Source: a virus. Taken from it: a stretch of 63,526 bases of DNA. The DNA is taken from the IMG/VR virus record IMGVR_UViG_3300024182_000007, positions 1-63,526 of that record, one strand, 5' to 3'. Both the position numbers and the translations under genes were made by a program. Positions 1 to 63,526 of the stretch are shown in pieces. Within the stretch, counting starts at the first letter, position 1, and each line of letters starts with the position of its first letter. Below the pieces are notes generated by a model. The model made no database searches and was not told where the DNA came from. It was given only the letters and a program-made list of their open reading frames with translations.

Positions 1-624
1 CCCCGTCTGTCCGCCTTTCTTCTGAGGAGCGGCGGCTTCCTTCTTCTTTGAATAGGGAAAGACGAATATCTTGTCGAAGATCAGCAGCGTCGGCGGGTCC
101 TTCCTGTCGTCCTTATCCCCGTCGTCAATTTTGTCCATCTTATGAGTGATGACGTGCCCCTTCAGCCCGACGTGATCCGGCAAATACCCCTTATTCAGAA
201 TCTCCGGCTTGAATCCCTGCTTCTCCAGACTGGCGCAATGGATCATCCACTTGCACTTCTTATTGAGCACGGCACCATTGACGGCATTGATGGTATTGCC
301 CTCCGTATCGACGTCCGTACCCTCGTCTGAAGGTTCGTCGTCGTCCCGATTGTCGATATTCCCCGGATGAAATCTGTCTACGCTCTCTTTCCCCAGCGAG
401 AAGTAATGATATTCCGGTTCGGCGTCGTCGATCGGGTCCAGATCGGCGTCCAATAACTGTAGCTTGTAGGCCACACACGTAAACGGGGCGCTCTGTTTCC
501 CCGTCTTTTTATTGGGTGGAAACTGATGGACTTTGCACACGCACTCCAGGACTTCCACGTTCCCTTCCTGAATTCCCAGAGAAGTTTCGACGGCGTCTTT
601 CGTCGCGTTGCTGACTTTTCCCAT
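1..624 (-). CDS. N-terminal part of a gene split by the window ends; possible ssDNA-binding protein
   Basis: An ATG at 624 opens a frame that runs 208 codons to position 1 without a stop. The protein has a beta-rich core and an acidic stretch around residues 85-105 (many Asp and Glu), then turns into a Lys/Ala/Gly linker at the edge. A frame with the same type of linker enters at 63526 on the same strand and ends at 63235. Joining the ends with the terminal CCCC counted once gives one protein of 303 residues. I do not recognise the family. Its place next to a PD-(D/E)XK nuclease and a Sak4-like ATPase suggests an ssDNA-binding partner for recombination, which is inference only. Confidence 0.75.
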   Translation of the reverse strand, partial: MGKVSNATKDAVETSLGIQEGNVEVLECVCKVHQFPPNKKTGKQSAPFTCVAYKLQLLDADLDPIDDAEPEYHYFSLGKESVDRFHPGNIDNRDDDEPSDEGTDVDTEGNTINAVNGAVLNKKCKWMIHCASLEKQGFKPEILNKGYLPDHVGLKGHVITHKMDKIDDGDKDDRKDPPTLLIFDKIFVFPYSKKKEAAAPQKKGGQTG

Positions 625-708
625 AACTCTCAAATCTCCTGTTCTTTCGTTTGAATTTGTCTTAGATTTTAGTGGCTTAGATCATCCTCAAAAAGGCGCA
701 AGGCAAAG

Positions 709-736
709 CGTATCACAAGAAACCGTGACAAGTCAA
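709..736 (-). promoter_or_regulatory. possible sigma70 promoter upstream of the 624 gene
   Basis: On the minus strand TTGACT (736-731) is followed after 16 bases by GATACG (714-709), preceded by TG as in an extended -10. The -35 is good and the -10 is weak. The same TTGACTTG start occurs in the promoter at 6873 and near 14713. Confidence 0.3.
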
Positions 737-757
737 TAGTATTCTTTAGCTCTAGAA

Positions 758-923
758 TCATACGCTTTGACGGCAGCGTTTACAAAACTTGTAGCCTTCC
801 AAACCAAGCCAGTTTAGTTTCAATATATGGGCGTTAGCCACAAGCGGGATCTTCCCCGACGGCGGGTCGAATATCCTTCCGCACCCGCTCAGATAAAAAT
901 GAAAAGCGAACGACCAGCGGCAT
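758..923 (-). pseudogene. small zinc-ribbon-like gene with a +1 frameshift
   Basis: The ATG at 923 gives only a 29-residue peptide. Skipping one T of the TTTT at 905-902 joins it to an open frame ending at 758. The repaired product has about 54 residues, with a Gly-Cys-Gly near the middle and Cys-Lys-Arg-Cys near the end, as in a small zinc-binding protein. The second frame reads like real protein but has no usable start of its own. The gene is otherwise the only content of the 625-960 gap. Function is unknown. Confidence 0.35.
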
Positions 924-960
924 AGATGGAACGTCCTGTCCGTCCTGAATGCCCTCCAGA

Positions 961-3441
961 CTAAACGTGGAGCTTCGGCGGAGGCGGCGGCGGATCGAGA
1001 CACGTTCTCATGTTGAACCACGACGGAGCCATTCCCTTTCTGATCCCCGAGGGGACCACCCATTCTATTTGATCGTCAATACAATAGACCTCACATCTAT
1101 CGTCGGCCGCTCGCATCCCCCTCCCCCTCATCTGCTGCAATTCCTGCATGACCGAATAGAGCATGAACTTCTTATCCTTGTTCCTCTCCTTCGCCAGATG
1201 AGAGGTAGTCACGTCGAAGGGGACTTTCGCTATAATCTGGTATTCGCACTCGGAATTATGTGAGGCAAAACCTTCTGCGACCAGCGTTTTGGTCGTCGTG
1301 CCGGTAGCCATTACATCTTGCTCTCCGATAAACTCTTTGCTTACTACCTTGACGGGTCTCGATCGTAATGAGCCAAAGCTGCCGATGCGGAGTTTTGGCA
1401 AGAGTCTTTCAGGTCGTATCTGACCAAGAAACCGCATGATGTCGCTCCTCCGTGTAATGAGTAGAGATATTCCATCCTTCCGTTGGTCTTGAGTACGCTT
1501 TTTGAAATAGCCACTGAAAGGAAAACCCTTTTCCTTCAGAAGTTCCATGATCTTATAAAGCATTTCATTTTCTGTCTGTGAAAGCCCCAGGAATATATTA
1601 GGTGAGTCACCCCCGCGATTCCATTTATTTACACGTTGTGACAGATACCCCTCTCCATCGAATGCCGATGCGAGGTACCCGGAAGCATAATCGGCATCGG
1701 TCTTCCAAACATCGGCAATCTGGCATAACGAACTGGGAAGAGTGGCGTCTCCTCGCAAATTCTGTGTCTCAACCCACTCAGAAACTCCGTTGCGAAAGAC
1801 GAGCCATTTATGCGCGTGAGACGATATTAAACGTGTGCCGTCTTCTAAACCGATTTGATAGCAAGGTAGGCGGATAAGCGCATTGCCCGTAATCGTTGCC
1901 TCTTGCCATCTTCGACTACGTCGTCCATCTACACGCTCTTCATCGAACGCAGCCAACTTTTGACCTATATGCAAGTCACCGATTTGCTTCCACTGAAGAT
2001 CCGCAGTCAAGACTTTGGTGTTAGGAGAGACGCAGTAAGGGAAGTCCCATCCCGTGGAGAACGACGGGCTCACCAGAACTCTAGGGGGCGCCGATCTCCT
2101 AAATTCCTCCGCCTTAGCGCTCGTCTCCCTTGCGTCGTTATTCAGGATCATCAGCCTCGCGTATTGAGAATGCCTTTGAATGAACGCCGCCCGCTCGTAA
2201 CTCTTCGTCTGAATAATCCCCTTTCTATCCAACCTGTCCTCTATAATCTGATCCACGCGCGCGACCATCACTTTCAGCTCATCCTCGTCCGTCCTCCAGG
2301 TCATCTTCACCGTCGGGATATGGATAAAGGGCATGCGATTCAGCGGGAAGACGCGCGGCCACTCTTTGAATTCGTACTCGCTCTTCGGAACTCCGAGCAA
2401 CTGGAGAGTGTAAGGCCGGACGGTGCCGGAGAGCATGACGATCCGAGGGACGCCAGAGAACAGGTTCGAGCGGACGTATTTCCCCGGCCAGATACACTCG
2501 AACGTGATCCCTTTCTCATCGGCTTCCCAAACCCATTCCCCTTGAGTGAGCGTGGAGATCCACCACAGCCGGTTATCCAGGTCCTTGTCTGTATCTGTAT
2601 CCTCTTCTTGGCCATGCGCCCTCTTAAGCGCCTTTCTGGAGAGGACGGCCCATCTCTTCCACCCGTCCAGCTCCAGCCCCCCTTTGCGGTCAATGGGCAT
2701 CGGCAGCGGCGCCTCCACGTAAGAAATATGAATAGCGACGAAATCCGAAATCTGGTCGAAAATAGCATGGGCTTCGTCGCACACGAGTATCCCCACGTTC
2801 CCCAGACTCCCCTTACTGGCCCTCCGCGAATGCATCCAGAACTGATAATTCGTCACTCCCAGCGGACTCGCCCTGAAAGCCGTCAATGCTTCAGAGTACT
2901 GGCAAAGGGGCGTCCCATATAGATTACAGTCCTCGTCAATCCCCCTGTCGCACGTCCACCACCCTTTCTTGTTTCGCTCGTCTCCGGAATGGCACTTATA
3001 ATTCGCAACCCCGCGCATGTCGGCCATCCCGCACGGTCCAAAATCTTTCCCGTACTGATCTTGTAATCCTTTGGTGGCGGTAAGGACGACAACCCTCTGA
3101 TCAGAGAGTTCCCCGATCATCGGCGGGATGGCGCTCTTTCCCGATCCAGTGCTCTGAGACAGGACGGTTATCGGATGCTTACTATCGAGAACGGCCTGCA
3201 CTCCCTCTATCTGAGTCTTCCTCCAGGTCTCGAATTTAGCCGGAAGGTTGAAGTCTTTCGGAGAAGAGCAGCGGCCCCAATCGGCCGCCTTCGTGCATTC
3301 CCGGCAGCAAGTGCAATTGGCTGACTCTGCCAGGTAAAGGTCCTGAAACGGACAAGTATGAGGAGGGGACTGTTCGTGCGGACAGTTCCTCATCCCCGTC
3401 AGTTTGGAGGCGATCGATTGGGCAATCTCGGCTTTCGTCAT
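961..3441 (-). CDS. DinG/XPD-like SF2 DNA helicase carrying an intein
   Basis: Numbered from the ATG at 3441, the Walker A motif (STGSGKSA) lies near residues 97-104 and the DEAH box near 221-224. Four cysteines lie between them, as in the Fe-S domain of XPD/DinG helicases. The C-terminal helicase motifs include STGWDFP and QMRGRGMR. An intein of 260 residues splits the STGWDFP segment. The start at 3441 makes an ATGA overlap with the gene before it; an ATG at 3468 is possible but lacks a ribosome site. The excised helicase would be about 566 residues. The role is probably unwinding DNA in replication or recombination. Confidence 0.85.
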   Translation of the reverse strand: MTKAEIAQSIASKLTGMRNCPHEQSPPHTCPFQDLYLAESANCTCCRECTKAADWGRCSSPKDFNLPAKFETWRKTQIEGVQAVLDSKHPITVLSQSTGSGKSAIPPMIGELSDQRVVVLTATKGLQDQYGKDFGPCGMADMRGVANYKCHSGDERNKKGWWTCDRGIDEDCNLYGTPLCQYSEALTAFRASPLGVTNYQFWMHSRRASKGSLGNVGILVCDEAHAIFDQISDFVAIHISYVEAPLPMPIDRKGGLELDGWKRWAVLSRKALKRAHGQEEDTDTDKDLDNRLWWISTLTQGEWVWEADEKGITFECIWPGKYVRSNLFSGVPRIVMLSGTVRPYTLQLLGVPKSEYEFKEWPRVFPLNRMPFIHIPTVKMTWRTDEDELKVMVARVDQIIEDRLDRKGIIQTKSYERAAFIQRHSQYARLMILNNDARETSAKAEEFRRSAPPRVLVSPSFSTGWDFPYCVSPNTKVLTADLQWKQIGDLHIGQKLAAFDEERVDGRRSRRWQEATITGNALIRLPCYQIGLEDGTRLISSHAHKWLVFRNGVSEWVETQNLRGDATLPSSLCQIADVWKTDADYASGYLASAFDGEGYLSQRVNKWNRGGDSPNIFLGLSQTENEMLYKIMELLKEKGFPFSGYFKKRTQDQRKDGISLLITRRSDIMRFLGQIRPERLLPKLRIGSFGSLRSRPVKVVSKEFIGEQDVMATGTTTKTLVAEGFASHNSECEYQIIAKVPFDVTTSHLAKERNKDKKFMLYSVMQELQQMRGRGMRAADDRCEVYCIDDQIEWVVPSGIRKGMAPSWFNMRTCLDPPPPPPKLHV
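1255..2034 (-). mobile_element. intein with a LAGLIDADG endonuclease motif
   Basis: The 260-residue insert starts with Cys (codon 2034-2032) in CVSPNTKVLTAD, the splicing block A. Block B is visible as DGTRLISSHAHKWLV. It ends with FASHN, followed by Ser as the +1 residue. The centre holds YLASAFDGEGYLS, a LAGLIDADG-type motif. Flanking helicase residues (TGWDFPY before, SECEYQIIAKVPF after) join into a continuous conserved motif. All residues needed for splicing are present: Cys1, the block B His, the terminal Asn and Ser+1. The penultimate residue is also His. Confidence 0.9.
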
Positions 3442-3611
3442 TCCTTCAACCCGTCCGACTTCAAACATCCGATTTTTATATTGCAGGCATCAATAACGTC
3501 TTTAAGATCGGCATAGGTCGTCTCACGGCTGACGCGCGTGTCAGAGAACAGATCTTCGATCGCATTCATTACGGCGTCCACAAGCTTCTGGTGGCGTTCG
3601 GCCTTAGTCAT
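3438..3611 (-). CDS. small hypothetical protein (57 aa)
   Basis: The start at 3611 forms ATGA with the stop of the upstream ATPase gene, and its own stop forms ATGA with the helicase start at 3441. The protein begins MTKAERHQKLVDAVMNAIED and looks helical, with a Cys pair near the C-terminus. Translational coupling to the helicase suggests a common expression unit. I do not recognise the family. Confidence 0.6.
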   Translation of the reverse strand: MTKAERHQKLVDAVMNAIEDLFSDTRVSRETTYADLKDVIDACNIKIGCLKSDGLKE

Positions 3612-4864
3612 TTCTGAAATCCCCTCTTCACGTAATCCCCAGCCTTCTCCGTCAGTTCCCACCCTCCCCCTTCGCTCCTCTCCATTATCCTCAGCGCCCC
3701 CAACTCCTCTAATGCCCTTTTGGCCGTCCCATCGGAGAACATGCCTCTAGCTGCAACGCGCCCCGCGCTCGTCCGATAGTGCGGCCCGTTCCCGTTCCTC
3801 CCGACCATATCAATCGCTTCCCTCAGCGCGACACTCCGCACCATCGGCATCGAATCAAGCGCCATTTTCTTAATAATCCTCCACGCCTCCCCTCCGATCC
3901 CGCCCTCTACTCCCAGGAATTCCATCGCCCGATAGATCATCCCTAACTCGAGTGTGATGCGAGTGGGCTTCTCCGCGCTAGGGACATCGGTAATCTCCTT
4001 CGAGAACGTATCCCTCAGCACCAGTCCCCTGGCCGTCCCCGCCAGCTGCCCCATCGCTATGATCCCGTCCTTCTCCGCATGGCTGAGTTCCCTCGGCTCT
4101 ATCTTGCTTTTCCAGTCCAATCCAAAACTCTCGAAAAAGCTCTTCACGCTCTCCCTGATCTGAGCGGCCATCTTAGGCGTATTCGCTCTCCCCAGCGCGG
4201 CGAACGCCTCTGCCCACCCGTCCGAATACGGATAACGAAAGAATACGAACCTCTCTCCCATCGCGCTGACCATCGCATGACTCCTATCGACGGCCGGCGT
4301 CACCCCCGTCAGGAATCCGATATGCCCCTTCCACCTCAAACACCTCCCTCCTTCCCCTCCCACGTCCCTCACCCATTCGCCGTCGTAAATCTCCCGGAAC
4401 GCCGCCAGCATCTCCCCCAGATCGTCCTTATGCATGGCTAGGATAGAAGTAAAATCCTTGAATATCAGCGCCCCTCTATCCCCGATCTCCCTCAATATCC
4501 CCCCCTTAGCGGCCTTCTCCTGATCCCCCTTCCCCGTCTGCTTCCAATACTTCTTGGGGACGCCGCTCAATAAAGACGGATGCCCCTTGAGCGTGCTCTT
4601 GACATAGACCCCATCGACGTCCTTCAGCGTCATCAATAGTTCCGTCTTCCCGCAGCTCGACTCTCCGACGAGCATCAGCCACACCGGATCGCCCTGCATC
4701 ATATTGGCCGCGAGACTCCCCATAACCACGTACAGCGGAGATGGATCTGGCAGATGAAGAAAGTCCTGGAATTGGGCGGCCAGCGCATATATGGGCGTCG
4801 ATGAGGAGGCTAAGGGGGAACGCGAAAAGGAAGCTTTACGCGGCATCGTTTGGGCTAGATTCAA
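3608..4864 (-). CDS. P-loop ATPase with C-terminal winged helix, replication-associated
   Basis: The frame opens with TTG at 4864, with an ATG at 4846 as the alternative. Residues 67-74 form a Walker A motif (GESSCGKT), and ALIFKDF near residue 133 is a Walker B-like strand. The last 80 residues look like a winged helix. The gene lies between a ParB-like gene and a helicase. The family is not recognised with certainty; a helicase loader or primase-like ATPase is possible. The protein at 22001-22924 has a similar layout with a broken P-loop. Confidence 0.7.
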   Translation of the reverse strand: MNLAQTMPRKASFSRSPLASSSTPIYALAAQFQDFLHLPDPSPLYVVMGSLAANMMQGDPVWLMLVGESSCGKTELLMTLKDVDGVYVKSTLKGHPSLLSGVPKKYWKQTGKGDQEKAAKGGILREIGDRGALIFKDFTSILAMHKDDLGEMLAAFREIYDGEWVRDVGGEGGRCLRWKGHIGFLTGVTPAVDRSHAMVSAMGERFVFFRYPYSDGWAEAFAALGRANTPKMAAQIRESVKSFFESFGLDWKSKIEPRELSHAEKDGIIAMGQLAGTARGLVLRDTFSKEITDVPSAEKPTRITLELGMIYRAMEFLGVEGGIGGEAWRIIKKMALDSMPMVRSVALREAIDMVGRNGNGPHYRTSAGRVAARGMFSDGTAKRALEELGALRIMERSEGGGWELTEKAGDYVKRGFQK

Positions 4865-4865
4865 A

Positions 4866-4892
4866 GGGGAGCGGCATTGAGGAGCGCTCCCC
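4866..4892. repeat. intercistronic hairpin
   Basis: GGGGAGCG (4866-4873) and CGCTCCCC (4885-4892) form an 8-bp stem with an 11-base loop, just upstream of the ATPase start. There is no T-run, so it may be an attenuator or an RNA processing site rather than a terminator. Confidence 0.4.
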
Positions 4893-4947
4893 CTCTGATT
4901 CCCCGCGAAAGGAGGTCAAGCCAAAGACGGGGAAACTCGTTAAAGGA

Positions 4948-6009
4948 TTAAGCGGCCCTCTTGGGCTTGGGCTCTCCCTTACTCTTGGGAAGGGCTTCGG
5001 CGATCTCGTCCCACTTCCGCAACAAAGTCCCCTCGGTCCCTTCCCCTTGGGAGAACTTCACAAAATACGCTGCAAATGATGCCATCACCGGCGGAGATGC
5101 AGGCCCGCACATGCTCTCGAAGAACCCGATCAGCTCTTTCTTCTGCCGGGGCTCCTTCCCCTTCAGCGCGCCTTTCTTTCTGGCCGCCTGAACGACATGC
5201 TTCTCCTGGACTTTGGGCTTCTCCGCGTTCTTCTTCGCTATGGCTTTTTGCTTAGCACTCATCTTCGGGTTGGCATCCGCCCTTTTAACGGCTTCCTTCG
5301 CTTCCTCCCGAGAGAGCTTTTTGGCGTCCTCGACGACTTCCTCGCGCTTCTCCGGCTCTACCCGCTTGATCGCCGTCAATGCGGCTTGAGTAGTCATCTC
5401 GCCGGAATGAACCTGCTGTTGAATCGACTTCGGCGCCTCGGCCAGCTTCTCGTGCTCGGTGATCGTCGCCGTGCTCACCCCAAAGTAAGCCGCCACCTGC
5501 TTGGTATTCTCGCCACCCTCCCAGCCGTTCTCCTTTCGGGCGTCGGCTATCAGCAGCATGAGATCGATGGGAGTAAAGTTCTTGCGCTGGATGTTCTCGA
5601 TGATAGCGGCGCGTTTCGCCTGCGCGTCATCGTATCGCCTGACAACGCATTCCAGCGTGAACGGCCCCTGCTTCTTCGGATCGTATCTCGACTTGAACTC
5701 GCCGGAATTGATCCTCATCGCGGCGGCCCTTCTGCGATGTCCGGCGATCAGCGAATATTGCCCTTGCTTCTCCTCCCTGACTATCAAGGGAAGCAATTGC
5801 CCCTCAGGCTCCAGTAAGCTCAGGGCAAGTTCGCGTATCGACTTCTCCTCGGCCTCAGGAGATCCCTTGAACTTTCTGACTAACTGCTCTTTCCTCAGCT
5901 TGATCTCATCCGGTAACAGATTAAGGGTCAACCCCAGATCCGGCCTTTCATCCTCAGGCTGATCATGCTGCTCCGGGGACGGGGAATCGCTCGTTTGTCC
6001 GTTCGTCAT
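4948..6009 (-). CDS. ParB-like protein (ParB/Srx nuclease-fold domain plus HTH)
   Basis: The N-terminal half has ParB signatures: the GHRRRAAA box, then IENIQRKNFTPIDLM, then an HTH (KQVAAYFGVSTATITEHEKL). The C-terminal third is rich in Lys, Glu and Ala and ends in a basic tail. The start at 6009 has AGAGGA about five bases upstream. No ParA-type ATPase was found, so the role may be transcription control or segregation of an extrachromosomal prophage. The gene overlaps the end of the HTH gene by 47 bases. Confidence 0.8.
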   Translation of the reverse strand: MTNGQTSDSPSPEQHDQPEDERPDLGLTLNLLPDEIKLRKEQLVRKFKGSPEAEEKSIRELALSLLEPEGQLLPLIVREEKQGQYSLIAGHRRRAAAMRINSGEFKSRYDPKKQGPFTLECVVRRYDDAQAKRAAIIENIQRKNFTPIDLMLLIADARKENGWEGGENTKQVAAYFGVSTATITEHEKLAEAPKSIQQQVHSGEMTTQAALTAIKRVEPEKREEVVEDAKKLSREEAKEAVKRADANPKMSAKQKAIAKKNAEKPKVQEKHVVQAARKKGALKGKEPRQKKELIGFFESMCGPASPPVMASFAAYFVKFSQGEGTEGTLLRKWDEIAEALPKSKGEPKPKRAA

Positions 6010-6355
6010 AAATCCTCTCTACCTGCTCCAGCGTCAGCCCGAAAGCGTCCGCTAGTTTTCTGGCCATCTTCAAGCTCGGCCGCGTCTTCAACGTCAACAG
6101 CCTGCTCAGATGGGATTCGTTCGTCTTCATTCTCGCGGCGGTCGCGCGAATGTTGATGTTCGGGAACTCCGGGTTCTTTCTCCCCCGCGTGCGCTTGTCG
6201 TCGGCGTCCCGGATGACGATCAGATTGGATTCGGGACGGCTTTCGACAAGCGGCGGCGCAGGAGGAGATTGCTGTTTAACCAGCCTAGCGGGGCCTTTGT
6301 TCTTAGCGGATTTCGTGGAGCGCTTGCTCATCACCAGACCATGATACTCCATCAT
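5963..6355 (-). CDS. XRE/Cro-type HTH regulator
   Basis: The first 60 residues are basic and flexible. The C-terminal part has a Cro/CI-like HTH, with the predicted helices around ATAARMKTNESHLSRLLTLK and KMARKLADAFGLTLEQVERI. AAGGA sits just before the double ATG at 6355. It lies directly upstream of the ParB-like gene. It is a good candidate for the phage repressor or an early regulator. Confidence 0.75.
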   Translation of the reverse strand: MMEYHGLVMSKRSTKSAKNKGPARLVKQQSPPAPPLVESRPESNLIVIRDADDKRTRGRKNPEFPNINIRATAARMKTNESHLSRLLTLKTRPSLKMARKLADAFGLTLEQVERIYDERTNERFPVPGAA

Positions 6356-6392
6356 ATTCCTTTGTCAAGCGCTTTCTTCTCGCTTATCACGG

Positions 6393-6488
6393 CTATTTTC
6401 TTCGGCCTTGCGTCAGCGTTCCGATCAGCGCAAAAAGCGAGCATACCGCTACGGTCACATTCAACCAGAATTGAAGATTTGCGCTCAT
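6393..6488 (-). CDS. tiny single-span membrane protein (31 aa)
   Basis: The start at 6488 forms ATGA with the preceding gene. It has one hydrophobic span (about residues 9-24) followed by a basic end (GRRK). It is the last of three coupled small membrane proteins. Function is unknown; holin-like or superinfection roles are possible. Confidence 0.5.
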   Translation of the reverse strand: MSANLQFWLNVTVAVCSLFALIGTLTQGRRK

Positions 6489-6616
6489 CTCCCCTGCCTC
6501 GCCCTGATCAGCTGATAGACGCAAGCGAACAAGCAGAGGAGAATCGCGCCCGTAATCCAATCCCCTAATTCCTCCGACAAAGGACGGGCGAATATACGCA
6601 AAGCAAGACCGATCAT
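6485..6616 (-). CDS. tiny single-span membrane protein (43 aa)
   Basis: The start at 6616 forms ATGA with the preceding gene. An amphipathic N-terminus is followed by a span (WITGAILLCLFACVYQLI) and a basic tail. The longer frame from 6724 has no ribosome site and overlaps its neighbour. Confidence 0.5.
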   Translation of the reverse strand: MIGLALRIFARPLSEELGDWITGAILLCLFACVYQLIRARQGR

Positions 6617-6747
6617 CTCTTTCTCTGCCCGGCGATCATGCGGCATCCGACGTAAATACCAAAGAACAGTAACAGGAGAACGGAGACGATCTCCCAATCC
6701 GCAAGGTGGCGCATGAGAATCCAACTAGACGTTACGTGGCTCGTCAT
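6613..6747 (-). CDS. tiny single-span membrane protein (44 aa)
   Basis: AAGGAG lies six bases before the ATG at 6747. The span is around IVSVLLLLFFGIYVG, followed by a basic end (GQRKR). It is the first gene after the promoter at 6873-6845 and leads a chain of three ATGA-coupled membrane peptides. Confidence 0.55.
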   Translation of the reverse strand: MTSHVTSSWILMRHLADWEIVSVLLLLFFGIYVGCRMIAGQRKR

Positions 6748-6844
6748 ATAACTCCTTAACCCTTAAAAGGGAGCGGCTCCGTCTCACTCCCTCCTGAGAA
6801 CGGCCGCCGCTCGTCGTCTGTCTCATATAGGGTAGGTTGAGAGA

Positions 6845-6873
6845 ATAGTAGCAGATCGTCACGGTCAAGTCAA
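6845..6873 (-). promoter_or_regulatory. sigma70-type promoter for the membrane-peptide/HTH/ParB operon
   Basis: TTGACT (6873-6868), a 17-base spacer, then TACTAT (6850-6845) on the minus strand. It lies just after the RHH gene and about 100 bases before the first membrane-peptide gene. Confidence 0.6.
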
Positions 6874-6879
6874 GAACTT

Positions 6880-7170
6880 TTATTTGGTCGAATACGGAGG
6901 TCTGGGGACGGGCTTCCCCGTATGCAGATCGACCTTCTCTCCTCTCAGCGGGTGAAGCTCCTGCCTCTCCTTTCGGATCTTCTTGATGAAGTCCTCGACG
7001 GCGGCCACGATCATCCCATTCATCGAGCACCATTCGATCTCCGACTCTTGTTTGAGCTTCTCGTGAAGGGGGACGGGAAGCTTGACGAGGATAGCCTGAC
7101 GCGGGTAGTAAAAATCGATGACCCAACCTGCGCGTTTGCGACGTCTCATTTCTTTGGCGGATAGTGACAT
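6880..7170 (-). CDS. ribbon-helix-helix-like DNA-binding protein
   Basis: The 96-residue protein has a basic N-terminus, then a strand-helix-helix pattern (ILVKLPVPLHEKLKQESEIE, then NGMIVAAVEDFIKKI) typical of Arc/MetJ-like repressors. Its promoter overlaps a palindrome that also covers the start codon, pointing to autoregulation. The -10 box ends seven bases before the ATG, so the mRNA is probably leaderless. Confidence 0.65.
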   Translation of the reverse strand: MSLSAKEMRRRKRAGWVIDFYYPRQAILVKLPVPLHEKLKQESEIEWCSMNGMIVAAVEDFIKKIRKERQELHPLRGEKVDLHTGKPVPRPPYSTK

Positions 7171-7207
7171 ATACTAACGTATATCATGAACGGATACCGG
7201 CTGTCAA
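7169..7207 (-). promoter_or_regulatory. leaderless promoter with overlapping palindromic operator for the RHH gene
   Basis: TTGACA (7207-7202), 18 bases, then TGA-TATACG (the -10 at 7183-7178), seven bases, then the ATG at 7170. The inverted repeat ATATAC-TAAC-GTATAT (7169-7184) covers the -10 and the start. Binding by the RHH protein would block its own transcription. Confidence 0.6.
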
Positions 7208-7361
7208 TGGACATAACTTCTGCACGCACGTCTGTCTCACATCTTCTCTTGATGAATTACCCTTAGACTCTAGACTTAAATATAAGAGGGAGAGAGATTG
7301 AGACTATGGTCTGTGCAAAAGTAATGGACGGGCTTTCCCAAAGCGTGCTATCATGCTGAGC

Positions 7362-7919
7362 ATGCGTAAGATGCGTAATAGAATCATGCAGATGTACGGA
7401 ATTCACAAGACGCAATGGGATGCGATGGACGCGGTCGATCGTAAACTCTATTTGGATGAGAAGGCAGCCCGCAAAGAGGATAGAGCGAGGAGAAGAAAGC
7501 CTCCGAAGTTCGTTTCGGGGATGAAAATCGGCATGCTGACTCTTCTCATGAGGGCAGGAATCAGAGGATATTTTAGAGTGCCGTTCCATAACGGACGGTG
7601 GAAAGTGAAGTGCGATTGCGGAAAGGAGATCGTCGTCACCTATAACCAGTTGCAGAGAGGGAAGTATTCGTGCGGATGCACGCCCAAACCGAGGAAAGCG
7701 CCGGAACTCACGCGCCCGCCTAAAGAACTGCCTCAACGGGTATATGGGCGACTGATAGTGCATGAATATCACATGAACTTCGGCTGGCTTTGCGAGTGCT
7801 CCGACTGCGGGGACTTCTCGTGGGTCCGATACTCCAAGTTTCTGGAGGGGCATGGGAAGAGACCGTGCCTGCTGACGTGCCTCGATCGCAAACTGAAGCA
7901 ATCGAAGCGTGGGGGGTAG
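7362..7919 (+). CDS. zinc-finger protein related to the HNH-type gene at 60317
   Basis: This gene points opposite to its neighbours. The core has VKCDCGKEIVVTYNQLQRGK then SCGC, matching the CDCG...SCGC zinc finger of the HNH-like protein at 60317-60973. A second CECSDCG finger follows. No HNH nuclease core was seen, so it may be a decayed or minimal homing-type element. An ATG at 7353 lies inside a likely -10 (TATCAT), and the ATG at 7362 comes seven bases after it, so I prefer 7362. Confidence 0.6.
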   Translation: MRKMRNRIMQMYGIHKTQWDAMDAVDRKLYLDEKAARKEDRARRRKPPKFVSGMKIGMLTLLMRAGIRGYFRVPFHNGRWKVKCDCGKEIVVTYNQLQRGKYSCGCTPKPRKAPELTRPPKELPQRVYGRLIVHEYHMNFGWLCECSDCGDFSWVRYSKFLEGHGKRPCLLTCLDRKLKQSKRGG

Positions 7920-7931
7920 GGGGGATATTCT

Positions 7932-7970
7932 ATACTTATATATAAGTACTATATATATATATATAAGTAT
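7932..7970. repeat. AT-rich inverted repeat beside the integrase; possible att or terminator region
   Basis: ATACTTATATATA (7932-7944) and its exact reverse complement (7958-7970) flank a TA repeat. A perfect 16-bp palindrome, TACTTATATATAAGTA, lies at 7933-7948. The element sits between the convergent 7362 gene and the integrase. Confidence 0.5.
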
Positions 7971-8299
7971 TAAGTATTAGACGTATGCGTGAGCGTTATC
8001 CCCAGATGATCGCATGCCGGATCGCTCAAATCTAAGGCCGTCTTCAGATATCTTTCCGTCGTCTGAATCGATGAGTGCCCGAGGGCGGCGGATATCTGCT
8101 CCAGCCGCGCTCCCCCCTTTCTAGAAAGTTGGGCGAACGTGCGTCTGAGGTCGTGCGGCGCCAGCTTAAAGCCTCGTTCAGACGCGCGTTGACGCACGAT
8201 CTCCCAAATAGCGTTCGAGGATAGAGAGCGGTGGATAGATCCTCTCTCCAAGCTCCTCAGCACGCGAGAGTCATTGCGCTCCCATTCGTCTATATGCAA
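7970..8299 (-). CDS. int: tyrosine recombinase, C-terminal catalytic part (frameshifted from the gene at 8903)
   Basis: It has the C-terminal catalytic set of a tyrosine integrase: HDLRR (His-x-x-Arg), GHSS (second His), and TERYL with the nucleophile Tyr. The frame is open further upstream to about 8413 and reads VVLDLRGKGERIRTIPVPLW, which includes the active-site Lys segment. The ATG at 8299 is therefore not a natural start. Together with the 8903 frame it makes one integrase of about 310 residues. Confidence 0.8.
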   Translation of the reverse strand: MHIDEWERNDSRVLRSLERGSIHRSLSSNAIWEIVRQRASERGFKLAPHDLRRTFAQLSRKGGARLEQISAALGHSSIQTTERYLKTALDLSDPACDHLGITLTHTSNT

Positions 8300-8327
8300 T
8301 AGTGCGGACCATTCTCTGAGGATGGAC

Positions 8328-8903
8328 TCAGCCCAGAGAGGGACGGGGATAGTGCGGATGCGCTCCCCCTTCCCCCTTAGATCTAAGACGACGCGCCGCC
8401 CGTCCCTTATCTTGAAGCTGGCTCCAGATCAATTGTGCGGCCTCTTCTCGTCTCATGCCGCACCCTAACAATAGCGCGATCGCCGACCGATCTCTCGCTT
8501 CATATAGCGGATCGGCACCCTCTTTCGTCTCCAGCAGCCGCGCGCATTCTTCTTTAGAGAGCCAGTTACCGGCGCGCGCCCCTTTCTGAATCGATCCCTT
8601 GATGCGGAGGATGGATAGCGCCGTCTCGGCTGATATCGCGTGATGATCGGCGGCCGTCTGCGCCAGCCTCTTGATGGCCGCGAGGGATTGGTTCCGGGAG
8701 GAGATCGACTTGCCGGAGGAGATCAGATGCCCTATATAGGACTCGACTGTTAACCGATCAAGGGATAAATAGTGCGCCCAGGCGAGAAAAGAGCGCAGCC
8801 GGGAGGAATAAGCGCGGCGGGATTGAGGGGAGGGGAGGAGCTGGACGGCGGCGGAGATCAGATGCTCACCTATAGAGGGAGACGGTAATAGTGCGGCGCT
8901 CAT
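8328..8903 (-). CDS. int: tyrosine recombinase, N-terminal part (ends at a frameshift)
   Basis: The frame holds a core-binding SAM-like domain (about residues 20-110) and the first catalytic Arg in LLLGCGMRREEAAQLIWSQL. After about 8413 it becomes unlike protein and stops at 8328. Removing one A of CAAG (8414-8411) restores ...LIWSQLQIRDGRRVVLDLRG, a continuous integrase. The gene is broken in the sequence as given, by a real mutation, a sequencing error or recoding. A working copy would make this phage temperate. Confidence 0.8.
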   Translation of the reverse strand: MSAALLPSPSIGEHLISAAVQLLPSPQSRRAYSSRLRSFLAWAHYLSLDRLTVESYIGHLISSGKSISSRNQSLAAIKRLAQTAADHHAISAETALSILRIKGSIQKGARAGNWLSKEECARLLETKEGADPLYEARDRSAIALLLGCGMRREEAAQLIWSQLQDKGRAARRLRSKGEGGAHPHYPRPSLG

Positions 8904-9268
8904 TCGCCCCCCGATCTAAATAAATAGTGCTTATAGAATCCAGCAGCTCCATAAGCTCCGCCGATCTGCACCGGCTGTGTAGGCTTTTCAGCCAGTTTTT
9001 GCGCCACCATCCGCGCTAAAATCCTGTCCCTCCTCGGACTCTCCGGAATCATCCAGACGAGTTTACACATGCTCTCGGGCGTAGCCGTTTCCAGCCGGTA
9101 GAGCGCATACCACTTCTTTTTATTCGGCGCGGCGAGCTGATTCCCCAGATAGCCGAAATCGACCCTGAACTCCCTCTCTCTATAGGCGACGGCGTGCCCA
9201 TATAGCCCGTGATTGACGCCCGATCGGATGCGCACGGGGATGGGAGGATCTATCTTTATCTCGCTCAT
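8900..9268 (-). CDS. hypothetical protein (122 aa)
   Basis: The frame overlaps the integrase start (stop at 8900, next ATG at 8903) and takes an ATGA overlap from the repaired upstream gene. It is a mixed alpha/beta basic protein (GLYGHAVAYREREFRVDFGY) with no recognised motif. The gene belongs to the operon running into the integrase and contains one ATAGTGC motif near its end. Confidence 0.6.
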   Translation of the reverse strand: MSEIKIDPPIPVRIRSGVNHGLYGHAVAYREREFRVDFGYLGNQLAAPNKKKWYALYRLETATPESMCKLVWMIPESPRRDRILARMVAQKLAEKPTQPVQIGGAYGAAGFYKHYLFRSGGE

Positions 9269-9493
9269 TCGACCTCTTGCGTCACCATCTCAAAGTCGAA
9301 GCCGTCTGTGCTCCCAGGTCCTCTCAGCGTCACAAACGGACCATTGTGCGCCCGTGCGTCGATTCGTGACCCACCATTGTCCATGCTCAAAATCGGTCTG
9401 TAATTCTCCGATATGGCCCAGTCCTCGATCAAAAGCCGCCGATCTCACGCGGCGTCCCATAGATAACGTGTTCTGCTCAGTTTTCAGTTTCAT
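9265..9493 (-). pseudogene. small hypothetical gene with a +1 frameshift
   Basis: The ATG at 9493 overlaps the previous stop as ATGA. Read straight, the frame stops at 9290 with an Arg/Trp-rich tail. Skipping one T of the TTTT at 9434-9431 gives about 75 residues, including LIEDWAISENYRPILSMDNG and ending FEMVTQEVE. That stop forms ATGA with the next gene at 9268. Natural composition and restored coupling favour the shifted frame. Confidence 0.5.
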
Positions 9494-9846
9494 TCGACTT
9501 CCCCTCTCAGAATGGCCGCCGTCAACAGCGCAATCTGATCCTCCGTTAACGTATTACTGTTCAATAGTGCGGTGAAATGCTCTCTTCTAGCGCACTGCGG
9601 GGTAAGCTGTCCGAGGTTCTGCGTCCGCGCGGGCAACTCGACCGTCGGGATTTTAGCGGACGGCGTTCTCTCCGGGCGCTTTACCGGCTGAACCAGTTTC
9701 CATGCATCCGGCCAGCGTACGACTTCATAAAGCGATATCTCGTTCGGCCTCCCCCCCACTCCCCCTTTTCCGAGTAGATAGATGCCCGTCCCGACGGCAC
9801 GCGGCATCTCCCGTTCTATCGGCGCGCGCGGCCTATAACGGTTCAT
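9490..9846 (-). CDS. hypothetical protein sharing a C-terminal tail with its neighbour
   Basis: The 118-residue protein has a basic, Pro-rich first half and ends with NTLTEDQIALLTAAILRGEV. That tail resembles the end of the gene before it (GTLTDEQIALLVACRLTAGA). The start at 9846 forms ATGA with that gene and lies within an ATAGTGCG motif. Function is unknown. Confidence 0.6.
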   Translation of the reverse strand: MNRYRPRAPIEREMPRAVGTGIYLLGKGGVGGRPNEISLYEVVRWPDAWKLVQPVKRPERTPSAKIPTVELPARTQNLGQLTPQCARREHFTALLNSNTLTEDQIALLTAAILRGEVE

Positions 9847-10271
9847 AGTGCGCCCGCCGTCAGCCTACACGCCACTAATAGTGCGATCTGCTCATCCGTC
9901 AGAGTCCCCGATCTCATCAACTCCGTGAAATCGTCCTCTTTCATCTGCCGCCGCAGCCGCCGCATAGTGCCGTCGATGCCGTTCTGAATGAACTCCCGCG
10001 CTTTATCCGGCGCGCTCAAACGGCCATTAACGTATTTCTCAGCGATCTCAACGGCCTCCTTCCGCGTCTTCCCCGTCCTGCATACGACCGGCGTACCGCA
10101 TAGGATATGAGAGACGACCCACCCGTGACCGCTGAACCCTTCCAATTCGCCTGTCTTATGCAGGCAGAACCCTTCCACTCCCATAAACGCGATTGGATAG
10201 CAGGGGAGGACGGGCTTTTTCTCGTTCGATCTAAGCCAGATAGTGCTCTTTTTCCGCCGTTCGTTCGTCAT
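9843..10271 (-). CDS. hypothetical protein (142 aa) with the LT-D/E-QIALL tail
   Basis: The central region (GHGWVVSHILCGTPVVCRTG followed by TRKEAVEIAEKYVNG) looks like a compact alpha/beta domain. The C-terminus carries the tail shared with the next gene. The ATG at 10271 overlaps an ATAGTGCG motif, and GAAAGGATGAGG lies upstream. Function is unknown. Confidence 0.6.
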   Translation of the reverse strand: MTNERRKKSTIWLRSNEKKPVLPCYPIAFMGVEGFCLHKTGELEGFSGHGWVVSHILCGTPVVCRTGKTRKEAVEIAEKYVNGRLSAPDKAREFIQNGIDGTMRRLRRQMKEDDFTELMRSGTLTDEQIALLVACRLTAGAL

Positions 10272-10280
10272 AGTGCGGCC

Positions 10281-10634
10281 TCATCCTTTCGTCTCAATAG
10301 TGCGTATCACCTTATCGTTATCGCCCAACAACCAGCTACTAGACTGAGAGTTGCGCCTGAGCATGAGCATGAAAGAGGGCTTCCATCCGCCTGTAATCGA
10401 AACCGTCCCGCGTTTTCGCTCGTGTTCGCTTCCATCGGCACCGCAAAAAGCCACTTCGATCCTCGATTGCGACTGAAAGTATAGAATGAACTGCGGCGCC
10501 AGATTACCGCCGTCTACTTTCCCATGCTGGTTGCGCTTCCGATTCAATTCGTAGTAGAGCCGCTCTCCCATCGCGCGGAAAGCGGCTTTTTCCAGTGGCG
10601 TCCATCCGTTTGTCATTTGATCGAAAGCGTTCAT
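10281..10634 (-). CDS. hypothetical protein (117 aa)
   Basis: The start at 10634 forms ATGA with the VWA gene. An N-terminal helix-rich part (WTPLEKAAFRAMGERLYYEL) is followed by a beta-rich part. No known motif was seen. It is the first gene after the MoxR/VWA module. Confidence 0.6.
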   Translation of the reverse strand: MNAFDQMTNGWTPLEKAAFRAMGERLYYELNRKRNQHGKVDGGNLAPQFILYFQSQSRIEVAFCGADGSEHERKRGTVSITGGWKPSFMLMLRRNSQSSSWLLGDNDKVIRTIETKG

Positions 10635-11863
10635 TCACTCATCCTCACAATTTCCCCGAACTCTACCCCTCTGTTAGCCCATTCTGGCGCTACCCACAAC
10701 ACCGGATAATCCGGCGCCGACGGCCGATCTCCACACTCTAGATCTGTCAGATAGATGAGGGCTTTAGGCTGTATTTCCTTCTCCTCAACCCAGTCAAAAA
10801 CCGGCTGGAAGTTCGTTCCGCCGCCGCCTTTCGCCTTGAGTATCAACTCATCCCCTGGCAGAAACTCATCTGTCTTTTGTACGCGCGCGTCGCAATAGAC
10901 CACGTGTATTTTCTCCGGCTTCGCTTCATCGGCTATAGCCTGAATCTCCGTATTGAAAGAAGCCAGCATAGGACCGTCGATACTCCCACTTGTGTCTACA
11001 GCTAGGACCAGCTCTCCCGTATTCTCCTTGACCATACCTGGCAAATATAAACCGGTTGCCACGTATCGCCTATTCGGATGGCTCCAGCTGTAATCGGACG
11101 GAATCGTAGCGGCTACGAACTCTCGGAGGATCTGTTTCCAATCTTGCGGAGACTGGCGCCCGTTCCGCATCTGTCTATCTGCCTCACCGGGCATCTTTCC
11201 AGCCTTACGCGCAGCCATAGCAGCTTGCTCGGCCGCTATCTTCCAATCTTGCTCAGTCGGAATGTCCCCAGAACCGTCTCCAGGATCGTTTTCCTGCCCC
11301 TTTTCCTGCCCGTGCTGGGGTTTTGGACCGCCGGACGACCCTTTACCGCCTGAATCCTTAGAATCGGCCTTAGGGGCATCCTCAAATGTGCCAGTAGGGC
11401 AGGGCTTCCCTTTACCCTGCCCCTGCCCCTGCCCTTTGCCTTGTTTCGGCTGCGGATTCCCTTGAGACTTCCGTTTGGCGTATATCTGCTCTGCTGACAT
11501 CCCCTTATACTGGGCGTCGATAAGGGCTCCTTGCGGAAGAGTCAAACCAGCATCTACTAATAACTGGTTAATGGCGTAATCGCAGGCTACGTTCCACTCG
11601 TATGCGTCTCTGGTTCCGCGTCTGAACACGTGCAGTAAGGCGCAGTGTTCTACCTCATGAGCGTACACTCCTATCAGCTCAGGATCGGAGAGGGTTTCGA
11701 CGAATGGACCATGATAGATAAGATCACGCCCGTTGGTGCACATCGTGGGAGGATTGATAGTATCGTCTCTCGTGGCGTTAAGTCTCATGGCCAACGTCCC
11801 AAAGAACGGATGTTCTAGGAGAAGACGTGTACGCGCTCGCCTCATTCTCAATTCAGGCGTCAT
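10631..11863 (-). CDS. VWA-domain protein with N-terminal metallopeptidase-like domain (DUF2201-like)
   Basis: Residues 69-73 are HEVEH, a zincin-type HExxH motif. A low-complexity Gly/Gln/Lys linker spans about 130-200. The C-terminal VWA domain has a full MIDAS set: DTSGS at 290-294, Thr near 350 and Asp near 374. DUF2201 proteins commonly pair with MoxR ATPases, and a MoxR gene lies two genes upstream. The family is thought to be chaperone-like and to remodel protein or metal complexes; the phage target is unknown. The start makes a TGATG overlap with the 59-residue gene. Confidence 0.85.
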   Translation of the reverse strand: MTPELRMRRARTRLLLEHPFFGTLAMRLNATRDDTINPPTMCTNGRDLIYHGPFVETLSDPELIGVYAHEVEHCALLHVFRRGTRDAYEWNVACDYAINQLLVDAGLTLPQGALIDAQYKGMSAEQIYAKRKSQGNPQPKQGKGQGQGQGKGKPCPTGTFEDAPKADSKDSGGKGSSGGPKPQHGQEKGQENDPGDGSGDIPTEQDWKIAAEQAAMAARKAGKMPGEADRQMRNGRQSPQDWKQILREFVAATIPSDYSWSHPNRRYVATGLYLPGMVKENTGELVLAVDTSGSIDGPMLASFNTEIQAIADEAKPEKIHVVYCDARVQKTDEFLPGDELILKAKGGGGTNFQPVFDWVEEKEIQPKALIYLTDLECGDRPSAPDYPVLWVAPEWANRGVEFGEIVRMSE

Positions 11864-12042
11864 CAGTACACCGCCAGTTCCGCGCCTAAGAGCGCAGATT
11901 CAACCGCCGCTTCCGTCAGATGTGTTTTGACGTGTACGAATTGCTCGAAGCCTATCGCCATCTGTAACGCGAGCGCTCTTTCGCCCGCGTCATTCACGCT
12001 ATCGGCTTCCAATTCCGTTACAGTAATTACCAGGTAAGTCAT
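11863..12042 (-). CDS. small hypothetical protein (59 aa) in the MoxR/VWA module
   Basis: The start codon at 12042 overlaps the previous stop (TAATG), and its own stop overlaps the VWA start (TGATG). The product, MTYLVITVTELEADSVNDAG and onward, has a strand followed by an acidic helix. It is tightly coupled between the coiled-coil and VWA genes. I do not recognise it. Confidence 0.65.
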   Translation of the reverse strand: MTYLVITVTELEADSVNDAGERALALQMAIGFEQFVHVKTHLTEAAVESALLGAELAVY

Positions 12043-12923
12043 TAGATGTAATCCTCCATCGCCTTCATAATCCTTTCGGCATCCTCAGCAACTCTCATCC
12101 TCGCGGTATCCTGCTCTCTCAACTCTTCCGCGTCGTAGCTAGTCAGGTTCCGGCGCATATCGGCCGCTATCCGGTCCAGCTCCTTATCTCTAGTGATGTT
12201 GAGACTCGGGAGGATGTCCAACAGTTCAGTGATATTCGTTACCAGGGAGTCTCTGAAAGCCCCTTGCGTCCCGTTCTCCGTTCTGCTGAAGGACTTAAGG
12301 CGTTCGCTCATTTTCTGCGTCACGTCATAACACCTTTTCCATACGTCTCTCATAGCCGAATCAATGACCGCTTGGGTCTGCTCCTGCATTTCCTCCCTGA
12401 TTCGGCGGGTTTCATCGTCCCCTAGAGAGACTCGGAAGTCTGAAGCATCCGGTAACGGCTGTATCAGCGTCGTAAATTCAAACTTACGCGCGATTTGGGA
12501 AGCTGAGGGATAATCGGCCGCGTTGTACAGTCCGTTAAGCTTCCCTTGAGCATCCACTACGTATCTTGGGTAAGCCTGTAGAAAGTGGTTCAACGCGCTA
12601 TCGAACTCCGCCTTGAAGTCAGCTATCTTAGCGGAGTAGTCGAAGTAGCCAGCAGACGACAGAATGCGGTAACCGTCGTCTCTCCAGGGCAAGGTTCTAA
12701 AATAGTGTTCAGTCCTGGCAGCTCCGGCTATCTTCTTTAACTTCTCCAAGGCGTCCTTCGCAACGAGGGACTTGTTATAACGTCCCATCGTGATGTCGGA
12801 GTTGTGGTTGTCTGAGACTTCTTTATCTACTCGTTTATCGTTTTTCTGCGCGGACCACTGGCGGATATTCAGGGATATCAGCATAGCCCGATCGGTGAGC
12901 GAATGCGTTTGTGTGGCGATCAT
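12042..12923 (-). CDS. coiled-coil-rich protein of the MoxR/VWA module
   Basis: The 293-residue protein is mostly helical with charged heptad-like stretches (KIADFKAEFDSALNHFLQAY, and the Arg/Glu-rich last 60 residues). Proteins of this size between MoxR and VWA genes in phages and mobile elements are sometimes assigned to DUF3150; I cannot confirm that here. It may bridge the ATPase and the VWA protein. Confidence 0.65.
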   Translation of the reverse strand: MIATQTHSLTDRAMLISLNIRQWSAQKNDKRVDKEVSDNHNSDITMGRYNKSLVAKDALEKLKKIAGAARTEHYFRTLPWRDDGYRILSSAGYFDYSAKIADFKAEFDSALNHFLQAYPRYVVDAQGKLNGLYNAADYPSASQIARKFEFTTLIQPLPDASDFRVSLGDDETRRIREEMQEQTQAVIDSAMRDVWKRCYDVTQKMSERLKSFSRTENGTQGAFRDSLVTNITELLDILPSLNITRDKELDRIAADMRRNLTSYDAEELREQDTARMRVAEDAERIMKAMEDYI

Positions 12924-12956
12924 AAGTCAATCCTCTTTCCGCCTGAAAAGCAGCGG

Positions 12957-13022
12957 TATATACGCGCGCGCGTATCTATATATAAAGACTCACCCTTAGA
13001 TATAGACGCGCGCGTGCGTATA
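12957..13022. repeat. CG-alternating imperfect inverted repeat in an intergenic gap
   Basis: Two tracts of alternating CG (ACGCGCGCGCGT near 12962-12973 and ACGCGCGCGT near 13006-13015) are flanked by TATA-rich arms in opposite orientation. The element fills the only sizeable gap inside the module, between the MoxR and coiled-coil genes. It could form a hairpin or unusual DNA structure and may regulate the second half of the module. Confidence 0.45.
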
Positions 13023-13032
13023 AATCGGCGCT

Positions 13033-14016
13033 CTAGAAGATGACCTCCTGATGAGCAATGGCCCATTTCGTAAACTCTTTCGTGGTCTGTAAGCTGGAAT
13101 CCCGAGTAATGGCGTCTTTCATCGCGTACACTCCATATTCCTCTTCCATCCGAGCCATATACTTATGTACGCGGCCGATAGTCTTATCGGTCGTCCGTCT
13201 TGCTAAAGCGGCCGATACAGCGAAACAGGCGGAAGGTTCGCTCTTTTTGGGCACTGGAGCGGTGTCGGGATTCAGGAGAATCGCGTCGATACTCGGGAGC
13301 TGAGAGTACATCCGGGCATAGGCGCAATATTCGACGGCCGGACCATCGCCTATCGCCCCCGCGTATAACTCCTGTTGCAGATCGATTGCAGGCTTTAGCG
13401 CCGTTATTCGACTAATGAACTCCCACGTCCGCGGACATGGAAACGCGCGCTGACTCTTGTCATACGCATGTAGCAGGTGAGGGAAGGAGCGGAGAAAGGC
13501 TATCACCATAGGCTGTATATCGTTCTGAACGGCCCATCGGCTCCAATCCTCCAAATCCACCTCGGCAGTCAGGTGTTGGAATCTGGATCTAAGCGCGGAA
13601 TCCATTCTGTTGACTCCGACGCCTTCATCGTTACCGGCCGCTAATACAACCCATCTCTCCGGTAGAATGTATTCTCCTATCCGCCGATCTAAAACCAGCT
13701 GTAAGCAGGCGTTCTGGACTAGCTGAGGAGCGCGATTCAATTCATCCAGAAAGAGAACTCCTTTAGTCTTGGGGTCATGCGGAAGGAACTCCGGCGTACA
13801 CCAGTGAGCCCTTCCATCGCCGTTCACATGCGGAAGACCGCGCAAGTCCACTGGATCTAATAAGACGGCGCGTATGTCGATCAGATCCAGTCCCAGCCGG
13901 TTAGCGGTCTGCGCTACTACCTGAGACTTGCCGATCCCCGGAGGCCCCCATATAAAACACGGCTGTTTCGCGCTAATCAATAGCTCTAGCGCTGAGGTGA
14001 GCTGACTGGGTTTCAT
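13033..14016 (-). CDS. MoxR-family AAA+ ATPase
   Basis: Residues 24-31 are Walker A (GPPGIGKS) and 88-92 are Walker B (LFLDE). A sensor region follows (AAGNDEGVGVNRMDSALRSRF). The start at 14016 forms ATGA with the zinc-ribbon gene; an upstream ATG at 14052 would overlap that gene. MoxR ATPases act with VWA proteins, and one lies downstream in the same operon. The length is usual for the family. Confidence 0.85.
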   Translation of the reverse strand: MKPSQLTSALELLISAKQPCFIWGPPGIGKSQVVAQTANRLGLDLIDIRAVLLDPVDLRGLPHVNGDGRAHWCTPEFLPHDPKTKGVLFLDELNRAPQLVQNACLQLVLDRRIGEYILPERWVVLAAGNDEGVGVNRMDSALRSRFQHLTAEVDLEDWSRWAVQNDIQPMVIAFLRSFPHLLHAYDKSQRAFPCPRTWEFISRITALKPAIDLQQELYAGAIGDGPAVEYCAYARMYSQLPSIDAILLNPDTAPVPKKSEPSACFAVSAALARRTTDKTIGRVHKYMARMEEEYGVYAMKDAITRDSSLQTTKEFTKWAIAHQEVIF

Positions 14017-14165
14017 CGCGTGGCCTCCGTTTTCGGCTTCCGACGGCGCCACGGTGGAACTTCATTACCCTTTGGATACTTATTAGCGTTAGGGCATCCG
14101 CGCTCGTGACACGGTACACCGTTGATAGCCAATATCTGGCATTGGCTACAGTAAAGCTGTCTCAT
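14013..14165 (-). CDS. small zinc-ribbon protein (50 aa)
   Basis: The sequence begins MRQLYCSQC and has CHERGC further on, giving two Cys pairs, followed by a Lys/Arg-rich tail. GGTGAAGAG lies directly before the ATG, as for the next two genes upstream. The stop overlaps the MoxR start as ATGA. Confidence 0.65.
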   Translation of the reverse strand: MRQLYCSQCQILAINGVPCHERGCPNANKYPKGNEVPPWRRRKPKTEATR

Positions 14166-14169
14166 CTCT

Positions 14170-14421
14170 TCACCTCATCCTTTCGTCTGTATTCGTCTCT
14201 TGTACGTCGATCCCCAACATCCGCGCGTCTTCCACAAATACGCTACACCCTTCCTTCTTCCTCTCAGCGATCCACGCCAGCAGCTCCTCATCCGATCTGT
14301 CACTGGGAATCGTCTCGAATCGCCCATCGGCCGCGCGCGCCACTACTAAAGTATGCGGACTGCCGAATTGCTCCAGCGCCCTTCTCTGCTGTCTTCTCTT
14401 GCCCTGATAATGTCTAGTCAT
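14170..14421 (-). CDS. small hypothetical protein (83 aa)
   Basis: A basic N-terminus is followed by a compact region (LVVARAADGRFETIPSD, then DEELLAWIAERKKEGCSVFV). The start at 14421 forms ATGA with the preceding gene and has AGGTGAAGAG just upstream. No family is recognised. Confidence 0.6.
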   Translation of the reverse strand: MTRHYQGKRRQQRRALEQFGSPHTLVVARAADGRFETIPSDRSDEELLAWIAERKKEGCSVFVEDARMLGIDVQETNTDERMR

Positions 14422-14642
14422 CTCTTCACCTCTAGAGTCTCTAAGGACGCGCTATGGTAAACGCGCGCCATCTCTATCCATTGCTCTCCGGCGCCGTAGA
14501 TCGGCTCCACTAGCAGGCGCACTCTGCCGTAACTGTTCTTAACATCGCGCACCATGCAGGCGATGCGCACTTGCTCAAATTCGACAAGCACGCGCGCACC
14601 TATCGCTGGAAGCATCTCTTTACACGTTTGCGTCTGTTGCAT
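14418..14642 (-). CDS. small beta-rich hypothetical protein, first gene of the leftward unit
   Basis: The 74-residue protein (GARVLVEFEQVRIACMVRDV) looks like a small beta barrel. AGGTGAAGAG precedes the ATG at 14642. It is the first gene after the palindrome-rich divergent region, so it is probably expressed early. Confidence 0.6.
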   Translation of the reverse strand: MQQTQTCKEMLPAIGARVLVEFEQVRIACMVRDVKNSYGRVRLLVEPIYGAGEQWIEMARVYHSASLETLEVKR

Positions 14643-14745
14643 CTCTTCACCTCTCCTCTATCCTAAACATAACCGTGAAGGAATGCAATAATAAATGCAT
14701 ACCACAAGTCAATAATGTGTCTAATAGCCGGTTATACGTTGATTC

Positions 14746-14787
14746 TTAACACTGGTTAAGATGGTAAGGTTAACTATAGTTAAGATG
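14746..14787. promoter_or_regulatory. pair of operator-like palindromes
   Basis: TTAAC-ACTG-GTTAAGATG (14746-14763) and TTAAC-TATA-GTTAAGATG (14770-14787) are direct copies 24 bases apart. Each is an inverted repeat with a variable centre, the usual form of repressor sites. They lie about 100 bases upstream of the first leftward gene. Confidence 0.5.
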
Positions 14788-15395
14788 AGGGGTAGGGGGG
14801 GAGAACTGATGAAGGGCGCCGGTAGAGGATATTCAGGTATTAAGATATTAAGACCTTAAGGTCCGAATATCCGAAACTTGACCTATACGTATAGCGCTAG
14901 TGCCTAGTGCCTGTCAAGTGCCGATCCTCCCTCATAACGCCTATTGAATGCCTCTAGCGTGTGCTCTATCGCCTGACTTGCGATAATACCTCTTATCACC
15001 AGCATCTCATTGATTGCACTATATATACTCGCTGGTACTAGTCGTCATTCCGCAAGCGGAATGACTCCCAGTCCAGCTCGCCGAGGGGCTAGTCCCAGAC
15101 GCCAGAGCGACCGTAGATCCTAGGGCCTTCGATTGTCCGGGGGCGGGCAAGCTGGACCTGCTCCTTGACCCGGAATGTATAAAACTTTTCAGTTTTCAGC
15201 CTGTGGAAATCCTGTGGAAAACGTGGTCTTCTTTCCCCCTTCTTCTGAATTCTCAGGCCGAGATATTTAATATGTCATTTTAATCTGGTCATGGTCTTTT
15301 TTCCGCTGTTTTCGGACATTCTAGATGCTGGTTCTAGTACCTTCTTTTTTCGCCGTTCGTTCGCCCTTATATGTGTCTCATGTCTGTGTAAACTC

Positions 15396-15419
15396 GGAGG
15401 GCGCAAGCGCCCTCCTTCG
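15396..15419 (+). terminator. possible intrinsic terminator in the divergent region
   Basis: GGAGGGCG-CAAG-CGCCCTCC forms a perfect 8-bp stem, followed by TTCGTTT on the plus strand. The T tract is weak, so it may be a regulatory hairpin instead. Confidence 0.35.
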
Positions 15420-15654
15420 TTTCCACGACATTCGACCGCGCGCCCCTCTCCTTCTCCCGCGTTTGCGTACGCTCGTGCGGGAGAGTGCGCGTCGTTCGAT
15501 GGCTTGCGATTGGCGCGAGGCCGCTTGCGGCCTGCGTCGATGAGCAAACATCGAACACATATGCAGTGGCAAGACGAGAGGGGGCGCCGAAAACGGCCGA
15601 TCGTATGCAGCCGATCGTATGCAGCCGGTTAATGTGTGCTAGACTTCACTTGAT

Positions 15655-16014
15655 ATGAGCGTCGAATCCGTCCAAGCCTATACGGGCGTCACCATCACGC
15701 TGACGACTCACGACACCCGCTATAATCTGCTGACTCTCCTCCGGCTGGTGTCGGCGGACGTCCCTCCAACCTGCCGCGAACTCAATATTCAGTTCGATCC
15801 CGTGCAGGCCGGTGCAGCAGGCTCTCTATTGATCGGCGACGGCCAATGCTCGGACGTGGCGATGGGCGGCCAGCGCTGCTCCCTCATCCTCCTCCCCGGC
15901 CAATCGAATCATTACGGCGCCGGGGCGGACGTCCGCCAGGTCTACATCAACAACATCTTTCTCGTCTCGGATACGATGGACGGCATGCTCGTCAACGTCG
16001 AAGTTCAGAACTAG
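15655..16014 (+). CDS. hypothetical beta-rich protein (119 aa), first rightward gene
   Basis: The protein is rich in beta-strand patterns (VTITLTTHDTRYNLLTLLRL, QVYINNIFLVSDTMDGMLVN) with a Gly-rich loop and two Cys. It resembles small phage head or tail proteins, but no family is recognised. It opens the exported/fibre cassette, 21 bases before the next gene. Confidence 0.6.
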   Translation: MSVESVQAYTGVTITLTTHDTRYNLLTLLRLVSADVPPTCRELNIQFDPVQAGAAGSLLIGDGQCSDVAMGGQRCSLILLPGQSNHYGAGADVRQVYINNIFLVSDTMDGMLVNVEVQN

Positions 16015-16035
16015 CCCGAAAACAGGCCCTTTCTT

Positions 16036-18528
16036 ATGTCCCCTACACTTCGTTTAATCCTCCGCGTAGCGTCTACGTGGCGATATCTTCTTTTCATATT
16101 CATCGTCTGTCCGCATACTTCAATGTATGGCCAGCCGACGTCGGATACGGCGCGCCATATCATCTGGGGGCCTTCTCTCCCCGCGTCATGCCGACCTTCG
16201 ACCGGCGACGTCTTTTTTAAGACTTCCGCCACGGCCGGCCCCTATTACTGCTCCGCGCCGAATACGTGGCTTCCCATCGGAACTGGAGTCGGCGGGTCGG
16301 TGACGAGCGTCGGCTCGGGCTGTGGGATGTCCGGCGGGCCGATAACGACGAGCGGGACTCTCAAGGCGTCCGAACTGGTGCAGATCGTCACTGGAACTCC
16401 CTACAACGTATTGTCGTCGGACTGCGGCAAACTCTTATATCTGAGCAACGCGACAGCTTTAGCAGTATCCATCCCTCAAGCAGGCGGGACATTCCCTAAC
16501 GGCTGGTACGTCGATATCCAGAATCCCGGACCTGGGACGATGACCATAACCCCTACTGTCAGCACGATCGACGGCGCCGCTAATCTGGTTGTCGGCGTCA
16601 ATCAGGGAGTCCGCATAGTCTCAGATGGAGTCAATTACGAGACTCAGAGAGGGGGCGCCGGGTCGTCCGCCGCAAACTCCAGATGCACGTTCACCGCCGC
16701 CTCCACCTGCTCCATCACCGGCCTGACGGGAGTGGCCAATCAAGCCGTCGTCTCCTGCTACGACAATTCCGGGACCTTGACGGAGATCATTCCCAACGAT
16801 TTCGGCGGGACGACCGCCGACACTTTAGTAGTGAATTTCAGCGCGCCGCAGACGGGATATTGCAACGCGAGCACGGGAGTGGGGGCGACGGGCGCAACGG
16901 GCGCCGCAGGGCCTGCGGGTTCTCCCGCCGCGCCAGTCAATAGCGTCCAGATCGACAATGCGGGCGCATTCGGCCCGGCGGCCGTCAACTCCAGCGTCGG
17001 CGTGTTCTGGGATACTGGCTATCCCTCGGTTAACTTCCGCGCTGTAAGCCAACTGTGGACCCTCGAAACCCCAACCGGAGGATTGACGGCCGCCCTGGCA
17101 GGCGCAGGCGCGGGCAATGTCCCTAACGGGGATAGTCTGTATGCGGTCGTCTGCCGCACTACCGTAGGGTTGAGCGACCCGGCAAAGGCTGGCGTCACCG
17201 TGGTCGATCACACTACAAATGGCAAGGTCACCTTGACTCTGCCAACTTGCGACACCGGATCGAGTCAGGGCAAGCGGATTTACCGTACCAAGATCGCCAC
17301 GCCGACAATCTATTACATCCTTGCCAATGTGGCGGTAGGCGCGACAACCTACACCGATAACACAGCCGACTCTGGCCTCGGAGCGCAGTCCTTATTTGAC
17401 TGGTCGCTCAGCGTTCCGATCAACACGAGCTCGGCGATCGTGGAAAACAGCACGGGGATCGATGTCGCGCAGCCTACGAATCTCGGATTCTACATTCCCC
17501 CGGAAAGCGCGCTCATCATGGGCGGAACGGGATTCACTCCTCCCCCTGGATCGGGAGGCGCAATGGCATTGGCTCCCCATACGCCGGGGATCATCGATGG
17601 AGCGGTCGTCGGGGCGTCGGGCGTCAGCGGGAATTGCGCCAAATGGGACTCCACCTCCGGATTGGCGGACAGCGGCGGACCTTGCGGTGGGGCTTCTCCC
17701 GGTGGCGCTGACCTCACCCTTCAGTACCGGATCAACTCTACGACATTCGGAGGGATGAGCGGAACCAGTTGGGATGACACGGCAAGAACGTTTTTGTTGG
17801 TCGATGGGAGCAGTAATCCAATATTTGGATTCAGTGCTGATCCGGCTAATATTGCGCCATTCATCTCTCTAGCTTTTAATCCGAATGGAATTGGTCCCGC
17901 TTCAGTGTCGTCTGGTGATGGCACTGCTGTAAATGATATCACTCTTATTTCTTACAAGGGTGGCGCTACCACGGATGTGGCTGGCAATGGCGGTAATGGT
18001 GGCAATTTGAATTTAATCAGTGGTGGAGGCGCGAATGGAGGAGTTAGCGGGGGTAGCGGCGGCACATTTCAGTTACAAAGCGGTCCAGGTGGTAACGCCT
18101 CTGCTGATGGGGTATCCGCTGGCAATGGCGGGGGGTTTACTATAGCCGCAAGCAATGGCGGACAGGCGACGGGCGCAAATGCTTTCTCTGGAAATGGAGG
18201 AAATGTCAGCATATCGGGTGGTGTTGGCGGAAACGCGGCAGCCTCAATGGGAACCGGGGGAAATGGTGGAAATGTTTATCTGACACCCGGTGATCCTGGA
18301 TCGGGTACGCTCGCGCCGGGGCTCAATGGCAAGGTAATTGTCAATGGAGCCTTTGCCAGCGAACTTGGCTCCTGTACGGCTGCCACTCTTTCCACGATAC
18401 TCACCGCCAATACTGACGTCTGTATGTGTACCGACTGCCAACCGACCAGCGGCTCAGATGATACCTGCACCGGATCGGGAGGGATATGGCTCGCCTACAA
18501 AACGGCTTCTGCGGTGGTGTGCCGATGA
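16036..18528 (+). CDS. exported tail-fibre-like protein with collagen-like and Gly-rich repeats
   Basis: The first 33 residues contain a hydrophobic span (WRYLLFIFIVCP) that looks like a signal peptide. Around residues 285-300 there is a collagen-like run (GATGATGAAGPAGSP). Between about 640 and 750 lie repeated N-x-G-G-N and Gly-rich units, as in parallel helical fibres. The segment PSTGDVFFKTSATAGPYYC has a counterpart in the 19836 gene. The 3' part from about 17760 is richer in A and T than the 5' part, suggesting a mosaic. Possible roles are receptor binding or modifying the cell surface after export. Confidence 0.65.
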   Translation: MSPTLRLILRVASTWRYLLFIFIVCPHTSMYGQPTSDTARHIIWGPSLPASCRPSTGDVFFKTSATAGPYYCSAPNTWLPIGTGVGGSVTSVGSGCGMSGGPITTSGTLKASELVQIVTGTPYNVLSSDCGKLLYLSNATALAVSIPQAGGTFPNGWYVDIQNPGPGTMTITPTVSTIDGAANLVVGVNQGVRIVSDGVNYETQRGGAGSSAANSRCTFTAASTCSITGLTGVANQAVVSCYDNSGTLTEIIPNDFGGTTADTLVVNFSAPQTGYCNASTGVGATGATGAAGPAGSPAAPVNSVQIDNAGAFGPAAVNSSVGVFWDTGYPSVNFRAVSQLWTLETPTGGLTAALAGAGAGNVPNGDSLYAVVCRTTVGLSDPAKAGVTVVDHTTNGKVTLTLPTCDTGSSQGKRIYRTKIATPTIYYILANVAVGATTYTDNTADSGLGAQSLFDWSLSVPINTSSAIVENSTGIDVAQPTNLGFYIPPESALIMGGTGFTPPPGSGGAMALAPHTPGIIDGAVVGASGVSGNCAKWDSTSGLADSGGPCGGASPGGADLTLQYRINSTTFGGMSGTSWDDTARTFLLVDGSSNPIFGFSADPANIAPFISLAFNPNGIGPASVSSGDGTAVNDITLISYKGGATTDVAGNGGNGGNLNLISGGGANGGVSGGSGGTFQLQSGPGGNASADGVSAGNGGGFTIAASNGGQATGANAFSGNGGNVSISGGVGGNAAASMGTGGNGGNVYLTPGDPGSGTLAPGLNGKVIVNGAFASELGSCTAATLSTILTANTDVCMCTDCQPTSGSDDTCTGSGGIWLAYKTASAVVCR

Positions 18529-19049
18529 GACTACTACTGGCTTTGCTACTACCGTTCGTCCTGTGCGCCCAGCAGTCCACACTTCACCGCAATGCCGCAA
18601 ATCCCGGCGCGGTCCCCCAATGGATCAAATGCACCGTTACTAATAACTCGACAAATCTAGTCGTGAGTGGGACCGGCTGCACGGCGGCGACCATCGCCAA
18701 AGCGGGCGGACTTACCCAGACAATTCCGCTCTTTCCATTACTCGCTAATGGCTATGTTCATAACTATGTGCTCAAGACGAGCACGGCATTCGCGGGCACA
18801 ACGTCGCTACTCGGCGGGCTGGGCACCACTGGGACACCTAATCTCTTCCTCATCAGCGCTGTCACCGGATATAACATGAAGACGGCGGTAAGCGCCACGA
18901 ATCTCAGTACAGCCTTACCGTTAGTGGGAGGTAGCGATACGGCGAGCGCCAGTAATGTGGTCCTTCAATTGACAAGCACTATCGATAACCTGACCGCTAT
19001 TTCTGTTGGCGCAATCGATATCTGGGTGCTCTGGTCTGTTAGGCCATAA
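18525..19049 (+). CDS. exported beta-rich protein (174 aa)
   Basis: The start at 18525 forms ATGA with the fibre gene. The N-terminus, MRLLLALLLPFVLCAQQ, is a textbook signal peptide with an AQ-type cleavage region. The rest is Thr/Ser/Gly-rich and beta-like, with one Cys pair. It has the composition of a virion or surface protein. Function is unknown. Confidence 0.65.
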   Translation: MRLLLALLLPFVLCAQQSTLHRNAANPGAVPQWIKCTVTNNSTNLVVSGTGCTAATIAKAGGLTQTIPLFPLLANGYVHNYVLKTSTAFAGTTSLLGGLGTTGTPNLFLISAVTGYNMKTAVSATNLSTALPLVGGSDTASASNVVLQLTSTIDNLTAISVGAIDIWVLWSVRP

Positions 19050-19065
19050 ATAAATCCGTACACGA

Positions 19066-19731
19066 TTACGGCACGGGCTGATATGGCAATGGCGTAGTCC
19101 CCTTATCGATTTGAGATCCCCAAACAAAGAGTACGTTTGAGTCTCCCGCGCTGAAATACGAAACCTGCCCGTTATTGTTGAGTGGCGCAATGCGCGGGAA
19201 AGCGGCAACGAATCGCTGGTGCGGGAATACCGGCTTGATCCCTACGCCTACCCGGTACCAGCCGTTGCCGGCGTCGGCGATGAAGGGGACAACGTTCGAG
19301 GTGTAGCCAGCCGCATTGAAGATCACGCCAGCCGCTAAATCGACGTGAATCTGGCCTAGGTAAGAAGTATTGCCGGAAGGGTCGGGCGCGTTGAGGAAAG
19401 CCTGCAAGTCGATCAGCGCGATGGAGTGGGTTCCGGCCTTCAGGAACACGCTGAAGCAGACGTGGTTCAAGTCGGGGACTGGCAGATTTTGCGGTGTCGT
19501 CTGGCCGTACAGGAAATGGGCGCCAGGATCGGCGCTGGGCGTCACTACATCGTCCAAGCCCTGCGCCATCGAGCCATCCGGGGCAATCGTTGCATTCGGA
19601 TGGACAGCCAGATTGACGAAGGTCCAGTAACCGGAGCTGAAATCCGTACTGGAAATCGGGATGTAATTCACGGTCTTTTGCGGCGACAGCAGTTGGGCGC
19701 TGGCGAAAATAATAAGGCAAGCTGTTTTCAT
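19066..19731 (-). CDS. exported protein with a phage carbohydrate-binding-like jelly-roll domain
   Basis: It lies in reverse among rightward genes. A signal peptide (MKTACLIIFASAQLLS) is followed by a domain with hallmarks of the CBM-like modules often found on phage fibres: APDGSMAQGLDDVV, then VCFSVFLKAGTHSIALIDL, then GNGWYRVGVG, ending WGSQIDKGTTPLPYQPVP. Such modules bind surface glycans. The reversed orientation suggests a separately acquired cassette. Confidence 0.65.
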   Translation of the reverse strand: MKTACLIIFASAQLLSPQKTVNYIPISSTDFSSGYWTFVNLAVHPNATIAPDGSMAQGLDDVVTPSADPGAHFLYGQTTPQNLPVPDLNHVCFSVFLKAGTHSIALIDLQAFLNAPDPSGNTSYLGQIHVDLAAGVIFNAAGYTSNVVPFIADAGNGWYRVGVGIKPVFPHQRFVAAFPRIAPLNNNGQVSYFSAGDSNVLFVWGSQIDKGTTPLPYQPVP

Positions 19732-19835
19732 GCTTCCAAGCTTACTCCAAGCTTACGGCGTCCGTATCGGTTTGTATAGCTACATTTTTTATCCGGAACT
19801 GGTAAACTTGCAGTCGTGCGACCCGCTCTCACCCT
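19732..19835. promoter_or_regulatory. short divergent intergenic region with a 10-bp direct repeat
   Basis: CCAAGCTTAC occurs at 19736 and 19747. AT-rich sequence (near 19777-19793) could hold promoters for the divergent genes at 19731 and 19836, but no strong box pair is clear. Confidence 0.3.
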
Positions 19836-20477
19836 ATGAAGCACCCCATGAAGCCGCTTACAATTGTCGTTCTATCTGTTTTATCTTCCGTATTACTCTA
19901 CGCCCAGGCCGTCACCGGAGGACTGACTTCCAAAGGCCCCGTCGATTCCACCTCCGCGACCTCCACGGCCCCTATCAAATCCGGAACGTCCCTCCCCGGA
20001 ACCTGCTCGGTCGGCCAGCTCTTCTTCAAAACGGACGCCGCCAATACGGGAGTTTTATACGCCTGCACGGCGACGAACACGTTCACCCAACAGACGGGAA
20101 TTCCAGGCGCCCATTCCTTCACTTGTAACATCGGTTCGGCGACTTCCTCAACCGTCATCGCGACCGGCGACACCGGATGCTACTCCGATACGGGAACTCT
20201 CTCCGGCAATATCACCGGCGCGACGATCACCGGAAACGCCGCCGCCCTCGCCACTTGCTCCATCACCGTCGATATATGGAAAGCTAACGCCGCCTATCCC
20301 ACCTCCGGCAATAAGATATCCGCCTCCGCCCCAGTGACTCTCTCTTCCGCCCATACGAACGACGCCGGATCGGTTGGCACTTGGACTCTCCCCGTCGCCG
20401 CTCATGACCGATGGGGGGCGTCCGTCGCCAGCGTCACTGGATGTGTATACGCCACACTGAGGGTGGAGTTCCAATGA
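19836..20477 (+). CDS. exported fibre-like protein (213 aa)
   Basis: A signal peptide (MKPLTIVVLSVLSSVLLYAQ) is followed by a segment like the 16036 protein (GTCSVGQLFFKTDAANTGVL). The rest is a Thr/Ser/Ala-rich beta domain ending in a strand (GCVYATLRVEFQ). ATGs at 19836 and 19848 are both possible. The stop overlaps the next start as ATGA. Confidence 0.65.
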   Translation: MKHPMKPLTIVVLSVLSSVLLYAQAVTGGLTSKGPVDSTSATSTAPIKSGTSLPGTCSVGQLFFKTDAANTGVLYACTATNTFTQQTGIPGAHSFTCNIGSATSSTVIATGDTGCYSDTGTLSGNITGATITGNAAALATCSITVDIWKANAAYPTSGNKISASAPVTLSSAHTNDAGSVGTWTLPVAAHDRWGASVASVTGCVYATLRVEFQ

Positions 20478-21991
20478 GAACCTTCAGAATTTGGCTGCTC
20501 CTGTTCGTTGCGGCCCATGGAGTTGTGCGCCCTGCTAATGCCAATGTCAGTGGCATCGACATCGACGTACGAACTACCGGGAACGATGGCAATGGCGGCG
20601 GTTACGCCAATCAGACACTTACCTCTTCCCAAATCTCGACACCTGCCTGCACTGGAGGAACCGATTTCAGCCAATCAGACACGGCGCACGTGACCTTCAA
20701 CGGAACGACAGTTACGGCTACAACAGTAGGCGCGGGAGCAACCATCACTATCACCGGCTACACCGTTATCACCGGGGATAAGTGCAACGTCTTGCAGATC
20801 ACCGGGGGCGTCAACTACACGGCCAGCTTCTACCTGATAACTTCCGTAAGCACGGGCGCAAACACCTGGACGCTCGATCACAATGTAACCACCGGGGCCG
20901 GAACAGCCATGACCGGGGCTATGGGTGGGGCTCTAGCTACTCCAGCGCAGGCGAACGCCGCCGCAATCGCGCTCGGCACCTACAACCATGTCCACATCAA
21001 GACTGGGACATACACCTTCACAACTACGCCGTTCGCTTATACTTCGCCGCAACCAATTGGCCTAATCGTGGAGGGCTATGGCGCGGCTCACGGCGACATG
21101 GGAACGAAGCCGCTAATCACGACGGCCACCAACTCTATCAAGCTGGCGACCTTCACTTCTTCAAGCGACGGCGCAAAGACATTTCGCAATCTCTCCCTGA
21201 GCAATACAGCCGGAACGCGGGCGGAAGGATTCTTTGCGCCTTCCAGCTTCGGCGCCGCGCTCGTCCTCGACACCTGCATTCTGGACGGGTTTTCCTACGG
21301 CGTTCGCGGCGATCTCAATGTCAGCGAACGCTTTGTCGGGCTGCAAATCATCAACACGGAAATCAAAAACAGCACCGTCACCGGGATACTGAACGATGGC
21401 AACACATATTTATATCTGGCCTACATTCACGACAATACCGGCTATGGATTGGATAACGGCACGCAACATCAGCCCTTTACCTACTGGTCGGTAAATTACT
21501 CGGTTTTTGCCAGCAACACTATCGATGGGATACGTTTCCTTGGCACTTCCGGCCTCGAAAGCATGTCCGTGGATCATAGCGCGTTCTACAAAAACGGGGT
21601 GGCCGGAATTAACTGGTCCTCTCTACTGGGCGGACTGACCCTGACGAATAACGTCTTCGATCAGAACACGACTTTCGGCCTAGGCGGGTCGAATGCGCCT
21701 GCTCCCGGTTTCTTTAACCGTAACAACGCCTACTATCTCAATACGACGGCGGCGCGTTCGCCTAACTGGGCAGGATCGTCTTCCACGGGTGACGTGACGC
21801 TAACCGCCGAACCCTTCACAACTCCGGCGAGCGGCGTGTTTACTGCAAACTCTACGGCAGGCGGCGGCGCAGCGCTCAAGGGCGCGGGATACCCCGGCGC
21901 GTCGATTCTCGGCACGGGCGGCTCGGACATCGGGCCGCTTCAATCCGTCGCTTCGGCAGGAGGCTCTTCCAATTCCGCCTATGTCCAATAG
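20474..21991 (+). CDS. exported right-handed beta-helix protein (tailspike/polysaccharide-lyase-like)
   Basis: The start at 20474 forms ATGA with the preceding gene. A signal peptide (MRTFRIWLLLFVAAHGVV) is followed by about 480 residues of beta-helix-like sequence with repeated N/G/D turns (GLDNGTQHQPFTYWSVNYS, HSAFYKNGVAGINWSSLLGG). The pattern resembles pectate-lyase-fold and phage tailspike proteins. Catalytic residues cannot be assigned by eye. A signal peptide is unusual for a virion tailspike. Confidence 0.65.
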   Translation: MRTFRIWLLLFVAAHGVVRPANANVSGIDIDVRTTGNDGNGGGYANQTLTSSQISTPACTGGTDFSQSDTAHVTFNGTTVTATTVGAGATITITGYTVITGDKCNVLQITGGVNYTASFYLITSVSTGANTWTLDHNVTTGAGTAMTGAMGGALATPAQANAAAIALGTYNHVHIKTGTYTFTTTPFAYTSPQPIGLIVEGYGAAHGDMGTKPLITTATNSIKLATFTSSSDGAKTFRNLSLSNTAGTRAEGFFAPSSFGAALVLDTCILDGFSYGVRGDLNVSERFVGLQIINTEIKNSTVTGILNDGNTYLYLAYIHDNTGYGLDNGTQHQPFTYWSVNYSVFASNTIDGIRFLGTSGLESMSVDHSAFYKNGVAGINWSSLLGGLTLTNNVFDQNTTFGLGGSNAPAPGFFNRNNAYYLNTTAARSPNWAGSSSTGDVTLTAEPFTTPASGVFTANSTAGGGAALKGAGYPGASILGTGGSDIGPLQSVASAGGSSNSAYVQ

Positions 21992-22000
21992 GCTTGATTT

Positions 22001-22924
22001 CTAGAAGGGAGATTCGAGAAAGTCCTTTATTTCGGCGCTCATCCCCACCATCCTCCCGTCTCTCTTACTAACGACCCCCGTCCGCGTCATCTTCCTTATC
22101 TTCTCCCTCACCACATGCCGGTCGTACCCGCTCCTCTCGATTATCTTCGTGATATTGATCCACTCCCCCTTCCCTTCTTCTCCGGCCTCCCTCGTCCCTT
22201 CGATCGCCACCTTCAGAATGCTTCTGTCCGCTGTCGATAAAGTGTCCCGCAGCAGTCTCCCGCCCGCCGCCAGATCGTTGGCCTCCGCCTTCTCCCTGCT
22301 CAAGTCTCTACCAAAGAGGGCCGCCCTCGAACTAACGGCCATCGACACGTTCTTATATAGCTCCTCCCAATGAGCGCCGTACAGAACGTGGATTTTAACC
22401 ATCGTCCGCATCCTCTCCATCAATCTCTCATCGACCTTCCACTGCCGGGGAAACACATCCCTATGCTCTTTTCGCACGCACAACTGAGCTAATCTTCTCG
22501 CCTCCCTGATCTGATTCATGTCCGGCAAATGGCCTTCATCCGCGACCGGCCTCAGCTTCAACGTATTGACGTCCAGGTCGCTGATTAAGTTCCTCAACGG
22601 GATGTGCGTCGGCGCCTCGATATCTATGAATAGTCTGTTCTCCTTCCTCCTCTCCAATAACTCCCTGATCGGCTCTCTCGTGTAATACGGGCGGTCCCGC
22701 CTCCACAACCTCATCCTCGTATCGATCTCCACCGTCTGAAAATCGAACCATCTCAGCTCCCCCGTAGCCGGAGCGTCTAAGACTATCCATAGAGGAGGAT
22801 ATAAGGATTGAGGGTGGATGGGGATCGAGCAGGAGAGGATGATCTCCGTCGCCTGACGATCGACGACGCCCATCTTCTGCAAGTGCGAATGAAGATCTTC
22901 TATCCTCTCCTCGTAGTCGATCAT
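22001..22924 (-). CDS. ATPase-like protein with a degenerate P-loop and C-terminal winged helix
   Basis: The 307-residue protein starts at 22924, ATGA-coupled to the small gene upstream. Residues 45-57 (PLWIVLDAPATGEL) match the position and hydrophobic lead-in of the Walker A motif of the 3608-4864 ATPase, but the invariant Lys is Glu and the Ser/Thr is Leu. The C-terminal 80 residues look like a winged helix (WINITKIIERSGYDRHVVRE). It may be an inactive partner or regulator. The relation is inferred by eye. Confidence 0.55.
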   Translation of the reverse strand: MIDYEERIEDLHSHLQKMGVVDRQATEIILSCSIPIHPQSLYPPLWIVLDAPATGELRWFDFQTVEIDTRMRLWRRDRPYYTREPIRELLERRKENRLFIDIEAPTHIPLRNLISDLDVNTLKLRPVADEGHLPDMNQIREARRLAQLCVRKEHRDVFPRQWKVDERLMERMRTMVKIHVLYGAHWEELYKNVSMAVSSRAALFGRDLSREKAEANDLAAGGRLLRDTLSTADRSILKVAIEGTREAGEEGKGEWINITKIIERSGYDRHVVREKIRKMTRTGVVSKRDGRMVGMSAEIKDFLESPF

Positions 22925-23085
22925 TCCTCGTCCCTCTTTCGACTGTTAGCCGCGCGGAACCTGATCCTCTTCCAGACCTCTAAGAAGGCGAATATTTCAT
23001 CGACGCTGATGGGGCTCAGATCGGACGGACATTGAATGACGAATTCTCCTTCCGGTAAATTGAAGCGATCCTCGGTCATCTGCAT
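22921..23085 (-). CDS. small acidic protein (54 aa), leaderless
   Basis: The ATG at 23085 lies six bases after a -10 box (TACAAT), so the transcript has little or no leader; a second ATG lies at 23079. The product has a central PSDLSPISVDEIFAFLEVWK motif and a basic end. The stop overlaps the next gene as ATGA. Function is unknown, perhaps a partner of the ATPase-like protein. Confidence 0.6.
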   Translation of the reverse strand: MQMTEDRFNLPEGEFVIQCPSDLSPISVDEIFAFLEVWKRIRFRAANSRKRDEE

Positions 23086-23091
23086 TTATCT

Positions 23092-23122
23092 ATTGTAATC
23101 ACGGTCAGCGTTCTGATACAAT
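23092..23122. promoter_or_regulatory. overlapping divergent promoters
   Basis: Rightward: TTGTAA (23093-23098), 18 bases, TACAAT (23117-23122) with TG before the -10. Leftward: TTGTAT (23121-23116), 18 bases, TACAAT (23097-23092). Each -35 overlaps the opposite -10, so the two promoters face each other and cannot fire together. The outer ATTGTA...TACAAT is itself an inverted repeat. Confidence 0.55.
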
Positions 23123-23140
23123 CCCCCTTATAGAAGAAAT

Positions 23141-23725
23141 ATGCCCCTCAGCCGAGAAATGGTATTTAATGAACTCGATGGAGCGGAGGCGAAGGAGATC
23201 CTCCTCCAGCGCTTCTCCTCCCATCTCAACTCGATCCCCTGGCTCCAGCGCCACCTCACCCTCCCGCGCGTGCGGATGAGGCTCTCCATTACGTTCGAGA
23301 TGTACGCCGACCAGCCGACGCCCGATATCCAAACTATCGCGGATGACTTCACTATCAGAACCGATCACGGCGAGACTCTCCCCTTCAAACCTCATCTTTA
23401 CGAGGAGGAGGAGACGATCGACGCCTCTCCGCTCACCGGCGACCCGCCCGACCAGATCCGCGAAGAACACTCTCTGCCCGTCCCCACTCCGGTCAGAAAT
23501 AAGACCCTCAGAGTGACGGAGGATTCCTTTATAGAGCACGCTGATCTGATCCCCGGCGTAACTATAGATAGGATCAGATCGGATACTCCCTCTCCGACGC
23601 GCGGATCTACTCAGATCACCCAGGATTTCGGCCCGCGCCTCCAGAGATCCGAACCTGCCCTCCCGTTCAAGAATAGAGATAGGGATCATAAGCAGGTTCC
23701 GCTGCAAGTCCCGCGTAAACCGTAA
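23141..23725 (+). CDS. hypothetical protein (194 aa), first gene of the morphogenesis unit
   Basis: The N-terminal half looks folded (EILLQRFSSHLNSIPWLQRH). The C-terminal half is Pro/Arg/Asp-rich and probably disordered. No family is recognised. It lies 18 bases downstream of the promoter. Confidence 0.6.
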   Translation: MPLSREMVFNELDGAEAKEILLQRFSSHLNSIPWLQRHLTLPRVRMRLSITFEMYADQPTPDIQTIADDFTIRTDHGETLPFKPHLYEEEETIDASPLTGDPPDQIREEHSLPVPTPVRNKTLRVTEDSFIEHADLIPGVTIDRIRSDTPSPTRGSTQITQDFGPRLQRSEPALPFKNRDRDHKQVPLQVPRKP

Positions 23726-23740
23726 AAAGGAGAATAAAAG

Positions 23741-24040
23741 ATGACTGAAGAAATGACGGCGATCGCATTGCCGCGCTACCGTTCGCATAAGGAAGTGTGG
23801 GCGCTGAAGATCAAATCAATTCAGTTTGACGTAGATAAGGAGCGAGACGATCTGAATGGAGCCTTGATCATTACGCCGGAGGACTCAAGATACGCGCCGT
23901 TCAAGGTTCCGGCCAAGTTCGTTCCGAGGCACTCAGCGGCGCGTCCTGAAACCGGCTGGTACTGGGTGAGGTACGCCGACGGCTACGAATCGTTCTCCCC
24001 CGCCGCCGCCTTCGAGGAGGGATATACCCGATGCGAATAG
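23741..24040 (+). CDS. conserved small phage protein (99 aa)
   Basis: AAAGGAG precedes the ATG at 23741. The pattern VWALKIKSIQFD near the start and GWYWVRYADGYESFSPAAAF near the end is common in small phage proteins of unknown function encoded near structural or early genes. Confidence 0.65.
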   Translation: MTEEMTAIALPRYRSHKEVWALKIKSIQFDVDKERDDLNGALIITPEDSRYAPFKVPAKFVPRHSAARPETGWYWVRYADGYESFSPAAAFEEGYTRCE

Positions 24041-24474
24041 GCTCTCTGGTCAACTGGACGAAGCGCACGAACATGCACCCCGATTCCGAAACAGTCGTCC
24101 TCCCAGCCATCGTCAATCAGATCTGGGAGGAGACTGACGGACGAATCAAGAACGTTGGATTATTCGTCTTCTCCTTCGAGGGGCAGTTCCTATCGAGAGT
24201 GACTCCAGTAGATCAGATCGAAGTGATCGCCGACCCCCAATCTTTAGCCGGAGCCCTCGCCGCCGTCCCCGGAATCCTCAAGTCTCAGTTTCAACAGGAT
24301 AAGGATATCCAGGAGTTGAAGTTCAGGCTATCTGCGCTCGAAGGCTCCTTAGGCGTGACCGATCCTCAGGCGAAGGCTTCCGTCACTCAGGTAATTCCTC
24401 CTACCGAGGATCATCCCGCCGTTTTTAAGAGCGGACATAAGCTCGTCGCCGGTAAGGGGATGAAAGAGTCGTGA
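24031..24474 (+). CDS. hypothetical protein (147 aa)
   Basis: It overlaps the previous gene by 10 bases. A beta-rich N-terminus (LVNWTKRTNMHPDSETVVLP) is followed by a helical, coiled-coil-like stretch (QFQQDKDIQELKFRLSALEG) and a flexible tail. No family is recognised. Confidence 0.6.
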   Translation: MRIGSLVNWTKRTNMHPDSETVVLPAIVNQIWEETDGRIKNVGLFVFSFEGQFLSRVTPVDQIEVIADPQSLAGALAAVPGILKSQFQQDKDIQELKFRLSALEGSLGVTDPQAKASVTQVIPPTEDHPAVFKSGHKLVAGKGMKES

Positions 24475-24809
24475 CGATCGCCGAATTCACCATCGAGCTT
24501 AAACGGACGAACGAACTGCTCGAACGCCAATCGCTCGCCTCGGAAAGAATAGCCGACGCCCTCGAACGCCTGTCCCCCATCCTCCCGCCTTCGACCGGCG
24601 CTCCTTATCAAGCCACCGTCCGCGACCTTCTCAACGTCTCCCCTTCCCGCGTGGATGCTTTAATGGGAGAGAGACTGGAGTTCGCCGCCCGCGAGGGCCT
24701 CGTCCCGGACTCTTCATCCTTCCGTGCTAGAGTACTAGAGTATGAAGGCCAAATCCGCGCCGAATACGGAGAAGAAGCCGTCCAATCCCTCCCGTGGAAT
24801 AAAAAATGA
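24471..24809 (+). CDS. hypothetical protein (112 aa)
   Basis: The start is GTG at 24471 in a GTGA overlap. The N-terminal helix (FTIELKRTNELLERQSLASE) suggests a coiled coil. A second helical part (VRDLLNVSPSRVDALMGERL) has HTH-like spacing. It lies just upstream of the terminase genes. Confidence 0.6.
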   Translation: MTIAEFTIELKRTNELLERQSLASERIADALERLSPILPPSTGAPYQATVRDLLNVSPSRVDALMGERLEFAAREGLVPDSSSFRARVLEYEGQIRAEYGEEAVQSLPWNKK

Positions 24810-24868
24810 CCCTCTTCCTTCTCCTGCTCGCCGTCGGACTGTACGTGCTCTTAGTCCGCTTTCGTTGA
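24806..24868 (+). CDS. 20-residue membrane peptide
   Basis: ATGA overlap at its start and TTGA overlap at its end couple it to both neighbours. The product is almost entirely one hydrophobic span (TLFLLLLAVGLYVLLV) with an Arg end. Confidence 0.4.
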   Translation: MTLFLLLLAVGLYVLLVRFR

Positions 24869-25383
24869 CCTTCCGCGATCTGAAGCCCAACTGGCGCTCT
24901 TACATCTCCTACGTCGCCTATGCCGCCGATGAAGGGGATGAAGATATGGCGTCCATCATGAAGGTCCTCCACGGACTCCCCAAAAAAGAACGGGATCTCG
25001 TCATGCCGGAGCGCCTCTGCGAACTCGCTGGCGTCAAGCCCTCAGAACTTGTCGGCGCCGTCTGCTCCCAGGTCTGGGCTCTCCAGAATGGCGAATCAGC
25101 GATGGCGGCCTCTATTCTTCATCCGTCGGTGGTTCGTAGGACGGCGAAGGCCGCCAATAACCTCAAATACGGCGGACGAGACAGGGAACTATTCTTCAGG
25201 ATTACCGGCTCTCTCCCTGATAGAAAGGGGACGACGATTATCAACAATAACAATCCTCAGACGGCCATCGTCGAATCGGGCGTCAAGGGACAACTCTCTT
25301 CGATGGATCAAGCCGTCGTCGATATGGACCGTCTCCTCGAAGAGTCCTCTGCTATCAATGTTCAGTCCTCAGTCGGTAGCTAA
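24865..25383 (+). CDS. probable small terminase subunit
   Basis: TTG at 24865 overlaps the previous stop; an ATG at 24742 would overlap two genes. The 172-residue protein is helical, with a possible HTH region around MPERLCELAGVKPSELVGAV and a polar Asn-rich stretch (TTIINNNNPQTA). The assignment rests on position directly before terL and on size. Confidence 0.5.
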   Translation: MTFRDLKPNWRSYISYVAYAADEGDEDMASIMKVLHGLPKKERDLVMPERLCELAGVKPSELVGAVCSQVWALQNGESAMAASILHPSVVRRTAKAANNLKYGGRDRELFFRITGSLPDRKGTTIINNNNPQTAIVESGVKGQLSSMDQAVVDMDRLLEESSAINVQSSVGS

Positions 25384-27496
25384 ATCCGAATCCTCTCTTG
25401 CTCAGAAGGGGATCTATCTTCACCGCCACTCTCTATCCGAATGCGAGCGGATGATCGCCTCCCTCAACTCTATCTACGTTGTGGACCACGAGACGGAACA
25501 GGAAGTTAAGACGCGCGAACTCACGTCTGAAGAAGTAGCCTGGGTTCAAAACGAGCGCCTCCTCTGCCGTATCGACTTCCGCTACTGGCTCTCTAACTAC
25601 TGCCTGATCAAGGATGAAGAAGATCACACCGTCCACATGTCCCTCTGGAAGTCCCAGGAGATCTTTCTCGACATCATCGGCGAGATGGAGGACGCCGATA
25701 TAGCGATCATGCTCATCATCCTCAAAGCCCGCCAATTGGGGCTATCGAGGCTGATCTCTCTCATTCTTCTTCACGGCATCATCTTCCACGCCAACATCAA
25801 CGCCTTCATGGCCTCCTCCACCGAGGACAAAACCCGCCTCCTGTTCGATATGACGGATTTCGTCCTCGAACGTCTGCCCTGGTGGATGCGCCCGTCCGAA
25901 AAGTTCCGGCGCGAGAACAAGCTCCTCGAACTCCACAATGGTTCGGGCGTCACTCTCCAGCACGGGCAGCAGACGACGGGTATCGCGCGAGGCACGACCC
26001 CTACACTCGCCCATATCTCCGAATTAGCTGAGTTCGACGATCCTTCTTCTTTGATCGATAGCTCTCTGATGCGGGCCATGCACGACTCCGTCTTCACCAA
26101 ACTCTTTCTCGAAGGGACGGCTCAGGGCCAGCATAACTGGTGGCACGACAAATGGCTGTCTTGTAAAGCCGGATGGCCCCAAGGACGTTCTAGATTGCGC
26201 CCTCTCTTCCTCCCCTGGTTCGTCGGCGGACTCTATCCCAAGCAGGCGTGGCTCCGCGCTCATCCCATCCCCGAAAACTATTCCGAGACGATCCTCCCTT
26301 GGGCGCTCGAACACGCGCGCATGGCTTCTGAGTACGTCCGCCATTCCGACTATTTAAGCCGCCACCTAGGCTCTACGTGGGAGATGCCCATCGAGCAGAT
26401 ATGGTATTACGAGTGCGAGAGGGACGCCGCCCTCCGCGAGCGCCGCCTCAACCGCTTTTTGCAGGAGATGCCCGCCAATGACGATGAAGCTTTTCAATCG
26501 ACTAACACATCTGTCTTCGATACTGAAACGATTACCTATTATCGGGACCGTTCGCACTCCTATCCTCTGCTGGGAGCGTACGGTCTTCGGGGACCTGCTG
26601 AGTATCTCCCTTCCCGGCTTCAACCCTCGTCGCTTCTTGTTGATTACAACCGGCCGCCGATCGAGATTCGTTCCGCTTGGGGGACGGGATATCCTATTCC
26701 ATTCACTCTTGTTCCTCTTCGCTTTGATGGTTGGTCCCTCGAATCCGATGCGGGCGGTATTGATAAGATCTATCTTTGGGAAGCTCCTGAACCGGGAGAA
26801 GTTTACGGGTTGGGAGTGGATACATCCGACGGCATCGGGAAGGATAGAACTGTAATAGAAATCCTGAAGAAAGGGTCTGTCTATAATCCGGCCAAGCAAG
26901 TCGGGGAATACGCATCGTCTAAAATGAATGCTTTAGACGCCACCCCCTTTTGTCTCGCCCTCGGCACTCACTTCTCCGTACCTAATGAGTTCGGGATCGT
27001 CCGTCAGCCGCGCATGGCCATTGAGTGTAGAGGGAATGGCGATCAGACTCAGCTCAGGTTGAAGATGCACGGCTGGACTAACTTTCATCCTTGGGTGGAG
27101 AGGATGATCGACAACAAGAAACTGGACCTCAAGCAGGTCAATAAGATAGGGGTGTTCACCAACTTTCAATTCAGGGTGGGGATGATCGACATGCTCGTGA
27201 AGATGATCCGAGACTTGGAGGTAGAGATCTGTTCTCCTTTCTTCGTCAGCGAAATGACCTCCCTTGAGGCGGACGATTTCAACCAGTCGATCAGGGCCGA
27301 TTACGGCGGGCACGATGATAGGGTGATGGCCCTCGGATTCGTTATAGTGAGTCTATACAGGTTCGACACTACTTTCTCTCAACGGGCGAAGGAGAACATG
27401 AACTCTTATATGGGAAGAGGGCCGAGGCAGAAGGACGCCCCTAGAATATACGCGAGATGGCGACCGGGGGCGCAGGAGGCGACCAGCGGATTATAA
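25358..27496 (+). CDS. terL: large terminase subunit
   Basis: It starts at the ATG at 25358, overlapping the previous gene; the longer frame from 25049 is a shadow. Residues 123-130 (KARQLGLS) form the terminase-type Walker A. SELAEFDD is a likely Walker B. GLGVDTSDGIGKDRTV is the first Asp motif of the RNase H-like nuclease, and GGHDDRVMALGFV is the C-terminal Asp motif. The protein powers DNA packaging into the prohead and cuts the concatemer. The size (about 713 aa) is at the upper end for the family. Confidence 0.9.
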   Translation: MFSPQSVAKSESSLAQKGIYLHRHSLSECERMIASLNSIYVVDHETEQEVKTRELTSEEVAWVQNERLLCRIDFRYWLSNYCLIKDEEDHTVHMSLWKSQEIFLDIIGEMEDADIAIMLIILKARQLGLSRLISLILLHGIIFHANINAFMASSTEDKTRLLFDMTDFVLERLPWWMRPSEKFRRENKLLELHNGSGVTLQHGQQTTGIARGTTPTLAHISELAEFDDPSSLIDSSLMRAMHDSVFTKLFLEGTAQGQHNWWHDKWLSCKAGWPQGRSRLRPLFLPWFVGGLYPKQAWLRAHPIPENYSETILPWALEHARMASEYVRHSDYLSRHLGSTWEMPIEQIWYYECERDAALRERRLNRFLQEMPANDDEAFQSTNTSVFDTETITYYRDRSHSYPLLGAYGLRGPAEYLPSRLQPSSLLVDYNRPPIEIRSAWGTGYPIPFTLVPLRFDGWSLESDAGGIDKIYLWEAPEPGEVYGLGVDTSDGIGKDRTVIEILKKGSVYNPAKQVGEYASSKMNALDATPFCLALGTHFSVPNEFGIVRQPRMAIECRGNGDQTQLRLKMHGWTNFHPWVERMIDNKKLDLKQVNKIGVFTNFQFRVGMIDMLVKMIRDLEVEICSPFFVSEMTSLEADDFNQSIRADYGGHDDRVMALGFVIVSLYRFDTTFSQRAKENMNSYMGRGPRQKDAPRIYARWRPGAQEATSGL

Positions 27497-27503
27497 TAGT
27501 CTG

Positions 27504-27653
27504 ATGAATAAAGGATGGCGTCGAAAAGCGGCTGAGACTTTCGCTCAGTCTATCTTCGATCTCATCGTGGCGATGGGAGGAGATAGATCGACCGCGTATT
27601 ATTGTCAGGCCGTCTGGTGGGAGGCTGTCGAACGCGGGGATTTCGGAGAATAA
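27504..27653 (+). CDS. small hypothetical protein (49 aa)
   Basis: The ATG at 27504 follows the terL stop by seven bases. The product, MNKGWRRKAAETFAQSIFDL then VAMGGDRSTAYYCQAVWWEA, is a helical amphipathic protein. No family is recognised. Confidence 0.5.
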   Translation: MNKGWRRKAAETFAQSIFDLIVAMGGDRSTAYYCQAVWWEAVERGDFGE

Positions 27654-27671
27654 CCAGGGCGGAGCCGCTAA

Positions 27672-27848
27672 ATGAGAGAGACTAACCCCCGTCAGCTTTC
27701 CGACGCCTCTATCTCGACGCTGATCGAGCAGGACATATGCCCTATGTGCTTAGGAGAACTGGACACCGGATGGGAATGCAATGAGTGTGGATACGACGCC
27801 ATGCCGCTGGTGAAAGGACTGAAATGTGAACTCCCTAAAACCCGGTAG
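27672..27848 (+). CDS. small zinc-ribbon protein (58 aa)
   Basis: CPMCLGELDTGWECNECGYD is a clear four-Cys zinc ribbon in the second half. It overlaps the next gene by 23 bases. Such proteins are frequent phage accessory proteins of unknown role. Confidence 0.65.
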   Translation: MRETNPRQLSDASISTLIEQDICPMCLGELDTGWECNECGYDAMPLVKGLKCELPKTR

Positions 27849-28050
27849 AACTTTCCAATCCTCCCATCTGAATAAAGTCCTCGACTATTCATCCGACTCA
27901 GGCTCCCTCACTCTGGAATTCGTCAACGGCTCCGTCTACTCCTATTCTGGCGTCCCCTTCTCCGTCTTCTCCAGGCTTCAGAAGTCCTCCTCTCCTGGGG
28001 CGTTCTTCCATAAACATATTAAAGGTAAGTACGCCTATGCTAAAGTTTAG
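27826..28050 (+). CDS. KTSC-domain protein (74 aa)
   Basis: The start is GTG at 27826. The pattern LEFVNGSVYSYSGVPFSVFS, then SPGAFFHKHIKGKYAYAKV, matches the KTSC domain, a small domain common in phages and sometimes fused to RNA-handling enzymes. The stop touches the next gene start. Confidence 0.75.
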   Translation: MNSLKPGRTFQSSHLNKVLDYSSDSGSLTLEFVNGSVYSYSGVPFSVFSRLQKSSSPGAFFHKHIKGKYAYAKV

Positions 28051-28592
28051 TGAGTATGAACTGCCCATCATGCGGCGATCCCATTCAGATCGGAGACTGG
28101 CCCTTCTGCTCCGGACCCGGCTCGCATCAGTCCGTATTCCAGCGCGACTCGCTCAATTTTCCCGCGATAGTCTTGTTTAAGGACCTGTCCACCGGGGAAG
28201 TCTATCCGGCGGCGCACACGTCCGAATCCACCCCCCACTTGCACGAACGCATCGAGATCAGGGATATGCGGACGGCGGACTTCTACATCCGGCAGATCAA
28301 CTCCCGCGAGCGCGAAAAGGCCGTCGATAGAAGGGAGATGAACCGGCTCTATTTTGAGGAGAGGACAAAGGAAAGAAGGGAGAAAGTCGATAGTCTCCTC
28401 GCCTCGGGCAAACTATCGAATCGGGCGCGATGGCTGGCCGAGAAAGCGCGGGCTTATGCCAACGCCAAGCATGAGAAGCGCTTCTCTAAGCCTTTGGACC
28501 CGCACGCTCATTTCCAGGCCCTCTCCTTCGACTCCTCCAATCGTATGCCCTATTCCTCCCCTGAAACCGGATGGAAGGATCGTAAAGCATGA
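28050..28592 (+). CDS. zinc-ribbon phage protein (180 aa)
   Basis: GTG at 28050 overlaps the previous stop; an ATG at 28056 is the alternative. The N-terminus MNCPSCGDPIQIGDWPFCSG is a zinc ribbon. The middle is a charged helix (NSREREKAVDRREMNRLYFE), and the end is Ser/Pro-rich. It resembles FmdB-like zinc ribbon proteins near phage portal genes. Function is unknown. Confidence 0.65.
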   Translation: MSMNCPSCGDPIQIGDWPFCSGPGSHQSVFQRDSLNFPAIVLFKDLSTGEVYPAAHTSESTPHLHERIEIRDMRTADFYIRQINSREREKAVDRREMNRLYFEERTKERREKVDSLLASGKLSNRARWLAEKARAYANAKHEKRFSKPLDPHAHFQALSFDSSNRMPYSSPETGWKDRKA

Positions 28593-28933
28593 CGAACGTC
28601 TCCGCGCGTTTATTTACGGAATTCGAGTGCGCCTGCCTTTCCGCCATCCGCGAGGAACCCCCTCCCCCCTCCGCCGTTCAGTGGAAGGACATTCCCATAG
28701 GGCAGATCTTTACAGGCGACTCCAGGTTGGCTCCAAGAGAGTACCCTCCCGGAATGCATACCGGCTCGTATGGATGCGAAGGCCCCTGGCTGAAAGTGTC
28801 CGGACAGATAATATACAGCTTTCAGTCCGGAGGACATTGGAACGTCTTCGTAGAATCCTCGAATATCTGGTTCGAGAAGTACCGACCGATGCGTAACGTG
28901 AGATTAGTGGAAGTTCCGGACGCCATCCGATGA
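28589..28933 (+). CDS. hypothetical protein (114 aa)
   Basis: ATGA overlaps occur at both ends. The protein is beta-rich with a Gly/Trp core (GQIIYSFQSGGHWNVFVESS). No family is recognised. Confidence 0.6.
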   Translation: MTNVSARLFTEFECACLSAIREEPPPPSAVQWKDIPIGQIFTGDSRLAPREYPPGMHTGSYGCEGPWLKVSGQIIYSFQSGGHWNVFVESSNIWFEKYRPMRNVRLVEVPDAIR

Positions 28934-31068
28934 TCCACGATTTAGACTATCTCGCTCCTACCCCCTATAACACTCGCGGGGAGACTATCTGCACCCCTGA
29001 TGACTTACTAGCTTGGTCTCAGGCCGCCGTCAAAACCTCTAGATCCTACCTTAGGCTTCAGCCTGCCTACCCCTTTATTCAAACCGGCCTGGACATGATC
29101 AACGGCGTCTCCCCAAAGACCGGCCCTCAATCCCTCTCCGACGTCAATCTCGAACTCACCGTCCGCAACCTCAAAGAACTCGTCGCCGCGCAGACGAACA
29201 TCCGCATCATCCCCGCCTTCAAGACTGAGATCTCAGAATTCCAGGCCCAGCGCGACATCCTCAACAAGTGCTTCATGAGCTGGCAGCAGATGACCTTCGC
29301 CGACCGGCGCTTGAGAAAAGGCTGGCAATATGCATGCGGATGCGGCACGGGATATATAGGGGAGAGATGGGATAAGTCCTATCACTATAAAGGGAAAGGG
29401 GATCTCATCTGGGACGCTTACGGGCCGCTCGACGTCCTCCCTCTCGGCCTCCCTCGAAATCACGATCTTCAGAAGGCGTATTCCGTCTGCTTAAAAGTCG
29501 AAACCCCCATTCACGAGGCGATGCGCTTGTTCCCTCTGATCGCCGACCGCATCACGTCTCAGCGGGATAACGTCAAGGGGCGCGGGACCATCATCTCCCA
29601 AGCGGTAAAGTACGCATCGGCCGCCCTTAGAAAGTTCGGCCCCGGCGCCACCCAGCAGGAGGAAGTGAAACCGTGGGCGACCGTCGATATCTACTATCAC
29701 TATATCGACGACGTGAATATTAACGACTCCGGGCAGGATATGCTCATGGGCGAGCCGGGAACGAACTGGTCTTATATCGTCCCGTACGTGGGGAAGGACA
29801 TCAAAATCGGCGAGAAGAACGGCTCTCCCATCTTTCGCCGCGCCTCCCATGAAGACTGCCTCCTCTACCCTAACAAGCGCCTGATCATCTGCACCGACGA
29901 CCTCTGCTGCAACCCCGATCCGATGGTTCAATGCTCCCCGTACTGGCATGGGAAATACCCCGTCGCTCAGTTGCGGGCCGATGACTGGCCGTGGCTCTTC
30001 CTCGGCATGCCGCTAACCCGCGCCGGTCAGTCTCTTGAAAAAGCCGATAACGAGCTATTGAGGGGAGTCGTCGACTCATGCGCGGTTCGCTTATCCCCTC
30101 CCCGCAAGTTCGATCGCAACACGATGTCCGACGCCCTCGCCTCCACCCTCAACACGCGCATCCCCAACCAAGTAATCGGACTCGACATGACGTTCGGCGG
30201 CGGCGACCAGATGTCCCCTCTCCTCCCCGTCCAATACTACGAATTCCCGGCTTATATCCCCGAAGTCATCCAGCAGAATCAGGACCGCCTGACTCATCAG
30301 ATGGGAGTCGCCGACGCCGTGGCTATGTCGCGCGCCCGCCAGCTCCCCGCCGGAGACTCCATCGACAAGATGATGGAAGCGCTCGGCCCGCTAGTCCGCG
30401 ACCAGTCCCGCAACATGGAGGAATCCATCCGCGCCTTAGGAGAAATGTGGAAATCGGACTTCTTCCAGTTCATCTCCGCCCGCCGACGCATGGAGATGAT
30501 CGGGACCGACGGGCTGACGAATGAAGACTTCGACTATGACCCTGGAACGCTCATCCCTTCGACTCAGGACATCCGCAACATCCGGGACGAAGGGAAATAC
30601 GCTGTGACGATAGAGATGGAGAAGATCGACTCGTCCGACGGCGTTCCTTATTTCCAGCGCGCGCGCTGGCACAAGGACAACTTCGCGTTCTCCGTCGTCC
30701 CTTATTCTCTCCACGAACTCAACTCCATCACGCGCAAACTCTTCCACCTCCAACTGATGAGGACGGGCTTCCCGATAGATTGGTGGACCCTTGCTAACTT
30801 ATTCGACATCAAAGAGTTCGGAGAAGCCCCTCAGTTCACCGACCCTGAAACGGGAGAGAAGAGACCGGCAAGAACGGTCATGGAGAGGTATATCGTCCAG
30901 TTGGAGATCCAGCAGCGCGTGAAATCTGCTGTAGAGCAAGCGGGCGGGGGTGCAGGGGGAGGACAGAAAGGCGCCGGTCGTCCTCCTACTGGAAATCAGC
31001 CGCCAGTGTTGGAACAAAAACATCTGGACGCCGGAACGCGGTCTACTATAAGAGAGAGCCGGAGATAG
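28930..31068 (+). CDS. portal protein
   Basis: The 712-residue protein follows terL and small accessory genes. It has the composition of podovirus-type portals: an N-terminal wing region with a Gln/Tyr/Asp-rich core (WQQMTFADRRLRKGWQYACG), a stem-like helical region (IPEVIQQNQDRLTHQMGVAD) and a C-terminal Gly/Gln-rich tail. It would form the dodecameric ring at the capsid vertex. Identity rests on size, position and overall pattern. Confidence 0.75.
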   Translation: MIHDLDYLAPTPYNTRGETICTPDDLLAWSQAAVKTSRSYLRLQPAYPFIQTGLDMINGVSPKTGPQSLSDVNLELTVRNLKELVAAQTNIRIIPAFKTEISEFQAQRDILNKCFMSWQQMTFADRRLRKGWQYACGCGTGYIGERWDKSYHYKGKGDLIWDAYGPLDVLPLGLPRNHDLQKAYSVCLKVETPIHEAMRLFPLIADRITSQRDNVKGRGTIISQAVKYASAALRKFGPGATQQEEVKPWATVDIYYHYIDDVNINDSGQDMLMGEPGTNWSYIVPYVGKDIKIGEKNGSPIFRRASHEDCLLYPNKRLIICTDDLCCNPDPMVQCSPYWHGKYPVAQLRADDWPWLFLGMPLTRAGQSLEKADNELLRGVVDSCAVRLSPPRKFDRNTMSDALASTLNTRIPNQVIGLDMTFGGGDQMSPLLPVQYYEFPAYIPEVIQQNQDRLTHQMGVADAVAMSRARQLPAGDSIDKMMEALGPLVRDQSRNMEESIRALGEMWKSDFFQFISARRRMEMIGTDGLTNEDFDYDPGTLIPSTQDIRNIRDEGKYAVTIEMEKIDSSDGVPYFQRARWHKDNFAFSVVPYSLHELNSITRKLFHLQLMRTGFPIDWWTLANLFDIKEFGEAPQFTDPETGEKRPARTVMERYIVQLEIQQRVKSAVEQAGGGAGGGQKGAGRPPTGNQPPVLEQKHLDAGTRSTIRESRR

Positions 31069-31083
31069 AAGGATGGAGGACAA

Positions 31084-31269
31084 ATGCCCGCCGAACGGTT
31101 CACCAAAAAAGCCGACACTCCCAAGCGCCGCCGTCAGTGGATGCATATCTACGAATCCGCAAAGCGTCGTGGAGCTTCAAAATCATCGGCTATTCAACAG
31201 GCAAGCGGAGTTATCAAAAAGCAGTCTCGCTCAAAGCGCCGCCGCTCCGGGAAGCGCCGTAGCTATTAA
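31084..31269 (+). CDS. small highly basic protein (61 aa)
   Basis: GGAGG lies five bases before the ATG at 31084. The product is rich in Lys, Arg and Ser (TPKRRRQWMHIYESAKRRGA) and probably binds nucleic acid. The overlapping frame from 31073 lacks proper ribosome-site spacing. Confidence 0.6.
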   Translation: MPAERFTKKADTPKRRRQWMHIYESAKRRGASKSSAIQQASGVIKKQSRSKRRRSGKRRSY

Positions 31270-31414
31270 CCGATTTGAGATCCTGAAACTGTCGGTCGCC
31301 GATATCGATCTCATCCTCTCCACTATCAAACAAGAGCGGAGAACGGGCTCCCTCACTATCCACTTCTCTCAGGGACGCGCCGGGGGATACGCCGAGTTCA
31401 AGCAGCAAGTCTAG
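31265..31414 (+). CDS. small hypothetical protein (49 aa) with uncertain start
   Basis: The frame reads RFEILKLSVADIDLILSTIK then a short tail, which looks real. The only start candidate near the previous stop is ATT at 31265, overlapping the TAA. An ATG at 31073 in the same frame would overprint the whole previous gene. Confidence 0.4.
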   Translation: MNRFEILKLSVADIDLILSTIKQERRTGSLTIHFSQGRAGGYAEFKQQV

Positions 31415-31418
31415 TTCC

Positions 31419-31613
31419 ATGCGTAACCTGAAAACCCATTGCCTCCGCGGGCACGAATACACGAAGGAAAACTCCGGGTATTTCAGGAACGGCGCGAGGT
31501 ACTGCAAGGAATGCAAGCGGGTCCTCGGCAACGTCCGCCAGAGGAAAATGACTGTATGGTGGAGGACTCAGGGCCGGAGCGCATCCGATCTGATATACTT
31601 GGAGCGCATGTAG
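31419..31613 (+). CDS. small zinc-binding HNH-like protein (64 aa)
   Basis: C-x2-GHEYTKENSGYF then YCKECKRV is the cysteine frame typical of the short HNH-like zinc proteins of phages. A full HNH active site is not seen. A strong terminator follows the gene. Confidence 0.6.
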   Translation: MRNLKTHCLRGHEYTKENSGYFRNGARYCKECKRVLGNVRQRKMTVWWRTQGRSASDLIYLERM

Positions 31614-31636
31614 AGTACTAACCGGATACAGAATGG

Positions 31637-31669
31637 GAAGGGCCGACTGACATTCGGCCCTTCTTTTTT
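31637..31669 (+). terminator. intrinsic terminator
   Basis: GAAGGGCCGA (31637-31646) pairs with TCGGCCCTTC (31654-31663) around a 7-base loop, followed by six T. It ends the terminase-portal unit. Confidence 0.85.
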
Positions 31670-31765
31670 ATGACCGTCTTCATGCTCCTCCTCTCCTCCC
31701 TCATCCAAATAGTCCCTATTCTGCTGGCCGCCCGCGCCTACTCCAAATCCCCCCCTCTCATCTGA
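31670..31765 (+). CDS. possible 31-residue membrane peptide
   Basis: The ATG at 31670 directly follows the terminator T-run. The product is MTVFMLLLSSLIQIVPILLA with a short basic tail. No ribosome site other than the terminator stem is available, so translation is doubtful. Confidence 0.25.
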   Translation: MTVFMLLLSSLIQIVPILLAARAYSKSPPLI

Positions 31766-31939
31766 TATGATGAGCGTGGGGTTTACCCTAACGACGTAAG
31801 ACGTACCCTGAGGAACCCCCGTAGGTCAAAACTAAGCAGAAATCCTCGGATGACTTGGGATGTACGATAGGCTCTTCACGCGACAATTCATAGGGCTTAG
31901 GTTCCGGGGCTGGTAATTACGGGGGACTAACTCTCGAAT
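31766..31939 (+). ncRNA. structured leader RNA candidate
   Basis: No gene lies in this stretch. GGGGTT (from about 31778) pairs with AACCCC about 30 bases later. CGTAGGTCA pairs with TGACTT plus TACG about 40 bases later, and further G-rich and C-rich segments follow. It leads directly into the gene at 31940, which lacks a well-spaced ribosome site. I do not recognise a known riboswitch or ribozyme. Confidence 0.35.
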
Positions 31940-32353
31940 ATGACGGAAGGCGAGCGCATCGCAATACTGGAGAGAGACTTGGCGGCTCTCGACCGCCTCC
32001 TTTCCTCCCACCGCGTCGGCCACGAGCGCGAGCACGAACTCCTCATGCAGGCCGTCGAGGAGTTCAAGTCCTACCTCAAATCCAAGCTCATCGAAATGAA
32101 CGAAGTCCGCGCCCAGATCGGGGAAGAGCGGGGAGCTTATATCACCCGAGATGCGCTCGACGCCCGTATGGCCGGTATCGAATCCCACATCTCCGCTCTG
32201 TCTCAATCGATGGACTCCCGCCTTAAGGCCATCGAAACGAAAGTCGCCAATTACGACGGGCGGCTGTGGATGATCGGCGCCGTGATGACCGCCCTTATGT
32301 TCATCATCACCATCGTTACGGAGATCGTCATCCGCATGATCTGGAAAGGCTGA
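31940..32353 (+). CDS. coiled-coil protein with C-terminal membrane span (holin-like)
   Basis: About 105 residues of charged helix (ERIAILERDLAALDRLLSSH and onward) are followed by one strong membrane span (MIGAVMTALMFIITIVTEIV) near the end. This layout is common among phage holin-like or virion-associated membrane proteins. No endolysin is found next to it. Confidence 0.6.
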   Translation: MTEGERIAILERDLAALDRLLSSHRVGHEREHELLMQAVEEFKSYLKSKLIEMNEVRAQIGEERGAYITRDALDARMAGIESHISALSQSMDSRLKAIETKVANYDGRLWMIGAVMTALMFIITIVTEIVIRMIWKG

Positions 32354-32378
32354 CCTATTTCTAAAAGGAGGTGATGAT

Positions 32379-32432
32379 ATGACCCCTACATCCGGCGACG
32401 ACTGGGAGATCCTCTGGCCCCTTTTCGACTAA
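32379..32432 (+). CDS. 17-residue micro-ORF with a perfect Shine-Dalgarno
   Basis: AAGGAGGTGATGAT sits at ideal spacing before the ATG at 32379. The product is MTPTSGDDWEILWPLFD, acidic and Trp-rich. It may be a regulatory upstream peptide or a genuine microprotein. Confidence 0.35.
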   Translation: MTPTSGDDWEILWPLFD

Positions 32433-32448
32433 CCCCTGAAAATAGCAG

Positions 32449-32477
32449 TTGACAGGCGCTTAAGGTTCCTGTTAAAG
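32449..32477 (+). promoter_or_regulatory. sigma70-type promoter of an orphan transcript
   Basis: TTGACA (32449-32454), 17 bases, TTAAAG (32472-32477). The -35 is perfect and the -10 matches about half of the consensus. Confidence 0.45.
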
Positions 32478-32484
32478 TTCCAAC

Positions 32485-32570
32485 TGAAGCGGCTCGTTTG
32501 GGCTATTCTTAGGTCACGAACCTCGAAGCCCCTCTGGAGACAATCCTCCTCCAGAGGGGCTTTTAGTTTT
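32485..32570 (+). ncRNA. candidate small RNA (about 85 nt)
   Basis: The start is set seven bases after the -10 at 32472. The transcript would contain the hairpin AGGT-CACGA-ACCT and end at the strong terminator. No open frame with a ribosome site lies inside. It could also be an attenuated leader for the genes downstream. Confidence 0.4.
32526..32570 (+). terminator. strong intrinsic terminator
   Basis: AAGCCCCTCTGGAG (32526-32539) pairs perfectly with CTCCAGAGGGGCTT (32549-32562), followed by TTAGTTTT. The 14-bp stem is one of the strongest in the window. Confidence 0.85.
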
Positions 32571-32670
32571 TAGCCGACGATCCTCAGGTGGGCCGGTATT
32601 CTGAGTAGCCGATATACACCGCATCTCCTCTTCAAAAGGAGGCGCGACAAGTCGGGAAAGGAGAACGCCA

Positions 32671-32739
32671 ATGTTCTACGCCGAGGAAGTAGCTTACCGC
32701 CGCGGCCGCCGTGGCAAACATCGCGGCAAAAAGCGGTAA
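32671..32739 (+). CDS. 22-residue basic peptide
   Basis: AAAGGAG lies eight bases before the ATG at 32671. The product is MFYAEEVAYRRGRRGKHRGK plus a two-residue basic end, a likely nucleic-acid binder. Bases 32740-32910 after it hold no gene I can support. Confidence 0.4.
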   Translation: MFYAEEVAYRRGRRGKHRGKKR

Positions 32740-32910
32740 TTCAAAATCGAGCGGATCGACTATCCGCATCTCTATTTCGTTCGTTCGCATCGTCACGAGG
32801 CGGTTTAAGACTCATCCCTTAGGCCGCCTTAAAAAGTGGAGCGTTAGTTGAAATCGATTGAGATCGTCGAACAAGGCCGGAGCACCTCCGATAACCTTAT
32901 TCTCTGATTT

Positions 32911-33243
32911 ATGTCCCCGTCCCCTTCTCCCTCCTCTTCCCCGTCTCCCGGAGCCTCCCCGTCCACTCTGGCCGGATCGAGCCTTTCTCCCGGAGCTTCT
33001 CCTGAAGCCGCTCAAGCGCAGGCGGGAGCAGATCAAACGGGGGAAGAAGGCGGCGATAAGGGCATGCAGATGACGATCCAGGAGATCCGCTCGATCGAAA
33101 CGAAACTGGTCGGTATGGCCAAACAATTCCCCTCGGCCGCCCCCAGTTTCCGCAAGACAGTCGACGCCCTCCGCTCCGCTCTCCGCCAGATCGTAGCCAA
33201 CCCTGGAAGCCCGGAGCCCTCCAGTCCCAATATCGGAGGTTAG
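32911..33243 (+). CDS. small virion-associated-type protein (110 aa)
   Basis: A Ser/Pro/Ala-rich, low-complexity N-terminal half is followed by a conserved helical part (RSIETKLVGMAKQFPSAAPS, then TVDALRSALRQIVANPGSPE). This helix-rich tail is common in small proteins beside phage scaffold genes. The opposite-strand frame over this stretch is a shadow. Confidence 0.6.
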   Translation: MSPSPSPSSSPSPGASPSTLAGSSLSPGASPEAAQAQAGADQTGEEGGDKGMQMTIQEIRSIETKLVGMAKQFPSAAPSFRKTVDALRSALRQIVANPGSPEPSSPNIGG

Positions 33244-33247
33244 AGAT

Positions 33248-33349
33248 ATGGATAAGCTGAAGGACAACTCCCAGGCTCTCCCGGCAGGATTCGATAACCA
33301 CGTTTCCCATGTATTCGTTACGTGGCCGAAAGGAGCTATCCATGAATAA
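33248..33349 (+). CDS. small hypothetical protein (33 aa)
   Basis: GGAGG precedes the ATG at 33248. The product, MDKLKDNSQALPAGFDNHVS with a short tail, overlaps the start of the scaffold gene, so it may couple translation. Confidence 0.4.
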   Translation: MDKLKDNSQALPAGFDNHVSHVFVTWPKGAIHE

Positions 33350-34355
33350 ACAGGCTTTAGAAGCATACGTCAAGGAAGTGGCGGGAGACGATCCCGATAT
33401 CGCCTCGAAGATGCTGGAGATCCTCGGATCTAAGGAGGACGCCGCCAACCGTTTTCTCTCCGGCTTCGAGGGGAGGGCGGAGTCAACCCGCCGCTTCCAG
33501 GAGGCCGCCCAAACCAAGAAACAGGCCGAAACCCTGATAACCGATTACGAGCAGCGTCTCACTTCGGCGGACGAGAAGATCAAAAAGATCATGTCCGACG
33601 CCGCCTCCGACAAGATCTCCCTCGCCCGCGCCAAGGCCATGCTCCAGGTCGTCAAAGAGAAATACGCTCTGGCCGACGACGACATCCCCTCCGACGCCGA
33701 CGTTCGTTTCGCCGCCGATAAAGGAGTCGTCCCTAAAGACTCCGGGATCGACATCGAAGCCCGCCTCAAAACCTTCGAGGACGACCTCTTTAAGAGGATA
33801 TCGGAGAAGATCGTCCCCGAGATGAGCGGACTCGCCGCCATCCCCATCGTCTGGTCGGCCATCAACGGCGAACACTTTGAGCTTACCGGCAAGCGCCTTA
33901 CCAAACAAGAGCAGGCGGAGATCATGCGCGAGGCCCGCGAAAAGAACATGTCCCTGGAGGACGTATGGATGGCCAAGCACAACATCCCTCTCATCCGCGA
34001 GCAGAAGTCCGACGAGATCAAGAAGGCCAAATGGAAGGACGAGTGGGACAAGGCCGAACAAGCCCGCCGCACCGAGGAGGCCCTAAGCGGGGGGCAGAAG
34101 CGGGATGGTGTGGAGATGGTACCCGCTTCCCAGCGTTCTCCCCTCCTTCAAAAGAAGTTCGACGTCGAAGCTATCGATGGAGATTTCCAGCAAGAGGAAA
34201 TAAACGCCAGGAAGAGCGGATCAGACGGCCGAGGGAAGACTGACGGGAAGCATGAGGAGAAGCGGCTGAGGGGGGCGGACGCGGCGGCGGCCAACTTCAT
34301 GCGGCGGCGCTCACTTGGACTACAATGGGGCGAGCCGGAGAAGAAAGCTGGATAG
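33342..34355 (+). CDS. scaffold-like protein
   Basis: AAGGAG precedes the ATG at 33342, better than the longer start at 33309. The 337-residue protein is helical and highly charged (Lys/Glu/Asp/Arg), with predicted coiled coils (TRRFQEAAQTKKQAETLITD) and a basic C-terminal tail. These features and its position before the capsid gene fit a scaffolding protein. Confidence 0.65.
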   Translation: MNKQALEAYVKEVAGDDPDIASKMLEILGSKEDAANRFLSGFEGRAESTRRFQEAAQTKKQAETLITDYEQRLTSADEKIKKIMSDAASDKISLARAKAMLQVVKEKYALADDDIPSDADVRFAADKGVVPKDSGIDIEARLKTFEDDLFKRISEKIVPEMSGLAAIPIVWSAINGEHFELTGKRLTKQEQAEIMREAREKNMSLEDVWMAKHNIPLIREQKSDEIKKAKWKDEWDKAEQARRTEEALSGGQKRDGVEMVPASQRSPLLQKKFDVEAIDGDFQQEEINARKSGSDGRGKTDGKHEEKRLRGADAAAANFMRRRSLGLQWGEPEKKAG

Positions 34356-34364
34356 AATAGAGGG

Positions 34365-34946
34365 ATGCGTAAACTCTCTGAGAACGAACAACTCGCTTGG
34401 GCCGCTGGCTTTATGGACGGCGAAGGGTGTGTAAGCATCAGTCGTCAGAAAAGAGAACGGACCACCAAAAAAGAAGGCGATCATCGCGTGTATTACTGCT
34501 ATACGCTCGGTGTCGCCATCAGTCAGAAGAAGCCGGAGCCGCTGGAGATATTCCATCGCATGTTCGGCGGTCACTTCTTCTCCTACAAGTCCAAGGGCGT
34601 CACATACTGGCGTTGGCAGCATTGGGGTTCTGGAGCGCACGCCTGCCTCAATCAGCTTTTCTCATATCTGATCGTCAAGCGAAAGATCGCAAGCCTCTGC
34701 ATGGAATTCCAGGAGGAGATGACGGCCTGGAACCGGGAATTCGGACGTAACGGATACCCGGAGTGGATCATCAAGGCCCGTGAAGACTTCTGGATGAAAG
34801 CCCGCGTGATGAACGCGCGAAGCTGGTACGATCCGGCTAGTCCGAAGTACGAAGGCCCGAAAGCGGCATCGAAAAAGGGCCAAACCAAAGGTAAGAACGT
34901 CTATCAAAAAGGAGAACTTCGGTCTACTAAGGAATTAGTACAGTAG
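34365..34946 (+). CDS. LAGLIDADG homing endonuclease
   Basis: LAWAAGFMDGEGCVSIS near the N-terminus is a LAGLIDADG motif with the catalytic acidic residue. The rest has the expected beta-rich DNA-binding pattern (YCYTLGVAISQKKPEPLEIF, and YLIVKRKIASLCMEFQEEM). It is free-standing between the scaffold and capsid genes, a typical homing site next to an essential gene. The C-terminal tail is Lys-rich. Confidence 0.8.
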   Translation: MRKLSENEQLAWAAGFMDGEGCVSISRQKRERTTKKEGDHRVYYCYTLGVAISQKKPEPLEIFHRMFGGHFFSYKSKGVTYWRWQHWGSGAHACLNQLFSYLIVKRKIASLCMEFQEEMTAWNREFGRNGYPEWIIKAREDFWMKARVMNARSWYDPASPKYEGPKAASKKGQTKGKNVYQKGELRSTKELVQ

Positions 34947-34966
34947 GCTTGTAAGTTATTGATTCT

Positions 34967-36109
34967 ATGGCGGATCCGATTCTCGACGAAGTAAATTTGA
35001 CGACGCTCCCGGAAATAAATGATAGCGCCATCGAAGACCAGTTTTTTTTAGGCAGCGTGTTACAAGCGCACATCCGCGCCAAATGCCTCGTCCCCTTCAA
35101 GGGCGGCGCCTTCACCCGCAATACCTTCCTCTACAACCCTCTGAACGGCGGGGCGTATGCGAAGGGGATCGGCGGCTTCAATCTCACTAAGCCTCAGACT
35201 CTCGGCGGGACCGTCTTCGACCCGCGCTATTACGTCGTGATGATTATCGAGTATCTAGAAGATATCGACGTCCTCAATACAGGAGACCTCTCCATCTTCA
35301 GCCTGCTCGAAACGGACATGGCCAACGCCTACGAGACGATCAGCGCCATCATGGCCCTCGACATCCAGCAGAATGGAGTCATCGCCCCGCGCAACATCAA
35401 CATCAACGGATGGGTTGAAGCCATAAACGACGGGATCTACCCTTCATGGGACGGGAACATCTACACCACGTATGGGACGGCCACGCGCAACGGTGTAGTG
35501 AGGAAGGCTCTCAACGGAAACGTCTTCTGGTGCGGCAATCAGGACGGAACCGCCGGGGCGATCACCTACCCCATCATGAACGCCGCCTACGCCCTCACCC
35601 GGCGCGGTCGATTTGAACCAGACTTGGGAGTGGGGAACAAGCCGGTCATTACGTTCATTGAAAACCGCATGCAGCCGCAGCAGCGCCTCGGGCAGGAAGC
35701 TGCCTCAGTCCGAGATCCTTACTTCGGTGCGATGGGCTTCCGTTTCAAGCGGGCCATCATCATGCAGGACGACTACTTCCCCTCGGCCCTCGGCTACCCT
35801 TATTCGGACGCCACGAACGGCGGACTCGGGAACAATCTGACGGCCACTATAGCGTATGTAGCCCCGGCCGCCGTCTCGAACAACTTCCCCGTGGCCAATC
35901 AAACTCTGACGGTGGGCGAAGTTTTCGTCTTCTTCAATACGGACGACATCCGCTTCCGCGTTTCCGACTCCCGTGAGTTCGGCTTCAATCCGACGGACTT
36001 CATCCGCGCCCCGGATAACACGCGCATCGCCTCCCAGCTCAAAGCGGCCGTCAACATGGAGTTCACCGCCCCGTGGAAGCATGTGCAGCTCTTCGGGATC
36101 AACGGTTAG
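34967..36109 (+). CDS. major capsid protein
   Basis: The 380-residue protein follows the scaffold. It has a long amphipathic region with a spine-like pattern (DMANAYETISAIMALDIQQN) and extended beta regions, ending FTAPWKHVQLFGING. Size, position and composition fit an HK97-fold capsid protein, although no short signature motif exists for this family. Confidence 0.75.
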   Translation: MADPILDEVNLTTLPEINDSAIEDQFFLGSVLQAHIRAKCLVPFKGGAFTRNTFLYNPLNGGAYAKGIGGFNLTKPQTLGGTVFDPRYYVVMIIEYLEDIDVLNTGDLSIFSLLETDMANAYETISAIMALDIQQNGVIAPRNININGWVEAINDGIYPSWDGNIYTTYGTATRNGVVRKALNGNVFWCGNQDGTAGAITYPIMNAAYALTRRGRFEPDLGVGNKPVITFIENRMQPQQRLGQEAASVRDPYFGAMGFRFKRAIIMQDDYFPSALGYPYSDATNGGLGNNLTATIAYVAPAAVSNNFPVANQTLTVGEVFVFFNTDDIRFRVSDSREFGFNPTDFIRAPDNTRIASQLKAAVNMEFTAPWKHVQLFGING

Positions 36110-36128
36110 TTTCAAGGAGATATAGAAT

Positions 36129-36794
36129 ATGTCACTCGGACTCACTGGCGTCTCTCTACAATCGCCGAAGCTCCCCACCGGATACTTGAACTCCCCTGGA
36201 GGCGACGTATCCCCCGGTGTCCCTCTTGTCTCCCCGTCAGGCTCCATTGTCCAGCCCTATCTCGGCCAACTAGGGGGCAAGCTCTGGGTGAGCGCCGACG
36301 ACGCGGCGAAGCTATCCGACCCGGCCACCCTCGGCGGCAATCTCTACGGCGGCGTCTATATGTACGTGCGCTTGGCCGCCGCAGCCGCCGCTCTCGGTCT
36401 CCAGCGCGGACGCCTCCTCTTCTGGGATACGTCCGTCGCTGACGATCTCTACCAAGTGACCACTCTCGAATCCCAGAATGGCGGCATCCCCATCTGGGCG
36501 GGCGTCCAGGTCAATATCCCCACCGCCGGGAATTATATCTGGATGCAGGTTCTCGGGAGGATGCGCGTGCGATGCAGGGCCGTTGTCACCGCCGCCACTC
36601 AGAACATCATCATGGCCCTCGCCGGAGCGGGAGCCGATAACGCGACTGTGGACGGTGTGGCTGCGGCTACGGCTGTGGTCTTCGGAACCGCCGGAGCGGC
36701 CATCCATCAATATCTGGGCGTAGGAGAGGTCGTGGCGGCTAATACGGCCCTCATCTCCATGACCCCCCGAGTCATGCCCGCGTGGAGGCAATAA
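36129..36794 (+). CDS. capsid-associated (decoration-like) protein
   Basis: AAGGAG-like sequence precedes the ATG at 36129. The 221-residue protein is Gly/Ala/Val-rich and beta-like (VAAATAVVFGTAGAAIHQYL). It follows the capsid gene directly, where decoration or head-completion proteins are usual. No specific family is recognised. Confidence 0.55.
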   Translation: MSLGLTGVSLQSPKLPTGYLNSPGGDVSPGVPLVSPSGSIVQPYLGQLGGKLWVSADDAAKLSDPATLGGNLYGGVYMYVRLAAAAAALGLQRGRLLFWDTSVADDLYQVTTLESQNGGIPIWAGVQVNIPTAGNYIWMQVLGRMRVRCRAVVTAATQNIIMALAGAGADNATVDGVAAATAVVFGTAGAAIHQYLGVGEVVAANTALISMTPRVMPAWRQ

Positions 36795-36799
36795 TCCTC

Positions 36800-37018
36800 A
36801 TGGGAGCGCGCCAACTACGTCTGTTCGTCGTCCCTCATGACGGGGCGCAGAAGTTCATCGATCAGTCTCTCGCCGCCGGAGAGGAAGTGTTCCAACTCCC
36901 CTCCACTCCCGATCACAGCATCATCGGACTGACGGCGCCGCAATCTGCTAAGGTGGAAGTCAAGGAAGCCAAGGAAGTCAAAGAAGAGAAACCGGCTTCC
37001 AAAGGAGCGAGCAAATGA
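36800..37018 (+). CDS. hypothetical protein with Lys/Glu tail (72 aa)
   Basis: The ATG at 36800 is preferred over a GTG at 36782 that overlaps the previous gene. A compact N-terminus (RQLRLFVVPHDGAQKFIDQS) is followed by a charged tail (KVEVKEAKEVKEEKPASKG). The stop overlaps the next gene as ATGA. Confidence 0.55.
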   Translation: MGARQLRLFVVPHDGAQKFIDQSLAAGEEVFQLPSTPDHSIIGLTAPQSAKVEVKEAKEVKEEKPASKGASK

Positions 37019-37173
37019 GCTGGATCGACATCCTCAAAGAGATCCTCGGCATCGTCGTGCAGATCCTCGGTTCCATCCATCCGACGTCCGCTCAATCGGT
37101 CATCACTCAATCGGACGGCCAGAAGATCACCGGCCAGCTCCGCCAGTTAGCGGACCAGATCGAAAGAGGCTAA
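37015..37173 (+). CDS. small helical protein (52 aa)
   Basis: ATGA overlap with the preceding gene. MSWIDILKEILGIVVQILGS is a hydrophobic amphipathic helix, followed by a polar part. It is too short to place in a family. Confidence 0.55.
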   Translation: MSWIDILKEILGIVVQILGSIHPTSAQSVITQSDGQKITGQLRQLADQIERG

Positions 37174-37181
37174 CTCTCTAT

Positions 37182-37538
37182 ATGAAGCCTTATCCTACTC
37201 AGGGCGAATATCCGGCGGTCCCCGGCAATAAGATCTGGAGTCCCGCCGACGTCCTCGGCCCCACGTCGTACGCCGTGATCGTCCCCGCCTCCCCTCTAGT
37301 CACCGGCGGCCAGTTGATCGCCGCGTCCAAATTCGGCATGAAGTACCTGGAGATGGTCTTTCACGGGACCTCCGACGACGGGTCTTATATCGTCGTGGCC
37401 TATCTCGTCCCCTTTCAGACGGGACAGCCATCCACATCGGTTCGCCTGCAATGGATCACCGCCGCCACCGGAGCGGAAGTTGTCGCCACTACGAATCTTT
37501 CGGCGCGTACGGTGAGAGTCTGGGCGATCGGATCTTGA
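37182..37538 (+). CDS. hypothetical beta-rich structural protein (118 aa)
   Basis: The protein is dominated by beta-strand patterns (YLEMVFHGTSDDGSYIVVAY, and TGAEVVATTNLSARTVRVWA). It is probably a virion or connector component given its place among head genes. Confidence 0.55.
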   Translation: MKPYPTQGEYPAVPGNKIWSPADVLGPTSYAVIVPASPLVTGGQLIAASKFGMKYLEMVFHGTSDDGSYIVVAYLVPFQTGQPSTSVRLQWITAATGAEVVATTNLSARTVRVWAIGS

Positions 37539-37548
37539 GTATATTCAT

Positions 37549-37749
37549 ATGCCTATCCTCCAGATCATCGTCATTCTTCTCGTTCTGGCTTTAGTCTGGT
37601 GGATCTTCTCCACCTACGTACTTCCGCGCGTCCCCGAACCATTCAAAACCATCATCATCGTCGTCCTCGCCTTGGCCGCCTGCTTCTGGCTTCTGACTTG
37701 GGCGGGGATCATTCCCGGCAGCGCGTGGAATTTCAGGAGCGTGCGATGA
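37549..37749 (+). CDS. small two-span membrane protein (66 aa)
   Basis: Two hydrophobic spans (ILQIIVILLVLALVWWIF and TIIIVVLALAACFWLLTWAG) are separated by a short polar loop. Such proteins occur in phage structural operons; holin function is possible. The stop overlaps the next start as ATGA. Confidence 0.6.
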   Translation: MPILQIIVILLVLALVWWIFSTYVLPRVPEPFKTIIIVVLALAACFWLLTWAGIIPGSAWNFRSVR

Positions 37750-38183
37750 GCAAAAAAGAACCTAAGTCCGAACCGCAGCCGGAACCTATCCATACCGTTC
37801 TCGATCTCGACGCATTCGCCGGTCAGAACATAACCAGTTTCAACGAAGAACAGCTGGCGACCTGGGATGAAGCGAAACGCCTCGCCCAATTCATCGACTC
37901 CAGCGGCGAGTTCCAGTCCGCCGGTATCCACACTCTCCCGATCACCGGCGACTTCACTACCTCCGGCATCTTCATCCCCTCCTGGGCGTCCGGACCCGGC
38001 GGCTTCCCGGAACCGTCCGACCTCCCCAACTCCAACTACTTCCTCCACTTCCGCTTCTCCAATCGCATGGAGGGGATGAACGTGGGACTCGTGCGCGGTG
38101 CCGTCAACCGCTACCCTAACTCCCCCGATTACGTTCTATCGGAGCTTCTGCGGGAAGTCCAGGAAGGCGCAAGGACCGCCTGA
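37746..38183 (+). CDS. hypothetical protein (145 aa) among head-tail genes
   Basis: The start at 37746 is in an ATGA overlap; the frame upstream to 37599 is a shadow. The protein has an acidic N-terminus and a folded part (TGDFTTSGIFIPSWASGPGG, then NYFLHFRFSNRMEGMNVGLV). It is probably a head-tail connector accessory. Confidence 0.55.
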   Translation: MSKKEPKSEPQPEPIHTVLDLDAFAGQNITSFNEEQLATWDEAKRLAQFIDSSGEFQSAGIHTLPITGDFTTSGIFIPSWASGPGGFPEPSDLPNSNYFLHFRFSNRMEGMNVGLVRGAVNRYPNSPDYVLSELLREVQEGARTA

Positions 38184-38187
38184 TTGA

Positions 38188-39198
38188 ATGGCCTATCGGG
38201 ACCTGACCGGCGACCTTATCGGAGCAGTCCCCCGTTTAGGCTTCCTCAACGCCTCCTCTATCCTTTCCCGCGCCTGGAGAATGCTCCAGGATATGCGCCT
38301 CTGGAGCTTCAACGTCATCACGGACGGCCAGATCTATTCTCCCGACTCCATCTCCGTTGGGACAGTCTCGGCCGTCTTCAACTCCTTTACGGTGACTCCT
38401 GATGCTACGGCGATCGCCGCCCTTAACGCCGTCGTCGCCTCCAACCCCTTACTGGCGTCGTCTACTCTGGGCATAGGTCGGCAGATCCGCATCGGCTCTT
38501 CCCCCTCCGGACCGCTCTACGATATCTCCTCGTACGATGGGGCGACGATCACCCTCGACCGCCCTTATGGAGAACCGACGATCGCGGGCTCTCTCTATCA
38601 GGTCTATAAAGCTTTCTATGCGCCGCCAGTCATCGCCTCTCTCCCATCTGTTGACTTCGTGCGCTATTTCTCCGTCCGCAACGTCAACTCCGGCTACTCC
38701 ATCCGAGGCAGGAGACTTTTCTATACGCAGGCGCAATTGAACGCCATCGATCCCCAGCGTGGGGCCACCGGAGACGCTTACATCCTAGCCATCAAAGGCC
38801 GCAACGAACTGGGTCAGCCCGTTCATGAGTTCTACCCGAACCCCGTCAACCAATCTACATACGTAGCGCAGTTCCAGATCCGCTGGCCGACTCCCTCCCC
38901 CTCCGTCCCCCTCCCTCAGATGCCCTACGCTCTCGAAGAAACCCTCCTCTATCTATCCAAGCGTTTAGCTGGAGAGTGGGCGCTCTCCAACCTCTCCACC
39001 TATCCTGAATTAGAGAGAGTGAATTGGGTGGCTTATATTCAATGGCAGGATAAAGCCTTCAAAGAAGAACGTATCCAGTGCATCAAGCAGGATGACGAAA
39101 TAGCCCCTCAGATCGCGTATCTACAGGGAAGTGTGTTCGATTTTCCTCTCGGCGGGTCATGGTTGCAAAACCACGACTACTCCTCTCTTTTACCGTGA
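38188..39198 (+). CDS. probable head-tail adaptor or tail structural protein (336 aa)
   Basis: The helical N-terminus (AYRDLTGDLIGAVPRLGFLN) and mixed later part (ALEETLLYLSKRLAGEWALS) are typical of podovirus adaptor proteins that sit under the portal. The assignment rests mainly on position after head genes. Confidence 0.5.
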   Translation: MAYRDLTGDLIGAVPRLGFLNASSILSRAWRMLQDMRLWSFNVITDGQIYSPDSISVGTVSAVFNSFTVTPDATAIAALNAVVASNPLLASSTLGIGRQIRIGSSPSGPLYDISSYDGATITLDRPYGEPTIAGSLYQVYKAFYAPPVIASLPSVDFVRYFSVRNVNSGYSIRGRRLFYTQAQLNAIDPQRGATGDAYILAIKGRNELGQPVHEFYPNPVNQSTYVAQFQIRWPTPSPSVPLPQMPYALEETLLYLSKRLAGEWALSNLSTYPELERVNWVAYIQWQDKAFKEERIQCIKQDDEIAPQIAYLQGSVFDFPLGGSWLQNHDYSSLLP

Positions 39199-39211
39199 TC
39201 GCCTTATATTT

Positions 39212-39931
39212 ATGCAAATGACTTGGCCTTATATCGCGGGATTCTTCGATGGAGAAGGCTGCATCCACATGATGGGCGCAGGCGGCGCTAAAGGTAGATT
39301 CCGGGTAACAATCTGCCAGTCTCAGAATATCGGCAAGCGCACTCTCGAAGAGATATCTTCTTTCCTACGCTCGCATGGGATAGCTTCTTACGTTCTCGCC
39401 CACCGGCACGGTAAAGGGCGCAAGAAAGCGCATTGGAAGCAGGTATGGAATCTGTGGATAACGGAGCAGCGTTCTATTGTCAAATACATCGAAGGAGTCT
39501 TTCCATATCTTAGGATCAAGAAGCAATTGGCAGAGGACTATCGGAGAATCTGTATTCTTACTAATTCTCTAAAGGGTCTGACCACCCCTCAGATAAAGAT
39601 CAGAAGGGACGTGTTCTTCCGGCTGATGGAATCCGGCGTTCCACTCACCGAGATTGCGGCGATGTACGGGATGGACTACTCTTCGCTTTGGAAGAAAGCC
39701 AAGATATTCGGGTTCAAAGTTCTCACTACCGAAGAGAGCAACCGGCAGAGAGCCAAGGTTCCATTCGAGCAGTTGCTCGAAGACTATAATCGGCTTGGCA
39801 GCTATCAAGCCGTCGCCCGTTTATATCGATGTCCAAGCTTCAACGTTCGGACTCGTCTGATCAAAAACGGCGTCACTCCGAACGCTCCCGGAATCACTCG
39901 CGGCAACAAACGTGCTATCTTAACTGCTTAA
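39212..39931 (+). CDS. LAGLIDADG homing endonuclease with C-terminal HTH
   Basis: PYIAGFFDGEGCIHMM near the N-terminus is a LAGLIDADG motif. The first 130 residues fit the endonuclease fold. The C-terminal half has two HTH-like segments (VPLTEIAAMYGMDYSSLWKK and GSYQAVARLYRCPSFNVRTR). TATATT lies nearby with an ATG at 39218 seven bases downstream, so a leaderless start there is possible. The gene sits between two structural genes. Confidence 0.8.
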   Translation: MQMTWPYIAGFFDGEGCIHMMGAGGAKGRFRVTICQSQNIGKRTLEEISSFLRSHGIASYVLAHRHGKGRKKAHWKQVWNLWITEQRSIVKYIEGVFPYLRIKKQLAEDYRRICILTNSLKGLTTPQIKIRRDVFFRLMESGVPLTEIAAMYGMDYSSLWKKAKIFGFKVLTTEESNRQRAKVPFEQLLEDYNRLGSYQAVARLYRCPSFNVRTRLIKNGVTPNAPGITRGNKRAILTA

Positions 39932-39944
39932 AAGGAGAATCAGA

Positions 39945-40136
39945 ATGAAGAACTCAAAAGGCGGCGGGATGATCCTCGGCAACGTCCGCTCCCCCATGTC
40001 CGCCGACCTCGTCAATCGTCCAATGGTCCCCGACTGCGCCCATAACACGACCATCAAAGGATCAGCCCCCCGATCCGCCCCTATCTCCTCCCCTCAGGCG
40101 CCGTTCGTCTCGATGGGGAGAAAGATGAAGCACTGA
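39945..40136 (+). CDS. small hypothetical protein (63 aa)
   Basis: AAAGGAG precedes the ATG at 39945. The sequence is Ser/Pro/Met-rich and probably flexible (ILGNVRSPMSADLVNRPMVP). The role is unknown. Confidence 0.55.
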   Translation: MKNSKGGGMILGNVRSPMSADLVNRPMVPDCAHNTTIKGSAPRSAPISSPQAPFVSMGRKMKH

Positions 40137-40147
40137 GTTCATCACCA

Positions 40148-40230
40148 AGCCTCCGGGCGCGTCCGTAAGGCGTGTGGCCGCAGGGGACGGTTCATCCCGG
40201 TATTGACGTTCCCTGCTTTATAAGCCACGT
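40148..40230 (+). ncRNA. structured intercistronic RNA candidate
   Basis: GCAGGGGACG (40180-40189) pairs over ten positions with CGTTCCCTGC (40207-40216), with one GU pair. GTGGC (40174-40178) and GCCAC (40224-40228) close it from outside. GCCT...AGGC forms a hairpin before it. The 111-base gap has no gene and lies just before the 40248 start. Confidence 0.4.
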
Positions 40231-40247
40231 AGCCGCTAGCCGGATAT

Positions 40248-41600
40248 ATGCCTTACACTCACACTACTCTCGCTGCTGCTTTAAGCGCCCTCTCCCTCCG
40301 CCTCGCCGATCCTAACGACGTCTACTGGACGGCGCCCGAAAAGACCGCTTATATAGTCGAAGCTCTAAGGACGTGGCAGGCGCTCACTTCCTTTTATAGG
40401 GACCGGCAGACGTTTAACACGATAGCGAACGTCTCCTTTTATAATCTGACGACCATCCTTCCGGCGGGCGTATTCGATTACAACATCACCGACCGCCAGC
40501 AGATCGCCGTCATGCTCTACCAACTCCTGGAGCGCCAACTCGTGGCGAACGCCTGGAATGGGACCGAACAGTTCAATCTTCCTCAGGTCGTCGGCGCTCT
40601 GGAAAGGAGAAGGGATCAGTTCTTAGCGGATTCGGGATGCGTTATCTCACGCTCCCTTATCGTCAGCGCTCCCAACCCATCCGGAAGAATCCCTCTCCCC
40701 GAAGGAATATCGGATATCCGAAGAGCGGCCTGGGCCAACGGCGCCAACCCTCAAGTCTTCAGCCAAATATGGAGAGACGACGAGTTCGCTATCAACGCCT
40801 ATAAATCCGCTTGGAGGCAGAATCCCGAAGACCCTCCTCTTGCCTATTCCGTCTCTCTGACTCCTCCCGTCTCCCTTCAATTGGCGCCGATACTCTTAAA
40901 CGCCGGTCAGATCGAATTGCTTATCAATCAAGCGGGACCTCCTCTCGACGTCACGGCTGGCGTCCTCCTCTCAGTCCCTGACGATTTCGCCTGGGGAGTG
41001 AAGTGGGGGGCCTTAGGGGATCTGCTCGCTTCAGACGGGCCGGGGAGGGACGTCGAGCGCGCTCAGTACTGCGAATTGAGATACAAGCAGGCCGTCGAGT
41101 TAGCGCAGATTAATCCCTCTATCATGGAGACGGATATCGGGGACGTCCCTCTGGACTCAGGCTCTATATTCGACATGGACGCTTACCGCCCGAACTGGCA
41201 GAACGATAGAGGGCAGCCGGATTACATGGGGATGGCCGGACGCAACCTCCTCGCATTCGCCAATACTCCCGACGCTATCTACGGTGTAGGGATCGATCTC
41301 GCCCGTAATATCCCCGTCCCCGTTCTAGCGGGAGACTTCCTCCAGATCAGCCAGGACATGCTCGACACTCTTTTGGACTACGCCCAGCATATCGCCTGCT
41401 TCAAAATGGGAGGGCAGGACTTCTCCGTGACCTCCCCTCTCTATCAGAATTTCATTAGGATGGCGGGAGAGCAGAACGGACGCATCAGACAAGCGGCTTT
41501 CTATAACGATGCGCTGCGACAACCGGCGCTAAAGATGAGCGGGGAGGTTCCGAGGCTGGACGTTCCGAGGACCGCGCAATATGAGAAGACTCTTACTTAG
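40248..41600 (+). CDS. structural protein of the tail/neck region (450 aa)
   Basis: The N-terminus is helical (TLAAALSALSLRLADPNDVY) and the middle beta-rich (LTPPVSLQLAPILLNAGQIE). A late segment (MLDTLLDYAQHIACFKMGGQ) is followed by a helical end. It lies between adaptor-like and fibre genes and overlaps the next gene by 20 bases. A baseplate or tail-hub-like role is possible but unproved. Confidence 0.5.
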   Translation: MPYTHTTLAAALSALSLRLADPNDVYWTAPEKTAYIVEALRTWQALTSFYRDRQTFNTIANVSFYNLTTILPAGVFDYNITDRQQIAVMLYQLLERQLVANAWNGTEQFNLPQVVGALERRRDQFLADSGCVISRSLIVSAPNPSGRIPLPEGISDIRRAAWANGANPQVFSQIWRDDEFAINAYKSAWRQNPEDPPLAYSVSLTPPVSLQLAPILLNAGQIELLINQAGPPLDVTAGVLLSVPDDFAWGVKWGALGDLLASDGPGRDVERAQYCELRYKQAVELAQINPSIMETDIGDVPLDSGSIFDMDAYRPNWQNDRGQPDYMGMAGRNLLAFANTPDAIYGVGIDLARNIPVPVLAGDFLQISQDMLDTLLDYAQHIACFKMGGQDFSVTSPLYQNFIRMAGEQNGRIRQAAFYNDALRQPALKMSGEVPRLDVPRTAQYEKTLT

Positions 41601-44130
41601 CTCTCTTTTCGTTCTTCTACTTTCGGCGTCCGCTTATGGACGCGAGCGCATGTACGGGATTTGTCAATTGGGGAACCAGACGGCCCTCGTCACGACCGGC
41701 CTCAACACGTCCCCGACGACCCCCTTGATGCGGTCCTACCCCAAATGCACGGTCACGGTCTATCTAACCGGAACTCTCACTCTGGCGACGATCTTCTCCG
41801 ACAATTCCGGGACTCCCAAAGCCAACCCATTCGTCGCGGACTCTTTCGGCTACTGGTTCTTTTACGCCGATAACGGCCGCTACGATGCTAAGTTAAGCGG
41901 CGCGGGCATCCCGGCCCCCTTCACCCTCTCTGATCTGTGGCTGGTCGATCCGGGACAAATCACGACTGGCGTAAGCTCCATCACTGGGACTGCGAATCAG
42001 GTCTGTACAAATGCATCGACGGGAGCAGTCACTCTCTCCATCTGCTCCAGCCCTACTCTCCCTGGAACTACAACGGGTACGTTCGTTGGGAACTTGACGG
42101 GGAACGTCACCGGCAACCTAACGGGTAACGCTTCTACCTCAACGGCTTTCGATCACACTCCGACGAAATGCGCCGCCGGAAGCTATACGATCGGGATAGA
42201 TTCAGGAGGGAACGCGCAAGGATGCACGGTCGCCGGTACTGGGACGGGAGACGTCTCCTCCAACACGGGTGTCTCGGTGGATGGAGAAGACGTTCAGTTC
42301 AGCGGGACTACTGGAAAACTGATCAAGCGGGCTACGGGGAACGGTGTCGTGAGCGAGCTGGCGGGCGTTCATCAGAATACGGATACGTCAACGCCCCTTC
42401 AATATCTGAGAAGTAAGGCTAATCTCGCCGGAGCGCCGAAAACGGAATTCGCCTCTCTCACCTACTCCGTCTCGTCGGACTTCGACTTCCCTCCCCAGAC
42501 CCCCGGCGGAACCCTCACCTCCGGCATCGGCAATACCGTCATCCTCACTCCCTGCCCTCTGGGGATATCCGGGTCCGCTCTCAACACGCGCCTGCTCATC
42601 CAGAACGGCGTGGGAACGGCTGAGTCCGTTCTGATCACCGGAGGCACTTGCACATCGGGACTGACAACGGGAAACGTCATGTTCACGCCCGCCTTCAATC
42701 ATTCCGGGGCCTGGACGATCCAATCTGCCACGTCCGGGATTAAAGAGGCGCTCAACTTCATCCCCGCTGATGGGGGAGTCGTGAGGATGCCGTGCGGACC
42801 TATCAATCTGGCCGCTACGATCGTCTTAGGAGACGGTACTCCCACCACCCGCTCCACCCGCAACTCCATGTCTCTCGTCGGCTGCGGTGGTGGACGTGGA
42901 GTAGACACCGCGTTTCCGGCTACCGGCGCCACCACCCTCCTCTGGACGGGCGCATCCGGCGGGACGATGATCCAGGTCCTCGGTCCCGTCGGAAACGGCA
43001 CTCTCTCCGACTTCATGCTCGACGGCCAAGGGACCGCCGCCCAGACTCTCGATCTCGTCCACGCCTATCACTGGACCTTTAGAAATCTGACCGCCGTGGG
43101 ATGGACCTCTGTAGGCTCCCGCTTAGTAGCTGTAGACTTTGTGTTCCCCGGCATGGTCGAAGGCGCTAACAAGAACCTGTTCGAGAACGTCTTTATCGGC
43201 GCGGGGACGGGAGGGGGAGGATCGGTCGCCTGCCAGTTCGGCCAGTCTGTCCCCAATGTCTCTTCTATTTTCGACGCCGCCCAGAACGTGATGATCAACT
43301 CCATCTGCCGGTCGGACGCCGGGACGGGGATGGAGTTGAGGCTGGCCGATAACAACACTTTCTATAACACGGCGATTCAAGGGGCGACCGGCCTCAAGCT
43401 TACTTCCCCCGTCGCTGGGTTTCCAGGAGCTAACGTCTTCGTACAGTCTCCCCTCGGCGGCGCTACTCCTATCTCGACGTCCGCCGGTTTCGACCTGTCC
43501 ACGACGAACAAGAACGTCTTCCTACCCTTATCGACTACCGACGCCCCGGTAGATCCGCGCACGCTCGTCAAGTTCGCCATAGGATTCGACTTCAGCGGGG
43601 AGTGGTTCGGGATCAACAAATCCCTCCCGCTTCATTACGCCTCCTCCACCTCCCCGGCCGCTATAGCCAATACTAACGCGGAGACGGCCTTTAATCGCCA
43701 CTATCTCATCCCCCAGAACACGCTCAACTTCCTAGGAGGAGTGGGAAGGGTGAAAGCGGCCGGTCGCGTATCCTCCACTGGAACGCCGACGCTTACCTTC
43801 CAGATCAAGCTAGGGGGAGTCCCGATAGGCAAGTTCACTTTCACCGTGGGGAACAACGTGACAAACGACGCCTTCTCCATGGAAACCGATTTCACAGTCG
43901 ATGCTTTAGGAGCTGGCGCTCTATTGGTCGGCCCTTCGATCGGCGTTATGGGGGGATTCTCCGGAGCTTCCACTATCCAAGCCAATCGGGTAGTTGGGCT
44001 TCAGGGGATCACCTGGACGAACGATAACGACCTGACGCTCACCGCTCAATGGTCCGCCGCCTCCGCGTCTAATACCGTCACGTTGGACGGATTCACCCTC
44101 GACATAGAATATCCTGGCCACATTCAATAA
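41581..44130 (+). CDS. fibre/tailspike-like protein with signal peptide (849 aa)
   Basis: MRRLLLSSLFVLLLSASAYG is a signal-peptide-like start. A short head-binding-like domain follows, then repeated GNLTGNVTGNLTGN units near residue 165. A beta-helix-like region (around residues 390-660, rich in Asn/Gly turns) and a beta-sandwich C-terminus complete it. The layout fits a tail fibre or spike, but an N-terminal signal peptide is odd for a virion protein. Confidence 0.65.
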   Translation: MRRLLLSSLFVLLLSASAYGRERMYGICQLGNQTALVTTGLNTSPTTPLMRSYPKCTVTVYLTGTLTLATIFSDNSGTPKANPFVADSFGYWFFYADNGRYDAKLSGAGIPAPFTLSDLWLVDPGQITTGVSSITGTANQVCTNASTGAVTLSICSSPTLPGTTTGTFVGNLTGNVTGNLTGNASTSTAFDHTPTKCAAGSYTIGIDSGGNAQGCTVAGTGTGDVSSNTGVSVDGEDVQFSGTTGKLIKRATGNGVVSELAGVHQNTDTSTPLQYLRSKANLAGAPKTEFASLTYSVSSDFDFPPQTPGGTLTSGIGNTVILTPCPLGISGSALNTRLLIQNGVGTAESVLITGGTCTSGLTTGNVMFTPAFNHSGAWTIQSATSGIKEALNFIPADGGVVRMPCGPINLAATIVLGDGTPTTRSTRNSMSLVGCGGGRGVDTAFPATGATTLLWTGASGGTMIQVLGPVGNGTLSDFMLDGQGTAAQTLDLVHAYHWTFRNLTAVGWTSVGSRLVAVDFVFPGMVEGANKNLFENVFIGAGTGGGGSVACQFGQSVPNVSSIFDAAQNVMINSICRSDAGTGMELRLADNNTFYNTAIQGATGLKLTSPVAGFPGANVFVQSPLGGATPISTSAGFDLSTTNKNVFLPLSTTDAPVDPRTLVKFAIGFDFSGEWFGINKSLPLHYASSTSPAAIANTNAETAFNRHYLIPQNTLNFLGGVGRVKAAGRVSSTGTPTLTFQIKLGGVPIGKFTFTVGNNVTNDAFSMETDFTVDALGAGALLVGPSIGVMGGFSGASTIQANRVVGLQGITWTNDNDLTLTAQWSAASASNTVTLDGFTLDIEYPGHIQ

Positions 44131-44131
44131 A

Positions 44132-47100
44132 ATGCCTGCCTATTCGAGAAAGAGTCAGAAGATGGTCTGCCGGGGGATGAACCTCGACCGCCCTATCGAC
44201 GCTCTAGGCGACGGCGAGTTCGCTTATCTCCAGAACGTGCGCCAGTATAAGGACGGGATCTTAGTCTCCCGCCCCGGCCTCTCCTCAGTCTCTAATTTCC
44301 CTCCCGCTTTCGCCAGCGACTACATCCATTCCTTCCTCACTCTGAACGACGTCAATCCCGATACCCCAGGTACGACTAAACGCTTCATCGGCTATAACGA
44401 ATCCCTCTTCTTCTCCGATCCTACCTTCCCCGCCGTCCCTTCTTTCGTCGATGGAGGGTTCTCCGGCGACCCTCTCTCCATGATCGGGATGTCCCCCATC
44501 TCTAATCCAACCCCGTTCGTCTACGTCTACGACCGCTTCAAGCAGCAGAAATACTCCGACTCGTATCAGGTGGGAGGCGTCCCTTTCTCCTATCCTATCG
44601 GCGTCCCTCAACTTGCCGTCTATCAGGCCGGTCCCCCCGTCCCAGTGATCGCCGCCGGAGATATAACGGGCACGGGATATTCCTGGCGCTGGCAACTGAG
44701 GCATACGCCTACCGGCGCTAAATCAATCCCCGGCGTCCCCACGTTCACGCCCGTCGATCTCGCTACTCAGCAAGTGACATTCGCCGATCCGGCCATCCAT
44801 ATCGCCGGGACTCTCGCTAAGGATCAAGAGTATACGTGGGATCTTTACCGGTTCGGCGGGACGATCAACGCCTGGTCTCTTATAGGCTCCGTCGTCAACC
44901 GCTCCGGCCTGACGATCGTCGATGATTTCTCCGACATAGATATAGCTTCAGCCCCTACCCTCCCCGTCGATGATAGATCGATCCTCTATCAGTCCTGGCT
45001 CATCCCCGACACTCCCGCCGCCGGATTTACTACCTCTACTACCGCTGCGGTCCCCACTTCTTCAGGCGTCGGAGGGAACGGATCGAGAGTGACGGACGCC
45101 GCTCTAGGCTTCAATCTCTCCTGGATACCGGGGACTCAGATCGTCATCGACGGAAACGCTTATACGATCGCCCGCGTTCTCGGAACCGGCGACCTATTCC
45201 TAAACGAGGATCTCGGCGGGAATCTGGGGATCGTCTCCTGGCATGTAGACGGGGCGCTCCAGACAGGCCAGCCCCTCCCCTTCGTCTGGGGTCCTTTCGG
45301 CTCCGGCCAGTTCGGGCTCTATTTATTCGCCTGTGGCGATCCCCGCTCCCCCGGAACAGTCTACTGGACGAATGGCAACGATCCCGACTCCGTATCTATC
45401 GCTAATTCCCTCGAACTAACGTCCTCATCCGAGCCTCTTCAAAACGGCTGCATCTGGAACGGCCGCGTCTGGGTCTGGTCTACCGAGCGCATGTTCGAGA
45501 TGGTCCCCGACCTAATCAATGCAGGCCAGTTCCTCGCCCAAGTAGTTCCCGGCGCGCGCGGATTAGCCGGAAACTGGTGCTTTTGCGTAGGCGACCTCAT
45601 CTACTTTAAGTCTCGCGACGGGATATTCTCGTTCGGCGGCGGCGGCCTCCCCACCTCCCTCACCGACATTCAACTCTACGAATTCTTGGGCCACGATGGC
45701 CAGAACGGATTCGGAGCGACCATCCCCAACCCAGAGAACTTCGGCGCTCCCGTCACTATCAATCCGCCCGATCCCAACCGCTTCCCCCAGCAGCGCCTAT
45801 TCTGGTCGGACGGCGTTTTATATTTCGATTTCGTCGATACCCTCAACTTCCCCGACACTCTCCTCTTCGATACTCATTTGATGAAAGGCTGGGCTAGAGA
45901 CGTCTATCCTTCTCAGGGGTATCGGGCGCATTATTCGGAATTGGGCTTTCACACGACGTTCGTAGCCGACGGACACACCCTCGACTGGCTGACCGGCGAC
46001 GACGATCTAGGCTCTCCGATCGAATGCTCGATCATGACGGGCGCCGATCTGTTAGGAGATATCCGCACGTCTAAGCTCATTGGAGACGCCGTAGTAGGAG
46101 CTATCCCCAACGTCACCCTCATCTCCGCTAAAATCCTCGGCGATCGAAACGCAACAGTTCTCGCCTCGGGAAATCTAGTTCCGAGCGGCGTCTACCAGCA
46201 GACTATCCTCACCGTCAACAACGCCGTTATCAACGCCGGTCTCAACTCCTTCTCCCAGACCGTCGGACTCTGGTGCCACTGGTCCTCGACCGAACGCACC
46301 GAACTCTGGGACTGGGAGCCCTCCTGGGTAGGCAAACCGGAGCGCATTATCGGACGGGCGACGGATTGGACCGACGATGGATTAGCCGGGGCCAAATACT
46401 TAAAGGGGGTAATCATCGAAGCGGCCATATCCCAGGTTGCAACGGGATTCGATCTTACTGTAGATCTAGCGGACGCCCAGCTAGTTTCGTCGGCTTCTTA
46501 CGCTTTCCAGCCAACGGACGTCGGCGCCATCCTCTCCATCACTCAACCTGTCAACGGCTTCGTCATGGGACAAGCTACGATTACGGGAGTCGTCGCCGGT
46601 AAAGCCCAGATCGACCACCCCGTAGCCCCTCTGGCTTCCGCTGGCGGACAGTTCACCGTCTCGGGATCGCGTTCCGTCATCATCCAGACCGACGGAGGGA
46701 TAGACGCGCAAGGGATAACTCTAGCCGCCATCCAGCAGTCCGAGTACGCCTACTTCATCACCCCCATAATCGCCCATGAGATGCGATTGGTCCCGTTCGA
46801 TCAGAAGACCTGCCAAATATTCAGTGTCCGCTGGCTCTGGGACCCTTACCCTGAATACCTCAATATCAAAGAGGATTTCTATCTGGAGCAGTGGCCGAGC
46901 GTCAAATATATAAGAGGGGTGCAGATCGAAGGGGATACGCAAGGGGCGTCAGTTGGCTTCAATATCGAGTTCGACGGGCAGTTAGGGCCGGGATTGGCGA
47001 TCGTCCAAAACGGGAAAACTCTCACTGAAATCGGGTTCGCCGTACCCTTCAACGCCAAAGAAATAAGATTGATCCCTCTCGGCCACTGGCGCCGTCATTC

Positions 47101-48067
47101 CGTCAAGTGGATCTACGACAACTATCCTCCCTTCGCCGAACTAATCACTGCATGGGAGGACTGCGGCGCTCCGGGAGATAAGTACATGCGTGGCGGCGTC
47201 CTCAGACTGGAGACGGGAAACGCCAACGTCACTCTCGCGCTGAAAAACGACAAAGGCATCCAGCTTACCGCGATCAGTTTGACCGCCAACGGCCAGCGCG
47301 AGTTCCCCTTCGTCGTCGAGCCCCCCGTCGTCTCCCATCTCGTCCGCTGGGAGCCTCAACCCGGCCAGCGGTGGGGGTACTTTCGGACGCGCTGGGACTT
47401 CGACCCTTACCCTGAGATCTATTTCGAGCGCACTCCCATCATCGAACTGGGGACTCCGGGGGCTAAATTCATGCAGGGAATCAAGCTCACCGCTGATTCC
47501 GGCGGATTCCCAGCGTCGGTAGATATCATCGCCGACGGGGATATCGTCGCCCTCACCCTCCCCCCAACCGTCTGGTCCGGAAAGCAGACGATCCCCTTCT
47601 CCTTCCCCGTCCCCTTCATCGCCCATAATCTCCAGTTGCGCCCCAAGAACATCCTCCGCATCTTCCTCCCCGAAACGGACTGGGTGTGGGAGCCCGCTCC
47701 CGATCTAGCCTCCAACTGGATAACTCAAGGGACTTCTTACGGCTTGCAGGGCTTCATCCATCACCGGGACGCTTACATAGCCATCTCCGAAGCCGCCTCC
47801 GACATCACTCTGACGATCACGATGGACGACGGAATCGCTTATGGATACGTCATCCCGGCGACCGTCGGCATCATGATGCGAAAGAAATACGTCGTCCTTC
47901 AGAATATGAAGGGGAAACTAGCGCAATATTCAGCCGTCAGTCCGACGCCATTCAGACTCTACGTGAGAGATCTGGAGATAAAAATCAAGAGTTGGGGCTC
48001 TACGGGTCCATTCATAAGCATGCGTCCGTTCGGCGACAACAGTTTCGCTATGGGAGCCCGCCTCTAG
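44132..48067 (+). CDS. very large tail nozzle-like protein (1311 aa)
   Basis: The N-terminus (RGMNLDRPIDALGDGEFAYL, then SRPGLSSVSNF) has the look of beta-propeller tail or stabilisation proteins of podoviruses. The central part repeats Gly/Trp/Asp beta blades. From about residue 720 there are four or five repeats with W-D-x-x-P/Y-P-E motifs (RWLWDPYPEYLN, RWDFDPYPEIYF, KWIYDNYPPFAE). It would form the tail tube end through which DNA exits. Confidence 0.6.
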   Translation: MPAYSRKSQKMVCRGMNLDRPIDALGDGEFAYLQNVRQYKDGILVSRPGLSSVSNFPPAFASDYIHSFLTLNDVNPDTPGTTKRFIGYNESLFFSDPTFPAVPSFVDGGFSGDPLSMIGMSPISNPTPFVYVYDRFKQQKYSDSYQVGGVPFSYPIGVPQLAVYQAGPPVPVIAAGDITGTGYSWRWQLRHTPTGAKSIPGVPTFTPVDLATQQVTFADPAIHIAGTLAKDQEYTWDLYRFGGTINAWSLIGSVVNRSGLTIVDDFSDIDIASAPTLPVDDRSILYQSWLIPDTPAAGFTTSTTAAVPTSSGVGGNGSRVTDAALGFNLSWIPGTQIVIDGNAYTIARVLGTGDLFLNEDLGGNLGIVSWHVDGALQTGQPLPFVWGPFGSGQFGLYLFACGDPRSPGTVYWTNGNDPDSVSIANSLELTSSSEPLQNGCIWNGRVWVWSTERMFEMVPDLINAGQFLAQVVPGARGLAGNWCFCVGDLIYFKSRDGIFSFGGGGLPTSLTDIQLYEFLGHDGQNGFGATIPNPENFGAPVTINPPDPNRFPQQRLFWSDGVLYFDFVDTLNFPDTLLFDTHLMKGWARDVYPSQGYRAHYSELGFHTTFVADGHTLDWLTGDDDLGSPIECSIMTGADLLGDIRTSKLIGDAVVGAIPNVTLISAKILGDRNATVLASGNLVPSGVYQQTILTVNNAVINAGLNSFSQTVGLWCHWSSTERTELWDWEPSWVGKPERIIGRATDWTDDGLAGAKYLKGVIIEAAISQVATGFDLTVDLADAQLVSSASYAFQPTDVGAILSITQPVNGFVMGQATITGVVAGKAQIDHPVAPLASAGGQFTVSGSRSVIIQTDGGIDAQGITLAAIQQSEYAYFITPIIAHEMRLVPFDQKTCQIFSVRWLWDPYPEYLNIKEDFYLEQWPSVKYIRGVQIEGDTQGASVGFNIEFDGQLGPGLAIVQNGKTLTEIGFAVPFNAKEIRLIPLGHWRRHSVKWIYDNYPPFAELITAWEDCGAPGDKYMRGGVLRLETGNANVTLALKNDKGIQLTAISLTANGQREFPFVVEPPVVSHLVRWEPQPGQRWGYFRTRWDFDPYPEIYFERTPIIELGTPGAKFMQGIKLTADSGGFPASVDIIADGDIVALTLPPTVWSGKQTIPFSFPVPFIAHNLQLRPKNILRIFLPETDWVWEPAPDLASNWITQGTSYGLQGFIHHRDAYIAISEAASDITLTITMDDGIAYGYVIPATVGIMMRKKYVVLQNMKGKLAQYSAVSPTPFRLYVRDLEIKIKSWGSTGPFISMRPFGDNSFAMGARL

Positions 48068-48068
48068 A

Positions 48069-48578
48069 ATGCCCGCCCCCGCCGACTCCCCTCAACGCGC
48101 CTTCCCCCGCCTCATCTCCAATTCCGTGCCAGAGCTTCAGAAGGCCATTAATCAAGCCTTTGAATACATCTATCAGCTCCAGTCTAAAATAGCCGCCCCC
48201 AACCTCTTTACAGCCGTAGCCGATAAAGATCTCACTCTGACCATCGATCCCCAGCCCATCCCCGGAACCATGCTCCACTTGGAAGCCGGAGACTACCGCG
48301 TAATCGGGATATTTGAAGCCTTCATCGACGTGAACGCGAACGCCATGAACGGACGATTAGCCATCGACGGCCATCTCGTCGCTAATCCTATCGCCCGCAT
48401 GCTCATCACCGGCGCGGGCGTCTCCACTCTCGACTTATGCGTAGCGCAAATCTGGGAGTATAGCTCCCCTTCTCCCGGCGTCATCAATCTCTGGGCGGAT
48501 AAAGGGACGAACGTGGGGACGGGGATGATGCACAAAGACAACACGAAGATCCTGGCTCTAAAGGTAGTGATAGGATGA
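48069..48578 (+). CDS. small structural protein (169 aa)
   Basis: The N-terminal helix (VPELQKAINQAFEYIYQLQS) is followed by a beta domain (MLHLEAGDYRVIGIFEAFID). It is probably a trimeric tail accessory or fibre-attachment protein, judging from this layout. It starts one base after the nozzle gene ends. Confidence 0.55.
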   Translation: MPAPADSPQRAFPRLISNSVPELQKAINQAFEYIYQLQSKIAAPNLFTAVADKDLTLTIDPQPIPGTMLHLEAGDYRVIGIFEAFIDVNANAMNGRLAIDGHLVANPIARMLITGAGVSTLDLCVAQIWEYSSPSPGVINLWADKGTNVGTGMMHKDNTKILALKVVIG

Positions 48579-48592
48579 ACCAGAGGCTTTAG

Positions 48593-49501
48593 ATGACAGG
48601 CGCAGATCCGATCTCCTCGCAATTCTCCAAGATATTCTCCATGATCAGCCCAGGCCAGAAGAATCAAGATATCTCGACGGGGGGCGGATGGGGGGGCGGC
48701 GGGGGGATCGTCAAAGAGCCCATCACCGGCGATTCCCTGACGCAATTCCTCCGCTCGAACTTCAACATGCTGGGAGACGTCGCTACTTCTACACTGGGGC
48801 AGGGGCAGAACACTTTAGGGGCCGGAGTAAACGCGCTAGCCCAACCTTTCGACTACTGGTCGGCGATCCTCTCCGGCGATAAGAACGCCCTCGCTAAAGC
48901 CATCGGCCCGACTGTCGGGGCTGTCGATAAGCAGTTTGAGGCAGCCTCCAGAGGGGCGTCTCAAAACATGGCCAGAGGAGGGGCGCGGGACGCTCAACTG
49001 GCCGAACTCCCCTTCCAGAAGGCCGGTAAGATTTCCGACGCTATTCTCAGTCTTCAGCCTCAAGCGGCGCAGCAACTCACCGGCCTCGCTTCCATCCTCA
49101 CTCAACTCGGACTCTCTCAAGAACAGCTAGCCGCCACGTTCGAGAGCATCCTCACCTCAGGTCAATTAACCAGGCGCCAGCAGAACAACGACGAGAACGC
49201 GGCGACGATGAAGTTGATTGGAGATATCGCTACGGCGGCTGGGAGTGTAGCAGGCGGATTCGCGGCCAGGAGCGACCGCCATCTGAAACGCAACGTGAGG
49301 TTCTTCGGGATGGAGAACGGCCACCGCGTCTACCGCTTTACTTACTTGAACGACCGCCGTCAACCTCCATCGGAATATATCGGCGTTATGTCCGACGAGG
49401 TGGAACGCATCGATCCGTCCGCCGTCATCCATACGCCTGCCGGAATCCTAGTCAATTACGATCGTATCGGCGTACAGTTCAGAGTCTTGAAGGAGACGTA
49501 A
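48593..49501 (+). CDS. virion protein with C-terminal peptidase S74 (intramolecular chaperone) domain
   Basis: The body is Gly/Ala/Gln-rich and helical, like podovirus internal virion or tail proteins. The C-terminal 75 residues match the S74 chaperone: SDRHLKRNVRFFGMENG, then HRVYRFTYLN, then YIGVMSDEVERIDPSAV, ending VNYDRIGV. The Ser-Asp and Lys of the self-cleavage site are present near residue 228. The domain assists trimer folding and then cuts itself off. Confidence 0.75.
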   Translation: MTGADPISSQFSKIFSMISPGQKNQDISTGGGWGGGGGIVKEPITGDSLTQFLRSNFNMLGDVATSTLGQGQNTLGAGVNALAQPFDYWSAILSGDKNALAKAIGPTVGAVDKQFEAASRGASQNMARGGARDAQLAELPFQKAGKISDAILSLQPQAAQQLTGLASILTQLGLSQEQLAATFESILTSGQLTRRQQNNDENAATMKLIGDIATAAGSVAGGFAARSDRHLKRNVRFFGMENGHRVYRFTYLNDRRQPPSEYIGVMSDEVERIDPSAVIHTPAGILVNYDRIGVQFRVLKET

Positions 49502-51247
49502 ATGGGCGCAGGAGTAGGTATCGGCGGCTTTCTTACCGGGTTCGGACAAGGCTTTCTTGAAGCTAAAGAACGGAGGGAGAAGATCCGTCATGCGGCCATC
49601 GACGCCGGTATCCGCCGTCTCGTCGATATGACCAAAGACCCCAACTTCGACCCTAACGCTCTAGCCGACGTCAATCAAGTGATCTTCCAGACTCTCGGAG
49701 ACTTAGAAGGGGGGAAAGGCGCATCCAGAGGTCCAGGCGGGAAGAAGAACGATCCGATGCAGCACATGCAGCAGATGGTCGGCAGCCTCATGCAGAAGCA
49801 GATGGTCCCTCCCCAGCCGGGCGCTCCTCCGGTCCTCTCCCCTCGTGTCAGCCCCGAAGGCGGACGCGAGACTCTTGCTCAAGGATCTCCAGGAGCCTTA
49901 GGGAGGAAAGGCCCCTTTCTCTCTCAAGCGGAGATGCGGACGACCGTCGAGGAAGACGAGAGAAGGAGGGCGCAAATCCGCGAGCAGGAGACTCTCAAAC
50001 GCCAGCAGCTCCAGCTCCAGATGAGAGTAGCCGAAAAGAAAGCCGAAGAGGAGCAGAGATTAGCTAATTTTAGAACGATGGTCGGTACGGGAATGAGCGA
50101 GGCGGAGGCGTTCGGCATGAACTATCCAGGCCGCGCCAACCCTTATCTCAAAGGCGCCGGCCTGAAGGCTTCGACTCCCGTAGTCATCGAATTGAACGAT
50201 GGCACGAAGATCAACGGCTGGGAGGACAAGTTCAACAAGACGTTCACCCGTTTAGATGGGTCAGCGATAGAACCTAAGGCGATCAAATCCGTCAACCCGA
50301 AAGCCGCCGTCACTGGAGACAAGGGCGTATTAGGGGAACTGGAAGCGGCCCAGGCCAAAGTGGACGATCCTAAGACTTCTTCATCGGATCGTAAGGCGGC
50401 GCAACTCTTCATCGACTCTTACAAGCATAGAGACGTAGCGACGACTCTCCGCATTCAAGGCCAGCAATCCACGAACATCGGCGAGATCGACCTCAACGAC
50501 CCCAAATACGCCGACAAAGTAGCCCTCGCCCGCCAGGCCATCCGTCGCGGCGGAGGCGACCCTTCCTTCGGTCTCGGCGCTAATAACCCCGACCGTAAGA
50601 TCTATTACTCCATTAAGGGCCAGCTCCTCGCTCAAATGGGAGATCAGGAGGCGGCCGCCCAGCAAGCGGAATTCGCCGCCGGTAAATCCACCCTCACCGA
50701 ACTCATGCGCTTACGCGGCCAGATGAAGTCCGCCGAGAAAGGGACCGTCGCCGAAGTCGATCGCCTCCTCGCCCTGAATAAGACTCTCCCCCGCTCTAAA
50801 ATCCGGGCGTTTAACTCTCTCCAGCAGTTCCTCGCCGCCAATCTCTCCGACGCCCCCGAACTGGCCAGATTCAGAGAGGCTCTTCTAGCCGCCCGCTACC
50901 GCTACAACTCTATGATCACCAGCCTCCGCTCCGGCGGCACGTCTACGAATCAGGTTAGATCAGAGACGGCCGACGAGATCATCAACCGCTCGATGGCCGC
51001 CGGGACGATCGAAGCCGCCGCTAACGAGATGAAGGTCGGCATCTCGAACGTCATGAAGGGGATGGATCAGGCCGTAGACGAAACTCGCCGGGGGATCGGA
51101 GGGGGAGGGCAGACTCAACTCCCCAAGCCTAAAAACAAAGGGCAACTGATCTCAACGGACGAAGCCGTAGAATACATCAACGCAGCCGGAGGAGATGTGG
51201 AGAAGGGAAAGAAGATGGCGCGCGATAACGGCTATCAAGTCCCTTAA
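49502..51247 (+). CDS. internal virion-like protein (581 aa)
   Basis: The Gly-rich start (MGAGVGIGGFLTGFGQGFLE) is followed by charged coiled-coil stretches (RRRAQIREQETLKRQQLQLQ) and a helical C-terminus. It begins directly after the S74 gene stop. Such proteins are ejected with DNA in podoviruses. The assignment rests on composition and position. Confidence 0.5.
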   Translation: MGAGVGIGGFLTGFGQGFLEAKERREKIRHAAIDAGIRRLVDMTKDPNFDPNALADVNQVIFQTLGDLEGGKGASRGPGGKKNDPMQHMQQMVGSLMQKQMVPPQPGAPPVLSPRVSPEGGRETLAQGSPGALGRKGPFLSQAEMRTTVEEDERRRAQIREQETLKRQQLQLQMRVAEKKAEEEQRLANFRTMVGTGMSEAEAFGMNYPGRANPYLKGAGLKASTPVVIELNDGTKINGWEDKFNKTFTRLDGSAIEPKAIKSVNPKAAVTGDKGVLGELEAAQAKVDDPKTSSSDRKAAQLFIDSYKHRDVATTLRIQGQQSTNIGEIDLNDPKYADKVALARQAIRRGGGDPSFGLGANNPDRKIYYSIKGQLLAQMGDQEAAAQQAEFAAGKSTLTELMRLRGQMKSAEKGTVAEVDRLLALNKTLPRSKIRAFNSLQQFLAANLSDAPELARFREALLAARYRYNSMITSLRSGGTSTNQVRSETADEIINRSMAAGTIEAAANEMKVGISNVMKGMDQAVDETRRGIGGGGQTQLPKPKNKGQLISTDEAVEYINAAGGDVEKGKKMARDNGYQVP

Positions 51248-51256
51248 ATTCAAGCT

Positions 51257-52672
51257 ATGGCCGATCCATTTGAAGAAGCCGCTAAAAAACTGAGAGAAGG
51301 GAGAGGGCAGGGGGGGAACGCCGATCCTTTCGGGGCGGCGGCCGAACGCCTGGGAATAAAGCCTCAGAAAGCCGATCTCCCTAAAGACGCCCCTAGGCGG
51401 TCGGTCGATCTGGGTCTATCCGCCATCCCTTATATCGCCGGAGCCGGAGCAGGCGCTCTAACGGGAGGCATGGGATGGATACCAGCCGGATTAGCCGCCG
51501 CCGGAGCAGGGGGAATCAGCGCTGGAGTGGAACAAGGTCTACGAAAGATTACGGGAGTCAATCCGTCCGAGCACCCGCTTAAGGAGATGGGGACGGCGGC
51601 TCTCGAACAGGGATTATACGAAACAGGAGGCCGTTTCGTTCTAGGCGCTCTCGAACGGGTCTTCGGGTCGTACGTAAACTCCATGAAGCTCTACCAGTCC
51701 GGCCTCAAACCCTCCGGAACGAGCGAGATCAAAGCCTCTAAATCCGTAGGCGCTGGTATCAGGGAAGGCATCCCCCTCACGGAGAAAGCCACGGGGATAG
51801 TACGCGGACGCATCGACTCCCTCAACGGCGCGATCGAGCGGACTATCCAGCAGTCCCCCGCCGATATCCCACCTAGCCGCTACGTGGCTAATATAGAATC
51901 GAAACTAGACGCGCTGAGGAAATCCTGGAGCAAGGACGCCACGGGCGGAGCGCATTTCGTCGATCAGATCGATGAAGCAGAGAGGCAGTTCCTCATCGAT
52001 CACGGCAACGTGCAGCCGATCCAGGTCCAAACCCAAGTCCCCAGCTCCAGCGGATTGACGACTCCCGGAGGGCAACCGGCGATGGTCACCAAAACCGTCA
52101 CCATCAAGCCGGAAGACATGAGTCTGGGGGAATTGAGAAGGAACGCGCGTCCGCTATCGACAGGAGACGCGCAGGCGATCAAAAAGCAGACTTACGAGAC
52201 GACACGCACCCGAAAGATGAACGCTTACGATCCTGGCGTCCATCCCGGTCTCGCCATCCGCATCAATAAAGAGATCCCCCGCGCGCTAAAAGAAGAATTG
52301 GAGCAGATCTACCCTCAGATAAAGAAGCTCAATGCGAGAGAAGGGGCGCTCATCGAATTAGAAGGCCAATTGCAGAGATTCACGAAACGCGAGATGAACA
52401 AGCAGACGCTCCCCTATATTCCCTTCGCTCTAGCCGGAGCGGCGGCCGGGGGCGCGCATGGAGAAGGTCATACGATGGGAGCGCTCGCCGGAATTATGGT
52501 CAGGCAGATGCTCGAAGACCCGGCGATAAAGAGCAGAGTAGCCATTGCCTTAGATAGAGCGTCGAGGATACCCGGAGCGGGAGTGGCCAAATATGCAGGT
52601 AAGCAGATTCCTCCGGTCGCTATTCGCGGGGAGGAATATATCCGTCAGAATCCAGGTCTATTTCAGCAGTAA
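51257..52672 (+). CDS. internal virion-like protein with hydrophobic Gly/Ala segments (471 aa)
   Basis: Residues 55-105 are Gly/Ala-rich and membrane-like (AIPYIAGAGAGALTGGMGWI), and a second such region is near residue 390. The middle is helical and charged. Membrane-active segments suit an ejected protein that helps DNA cross the envelope. It is the last rightward gene. Confidence 0.5.
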   Translation: MADPFEEAAKKLREGRGQGGNADPFGAAAERLGIKPQKADLPKDAPRRSVDLGLSAIPYIAGAGAGALTGGMGWIPAGLAAAGAGGISAGVEQGLRKITGVNPSEHPLKEMGTAALEQGLYETGGRFVLGALERVFGSYVNSMKLYQSGLKPSGTSEIKASKSVGAGIREGIPLTEKATGIVRGRIDSLNGAIERTIQQSPADIPPSRYVANIESKLDALRKSWSKDATGGAHFVDQIDEAERQFLIDHGNVQPIQVQTQVPSSSGLTTPGGQPAMVTKTVTIKPEDMSLGELRRNARPLSTGDAQAIKKQTYETTRTRKMNAYDPGVHPGLAIRINKEIPRALKEELEQIYPQIKKLNAREGALIELEGQLQRFTKREMNKQTLPYIPFALAGAAAGGAHGEGHTMGALAGIMVRQMLEDPAIKSRVAIALDRASRIPGAGVAKYAGKQIPPVAIRGEEYIRQNPGLFQQ

Positions 52673-52766
52673 GATCGTCCCATTTCTTCTTTCGCCAAGA
52701 TAGCTTGAGGTCTTCTCTCAAGCACCAGACGAGGACAATCAAGAATAAAAACGTATCGGCGCTCAT
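52620..52766 (-). CDS. small membrane protein (48 aa), antisense overlap with the last rightward gene
   Basis: ATGA overlap with the preceding leftward gene. The product starts MSADTFLFLIVLVWCLREDL, a membrane span, then has a charged tail. Its last 53 bases lie antisense to the end of the 51257 gene. Confidence 0.4.
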   Translation of the reverse strand: MSADTFLFLIVLVWCLREDLKLSWRKKKWDDLTAEIDLDSDGYIPPRE

Positions 52767-53053
52767 CCCTTCATCTCCATCTCCAGCTTCTCCGCCTCCA
52801 TCAACTGTTCCACCATCGTCTTCAGATGCATGAACCCCGGCACCCCCTCCAACCCATATCCGTCCGCCAGCGCGACGAAATGCTTAGCCGCCTCCGCCGC
52901 GTCCCTCCTCGCCGCCCTTATCTTCTGCTCCCGATGATGCCCGCACATCTTCATCGTCGTGAGATTCCCGCATACCTCCCCGTTCCTCCCCCCAGGCGAA
53001 CGGATGATCTCCGGGCATTTGAATAGCGGGCGTCCGATGCGGCTGACATTCAT
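52763..53053 (-). CDS. zinc-binding helical protein (96 aa)
   Basis: The start at 53053 is preferred, since the longer frame overprints its neighbour. The N-terminus has Cys/His residues (PLFKCPEII, VCGNLTTMKMCGHHREQ) that may bind zinc. A helical part follows (RDAAEAAKHFVALADGYGLE). No family is recognised. Confidence 0.55.
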   Translation of the reverse strand: MNVSRIGRPLFKCPEIIRSPGGRNGEVCGNLTTMKMCGHHREQKIRAARRDAAEAAKHFVALADGYGLEGVPGFMHLKTMVEQLMEAEKLEMEMKG

Positions 53054-53058
53054 CTTCT

Positions 53059-53313
53059 TCAGGCCCTCCCCTCCAGCACGTCCAACGCAAACTTCTCCAT
53101 CTCCGCATGCACGTCGTCCATCAAACTCAAATCCTCGTCGGTCGGCTCCGATTCGTGCGAGATCGACTCGGATATCTTTATCATCACCGCCCACGCTCCG
53201 GCATAAAACGCCCTTCTCGATTCCCGCTTCTGAATGGAGGAGCAGTCAGGAGGGAGGACGCGGCGGGCGAACTCATTCCATTCCTCATTGACTAACTGGC
53301 GCTTGACGCTCAC
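53059..53313 (-). CDS. conserved small phage protein (84 aa)
   Basis: GTG at 53313 overlaps the repaired upstream stop as GTGA. The sequence (VNEEWNEFARRVLPPDCSSI, then RRAFYAGAWAVMIKISESIS) matches a pattern common in short phage proteins of unknown function. Confidence 0.6.
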   Translation of the reverse strand: MSVKRQLVNEEWNEFARRVLPPDCSSIQKRESRRAFYAGAWAVMIKISESISHESEPTDEDLSLMDDVHAEMEKFALDVLEGRA

Positions 53314-53544
53314 TTTTTATCCTCGCTCAGAAGAACGCCGTCCTTCATGATGATCCTCACTGGCCCGTGCTTCTCCTTTATCTGTTTGTCCTTCTCGAAC
53401 CGGTCGCAGGCCGCTAGAACCGCCTCCCTGAATACAGGTCCTATGCTGCGTTCCGAATGCGCCCGTATGAGTTTCCGGTAACAATACTTCCTTCTCGCGT
53501 AGCCGCGGCCCGTACACTCTTCTTTTGTTGCCGTATCTCTTCAT
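53310..53544 (-). pseudogene. small gene with a +1 frameshift (or stop readthrough)
   Basis: The ATG at 53544 overlaps the previous stop and has GGAG five bases upstream. Read straight, the product stops at 53317 and is unlike protein. Skipping one A of the AAAA at 53526-53523 gives MKRYGNK then EECTGRGYARRKYCYRKLIR and so on, ending VLLSEDKK at 53310, where the stop makes a GTGA overlap with the next gene. The same frame is continuous with the previous gene across its TGA. Confidence 0.5.
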
Positions 53545-54002
53545 GCGAACTCCATCAATCTCGTATCCAGATACTCCTCCCCCTCCTCGTATAACTCCCC
53601 TATAGTCTCCGGATCGATTCCAGCGTCGAGCATGAGGGCTTTCGCCTTCTCCACGTTGAATGACTTGCGCCGCTTATATCCGCTCACCGATATGCCGAAA
53701 TTCCCCGCTCTCAGTCCGGTTAATTCGTTAGCGAGGACGATTGCCGCCAACTCTAATCTGCACGTCCTCGCCGCTTCATCCGCCTCGGCCGCGATCTTCT
53801 TCTGCTTATGCGCGGTATTCAGCAGCAGACGGGCGCGATTGATAGTCGCCTTATCGGATAGCTCCGAGACTTGAGGTAAAGAGGAGTTCTCGGCGGAGGG
53901 CAGTCGCCGGGATTTGGAGAGAGAAGGGGAGTTGGAGAGTTTGCGGGCGACTTTTTGAGTAGTAACTAATCCCGCTTCCGACTTAGTAAGCTGTGCTTTC
54001 AT
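53541..54002 (-). CDS. hypothetical protein (153 aa)
   Basis: A basic, Ser-rich N-terminus is followed by a helical part (ATINRARLLLNTAHKQKKIA) and an acidic end (GIDPETIGELYEEGEEYLDT). No family is recognised. Its TGA stop is followed in frame by the open frame of the next gene. Confidence 0.6.
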   Translation of the reverse strand: MKAQLTKSEAGLVTTQKVARKLSNSPSLSKSRRLPSAENSSLPQVSELSDKATINRARLLLNTAHKQKKIAAEADEAARTCRLELAAIVLANELTGLRAGNFGISVSGYKRRKSFNVEKAKALMLDAGIDPETIGELYEEGEEYLDTRLMEFA

Positions 54003-54003
54003 T

Positions 54004-54405
54004 TCAAATTGTCCTCTCTATGCCTTGACGGCAGTTATTGGAACAGTATTTCTGCCACCATCTCGATCTGGCAAAAGGCTTTTTACAGAAAAGACACGGT
54101 AGGTCCTTGCCGCGCTGCGATCGCCTGAAGCTGTACTTGGTAGGGTGATCGGCTAGCAGCTTGGCTTCGAGTAGGGAGGCTTCGTTCCACGTCTTGAAGG
54201 ACCAGACGTAGAAACGGTCGGATTCGAGCACCGGCTCCGCTTTCCCTATGACGTTATGACCGACAATCCTCCTCAGAACGCTGTCGGAAATACCGACGTA
54301 GAGGAACTCTTTCCCTCTCACCCAGGCGTACACGCAGGTGGATGCGTCGATAGGCACCAGATCGGTGGAATTATACACTTTGTCCGGCTTCGGATACGAC
54401 TCCAT
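54004..54405 (-). CDS. GIY-YIG endonuclease with C-terminal zinc finger
   Basis: CVYAWVRGKEFLYVGISDSV is the GIY-YIG core, followed by RRIVGHN, and a Glu in NEASLLEAKLL fits the catalytic site. The C-terminus holds CLFCKKPFARSRWWQKYCSNNC, a zinc finger. An ATG at 54414 lies within the -10 box, so I take the ATG at 54405, which falls at the likely transcript start. It is a probable homing element between the polymerase and accessory genes. Confidence 0.8.
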   Translation of the reverse strand: MESYPKPDKVYNSTDLVPIDASTCVYAWVRGKEFLYVGISDSVLRRIVGHNVIGKAEPVLESDRFYVWSFKTWNEASLLEAKLLADHPTKYSFRRSQRGKDLPCLFCKKPFARSRWWQKYCSNNCRQGIERTI

Positions 54406-54408
54406 AAA

Positions 54409-54441
54409 TGCCATAATATGGCATTTTTAGCTCCGTGTCAA
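54409..54441 (-). promoter_or_regulatory. strong leaderless promoter with palindrome for the GIY-YIG gene
   Basis: TTGACA (54441-54436), 17 bases, TATTAT (54418-54413), seven bases, then ATG at 54405. The palindrome TGCCATA-A-TATGGCA (54409-54423) covers the -10 and could be an operator. Confidence 0.7.
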
Positions 54442-54470
54442 GGTCCTACTGCCGGATATAAGGCTTAGGG

Positions 54471-55931
54471 TCATTCCTTCACCCCCCACCTCTCCCCGAC
54501 CTCGCAATCGCTCTCGATCCGCGTCCTCCATAAATCCTCCCCCGTATCCTTGTCGATCATCACCCGATCGAATACGGGAGTGAGGGCTTCGGCGACTCCC
54601 TCCGCGTATCTCCCGTCAACTTCCACCATCAGCTGATCGTGAATAGTGAGTAAGGGCCACGCCCAGATCCCCTGCCTCTCAAACTCCAGCAGAAGCTCCT
54701 CCGCCTCTCCCATAATCAATTTCAACTGACCGGCGGCGGCCGACGTCACGGGTAAGTTCTGCGCCTGCCTCAATCCGGCCTGCCTGATCCAGGAATGCGT
54801 ACTCTCCACTTCCGGGATTCTTCTCATCCGTCCGAACGGGTCCCAGGACTTCTTATATCTCCGCGCTCTATAATGCGTGAGATCGAAATACTCTCTGACT
54901 TCCGGCCGTGTATTCAGCCATTCCTCGATAAACCATTTGCACCAGTCCTCAGTCAGCCACTTAGGGACTTCTACGTGATTCGAGCCGAAGTCCATAACCA
55001 ACTGAAGATACAGTCCTTTTTCAGTGGTCCCGTTCTGTATCCCGAAATTCACTCTCTTAGCCGCCATCCGATGCTTATACTTATCCGGCTTCACGTCTAA
55101 CGGCACGCCCAGCGCCTTATGACAGGTATCGTCATGAATATCCCCGCCGTTCTCATAAACCTCGATCATCGACTTGCATCTGGATAAGTGGGCCAACGCG
55201 CGCAGCTCAATTTGTGACAGATCGATAGAGACGATCTTAGTCCCCGGAGAAGCTATGAAAGCTGCTCTAACTAACGCGCCTTCCTCAGTCCTCACCGGGA
55301 TGTTCTGCAAGTTTGGGTTTCTACTAGCGATCCTCCCTGTAGCGGCTCTGGTCGTCGGCAGTTCCGTATGCAGCCGCCACGTATCGTCTACGTGCTTCAA
55401 CTCACATACAGGGCAGCATTCTCCCCGAGGATGGAACTTAGCCAACTGAGGAAGACTGACGACATAAGTCGAGACTAACTTCGCATATTCCCTATAGCTG
55501 AGGATCTTCGCCACTATCGGATGATCCTCTCTGAGAGTCTCTAATTGCCTCTTCCCCGTCGATATTCGTGACCCTCCCTTAGTGGTCTTCAGCTTCTTCC
55601 CGGAGCCCACCTTCAGGACGTTGAAGAGTAAGTCGGCGATCTGCTCCGCCGAACTCGCATTGATCGACGCATCCCCCTCCTCGTCCTCTATCTGAGACGA
55701 CCTCCCCACGAACTGATCCAACGCCCAATAAGGAATATAAGAAGAGATGTCTTTCTCCAGCTCCTTCATAGTCGAGGAGAAGCGGGAGGATAACTTGTTC
55801 AGATACGGAATGTCGATGGCAAAACCGAGGCGCTCCATCCTTCTTATCGATGGAATTGGTAACAAGTCGAGCTTTCTGACGTTCTCCGCGTCCGGACGGC
55901 CGGGAAGTTCTATACCTCCATATAGGCTCAC
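54471..55931 (-). CDS. family A DNA polymerase (polymerase domain only)
   Basis: GTG at 55931 overlaps the methyltransferase stop. Motif A (SIDLSQIELRALAHLS) has the catalytic Asp near 237. Motif B (RMAAKRVNFGIQNG) has Arg 288, Lys 292 and Phe 296. Motif C (LTIHDQLMVEV) has His-Asp near 431. In motif B the usual Tyr before the last Gly is Asn. At 486 residues it lacks the 3'-5' exonuclease domain, which is encoded at 56645-58105. A small Cys motif (CCPVC) lies near 172. Confidence 0.9.
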   Translation of the reverse strand: MSLYGGIELPGRPDAENVRKLDLLPIPSIRRMERLGFAIDIPYLNKLSSRFSSTMKELEKDISSYIPYWALDQFVGRSSQIEDEEGDASINASSAEQIADLLFNVLKVGSGKKLKTTKGGSRISTGKRQLETLREDHPIVAKILSYREYAKLVSTYVVSLPQLAKFHPRGECCPVCELKHVDDTWRLHTELPTTRAATGRIASRNPNLQNIPVRTEEGALVRAAFIASPGTKIVSIDLSQIELRALAHLSRCKSMIEVYENGGDIHDDTCHKALGVPLDVKPDKYKHRMAAKRVNFGIQNGTTEKGLYLQLVMDFGSNHVEVPKWLTEDWCKWFIEEWLNTRPEVREYFDLTHYRARRYKKSWDPFGRMRRIPEVESTHSWIRQAGLRQAQNLPVTSAAAGQLKLIMGEAEELLLEFERQGIWAWPLLTIHDQLMVEVDGRYAEGVAEALTPVFDRVMIDKDTGEDLWRTRIESDCEVGERWGVKE

Positions 55932-56464
55932 AGTGTCGCCCTCTCTATCGCACGTCCCATAGCCCCCGTACCGGGGAATAAATCCACTACTTCATCGCCA
56001 TTCTGGACGTTGAGCAGGGTGAGAATCCAATCGCATACCGTCGCCGGTTTTGCGCCCACCAGACCTTTCTTCAGAGTGATAGGAGCGACGTGAAAATCTT
56101 TAGGCGTCGTCTGCTTCCCATTGCGCTTCGGGATTAGGGCACGATAGCCGTTTACAGGGTTCCGCCCGCCTCGAAATATCACCGGCTCCCAAGCGTAAGC
56201 GGGACGCACGTTGCGTTTGAAAGCGCAGAAAGACTTGCACCAGGCGGCTATCCTTACATCGTTTGGCAGTCCGCCCTTGTGAAAACACATGGAGTCGCAG
56301 ATGTTCAGGATCGTTAAGAGCGTCGGTGAGCTACAGGACAACGCCCATCCGTCGGGGAATTCCTCATATAGCCGGTAGACGAGGGCGACATGATCCACTT
56401 CGGCGCTTTTGTAGTGTCGCTTGGCTTGGCCTATATAGGGCGGATCGGCGTAGGCGAATCTCAC
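55928..56464 (-). CDS. DNA methyltransferase (amino-methyltransferase type)
   Basis: The start is GTG at 56464 in a GTGA overlap; the frame upstream to 56512 is a shadow. The catalytic motif DPPY appears first (FAYADPPYIGQAKRHY) and the SAM-binding motif at the end (VVDLFPGTGAMGRAIE), the order of beta-type N6-adenine or N4-cytosine enzymes. It may protect phage DNA from host restriction. No paired restriction gene is seen. Confidence 0.75.
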   Translation of the reverse strand: MRFAYADPPYIGQAKRHYKSAEVDHVALVYRLYEEFPDGWALSCSSPTLLTILNICDSMCFHKGGLPNDVRIAAWCKSFCAFKRNVRPAYAWEPVIFRGGRNPVNGYRALIPKRNGKQTTPKDFHVAPITLKKGLVGAKPATVCDWILTLLNVQNGDEVVDLFPGTGAMGRAIERATL

Positions 56465-56643
56465 CGCGTACTCTCTTCCTTCTCTCTCTTCAAATCCCAC
56501 TGATGAGCGCAATACCCCGCATGCGCGTACCCCACAATCACGCCTCCTCCATCCAGCACCGGCCTCACTTCCTCGTCGTTCGGATGCAATCTATCCTTGC
56601 AGTGGGCGCAGAATCCCAGCGCCTCAAAGCTCGTGATCCTCAT
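56461..56643 (-). CDS. small zinc-finger protein (60 aa)
   Basis: The ATG at 56643 comes one base after the TAA of the previous gene. FCAHCKDRLHPNDEEVRPVL and AHAGYCAHQW give a C-x2-C...C-x2-H zinc site. It is coupled to the methyltransferase by GTGA. Confidence 0.6.
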   Translation of the reverse strand: MRITSFEALGFCAHCKDRLHPNDEEVRPVLDGGGVIVGYAHAGYCAHQWDLKREKEESTR

Positions 56644-56644
56644 C

Positions 56645-58105
56645 TTAAGCGTCCGCGTCTTCGTCATCGATCTGCCAGCTTCCATCTCCCCTCCTCTCCT
56701 CCAGCTTCCTCTCCACTTGCAATGTGAAGTCGGCGTCTCCGCACCCGTATTGAACGGCGTCGGCCGGTTTACAGTTACCGATGCCCAGTATTGGGAGCTT
56801 CCCTATCCTCGCTTCTATGTAGACGCGATCGTCGTCGAACATCCCCTCATTCTTCGTCCATAACTCATCGGCCTTCTCCCACAGGTCGTATTCCGGATTG
56901 TTCGAGCACCTGATCATACGTATAAGGGCGCTCTCCACCGGAGATTTACGGGGAGTCTCCTTCACCCACGGGATAGTCTCCTCTCCCTTGCCGCAACCGC
57001 ACCGCCCGCATGCTTTACGCAAATGCGCTCTGCACTTGCAGGCTTTACACAAACGGGTCTTCATCGGCTTCAAATCAATGAGAGAAAGATCGGCTTGCGC
57101 TATACTCAGCGCCTCGGCCATCCACCCAACCGCCTTATCCCTGCTGGCCGGAGCGACGACATCCTCCCACGTGCGCATCGTCACCCCAAACAACCTATAC
57201 GCCAGCGCCTTGAGCTTCTGCGGAAGGTTCCCCTGCTGAAAAGCCTCTTGCATCGTGTCCCTGAACTTGTCCACTCGTATCCCGGCTTTCTCCAGCAGAT
57301 CGAGATCACCTGGCGCATTATGCAGAACGATCTCCTTCCCCTTGACGATCGCCGCCAGCTCCTTAACCGCCCATCCATACTCTTTCGTCAGCAACGCCAT
57401 ATACGCATGCCCCGGCGTGGACGCCCACTGAATCGAGAACGGCTCCCCCCCATGACTCTCCGTATCTATCGCTATCTGCTTAGCTCCTCTGAGCGTCTGC
57501 ATCTGACCGGCGTGCCTGATCAGAGAGTAATTCCCCGGAACCGAGTGATAGGTCGGCGGCATCCACCTATGCCTGAGCCATTTCCCCAATAACTCAAAGT
57601 CCTCAAGTAAAGGAGTCATGGCGTCGGTCTTAAACAGCCCCAGCGCGGGGTGATAAGTGGGCCATACCCATCCGTCGTACACTCCCATAAATCCCTTGAC
57701 CTTCTGCGGCCGTCCGTGGTGCGTCTCCAGATTGATTTCTATCCCTGCTCCCTTAGTCAGTTTGCAGGCGGTCGATCCCAGAAGAACGATGACTTCCGGC
57801 TTGCACGCTTCTATCTCTCTCGGGAGCCAATGACGCGCGCATCCCCATAGCTCTTTATCGGTGGGAGTTTTGTTGTTCTCGGCCCAGCACTTGACGCTAT
57901 TCGTTATTCTTACGTCAGGCCGCCTGAATCCGGCTATCTTCAGATACGTCTCGTCAAGCTCCTCCCCCGCTTTACCTACGAATACGTTCTGAAGCTTGTT
58001 CTCGTTCTCCCCCGGACGTTCGCCTATAAACAGGTAAGGACAAGGTAAAGGCCCGTCGCCCCGGATGGGATTAAAGGAATGGGGGCAGATCGGACAAGGC
58101 TGCAT
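56645..58105 (-). CDS. fusion of type-4-like uracil-DNA glycosylase and 3'-5' exonuclease
   Basis: Residues 1-175 match a family 4 UDG: cysteines at 4, 7, 73 and 89 for an Fe-S cluster, GERPG at 28-32 with VFVGKAG, and YHPAL near 151-155. From about 205 a DnaQ/Pol I-type exonuclease follows: IAIDTES (ExoI), LHNAPGDLDLL (ExoII) and GCGDADFTLQ (ExoIII). A Cys-rich insert (seven Cys between 353 and 371) lies inside the exonuclease. It probably supplies proofreading for the separate polymerase and couples it to uracil detection. Confidence 0.8.
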   Translation of the reverse strand: MQPCPICPHSFNPIRGDGPLPCPYLFIGERPGENENKLQNVFVGKAGEELDETYLKIAGFRRPDVRITNSVKCWAENNKTPTDKELWGCARHWLPREIEACKPEVIVLLGSTACKLTKGAGIEINLETHHGRPQKVKGFMGVYDGWVWPTYHPALGLFKTDAMTPLLEDFELLGKWLRHRWMPPTYHSVPGNYSLIRHAGQMQTLRGAKQIAIDTESHGGEPFSIQWASTPGHAYMALLTKEYGWAVKELAAIVKGKEIVLHNAPGDLDLLEKAGIRVDKFRDTMQEAFQQGNLPQKLKALAYRLFGVTMRTWEDVVAPASRDKAVGWMAEALSIAQADLSLIDLKPMKTRLCKACKCRAHLRKACGRCGCGKGEETIPWVKETPRKSPVESALIRMIRCSNNPEYDLWEKADELWTKNEGMFDDDRVYIEARIGKLPILGIGNCKPADAVQYGCGDADFTLQVERKLEERRGDGSWQIDDEDADA

Positions 58106-58112
58106 GAGGATC

Positions 58113-58307
58113 TCATTCCGGCTTATGCTTTATATGAGTCGCTACTCTCACCGGCTTTTCTTCCCACATCTCGATCTGCGTCCCCTCTTTGACGGTCCGA
58201 TCGTTCAATAAGATCGAGACGCATTTCTCCGCCGTCTCTCTATCCGGCGCGAACAATTGCCTGCCGTGCGCCTCCCCCTGGACCTGAGCGGTGACTTTGA
58301 ATCTCAC
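58113..58307 (-). CDS. small hypothetical protein (64 aa)
   Basis: The GTG at 58307 forms GTGA with the ERCC4 gene; the longer frame overprints it. A beta-helix-beta fold is suggested (RFKVTAQVQGEAHGRQLFAP, then TAEKCVSILLNDRTVKEGTQ). No family is recognised. Confidence 0.55.
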   Translation of the reverse strand: MRFKVTAQVQGEAHGRQLFAPDRETAEKCVSILLNDRTVKEGTQIEMWEEKPVRVATHIKHKPE

Positions 58308-59083
58308 TTTCTTCCCCCGTGTAGTATGCCCATTAAAGTCTCTACGGTCTTCGGCCCCAGCCCCGCCCTCTTCCAATCCTTAGCCGTCGCGTTGAACATC
58401 TCCTCCGGCTCCTTAAACTCCCTCGCCACGATCTCCGCCCGCCGATCCAACCCCGGTAGTTGAGCGGCCATCTTCCACGTATAGACCGCATTAGGCCCGC
58501 ACGTTCTCCTGATGTCGTCCTCCAAAGAAATGAAACGGGCCTTTCTCCCTATCCCGTTCGTAGGCTCCGGCGCGTATACCTGCTTGTGCGTCGAATGCTT
58601 CTCATACGCCTTCTGCCAGTACTTGTATCTCGACACGATAAACGCGGCCGTCTCTTGTTCGTTCTTCGTCTGCCTGACCCTGAATCCGAAGAACTCCTCC
58701 AGGCTAGCCAAGAAAGAATCGACTTCCACCCAAAGCACGGGTTGTTTCTTCGTCCCCCCTAAAACTCTCCACTCCCTCCCCCTGAGTTCTTCTAACGCGC
58801 CCGTCTTCCCGCACTGCCAGATCCCCTCTATAACCAGATATCTGACGTCGTACGTGCTCGCTACTCCAGGCGCCTGAAACCCTCCCAATCTCCTGTCACG
58901 CATGGAATTGACGAGATCCCTGATCTTCTTCCTCTCGACCCCGACTAATAGAGCCCCTTCCCCTTCAGCCCCATTCCCGCTCCAGCACGCATCTCCAAAC
59001 TCAAGCGTCGTCGTGGAGAGTTCGCATCCGTAGGGGCGGAAGCAGGGGAGGATATCCTGCTCTCTGCTGTCCAGCAAAATCAA
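58304..59083 (-). CDS. ERCC4-type nuclease with C-terminal HhH region
   Basis: The start is TTG at 59083. DSREQ at the N-terminus and VGVERKKIRDLVNSMRDRRL form the ERCC4/XPF nuclease signature (ERKxxxD). The C-terminal 70 residues (AAQLPGLDRRAEIVAREFKE, then AGLGPKTVETLMGILHGG) look like helix-hairpin-helix DNA-binding repeats. It probably cuts branched DNA during recombination or replication. Confidence 0.8.
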   Translation of the reverse strand: MILLDSREQDILPCFRPYGCELSTTTLEFGDACWSGNGAEGEGALLVGVERKKIRDLVNSMRDRRLGGFQAPGVASTYDVRYLVIEGIWQCGKTGALEELRGREWRVLGGTKKQPVLWVEVDSFLASLEEFFGFRVRQTKNEQETAAFIVSRYKYWQKAYEKHSTHKQVYAPEPTNGIGRKARFISLEDDIRRTCGPNAVYTWKMAAQLPGLDRRAEIVAREFKEPEEMFNATAKDWKRAGLGPKTVETLMGILHGGRK

Positions 59084-59084
59084 T

Positions 59085-59261
59085 TTATGCCCCTTTTGGC
59101 TTAATCGCCGCCATCGCCCTCCCCTGCAAGTCCATCACCCGCCCGTAATCATTCCACGTATCCGCCGGGATAGGCGAGTCGGCGGCGATCTTCAGCGCGT
59201 CCCTCATCGCGTCATTGGCCTTCTTCAAAGACGTATAAGCGTCCGTATTATCCGGTTTCAT
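59085..59261 (-). CDS. small helical protein (58 aa)
   Basis: GGAAGGAAAGAGAG precedes the ATG at 59261. The product (MKPDNTDAYTSLKKANDAMR, then DSPIPADTWNDYGRVMDLQG) is helical. It ends one base before the ERCC4 start. Confidence 0.55.
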   Translation of the reverse strand: MKPDNTDAYTSLKKANDAMRDALKIAADSPIPADTWNDYGRVMDLQGRAMAAIKPKGA

Positions 59262-59285
59262 CTCTCTTTCCTTCCTCCTCTTCCT

Positions 59286-60320
59286 TTATTTGGGCTTGGG
59301 AACTTCCATGATCGGATCGTCTTCCCATCTCGACCTGTTATAGGCCCTCAGCGCGTCCCTCAGCCCGATCTTGTTCCCGGCCAACTGATAAACCCCCTGC
59401 CAGTCCCGCTTGATATCGACCAGCGGATCGTACTGATGATCGACGAGAATCTTATATCGGCCGATATACTGCCGGTTGACCTTCGCCCCGTGCCAGTGAT
59501 GAATCGCGTGACAGGCCACATACCCGATATTCCTCTTCAAAACCTGGGCGTTTCTCTGCCACTGCTTAATCACCTGGACATAGCTCGAATCTCCCGGAAG
59601 CTTCTGCTGCAAGTGCTCCAGATTGGAGTCCGTCTTTCCGGCCAGTCCCATCGCCATGTGCCAGTCCCCCGACCCCAATATGCAGATATCCAATAGCCCG
59701 CCGATGGCGCTAAACGCCTCCGCCCGATAGCACCACGCCCCTCCCACCGCCCCGACCGCCGGAGCCCCGTACTCCCCCGGAAGTCTGCAATCCCCCGTCA
59801 CATAGTTATAGGTAAAGCTAGGCAGCGCTCTGGAGCACTGATGATTAGAATCCAAATCCGAATAAGAAGAAAACGGCTGGACGGCATCGTAATGCTGCAA
59901 CTGCTGGAGAACTTCCTGCGCCCAATCCGCCCGCGTGAACGTGATATCGGCGTCACAATAGCCGAAGTACTTAACTCCTAGAGGCAGACGGGCGAACCCT
60001 ATATTCAGCAGATTCTCCTTATGCCAGAGTTCCTCTCTCGATCTGAATTGAATGTGATGCGGATTCGCCGGATCGGTGACTTCAAACTGCCTGTCCCCGT
60101 AAGCCAGCTCGACGGTCAGCAGATTAACTCCGGAGTCCTCCATGTGCTTGGCGAACTTCCAGTAATTGTGATATCTCGATCTCCATCTCATAGGGTTGGA
60201 CATCGCCGTGACGATGAACAGTCTGTCCGGGAAGGGCCAGATTCGACCGACGCCCGTATGCGACCAGTGATCTATATAAGAGTCGGGATGAGGGGAAGGA
60301 ACGAACACGTCTTGTTTCAT
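59286..60320 (-). CDS. GT-A type glycosyltransferase
   Basis: KYFGYCDADITFTRADW contains a DxD-type metal site (CDAD) after a Rossmann-like start (RLFIVTAMSNPMRWRSRYHN). A later WHGAK segment fits an acceptor or metal site. The size (344 aa) is usual for a single-domain enzyme. In phages such enzymes may modify DNA, virion proteins or the host surface. The gene is coupled to the HNH gene by ATGA. Confidence 0.7.
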   Translation of the reverse strand: MKQDVFVPSPHPDSYIDHWSHTGVGRIWPFPDRLFIVTAMSNPMRWRSRYHNYWKFAKHMEDSGVNLLTVELAYGDRQFEVTDPANPHHIQFRSREELWHKENLLNIGFARLPLGVKYFGYCDADITFTRADWAQEVLQQLQHYDAVQPFSSYSDLDSNHQCSRALPSFTYNYVTGDCRLPGEYGAPAVGAVGGAWCYRAEAFSAIGGLLDICILGSGDWHMAMGLAGKTDSNLEHLQQKLPGDSSYVQVIKQWQRNAQVLKRNIGYVACHAIHHWHGAKVNRQYIGRYKILVDHQYDPLVDIKRDWQGVYQLAGNKIGLRDALRAYNRSRWEDDPIMEVPKPK

Positions 60321-60973
60321 ATGAATAGCTTGATTCTACTCTTGAACTTCCTCCCATCCAAAGACATGGCTTCCTCAGGGGACATCCCACGCACGTCGAT
60401 CCGATATTTGATCGTGGCTTGTCCAAGACCGGATTCTATAGTCCAATCTTGCATGCACTGTGTCCTTCCGAATGCTGTAATCCATATGTTTCTGCGCGTG
60501 TTGCGCGTTTGTTGATGCGGTAAAGTCCAAACGCAATTATCCGGCGAGTACCCCTTGTTGTTATTCAGTCGCTCGACACTGTGCTTTCGGCTAGGGCGCC
60601 TTCCCATGTCTGCGATGAAATTCTCGAATCTCATCCACCGTCGGCATATTCTGACGCCTCTTCCTCCATAGCGCTCGTACCCCTTGTAATTTTTGTTGTA
60701 GCAGCGCTGTTTAATCGCGTGGTACAGCTTGAATTCCGGGATTGTCGATAAGCCGTGCGTCGTTCTTGCTTCAGTCCCTAAACACCCGCAAGAACGAACC
60801 TGCTTCGAGGTCAGATTGCCTTGCTGAACGGCGGTGAGAGTTCCACAATCGCAAAGGCACAGCCAATAAAGTCTGGTCTTTTGAGGTCCCCGTCTGCTAT
60901 CGAAGCCCAATACAACAAGCCTATCGAAACGACGTCCGACCAAATGATCGTAGGTCTTCAAGCTCGCTGGCAT
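60317..60973 (-). CDS. HNH-type homing endonuclease with zinc finger and AP2-like end
   Basis: The N-terminal part has LCDCGTLTAVQQGNLTSKQV then SCGC, a zinc finger shared with the gene at 7362. The centre has KLYHAIKQRCYNKNYKGYER, RYGGRGVRICRRW, and HSVERLNNNKGYSPDNCVW, the pattern of phage HNH-like endonucleases. The C-terminal part may bind DNA. It lies between the Sak4-like gene and the glycosyltransferase gene. Confidence 0.75.
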   Translation of the reverse strand: MPASLKTYDHLVGRRFDRLVVLGFDSRRGPQKTRLYWLCLCDCGTLTAVQQGNLTSKQVRSCGCLGTEARTTHGLSTIPEFKLYHAIKQRCYNKNYKGYERYGGRGVRICRRWMRFENFIADMGRRPSRKHSVERLNNNKGYSPDNCVWTLPHQQTRNTRRNIWITAFGRTQCMQDWTIESGLGQATIKYRIDVRGMSPEEAMSLDGRKFKSRIKLFI

Positions 60974-60977
60974 TTTG

Positions 60978-61814
60978 CTATTCCCAATCCTCCGGCGACG
61001 AATCCGGGTATATCAGCATGGCAAGCATCTGAAACGTAATTTGATCGTCCTCCAAAACCTGTTCCTCCCCGACCATCGAAGCGTTTGCTTGACACTGATT
61101 TATCGTAACATAAAAGGGCTTCCATCCCTCTTTATTCTTCTTCCCCCGGTAATGCCTGATCTCCACGTTGACGTGATACCCGATCTCCCCGAACCCCTTG
61201 CTCCTCGACTCATTGGTCGGCTGGTCGTTCTTCCATATGGCCTTCTCCTTGTGCGTAATCAGCAGGTGCTTCCCCGACACGGCGTTCAAAAAGTCGATCA
61301 TCTCCTGGTTATACATGCCCCTGTCCCTGGGCATGATCTTCTGATTTCGCCCGTAGCACGCATATAGAACATCCTCGGAGAGTTGAGAGCCCGTATCAAT
61401 CACAATACTCTTGCATTTCTTCTCCGGCATTTCGGCGAACTTAAACGCGGCTTCCTTGATCCTGTTCACATGCCACCGATAAAAGTGCATGCTGCAACAA
61501 TCGGGCATCTCGCTCCCGAATACCGGCTTCTTGAACTTGCCGCAGTCGTCGGGAAGCATCGCCAGTTGCATGGGATTCCCCACCCTTATCAAATCCTCCT
61601 TGGGCATGATGATCTTCTTCCCCATCTCCATCGCCGTCTTTCCGATGGTCGCCCGTGTCTTCCGATCCAGCGCCACTACGCCTATCGGAGAAGGAAAGGT
61701 AGCCGCGAAATGCGTCTTCCCCGATCCCTGCTCCCCTCTGCTGGACACCGACAACTTATCCTGCTCGCCGCCGGTCAGCTCCACGAACTCGATCGGATGG
61801 GCGACCTCCTTCAT
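60978..61814 (-). CDS. RecA-like/Sak4-type recombinase ATPase
   Basis: Residues 27-35 (GEQGSGKTH) are Walker A and 137-144 (IVIDTGSQ) are Walker B. A conserved LLITHKEKAIW segment resembles the RecA-core strand 4 region. The size and neighbourhood (a PD-(D/E)XK nuclease and a possible ssDNA-binding gene) fit the Sak4 group of phage single-strand annealing or recombination ATPases. ATGA overlaps the cohesin-like gene. Confidence 0.75.
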   Translation of the reverse strand: MKEVAHPIEFVELTGGEQDKLSVSSRGEQGSGKTHFAATFPSPIGVVALDRKTRATIGKTAMEMGKKIIMPKEDLIRVGNPMQLAMLPDDCGKFKKPVFGSEMPDCCSMHFYRWHVNRIKEAAFKFAEMPEKKCKSIVIDTGSQLSEDVLYACYGRNQKIMPRDRGMYNQEMIDFLNAVSGKHLLITHKEKAIWKNDQPTNESRSKGFGEIGYHVNVEIRHYRGKKNKEGWKPFYVTINQCQANASMVGEEQVLEDDQITFQMLAMLIYPDSSPEDWE

Positions 61815-62572
61815 CTACACCGCCTCCCACTGGCCGTAAAATTCAGCGTGACTGACGCATTACTCAACGTCACCGCCTGACTGAACGGCGTAAACGAGCA
61901 CCGGCTCTTACTCGGCGTCACCACATAATTCCCCGCCGCTAATCCATTAAACGAATAAATCCCCGAGGGAGGCGTGATCATATTGGCCTGCGCCGCCCCG
62001 CTCAACCTCACGTTCGCCCCTCCCACTCCCACCGCCCCGGATATATTCCAGACGGTCGGCGGAGGGGGAGGGGGAGAAGCGGATATCGATACCGTCCCGC
62101 CCGATCCACCCGAACTGATGTATCTCCCCGCCGCGTCCGAAACCGTAACCCCCGTCACCGCTAGCGTGTCGATCTTCGGCCCCGGACCAGGCGCTATCCC
62201 CTGCGCTATCTGATACCGGATCGTCCCCAATAATCCGTTAGGGATGACATTTGAATTAGGAGGAGAGATTCCCGCTACCACGCAGACGGTCAGCCCCGTT
62301 TTCAGAGAGCAAGTGAGCGTCTTCCCGGCCGCCGTCACGCTCCCGCCTGGAGTAATCAGCCCTTGGGCGGTCGATAGATCGGAGAAGGGATGCGTCACCG
62401 TAAAGTTGAGCGCCGACGGCTGCGCTCCGCCCGTCGATGCCAATGAAACGCTTATATCTACCGTCCCCCCTGGAATCCCGCTTCCAGATCCAAGGGCGAT
62501 CGTCGCCGTCTGCGCCCCTGCCCATTTCAGACTCAGTCCGATTAGCGAACAGATAACCAATCGCAGTGTCAT
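61811..62572 (-). CDS. exported cohesin-like protein inside the recombination operon
   Basis: The start at 62572 forms ATGA with the nuclease gene, and its stop forms ATGA with the Sak4-like gene. MTLRLVICSLIGLSLKWAGAQ is a signal peptide. A cohesin-like beta sandwich follows (SIPGGTVDISVSLASTGG is the approximate region, with ALNFTVTHPF). Then come a Pro-rich linker (PPPPPP) and a carboxypeptidase-regulatory-like beta domain (GIYSFNGLAAGNYVVTPSKS). It is probably secreted. It is out of place among DNA-processing genes. Confidence 0.65.
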   Translation of the reverse strand: MTLRLVICSLIGLSLKWAGAQTATIALGSGSGIPGGTVDISVSLASTGGAQPSALNFTVTHPFSDLSTAQGLITPGGSVTAAGKTLTCSLKTGLTVCVVAGISPPNSNVIPNGLLGTIRYQIAQGIAPGPGPKIDTLAVTGVTVSDAAGRYISSGGSGGTVSISASPPPPPPTVWNISGAVGVGGANVRLSGAAQANMITPPSGIYSFNGLAAGNYVVTPSKSRCSFTPFSQAVTLSNASVTLNFTASGRRCR

Positions 62573-63213
62573 TCCGGTTTCACCTTCCCTTTGTTCTTTT
62601 CTATTAAGCGCCACGTATCGTCTACTTGAGTTTGGTCGAAGAGAATCAGATAGCGGATGTACTTAGCCTCTCGCGGCCACTTATAATCCCCGTTGATGAA
62701 GCAGACGTGCAGGCGCGCGAGGACGGAATCGTAAAACCCGCAGTAGGCCCGCATCTGGTGCATCCACAACCACTCCCGAAGGATATCCTTCCCATGTTTG
62801 GCCTTTTTGCCAGTAAATTTCATCTCTTCGACTACGACCGGAGTAAGGCCCGTATGAACTATTTCCGTTACGAGTTCGATGTCCTCAGAGATCGAGATGC
62901 CATCCGGGTTCCCATATACGCCCGCTCTCTCCTGCTCCCCCGGCTGCCACACCATCTCCGGATAAAAGCTCGCCGCGAACTCCTCCCAGGCGAATCCCAA
63001 CCCCATCCATAACGGCAGGTCCTCCTCCAATCTCTCCCCCGGCTTGAGAATCTTGGCTTGAACGGCGCAATGACGGAGAACGGCGGTCACATGCACGCCC
63101 TTCGATCGAATACGCGGAGAGAGACGGGATGATTTAGACGGCTGGAGGAGAGGGGAGCGCTTTAAGAGGTCGGCCATCTCGAACTGCACTTCCGTCTCCT
63201 CCAGGAGCTTCAC
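62569..63213 (-). CDS. PD-(D/E)XK exonuclease (RecB/Cas4-like)
   Basis: GTG at 63213 follows AGGGAGGTGATCC, a strong ribosome site. GNPDGISI supplies the Asp, EEMKFTGKK the Glu-x-Lys, and HQMRAYCGFYDS the Gln motif of the RecB/lambda-exonuclease-like family. With the Sak4-like ATPase it forms a typical two-component recombination system. Confidence 0.75.
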   Translation of the reverse strand: MKLLEETEVQFEMADLLKRSPLLQPSKSSRLSPRIRSKGVHVTAVLRHCAVQAKILKPGERLEEDLPLWMGLGFAWEEFAASFYPEMVWQPGEQERAGVYGNPDGISISEDIELVTEIVHTGLTPVVVEEMKFTGKKAKHGKDILREWLWMHQMRAYCGFYDSVLARLHVCFINGDYKWPREAKYIRYLILFDQTQVDDTWRLIEKNKGKVKPE

Positions 63214-63234
63214 GGATCACCTCCCTTCGACCGC

Positions 63235-63526
63235 TCACTTGAAGGTTACGACTCCATCCTCGATCTCATCGATCAGCCCTAGCTCGTCCTTCCCTGTCTC
63301 CTCCAGCCAAGGCGTATCGAACAGAGCCAGGACTTCCTTCGAGAGGGCTCCCTTGGTCTTATCCTTGATCATCTCCGCCTGGGCCAGCGTCTTTAGCTTC
63401 TTAATGGGAGCGGACTGCTCCGAGAGCTTACCGGCCAGAGTGGTAAGGATCTCGGTGGCCTTGTCTTTGGCCGCATCCCCTCCTCCTCCGTTCGTCTCAG
63501 CAGCGGCGTCCTTCTTCCCCGTCCCC
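63235..63526 (-). CDS. C-terminal part of the gene split by the window ends
   Basis: The open frame enters at the right edge and ends at 63235, 22 bases before the nuclease start. It begins with a Lys/Ala/Gly linker (TGKKDAAAETNGGGG) and continues as a helical domain (KATEILTTLAGKLSEQSAPI) with an acidic end (DELGLIDEIEDGVVTFK). It continues the gene at 1-624 across the circular join. An acidic C-terminal tail is usual in phage ssDNA-binding proteins, which supports but does not prove that role. Confidence 0.7.
   Translation of the reverse strand, partial: GTGKKDAAAETNGGGGDAAKDKATEILTTLAGKLSEQSAPIKKLKTLAQAEMIKDKTKGALSKEVLALFDTPWLEETGKDELGLIDEIEDGVVTFK

Follow-up and report, generated by a model that had tools for sequence, protein, structure and literature searches.

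The accepted view is that tailed phages assemble their virions in the cytoplasm, and the known podophage tailspikes with a head-binding domain are made there. Among phage proteins that use the Sec pathway are certain endolysins, such as the fOg44 lysin, a phage protein cited in PMC8878798 as having a bona fide signal peptide (SP), but these are lysis enzymes and not spikes. Gp38 of vB_EcoM_SD286 is reported to have no SP (PMC12946066). Tunturi 1, a cultivated podovirus of Acidobacteriota, is described in a paper whose main text mentions neither mass spectrometry nor signal peptides (PMC11924767). In the open-access literature we searched, no report of exported phage tailspikes was found.

The window analysed here is the entire 63,526-base stretch of IMG/VR virus record IMGVR_UViG_3300024182_000007. 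It is podovirus-like, and its terminase, portal, major capsid, tail and structural proteins share 28-31% identity with those of Tunturiibacter phage Tunturi 1. By kinship with Tunturi, the host would be a member of the Acidobacteriota; a capsid-protein scan of genome contigs for host assignment returned no relative. The terminase is matched by PHROG terminase models, while a PF03237 search of the window gave no match. Other genes include a helicase with an internal LAGLIDADG-like, intein-like insert (961-3468, minus strand), a ParB-like protein (4948-6009, minus), an AAA/MoxR-like ATPase (10631-14052, minus) with a DUF2201 putative metallopeptidase/VWA-like partner nearby, and LAGLIDADG-type endonuclease genes between virion genes (34365-34946 and 39131-39931, plus). 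A tyrosine integrase, split over two reading frames (7970-8903, minus), points to a temperate lifestyle, present or ancestral, or to a frameshift.

An earlier note, made from these letters, had proposed that six proteins of the window carry Sec signal peptides, and the open reading frames it named are all present. We called SPs with a home-made rule-based Sec/SPase-I scorer, not SignalP, at a threshold of 8, which 14 of 16 known exported E. coli proteins pass and which none of 47 cytosolic proteins (maximum 7.7) and none of the tested T7 proteins reach. On this scale the proposal stands for four of the six, namely 19836 (score 10.2, MKHPMKPLTIVVLSVLSSVLLYAQA), 41581 (9.9, MRRLLLSSLFVLLLSASA), 20474 (8.7, MRTFRIWLLLFVAAHGVVRPANA) and 18525 (8.2, MRLLLALLLPFVLCA), in each of which, as in 61811 reverse, the scorer finds n-, h- and c-regions and an AXA-like site. 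The protein at 16036 is borderline at 7.3, with a long n-region, a ribosome site that is not clear and an uncertain start, and for 19731 reverse, which scores 3.7, an SP is unsupported. Absent from the note's list was 61811 reverse (61811..62572, minus), a predicted exported protein of 253 aa outside the cassette described below, with an SP at aa 1-20 (score 8.5) and 4 cysteines; it has weak CarboxypepD_reg similarity (Pfam E 8.5e-7, under the curated cut-off). The start codons of 18525 and 20474 are supported by their ATGA overlaps with the stop of the preceding gene.

To place these calls in context, related loci were gathered via the spike domain, the neighbouring structural protein and the capsid protein, and proteins were classed as fibre-like by a composition rule (charged residues <14%, G+S+T+N >32%) that is not a functional call. 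Among fibre-like proteins of at least 150 aa, 78 of 231 (34%) passed the SP scorer, compared with 10 of 656 others (1.5%; Fisher p 2e-39), and the contrast per sequence cluster was 40% versus 5%. Internal pseudo-starts inside fibre-like proteins pass at a rate of only 0.16-0.45%, against 34% for the real starts, and SPs on fibre-like proteins thus exceed chance. The starts themselves are credible because they are closely coupled to upstream stops: where an SP-bearing fibre gene has a co-directional upstream gene, it starts -30 to +40 bases from the stop of that gene in 94 of 104 cases, 33 of these 94 being -4 or -1 overlaps, although the counts include some mutually overlapping loci. Tunturi 1 and 2 contain a run of spike-like ORFs, ORF12-ORF17, five with an SP at the depositors' own starts, one scoring 7.3, and their long spike ORFs have 20, 10, 20 and 32-34 cysteines in the mature chains. 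The fibres of Tunturi 3, a phage of the same host strain, are SP-less and cysteine-poor, so the trait is not a host-wide bias. Judged from the sequences, then, the general proposal that tail-fibre-like proteins here carry signal peptides is borne out, and these SPs are real and conserved in this phage family.

Exported bacterial proteins favour even numbers of cysteines (PMC7678975), and since the scorer takes no account of how many cysteines the mature chain holds, cysteine parity is independent support for extracytoplasmic folding. In the export test (INDEPENDENTLY), SP-bearing fibres with even, odd and zero cysteine counts numbered 61, 17 and 0 respectively; taken one per cluster, the ratio of even to odd was about 33:8, or about 80% even, with a median p of 5.6e-5, a value limited, like the other p-values, by the relatedness of the sequences. 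The corresponding counts for SP-less fibre-like proteins were 63 even, 53 odd and 37 cysteine-free (per cluster about 27:24:10), and the even-cysteine bias is confined to the SP-bearing fibres. Cysteine density also differs, at 1.7 per 100 aa in SP-bearing fibres versus 0.9 in SP-less ones. A regular expression for a common cysteine module was tried and proved not to be specific to SP proteins. Overall, export of the spike- and fibre-like proteins with disulfide bonding is well supported by these statistics, and we consider it highly probable.

A protein that would connect export with the virion is 41581 (41581..44130, plus strand), a predicted tail spike or fibre of 849 aa in which an SP (aa 1-18, 41581..41634) is followed directly by a head-binding, or virion-attachment, domain (about aa 19-125, 41635..41955) and a long fibre-like body, with 12 cysteines in the mature chain. 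The approximately 107 residues behind the SP are conserved in alignments of relatives, and include a conserved cysteine pair, Cys28 (41662-41664) and Cys56 (41746-41748). The domain assignment is based on these alignments, a fold search and a profile match. Using an AlphaFold model (pLDDT 84.9), the top four VIA-align rows for the domain were podophage tailspikes or tailspike-bearing complexes, and the top three Foldseek matches were Pan3 and Pam1. Z-scores against the tailspike head-binding domains of Pan3, Pam1, Sf6 and P22 were 8.9, 8.5, 7.4 and 7.3; these values are modest, yet the best-ranked rows are consistent with one another. The family profile of the domain matched the Pan3 and Pam1 tailspikes with E values of 0.014 and 0.032, respectively. 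Phages of Serratia, Escherichia, Erwinia, Idiomarinaceae and Pantoea encode sequence homologues, for which tailspike or tail protein is a frequent annotation. The gene sits between homologues of Tunturi 1 tail and virion genes. Upstream, and overlapping the 41581 reading frame up to position 41600, is a 450-aa structural protein conserved in the family (40248..41600, plus; 41% identity to related locus L001 and 28% to Tunturi 1). Downstream is a 1311-aa homologue of an annotated Tunturi 1 virion structural protein (44132..48067, plus), which is a candidate tail hub or nozzle for spike binding. Because a tailspike head-binding domain follows directly after its SP, 41581 is most likely the phage's own spike.

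Within the family, the SP and the cysteine pair occur together. Of 32 distinct members with the spike domain, 28 have an SP (23 scoring at least 8 and five 6.6-7.6), and 25 of these 28 have both cysteines of the pair, the other three having one. The SP-less members (L019, L040, L061 and the truncated L026) have the pair in none of four cases, and ten outside homologues, including KT1, begin with the domain itself and lack both the SP and the pair. The SP-less relatives start at the position where the mature chain of 41581 is predicted to start. The association gives a Fisher p of 1e-3 within the family and 1e-8 with the outsiders, relatedness not being removed in either case. On a tree of the capsid protein, the SP-less members require four separate changes, forced by well-supported branches, and spike genes may have been exchanged between phages.

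These patterns bear on a reading in which the hydrophobic N-termini are unused for export or stay uncleaved, and the proteins, folded in the cytoplasm, take the usual assembly route. Cleavage is a prediction, 16036 and 19731 reverse fall under the threshold and SP-less orthologous spikes exist, all of which would fit cytoplasmic folding. However, it leaves the even-cysteine bias and the joint presence or absence of SP and cysteine pair unexplained, and the SP scores are on a par with those of E. coli proteins known to be exported; we therefore regard it as improbable. In two of the SP-less cases, L040 and L061, the head-binding spike has no SP, yet other SP-bearing fibre-like proteins are encoded elsewhere in the genome. 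Since such phages keep an SP-less spike together with SP-bearing fibres, export is not needed for a head-binding spike to work, a point against the mechanism favoured below, and export-assembly of spikes and action at the cell surface may both occur.

The other five proteins named in the note lie in a cassette at 15655-21991. It is headed by a 119-aa protein without an SP (15655..16014, plus), homologues of which lead SP cassettes adjoining tail genes in L001 and L024 (phmmer E 9.5e-6 and 1.5e-11), indicating that the cassette is a recurrent module. This is followed by an 830-aa fibre-like protein with a borderline SP at aa 1-32 and a small fibre motif common to other phage fibres (16036..18528, plus); a 174-aa predicted exported protein with an SP at aa 1-15 and 2 cysteines in the mature chain (18525..19049, plus); a 221-aa protein with a CBM-like phage tail domain (19066..19731, minus); a 213-aa predicted exported fibre-like protein with an SP at aa 1-25 and 6 cysteines (19836..20477, plus); and a 505-aa predicted exported repeat-rich protein with an SP at aa 1-23 and 3 cysteines (20474..21991, plus). 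Fibre, CBM and beta-helix domains had been attributed to the five named proteins and to 41581. The attribution is upheld by the head-binding fold of 41581 and by 19731 reverse, which matches the tail protein family phrog_5939 (E 2.8e-10) and has homologues annotated as tail or structural proteins, its CBM-like domain being found inside tail proteins of other phages. It finds no backing for 16036, 18525, 19836 and 20474, for which Pfam and PHROG gave no convincing family (best E 0.05), and calling 20474 a "beta-helix" is still an interpretation of its sequence. No relatives of 16036, 19836 or 20474 were found in cultivated phages, nor any of 20474 in viral contigs, and scans of the cassette for promoters and terminators gave chance-level results. 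The SP-bearing cassette proteins were found to have no attachment domain in common with 41581. The most likely role of the cassette is to provide additional exported parts of spikes or adhesins, or accessory enzymes.

It is above all for this cassette, because its proteins show no head-binding domain, that a role in decorating or modifying the infected cell may apply. The main rival to late spike attachment is that the exported fibres are not virion parts but work on the infected cell's envelope or surroundings, for example by masking receptors, by preventing superinfection or by cutting back surface glycans so that progeny can leave. Exported proteins of this kind are known from bacteria, in the MAT superfamily of Bdellovibrio, which are tail-fibre-like trimers active at the cell surface (PMC10769870), and in Pantoea WceF, a tailspike-like glycan-modifying enzyme (PMC7949094); Ig-like or F5/8-type domains in some relatives point the same way. 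The 41581 spike, on the other hand, has a virion-attachment domain and is placed among tail genes, its SP-less relatives occupy the same gene place, and a Pfam scan of ten proteins revealed no outer-membrane anchor domain. Envelope action as the whole explanation thus seems unlikely, though it is the rival to be taken most seriously.

Part of the set could also be host-captured cargo (morons), expressed in lysogeny to alter the host surface and unrelated to the virion. The two-frame integrase and ParB of the window, the resemblance of 61811 reverse to bacterial exported proteins and the putative Ig domains of one relative are consistent with such cargo. A host origin was considered for the spike domain and rejected, as no relative was found among 84,980 species genomes at the sensitivity of that scan. 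Moreover, the head gene of the cassette is found again with SP cassettes beside tail genes in L001 and L024, and a comparable run of SP-bearing genes lies within the tail genes of Tunturi 1, making the moron explanation, in our view, quite unlikely.

Of the roles suggested in the earlier note, particle assembly outside the cytoplasm is the better supported for the spike, because 41581 keeps its head-binding domain behind the SP, with the meeting of spike and virion being the conjectural part. In the mechanism we favour, several tail-spike- and fibre-like proteins would be made as Sec precursors that cross the inner membrane, where the SP would be cleaved and disulfides formed in the periplasm, as the sequence statistics support. 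The 41581 spike would then wait in the periplasm and be joined to the tail hub once lysis exposes virions to it, which would place the final step of virion assembly outside the cytoplasm. The SPs, cysteine statistics, head-binding fold and gene position are supported by the sequence, and from them we infer cleavage, periplasmic disulfides and attachment to the hub. Late attachment is mechanically plausible in the light of a 1967 work cited in PMC2989905, and periplasmic maturation followed by hub attachment at or after lysis is the most likely mechanism, for which we see roughly even chances. The broader proposition, that soil podophages of a large family complete their virions outside the cytoplasm by plugging Sec-exported, periplasm-disulfide-bonded spikes onto tail hubs at or after lysis, is more tentative and falls somewhat short of that. 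If true, a spike that combines an export signal with a virion-attachment domain would depart from cytoplasmic virion building, exported spikes would account for cysteine-rich spikes, and the host secretion pathway would be used for receptor-binding proteins. The system is directly testable, as a cultivated Acidobacteriota host supports the growth of Tunturi 1 and 2, and Tunturi 3, with its SP-less fibres, offers a natural control on the same strain.

Compared with known systems, 41581 resembles the podophage tailspikes (P22 gp9, Sf6 gp14, Pam1 and Pan3) in the fold of its attachment domain, its podovirus-like genome and its place among tail genes. It departs from their cytoplasmic manufacture and attachment in its high-scoring SP and conserved cysteine pair, neither of which is present in the homologous tailspikes checked. 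Tunturi 1 and 2 are like the window in their homologous head, portal, terminase and tail genes, as well as in having a head-binding domain and a multi-gene SP-bearing spike run, but protein identity is only about 30%. The Bdellovibrio MAT fibres share with 41581 the order of an SP, a beta-rich domain (of ~130 aa in MAT) and a long fibre, but are bacterial and surface displayed; going by their description, they are further set apart in that no PDB structural homologue was reported for the MAT N-terminal domain, whereas the 41581 domain resembles head-binding domains (PMC10769870). Pantoea WceF is exported and has a tailspike-like fold, as proposed here for the phage proteins, but it is the product of a bacterial gene, carries a Tat signal and modifies biofilm glycans (PMC7949094).
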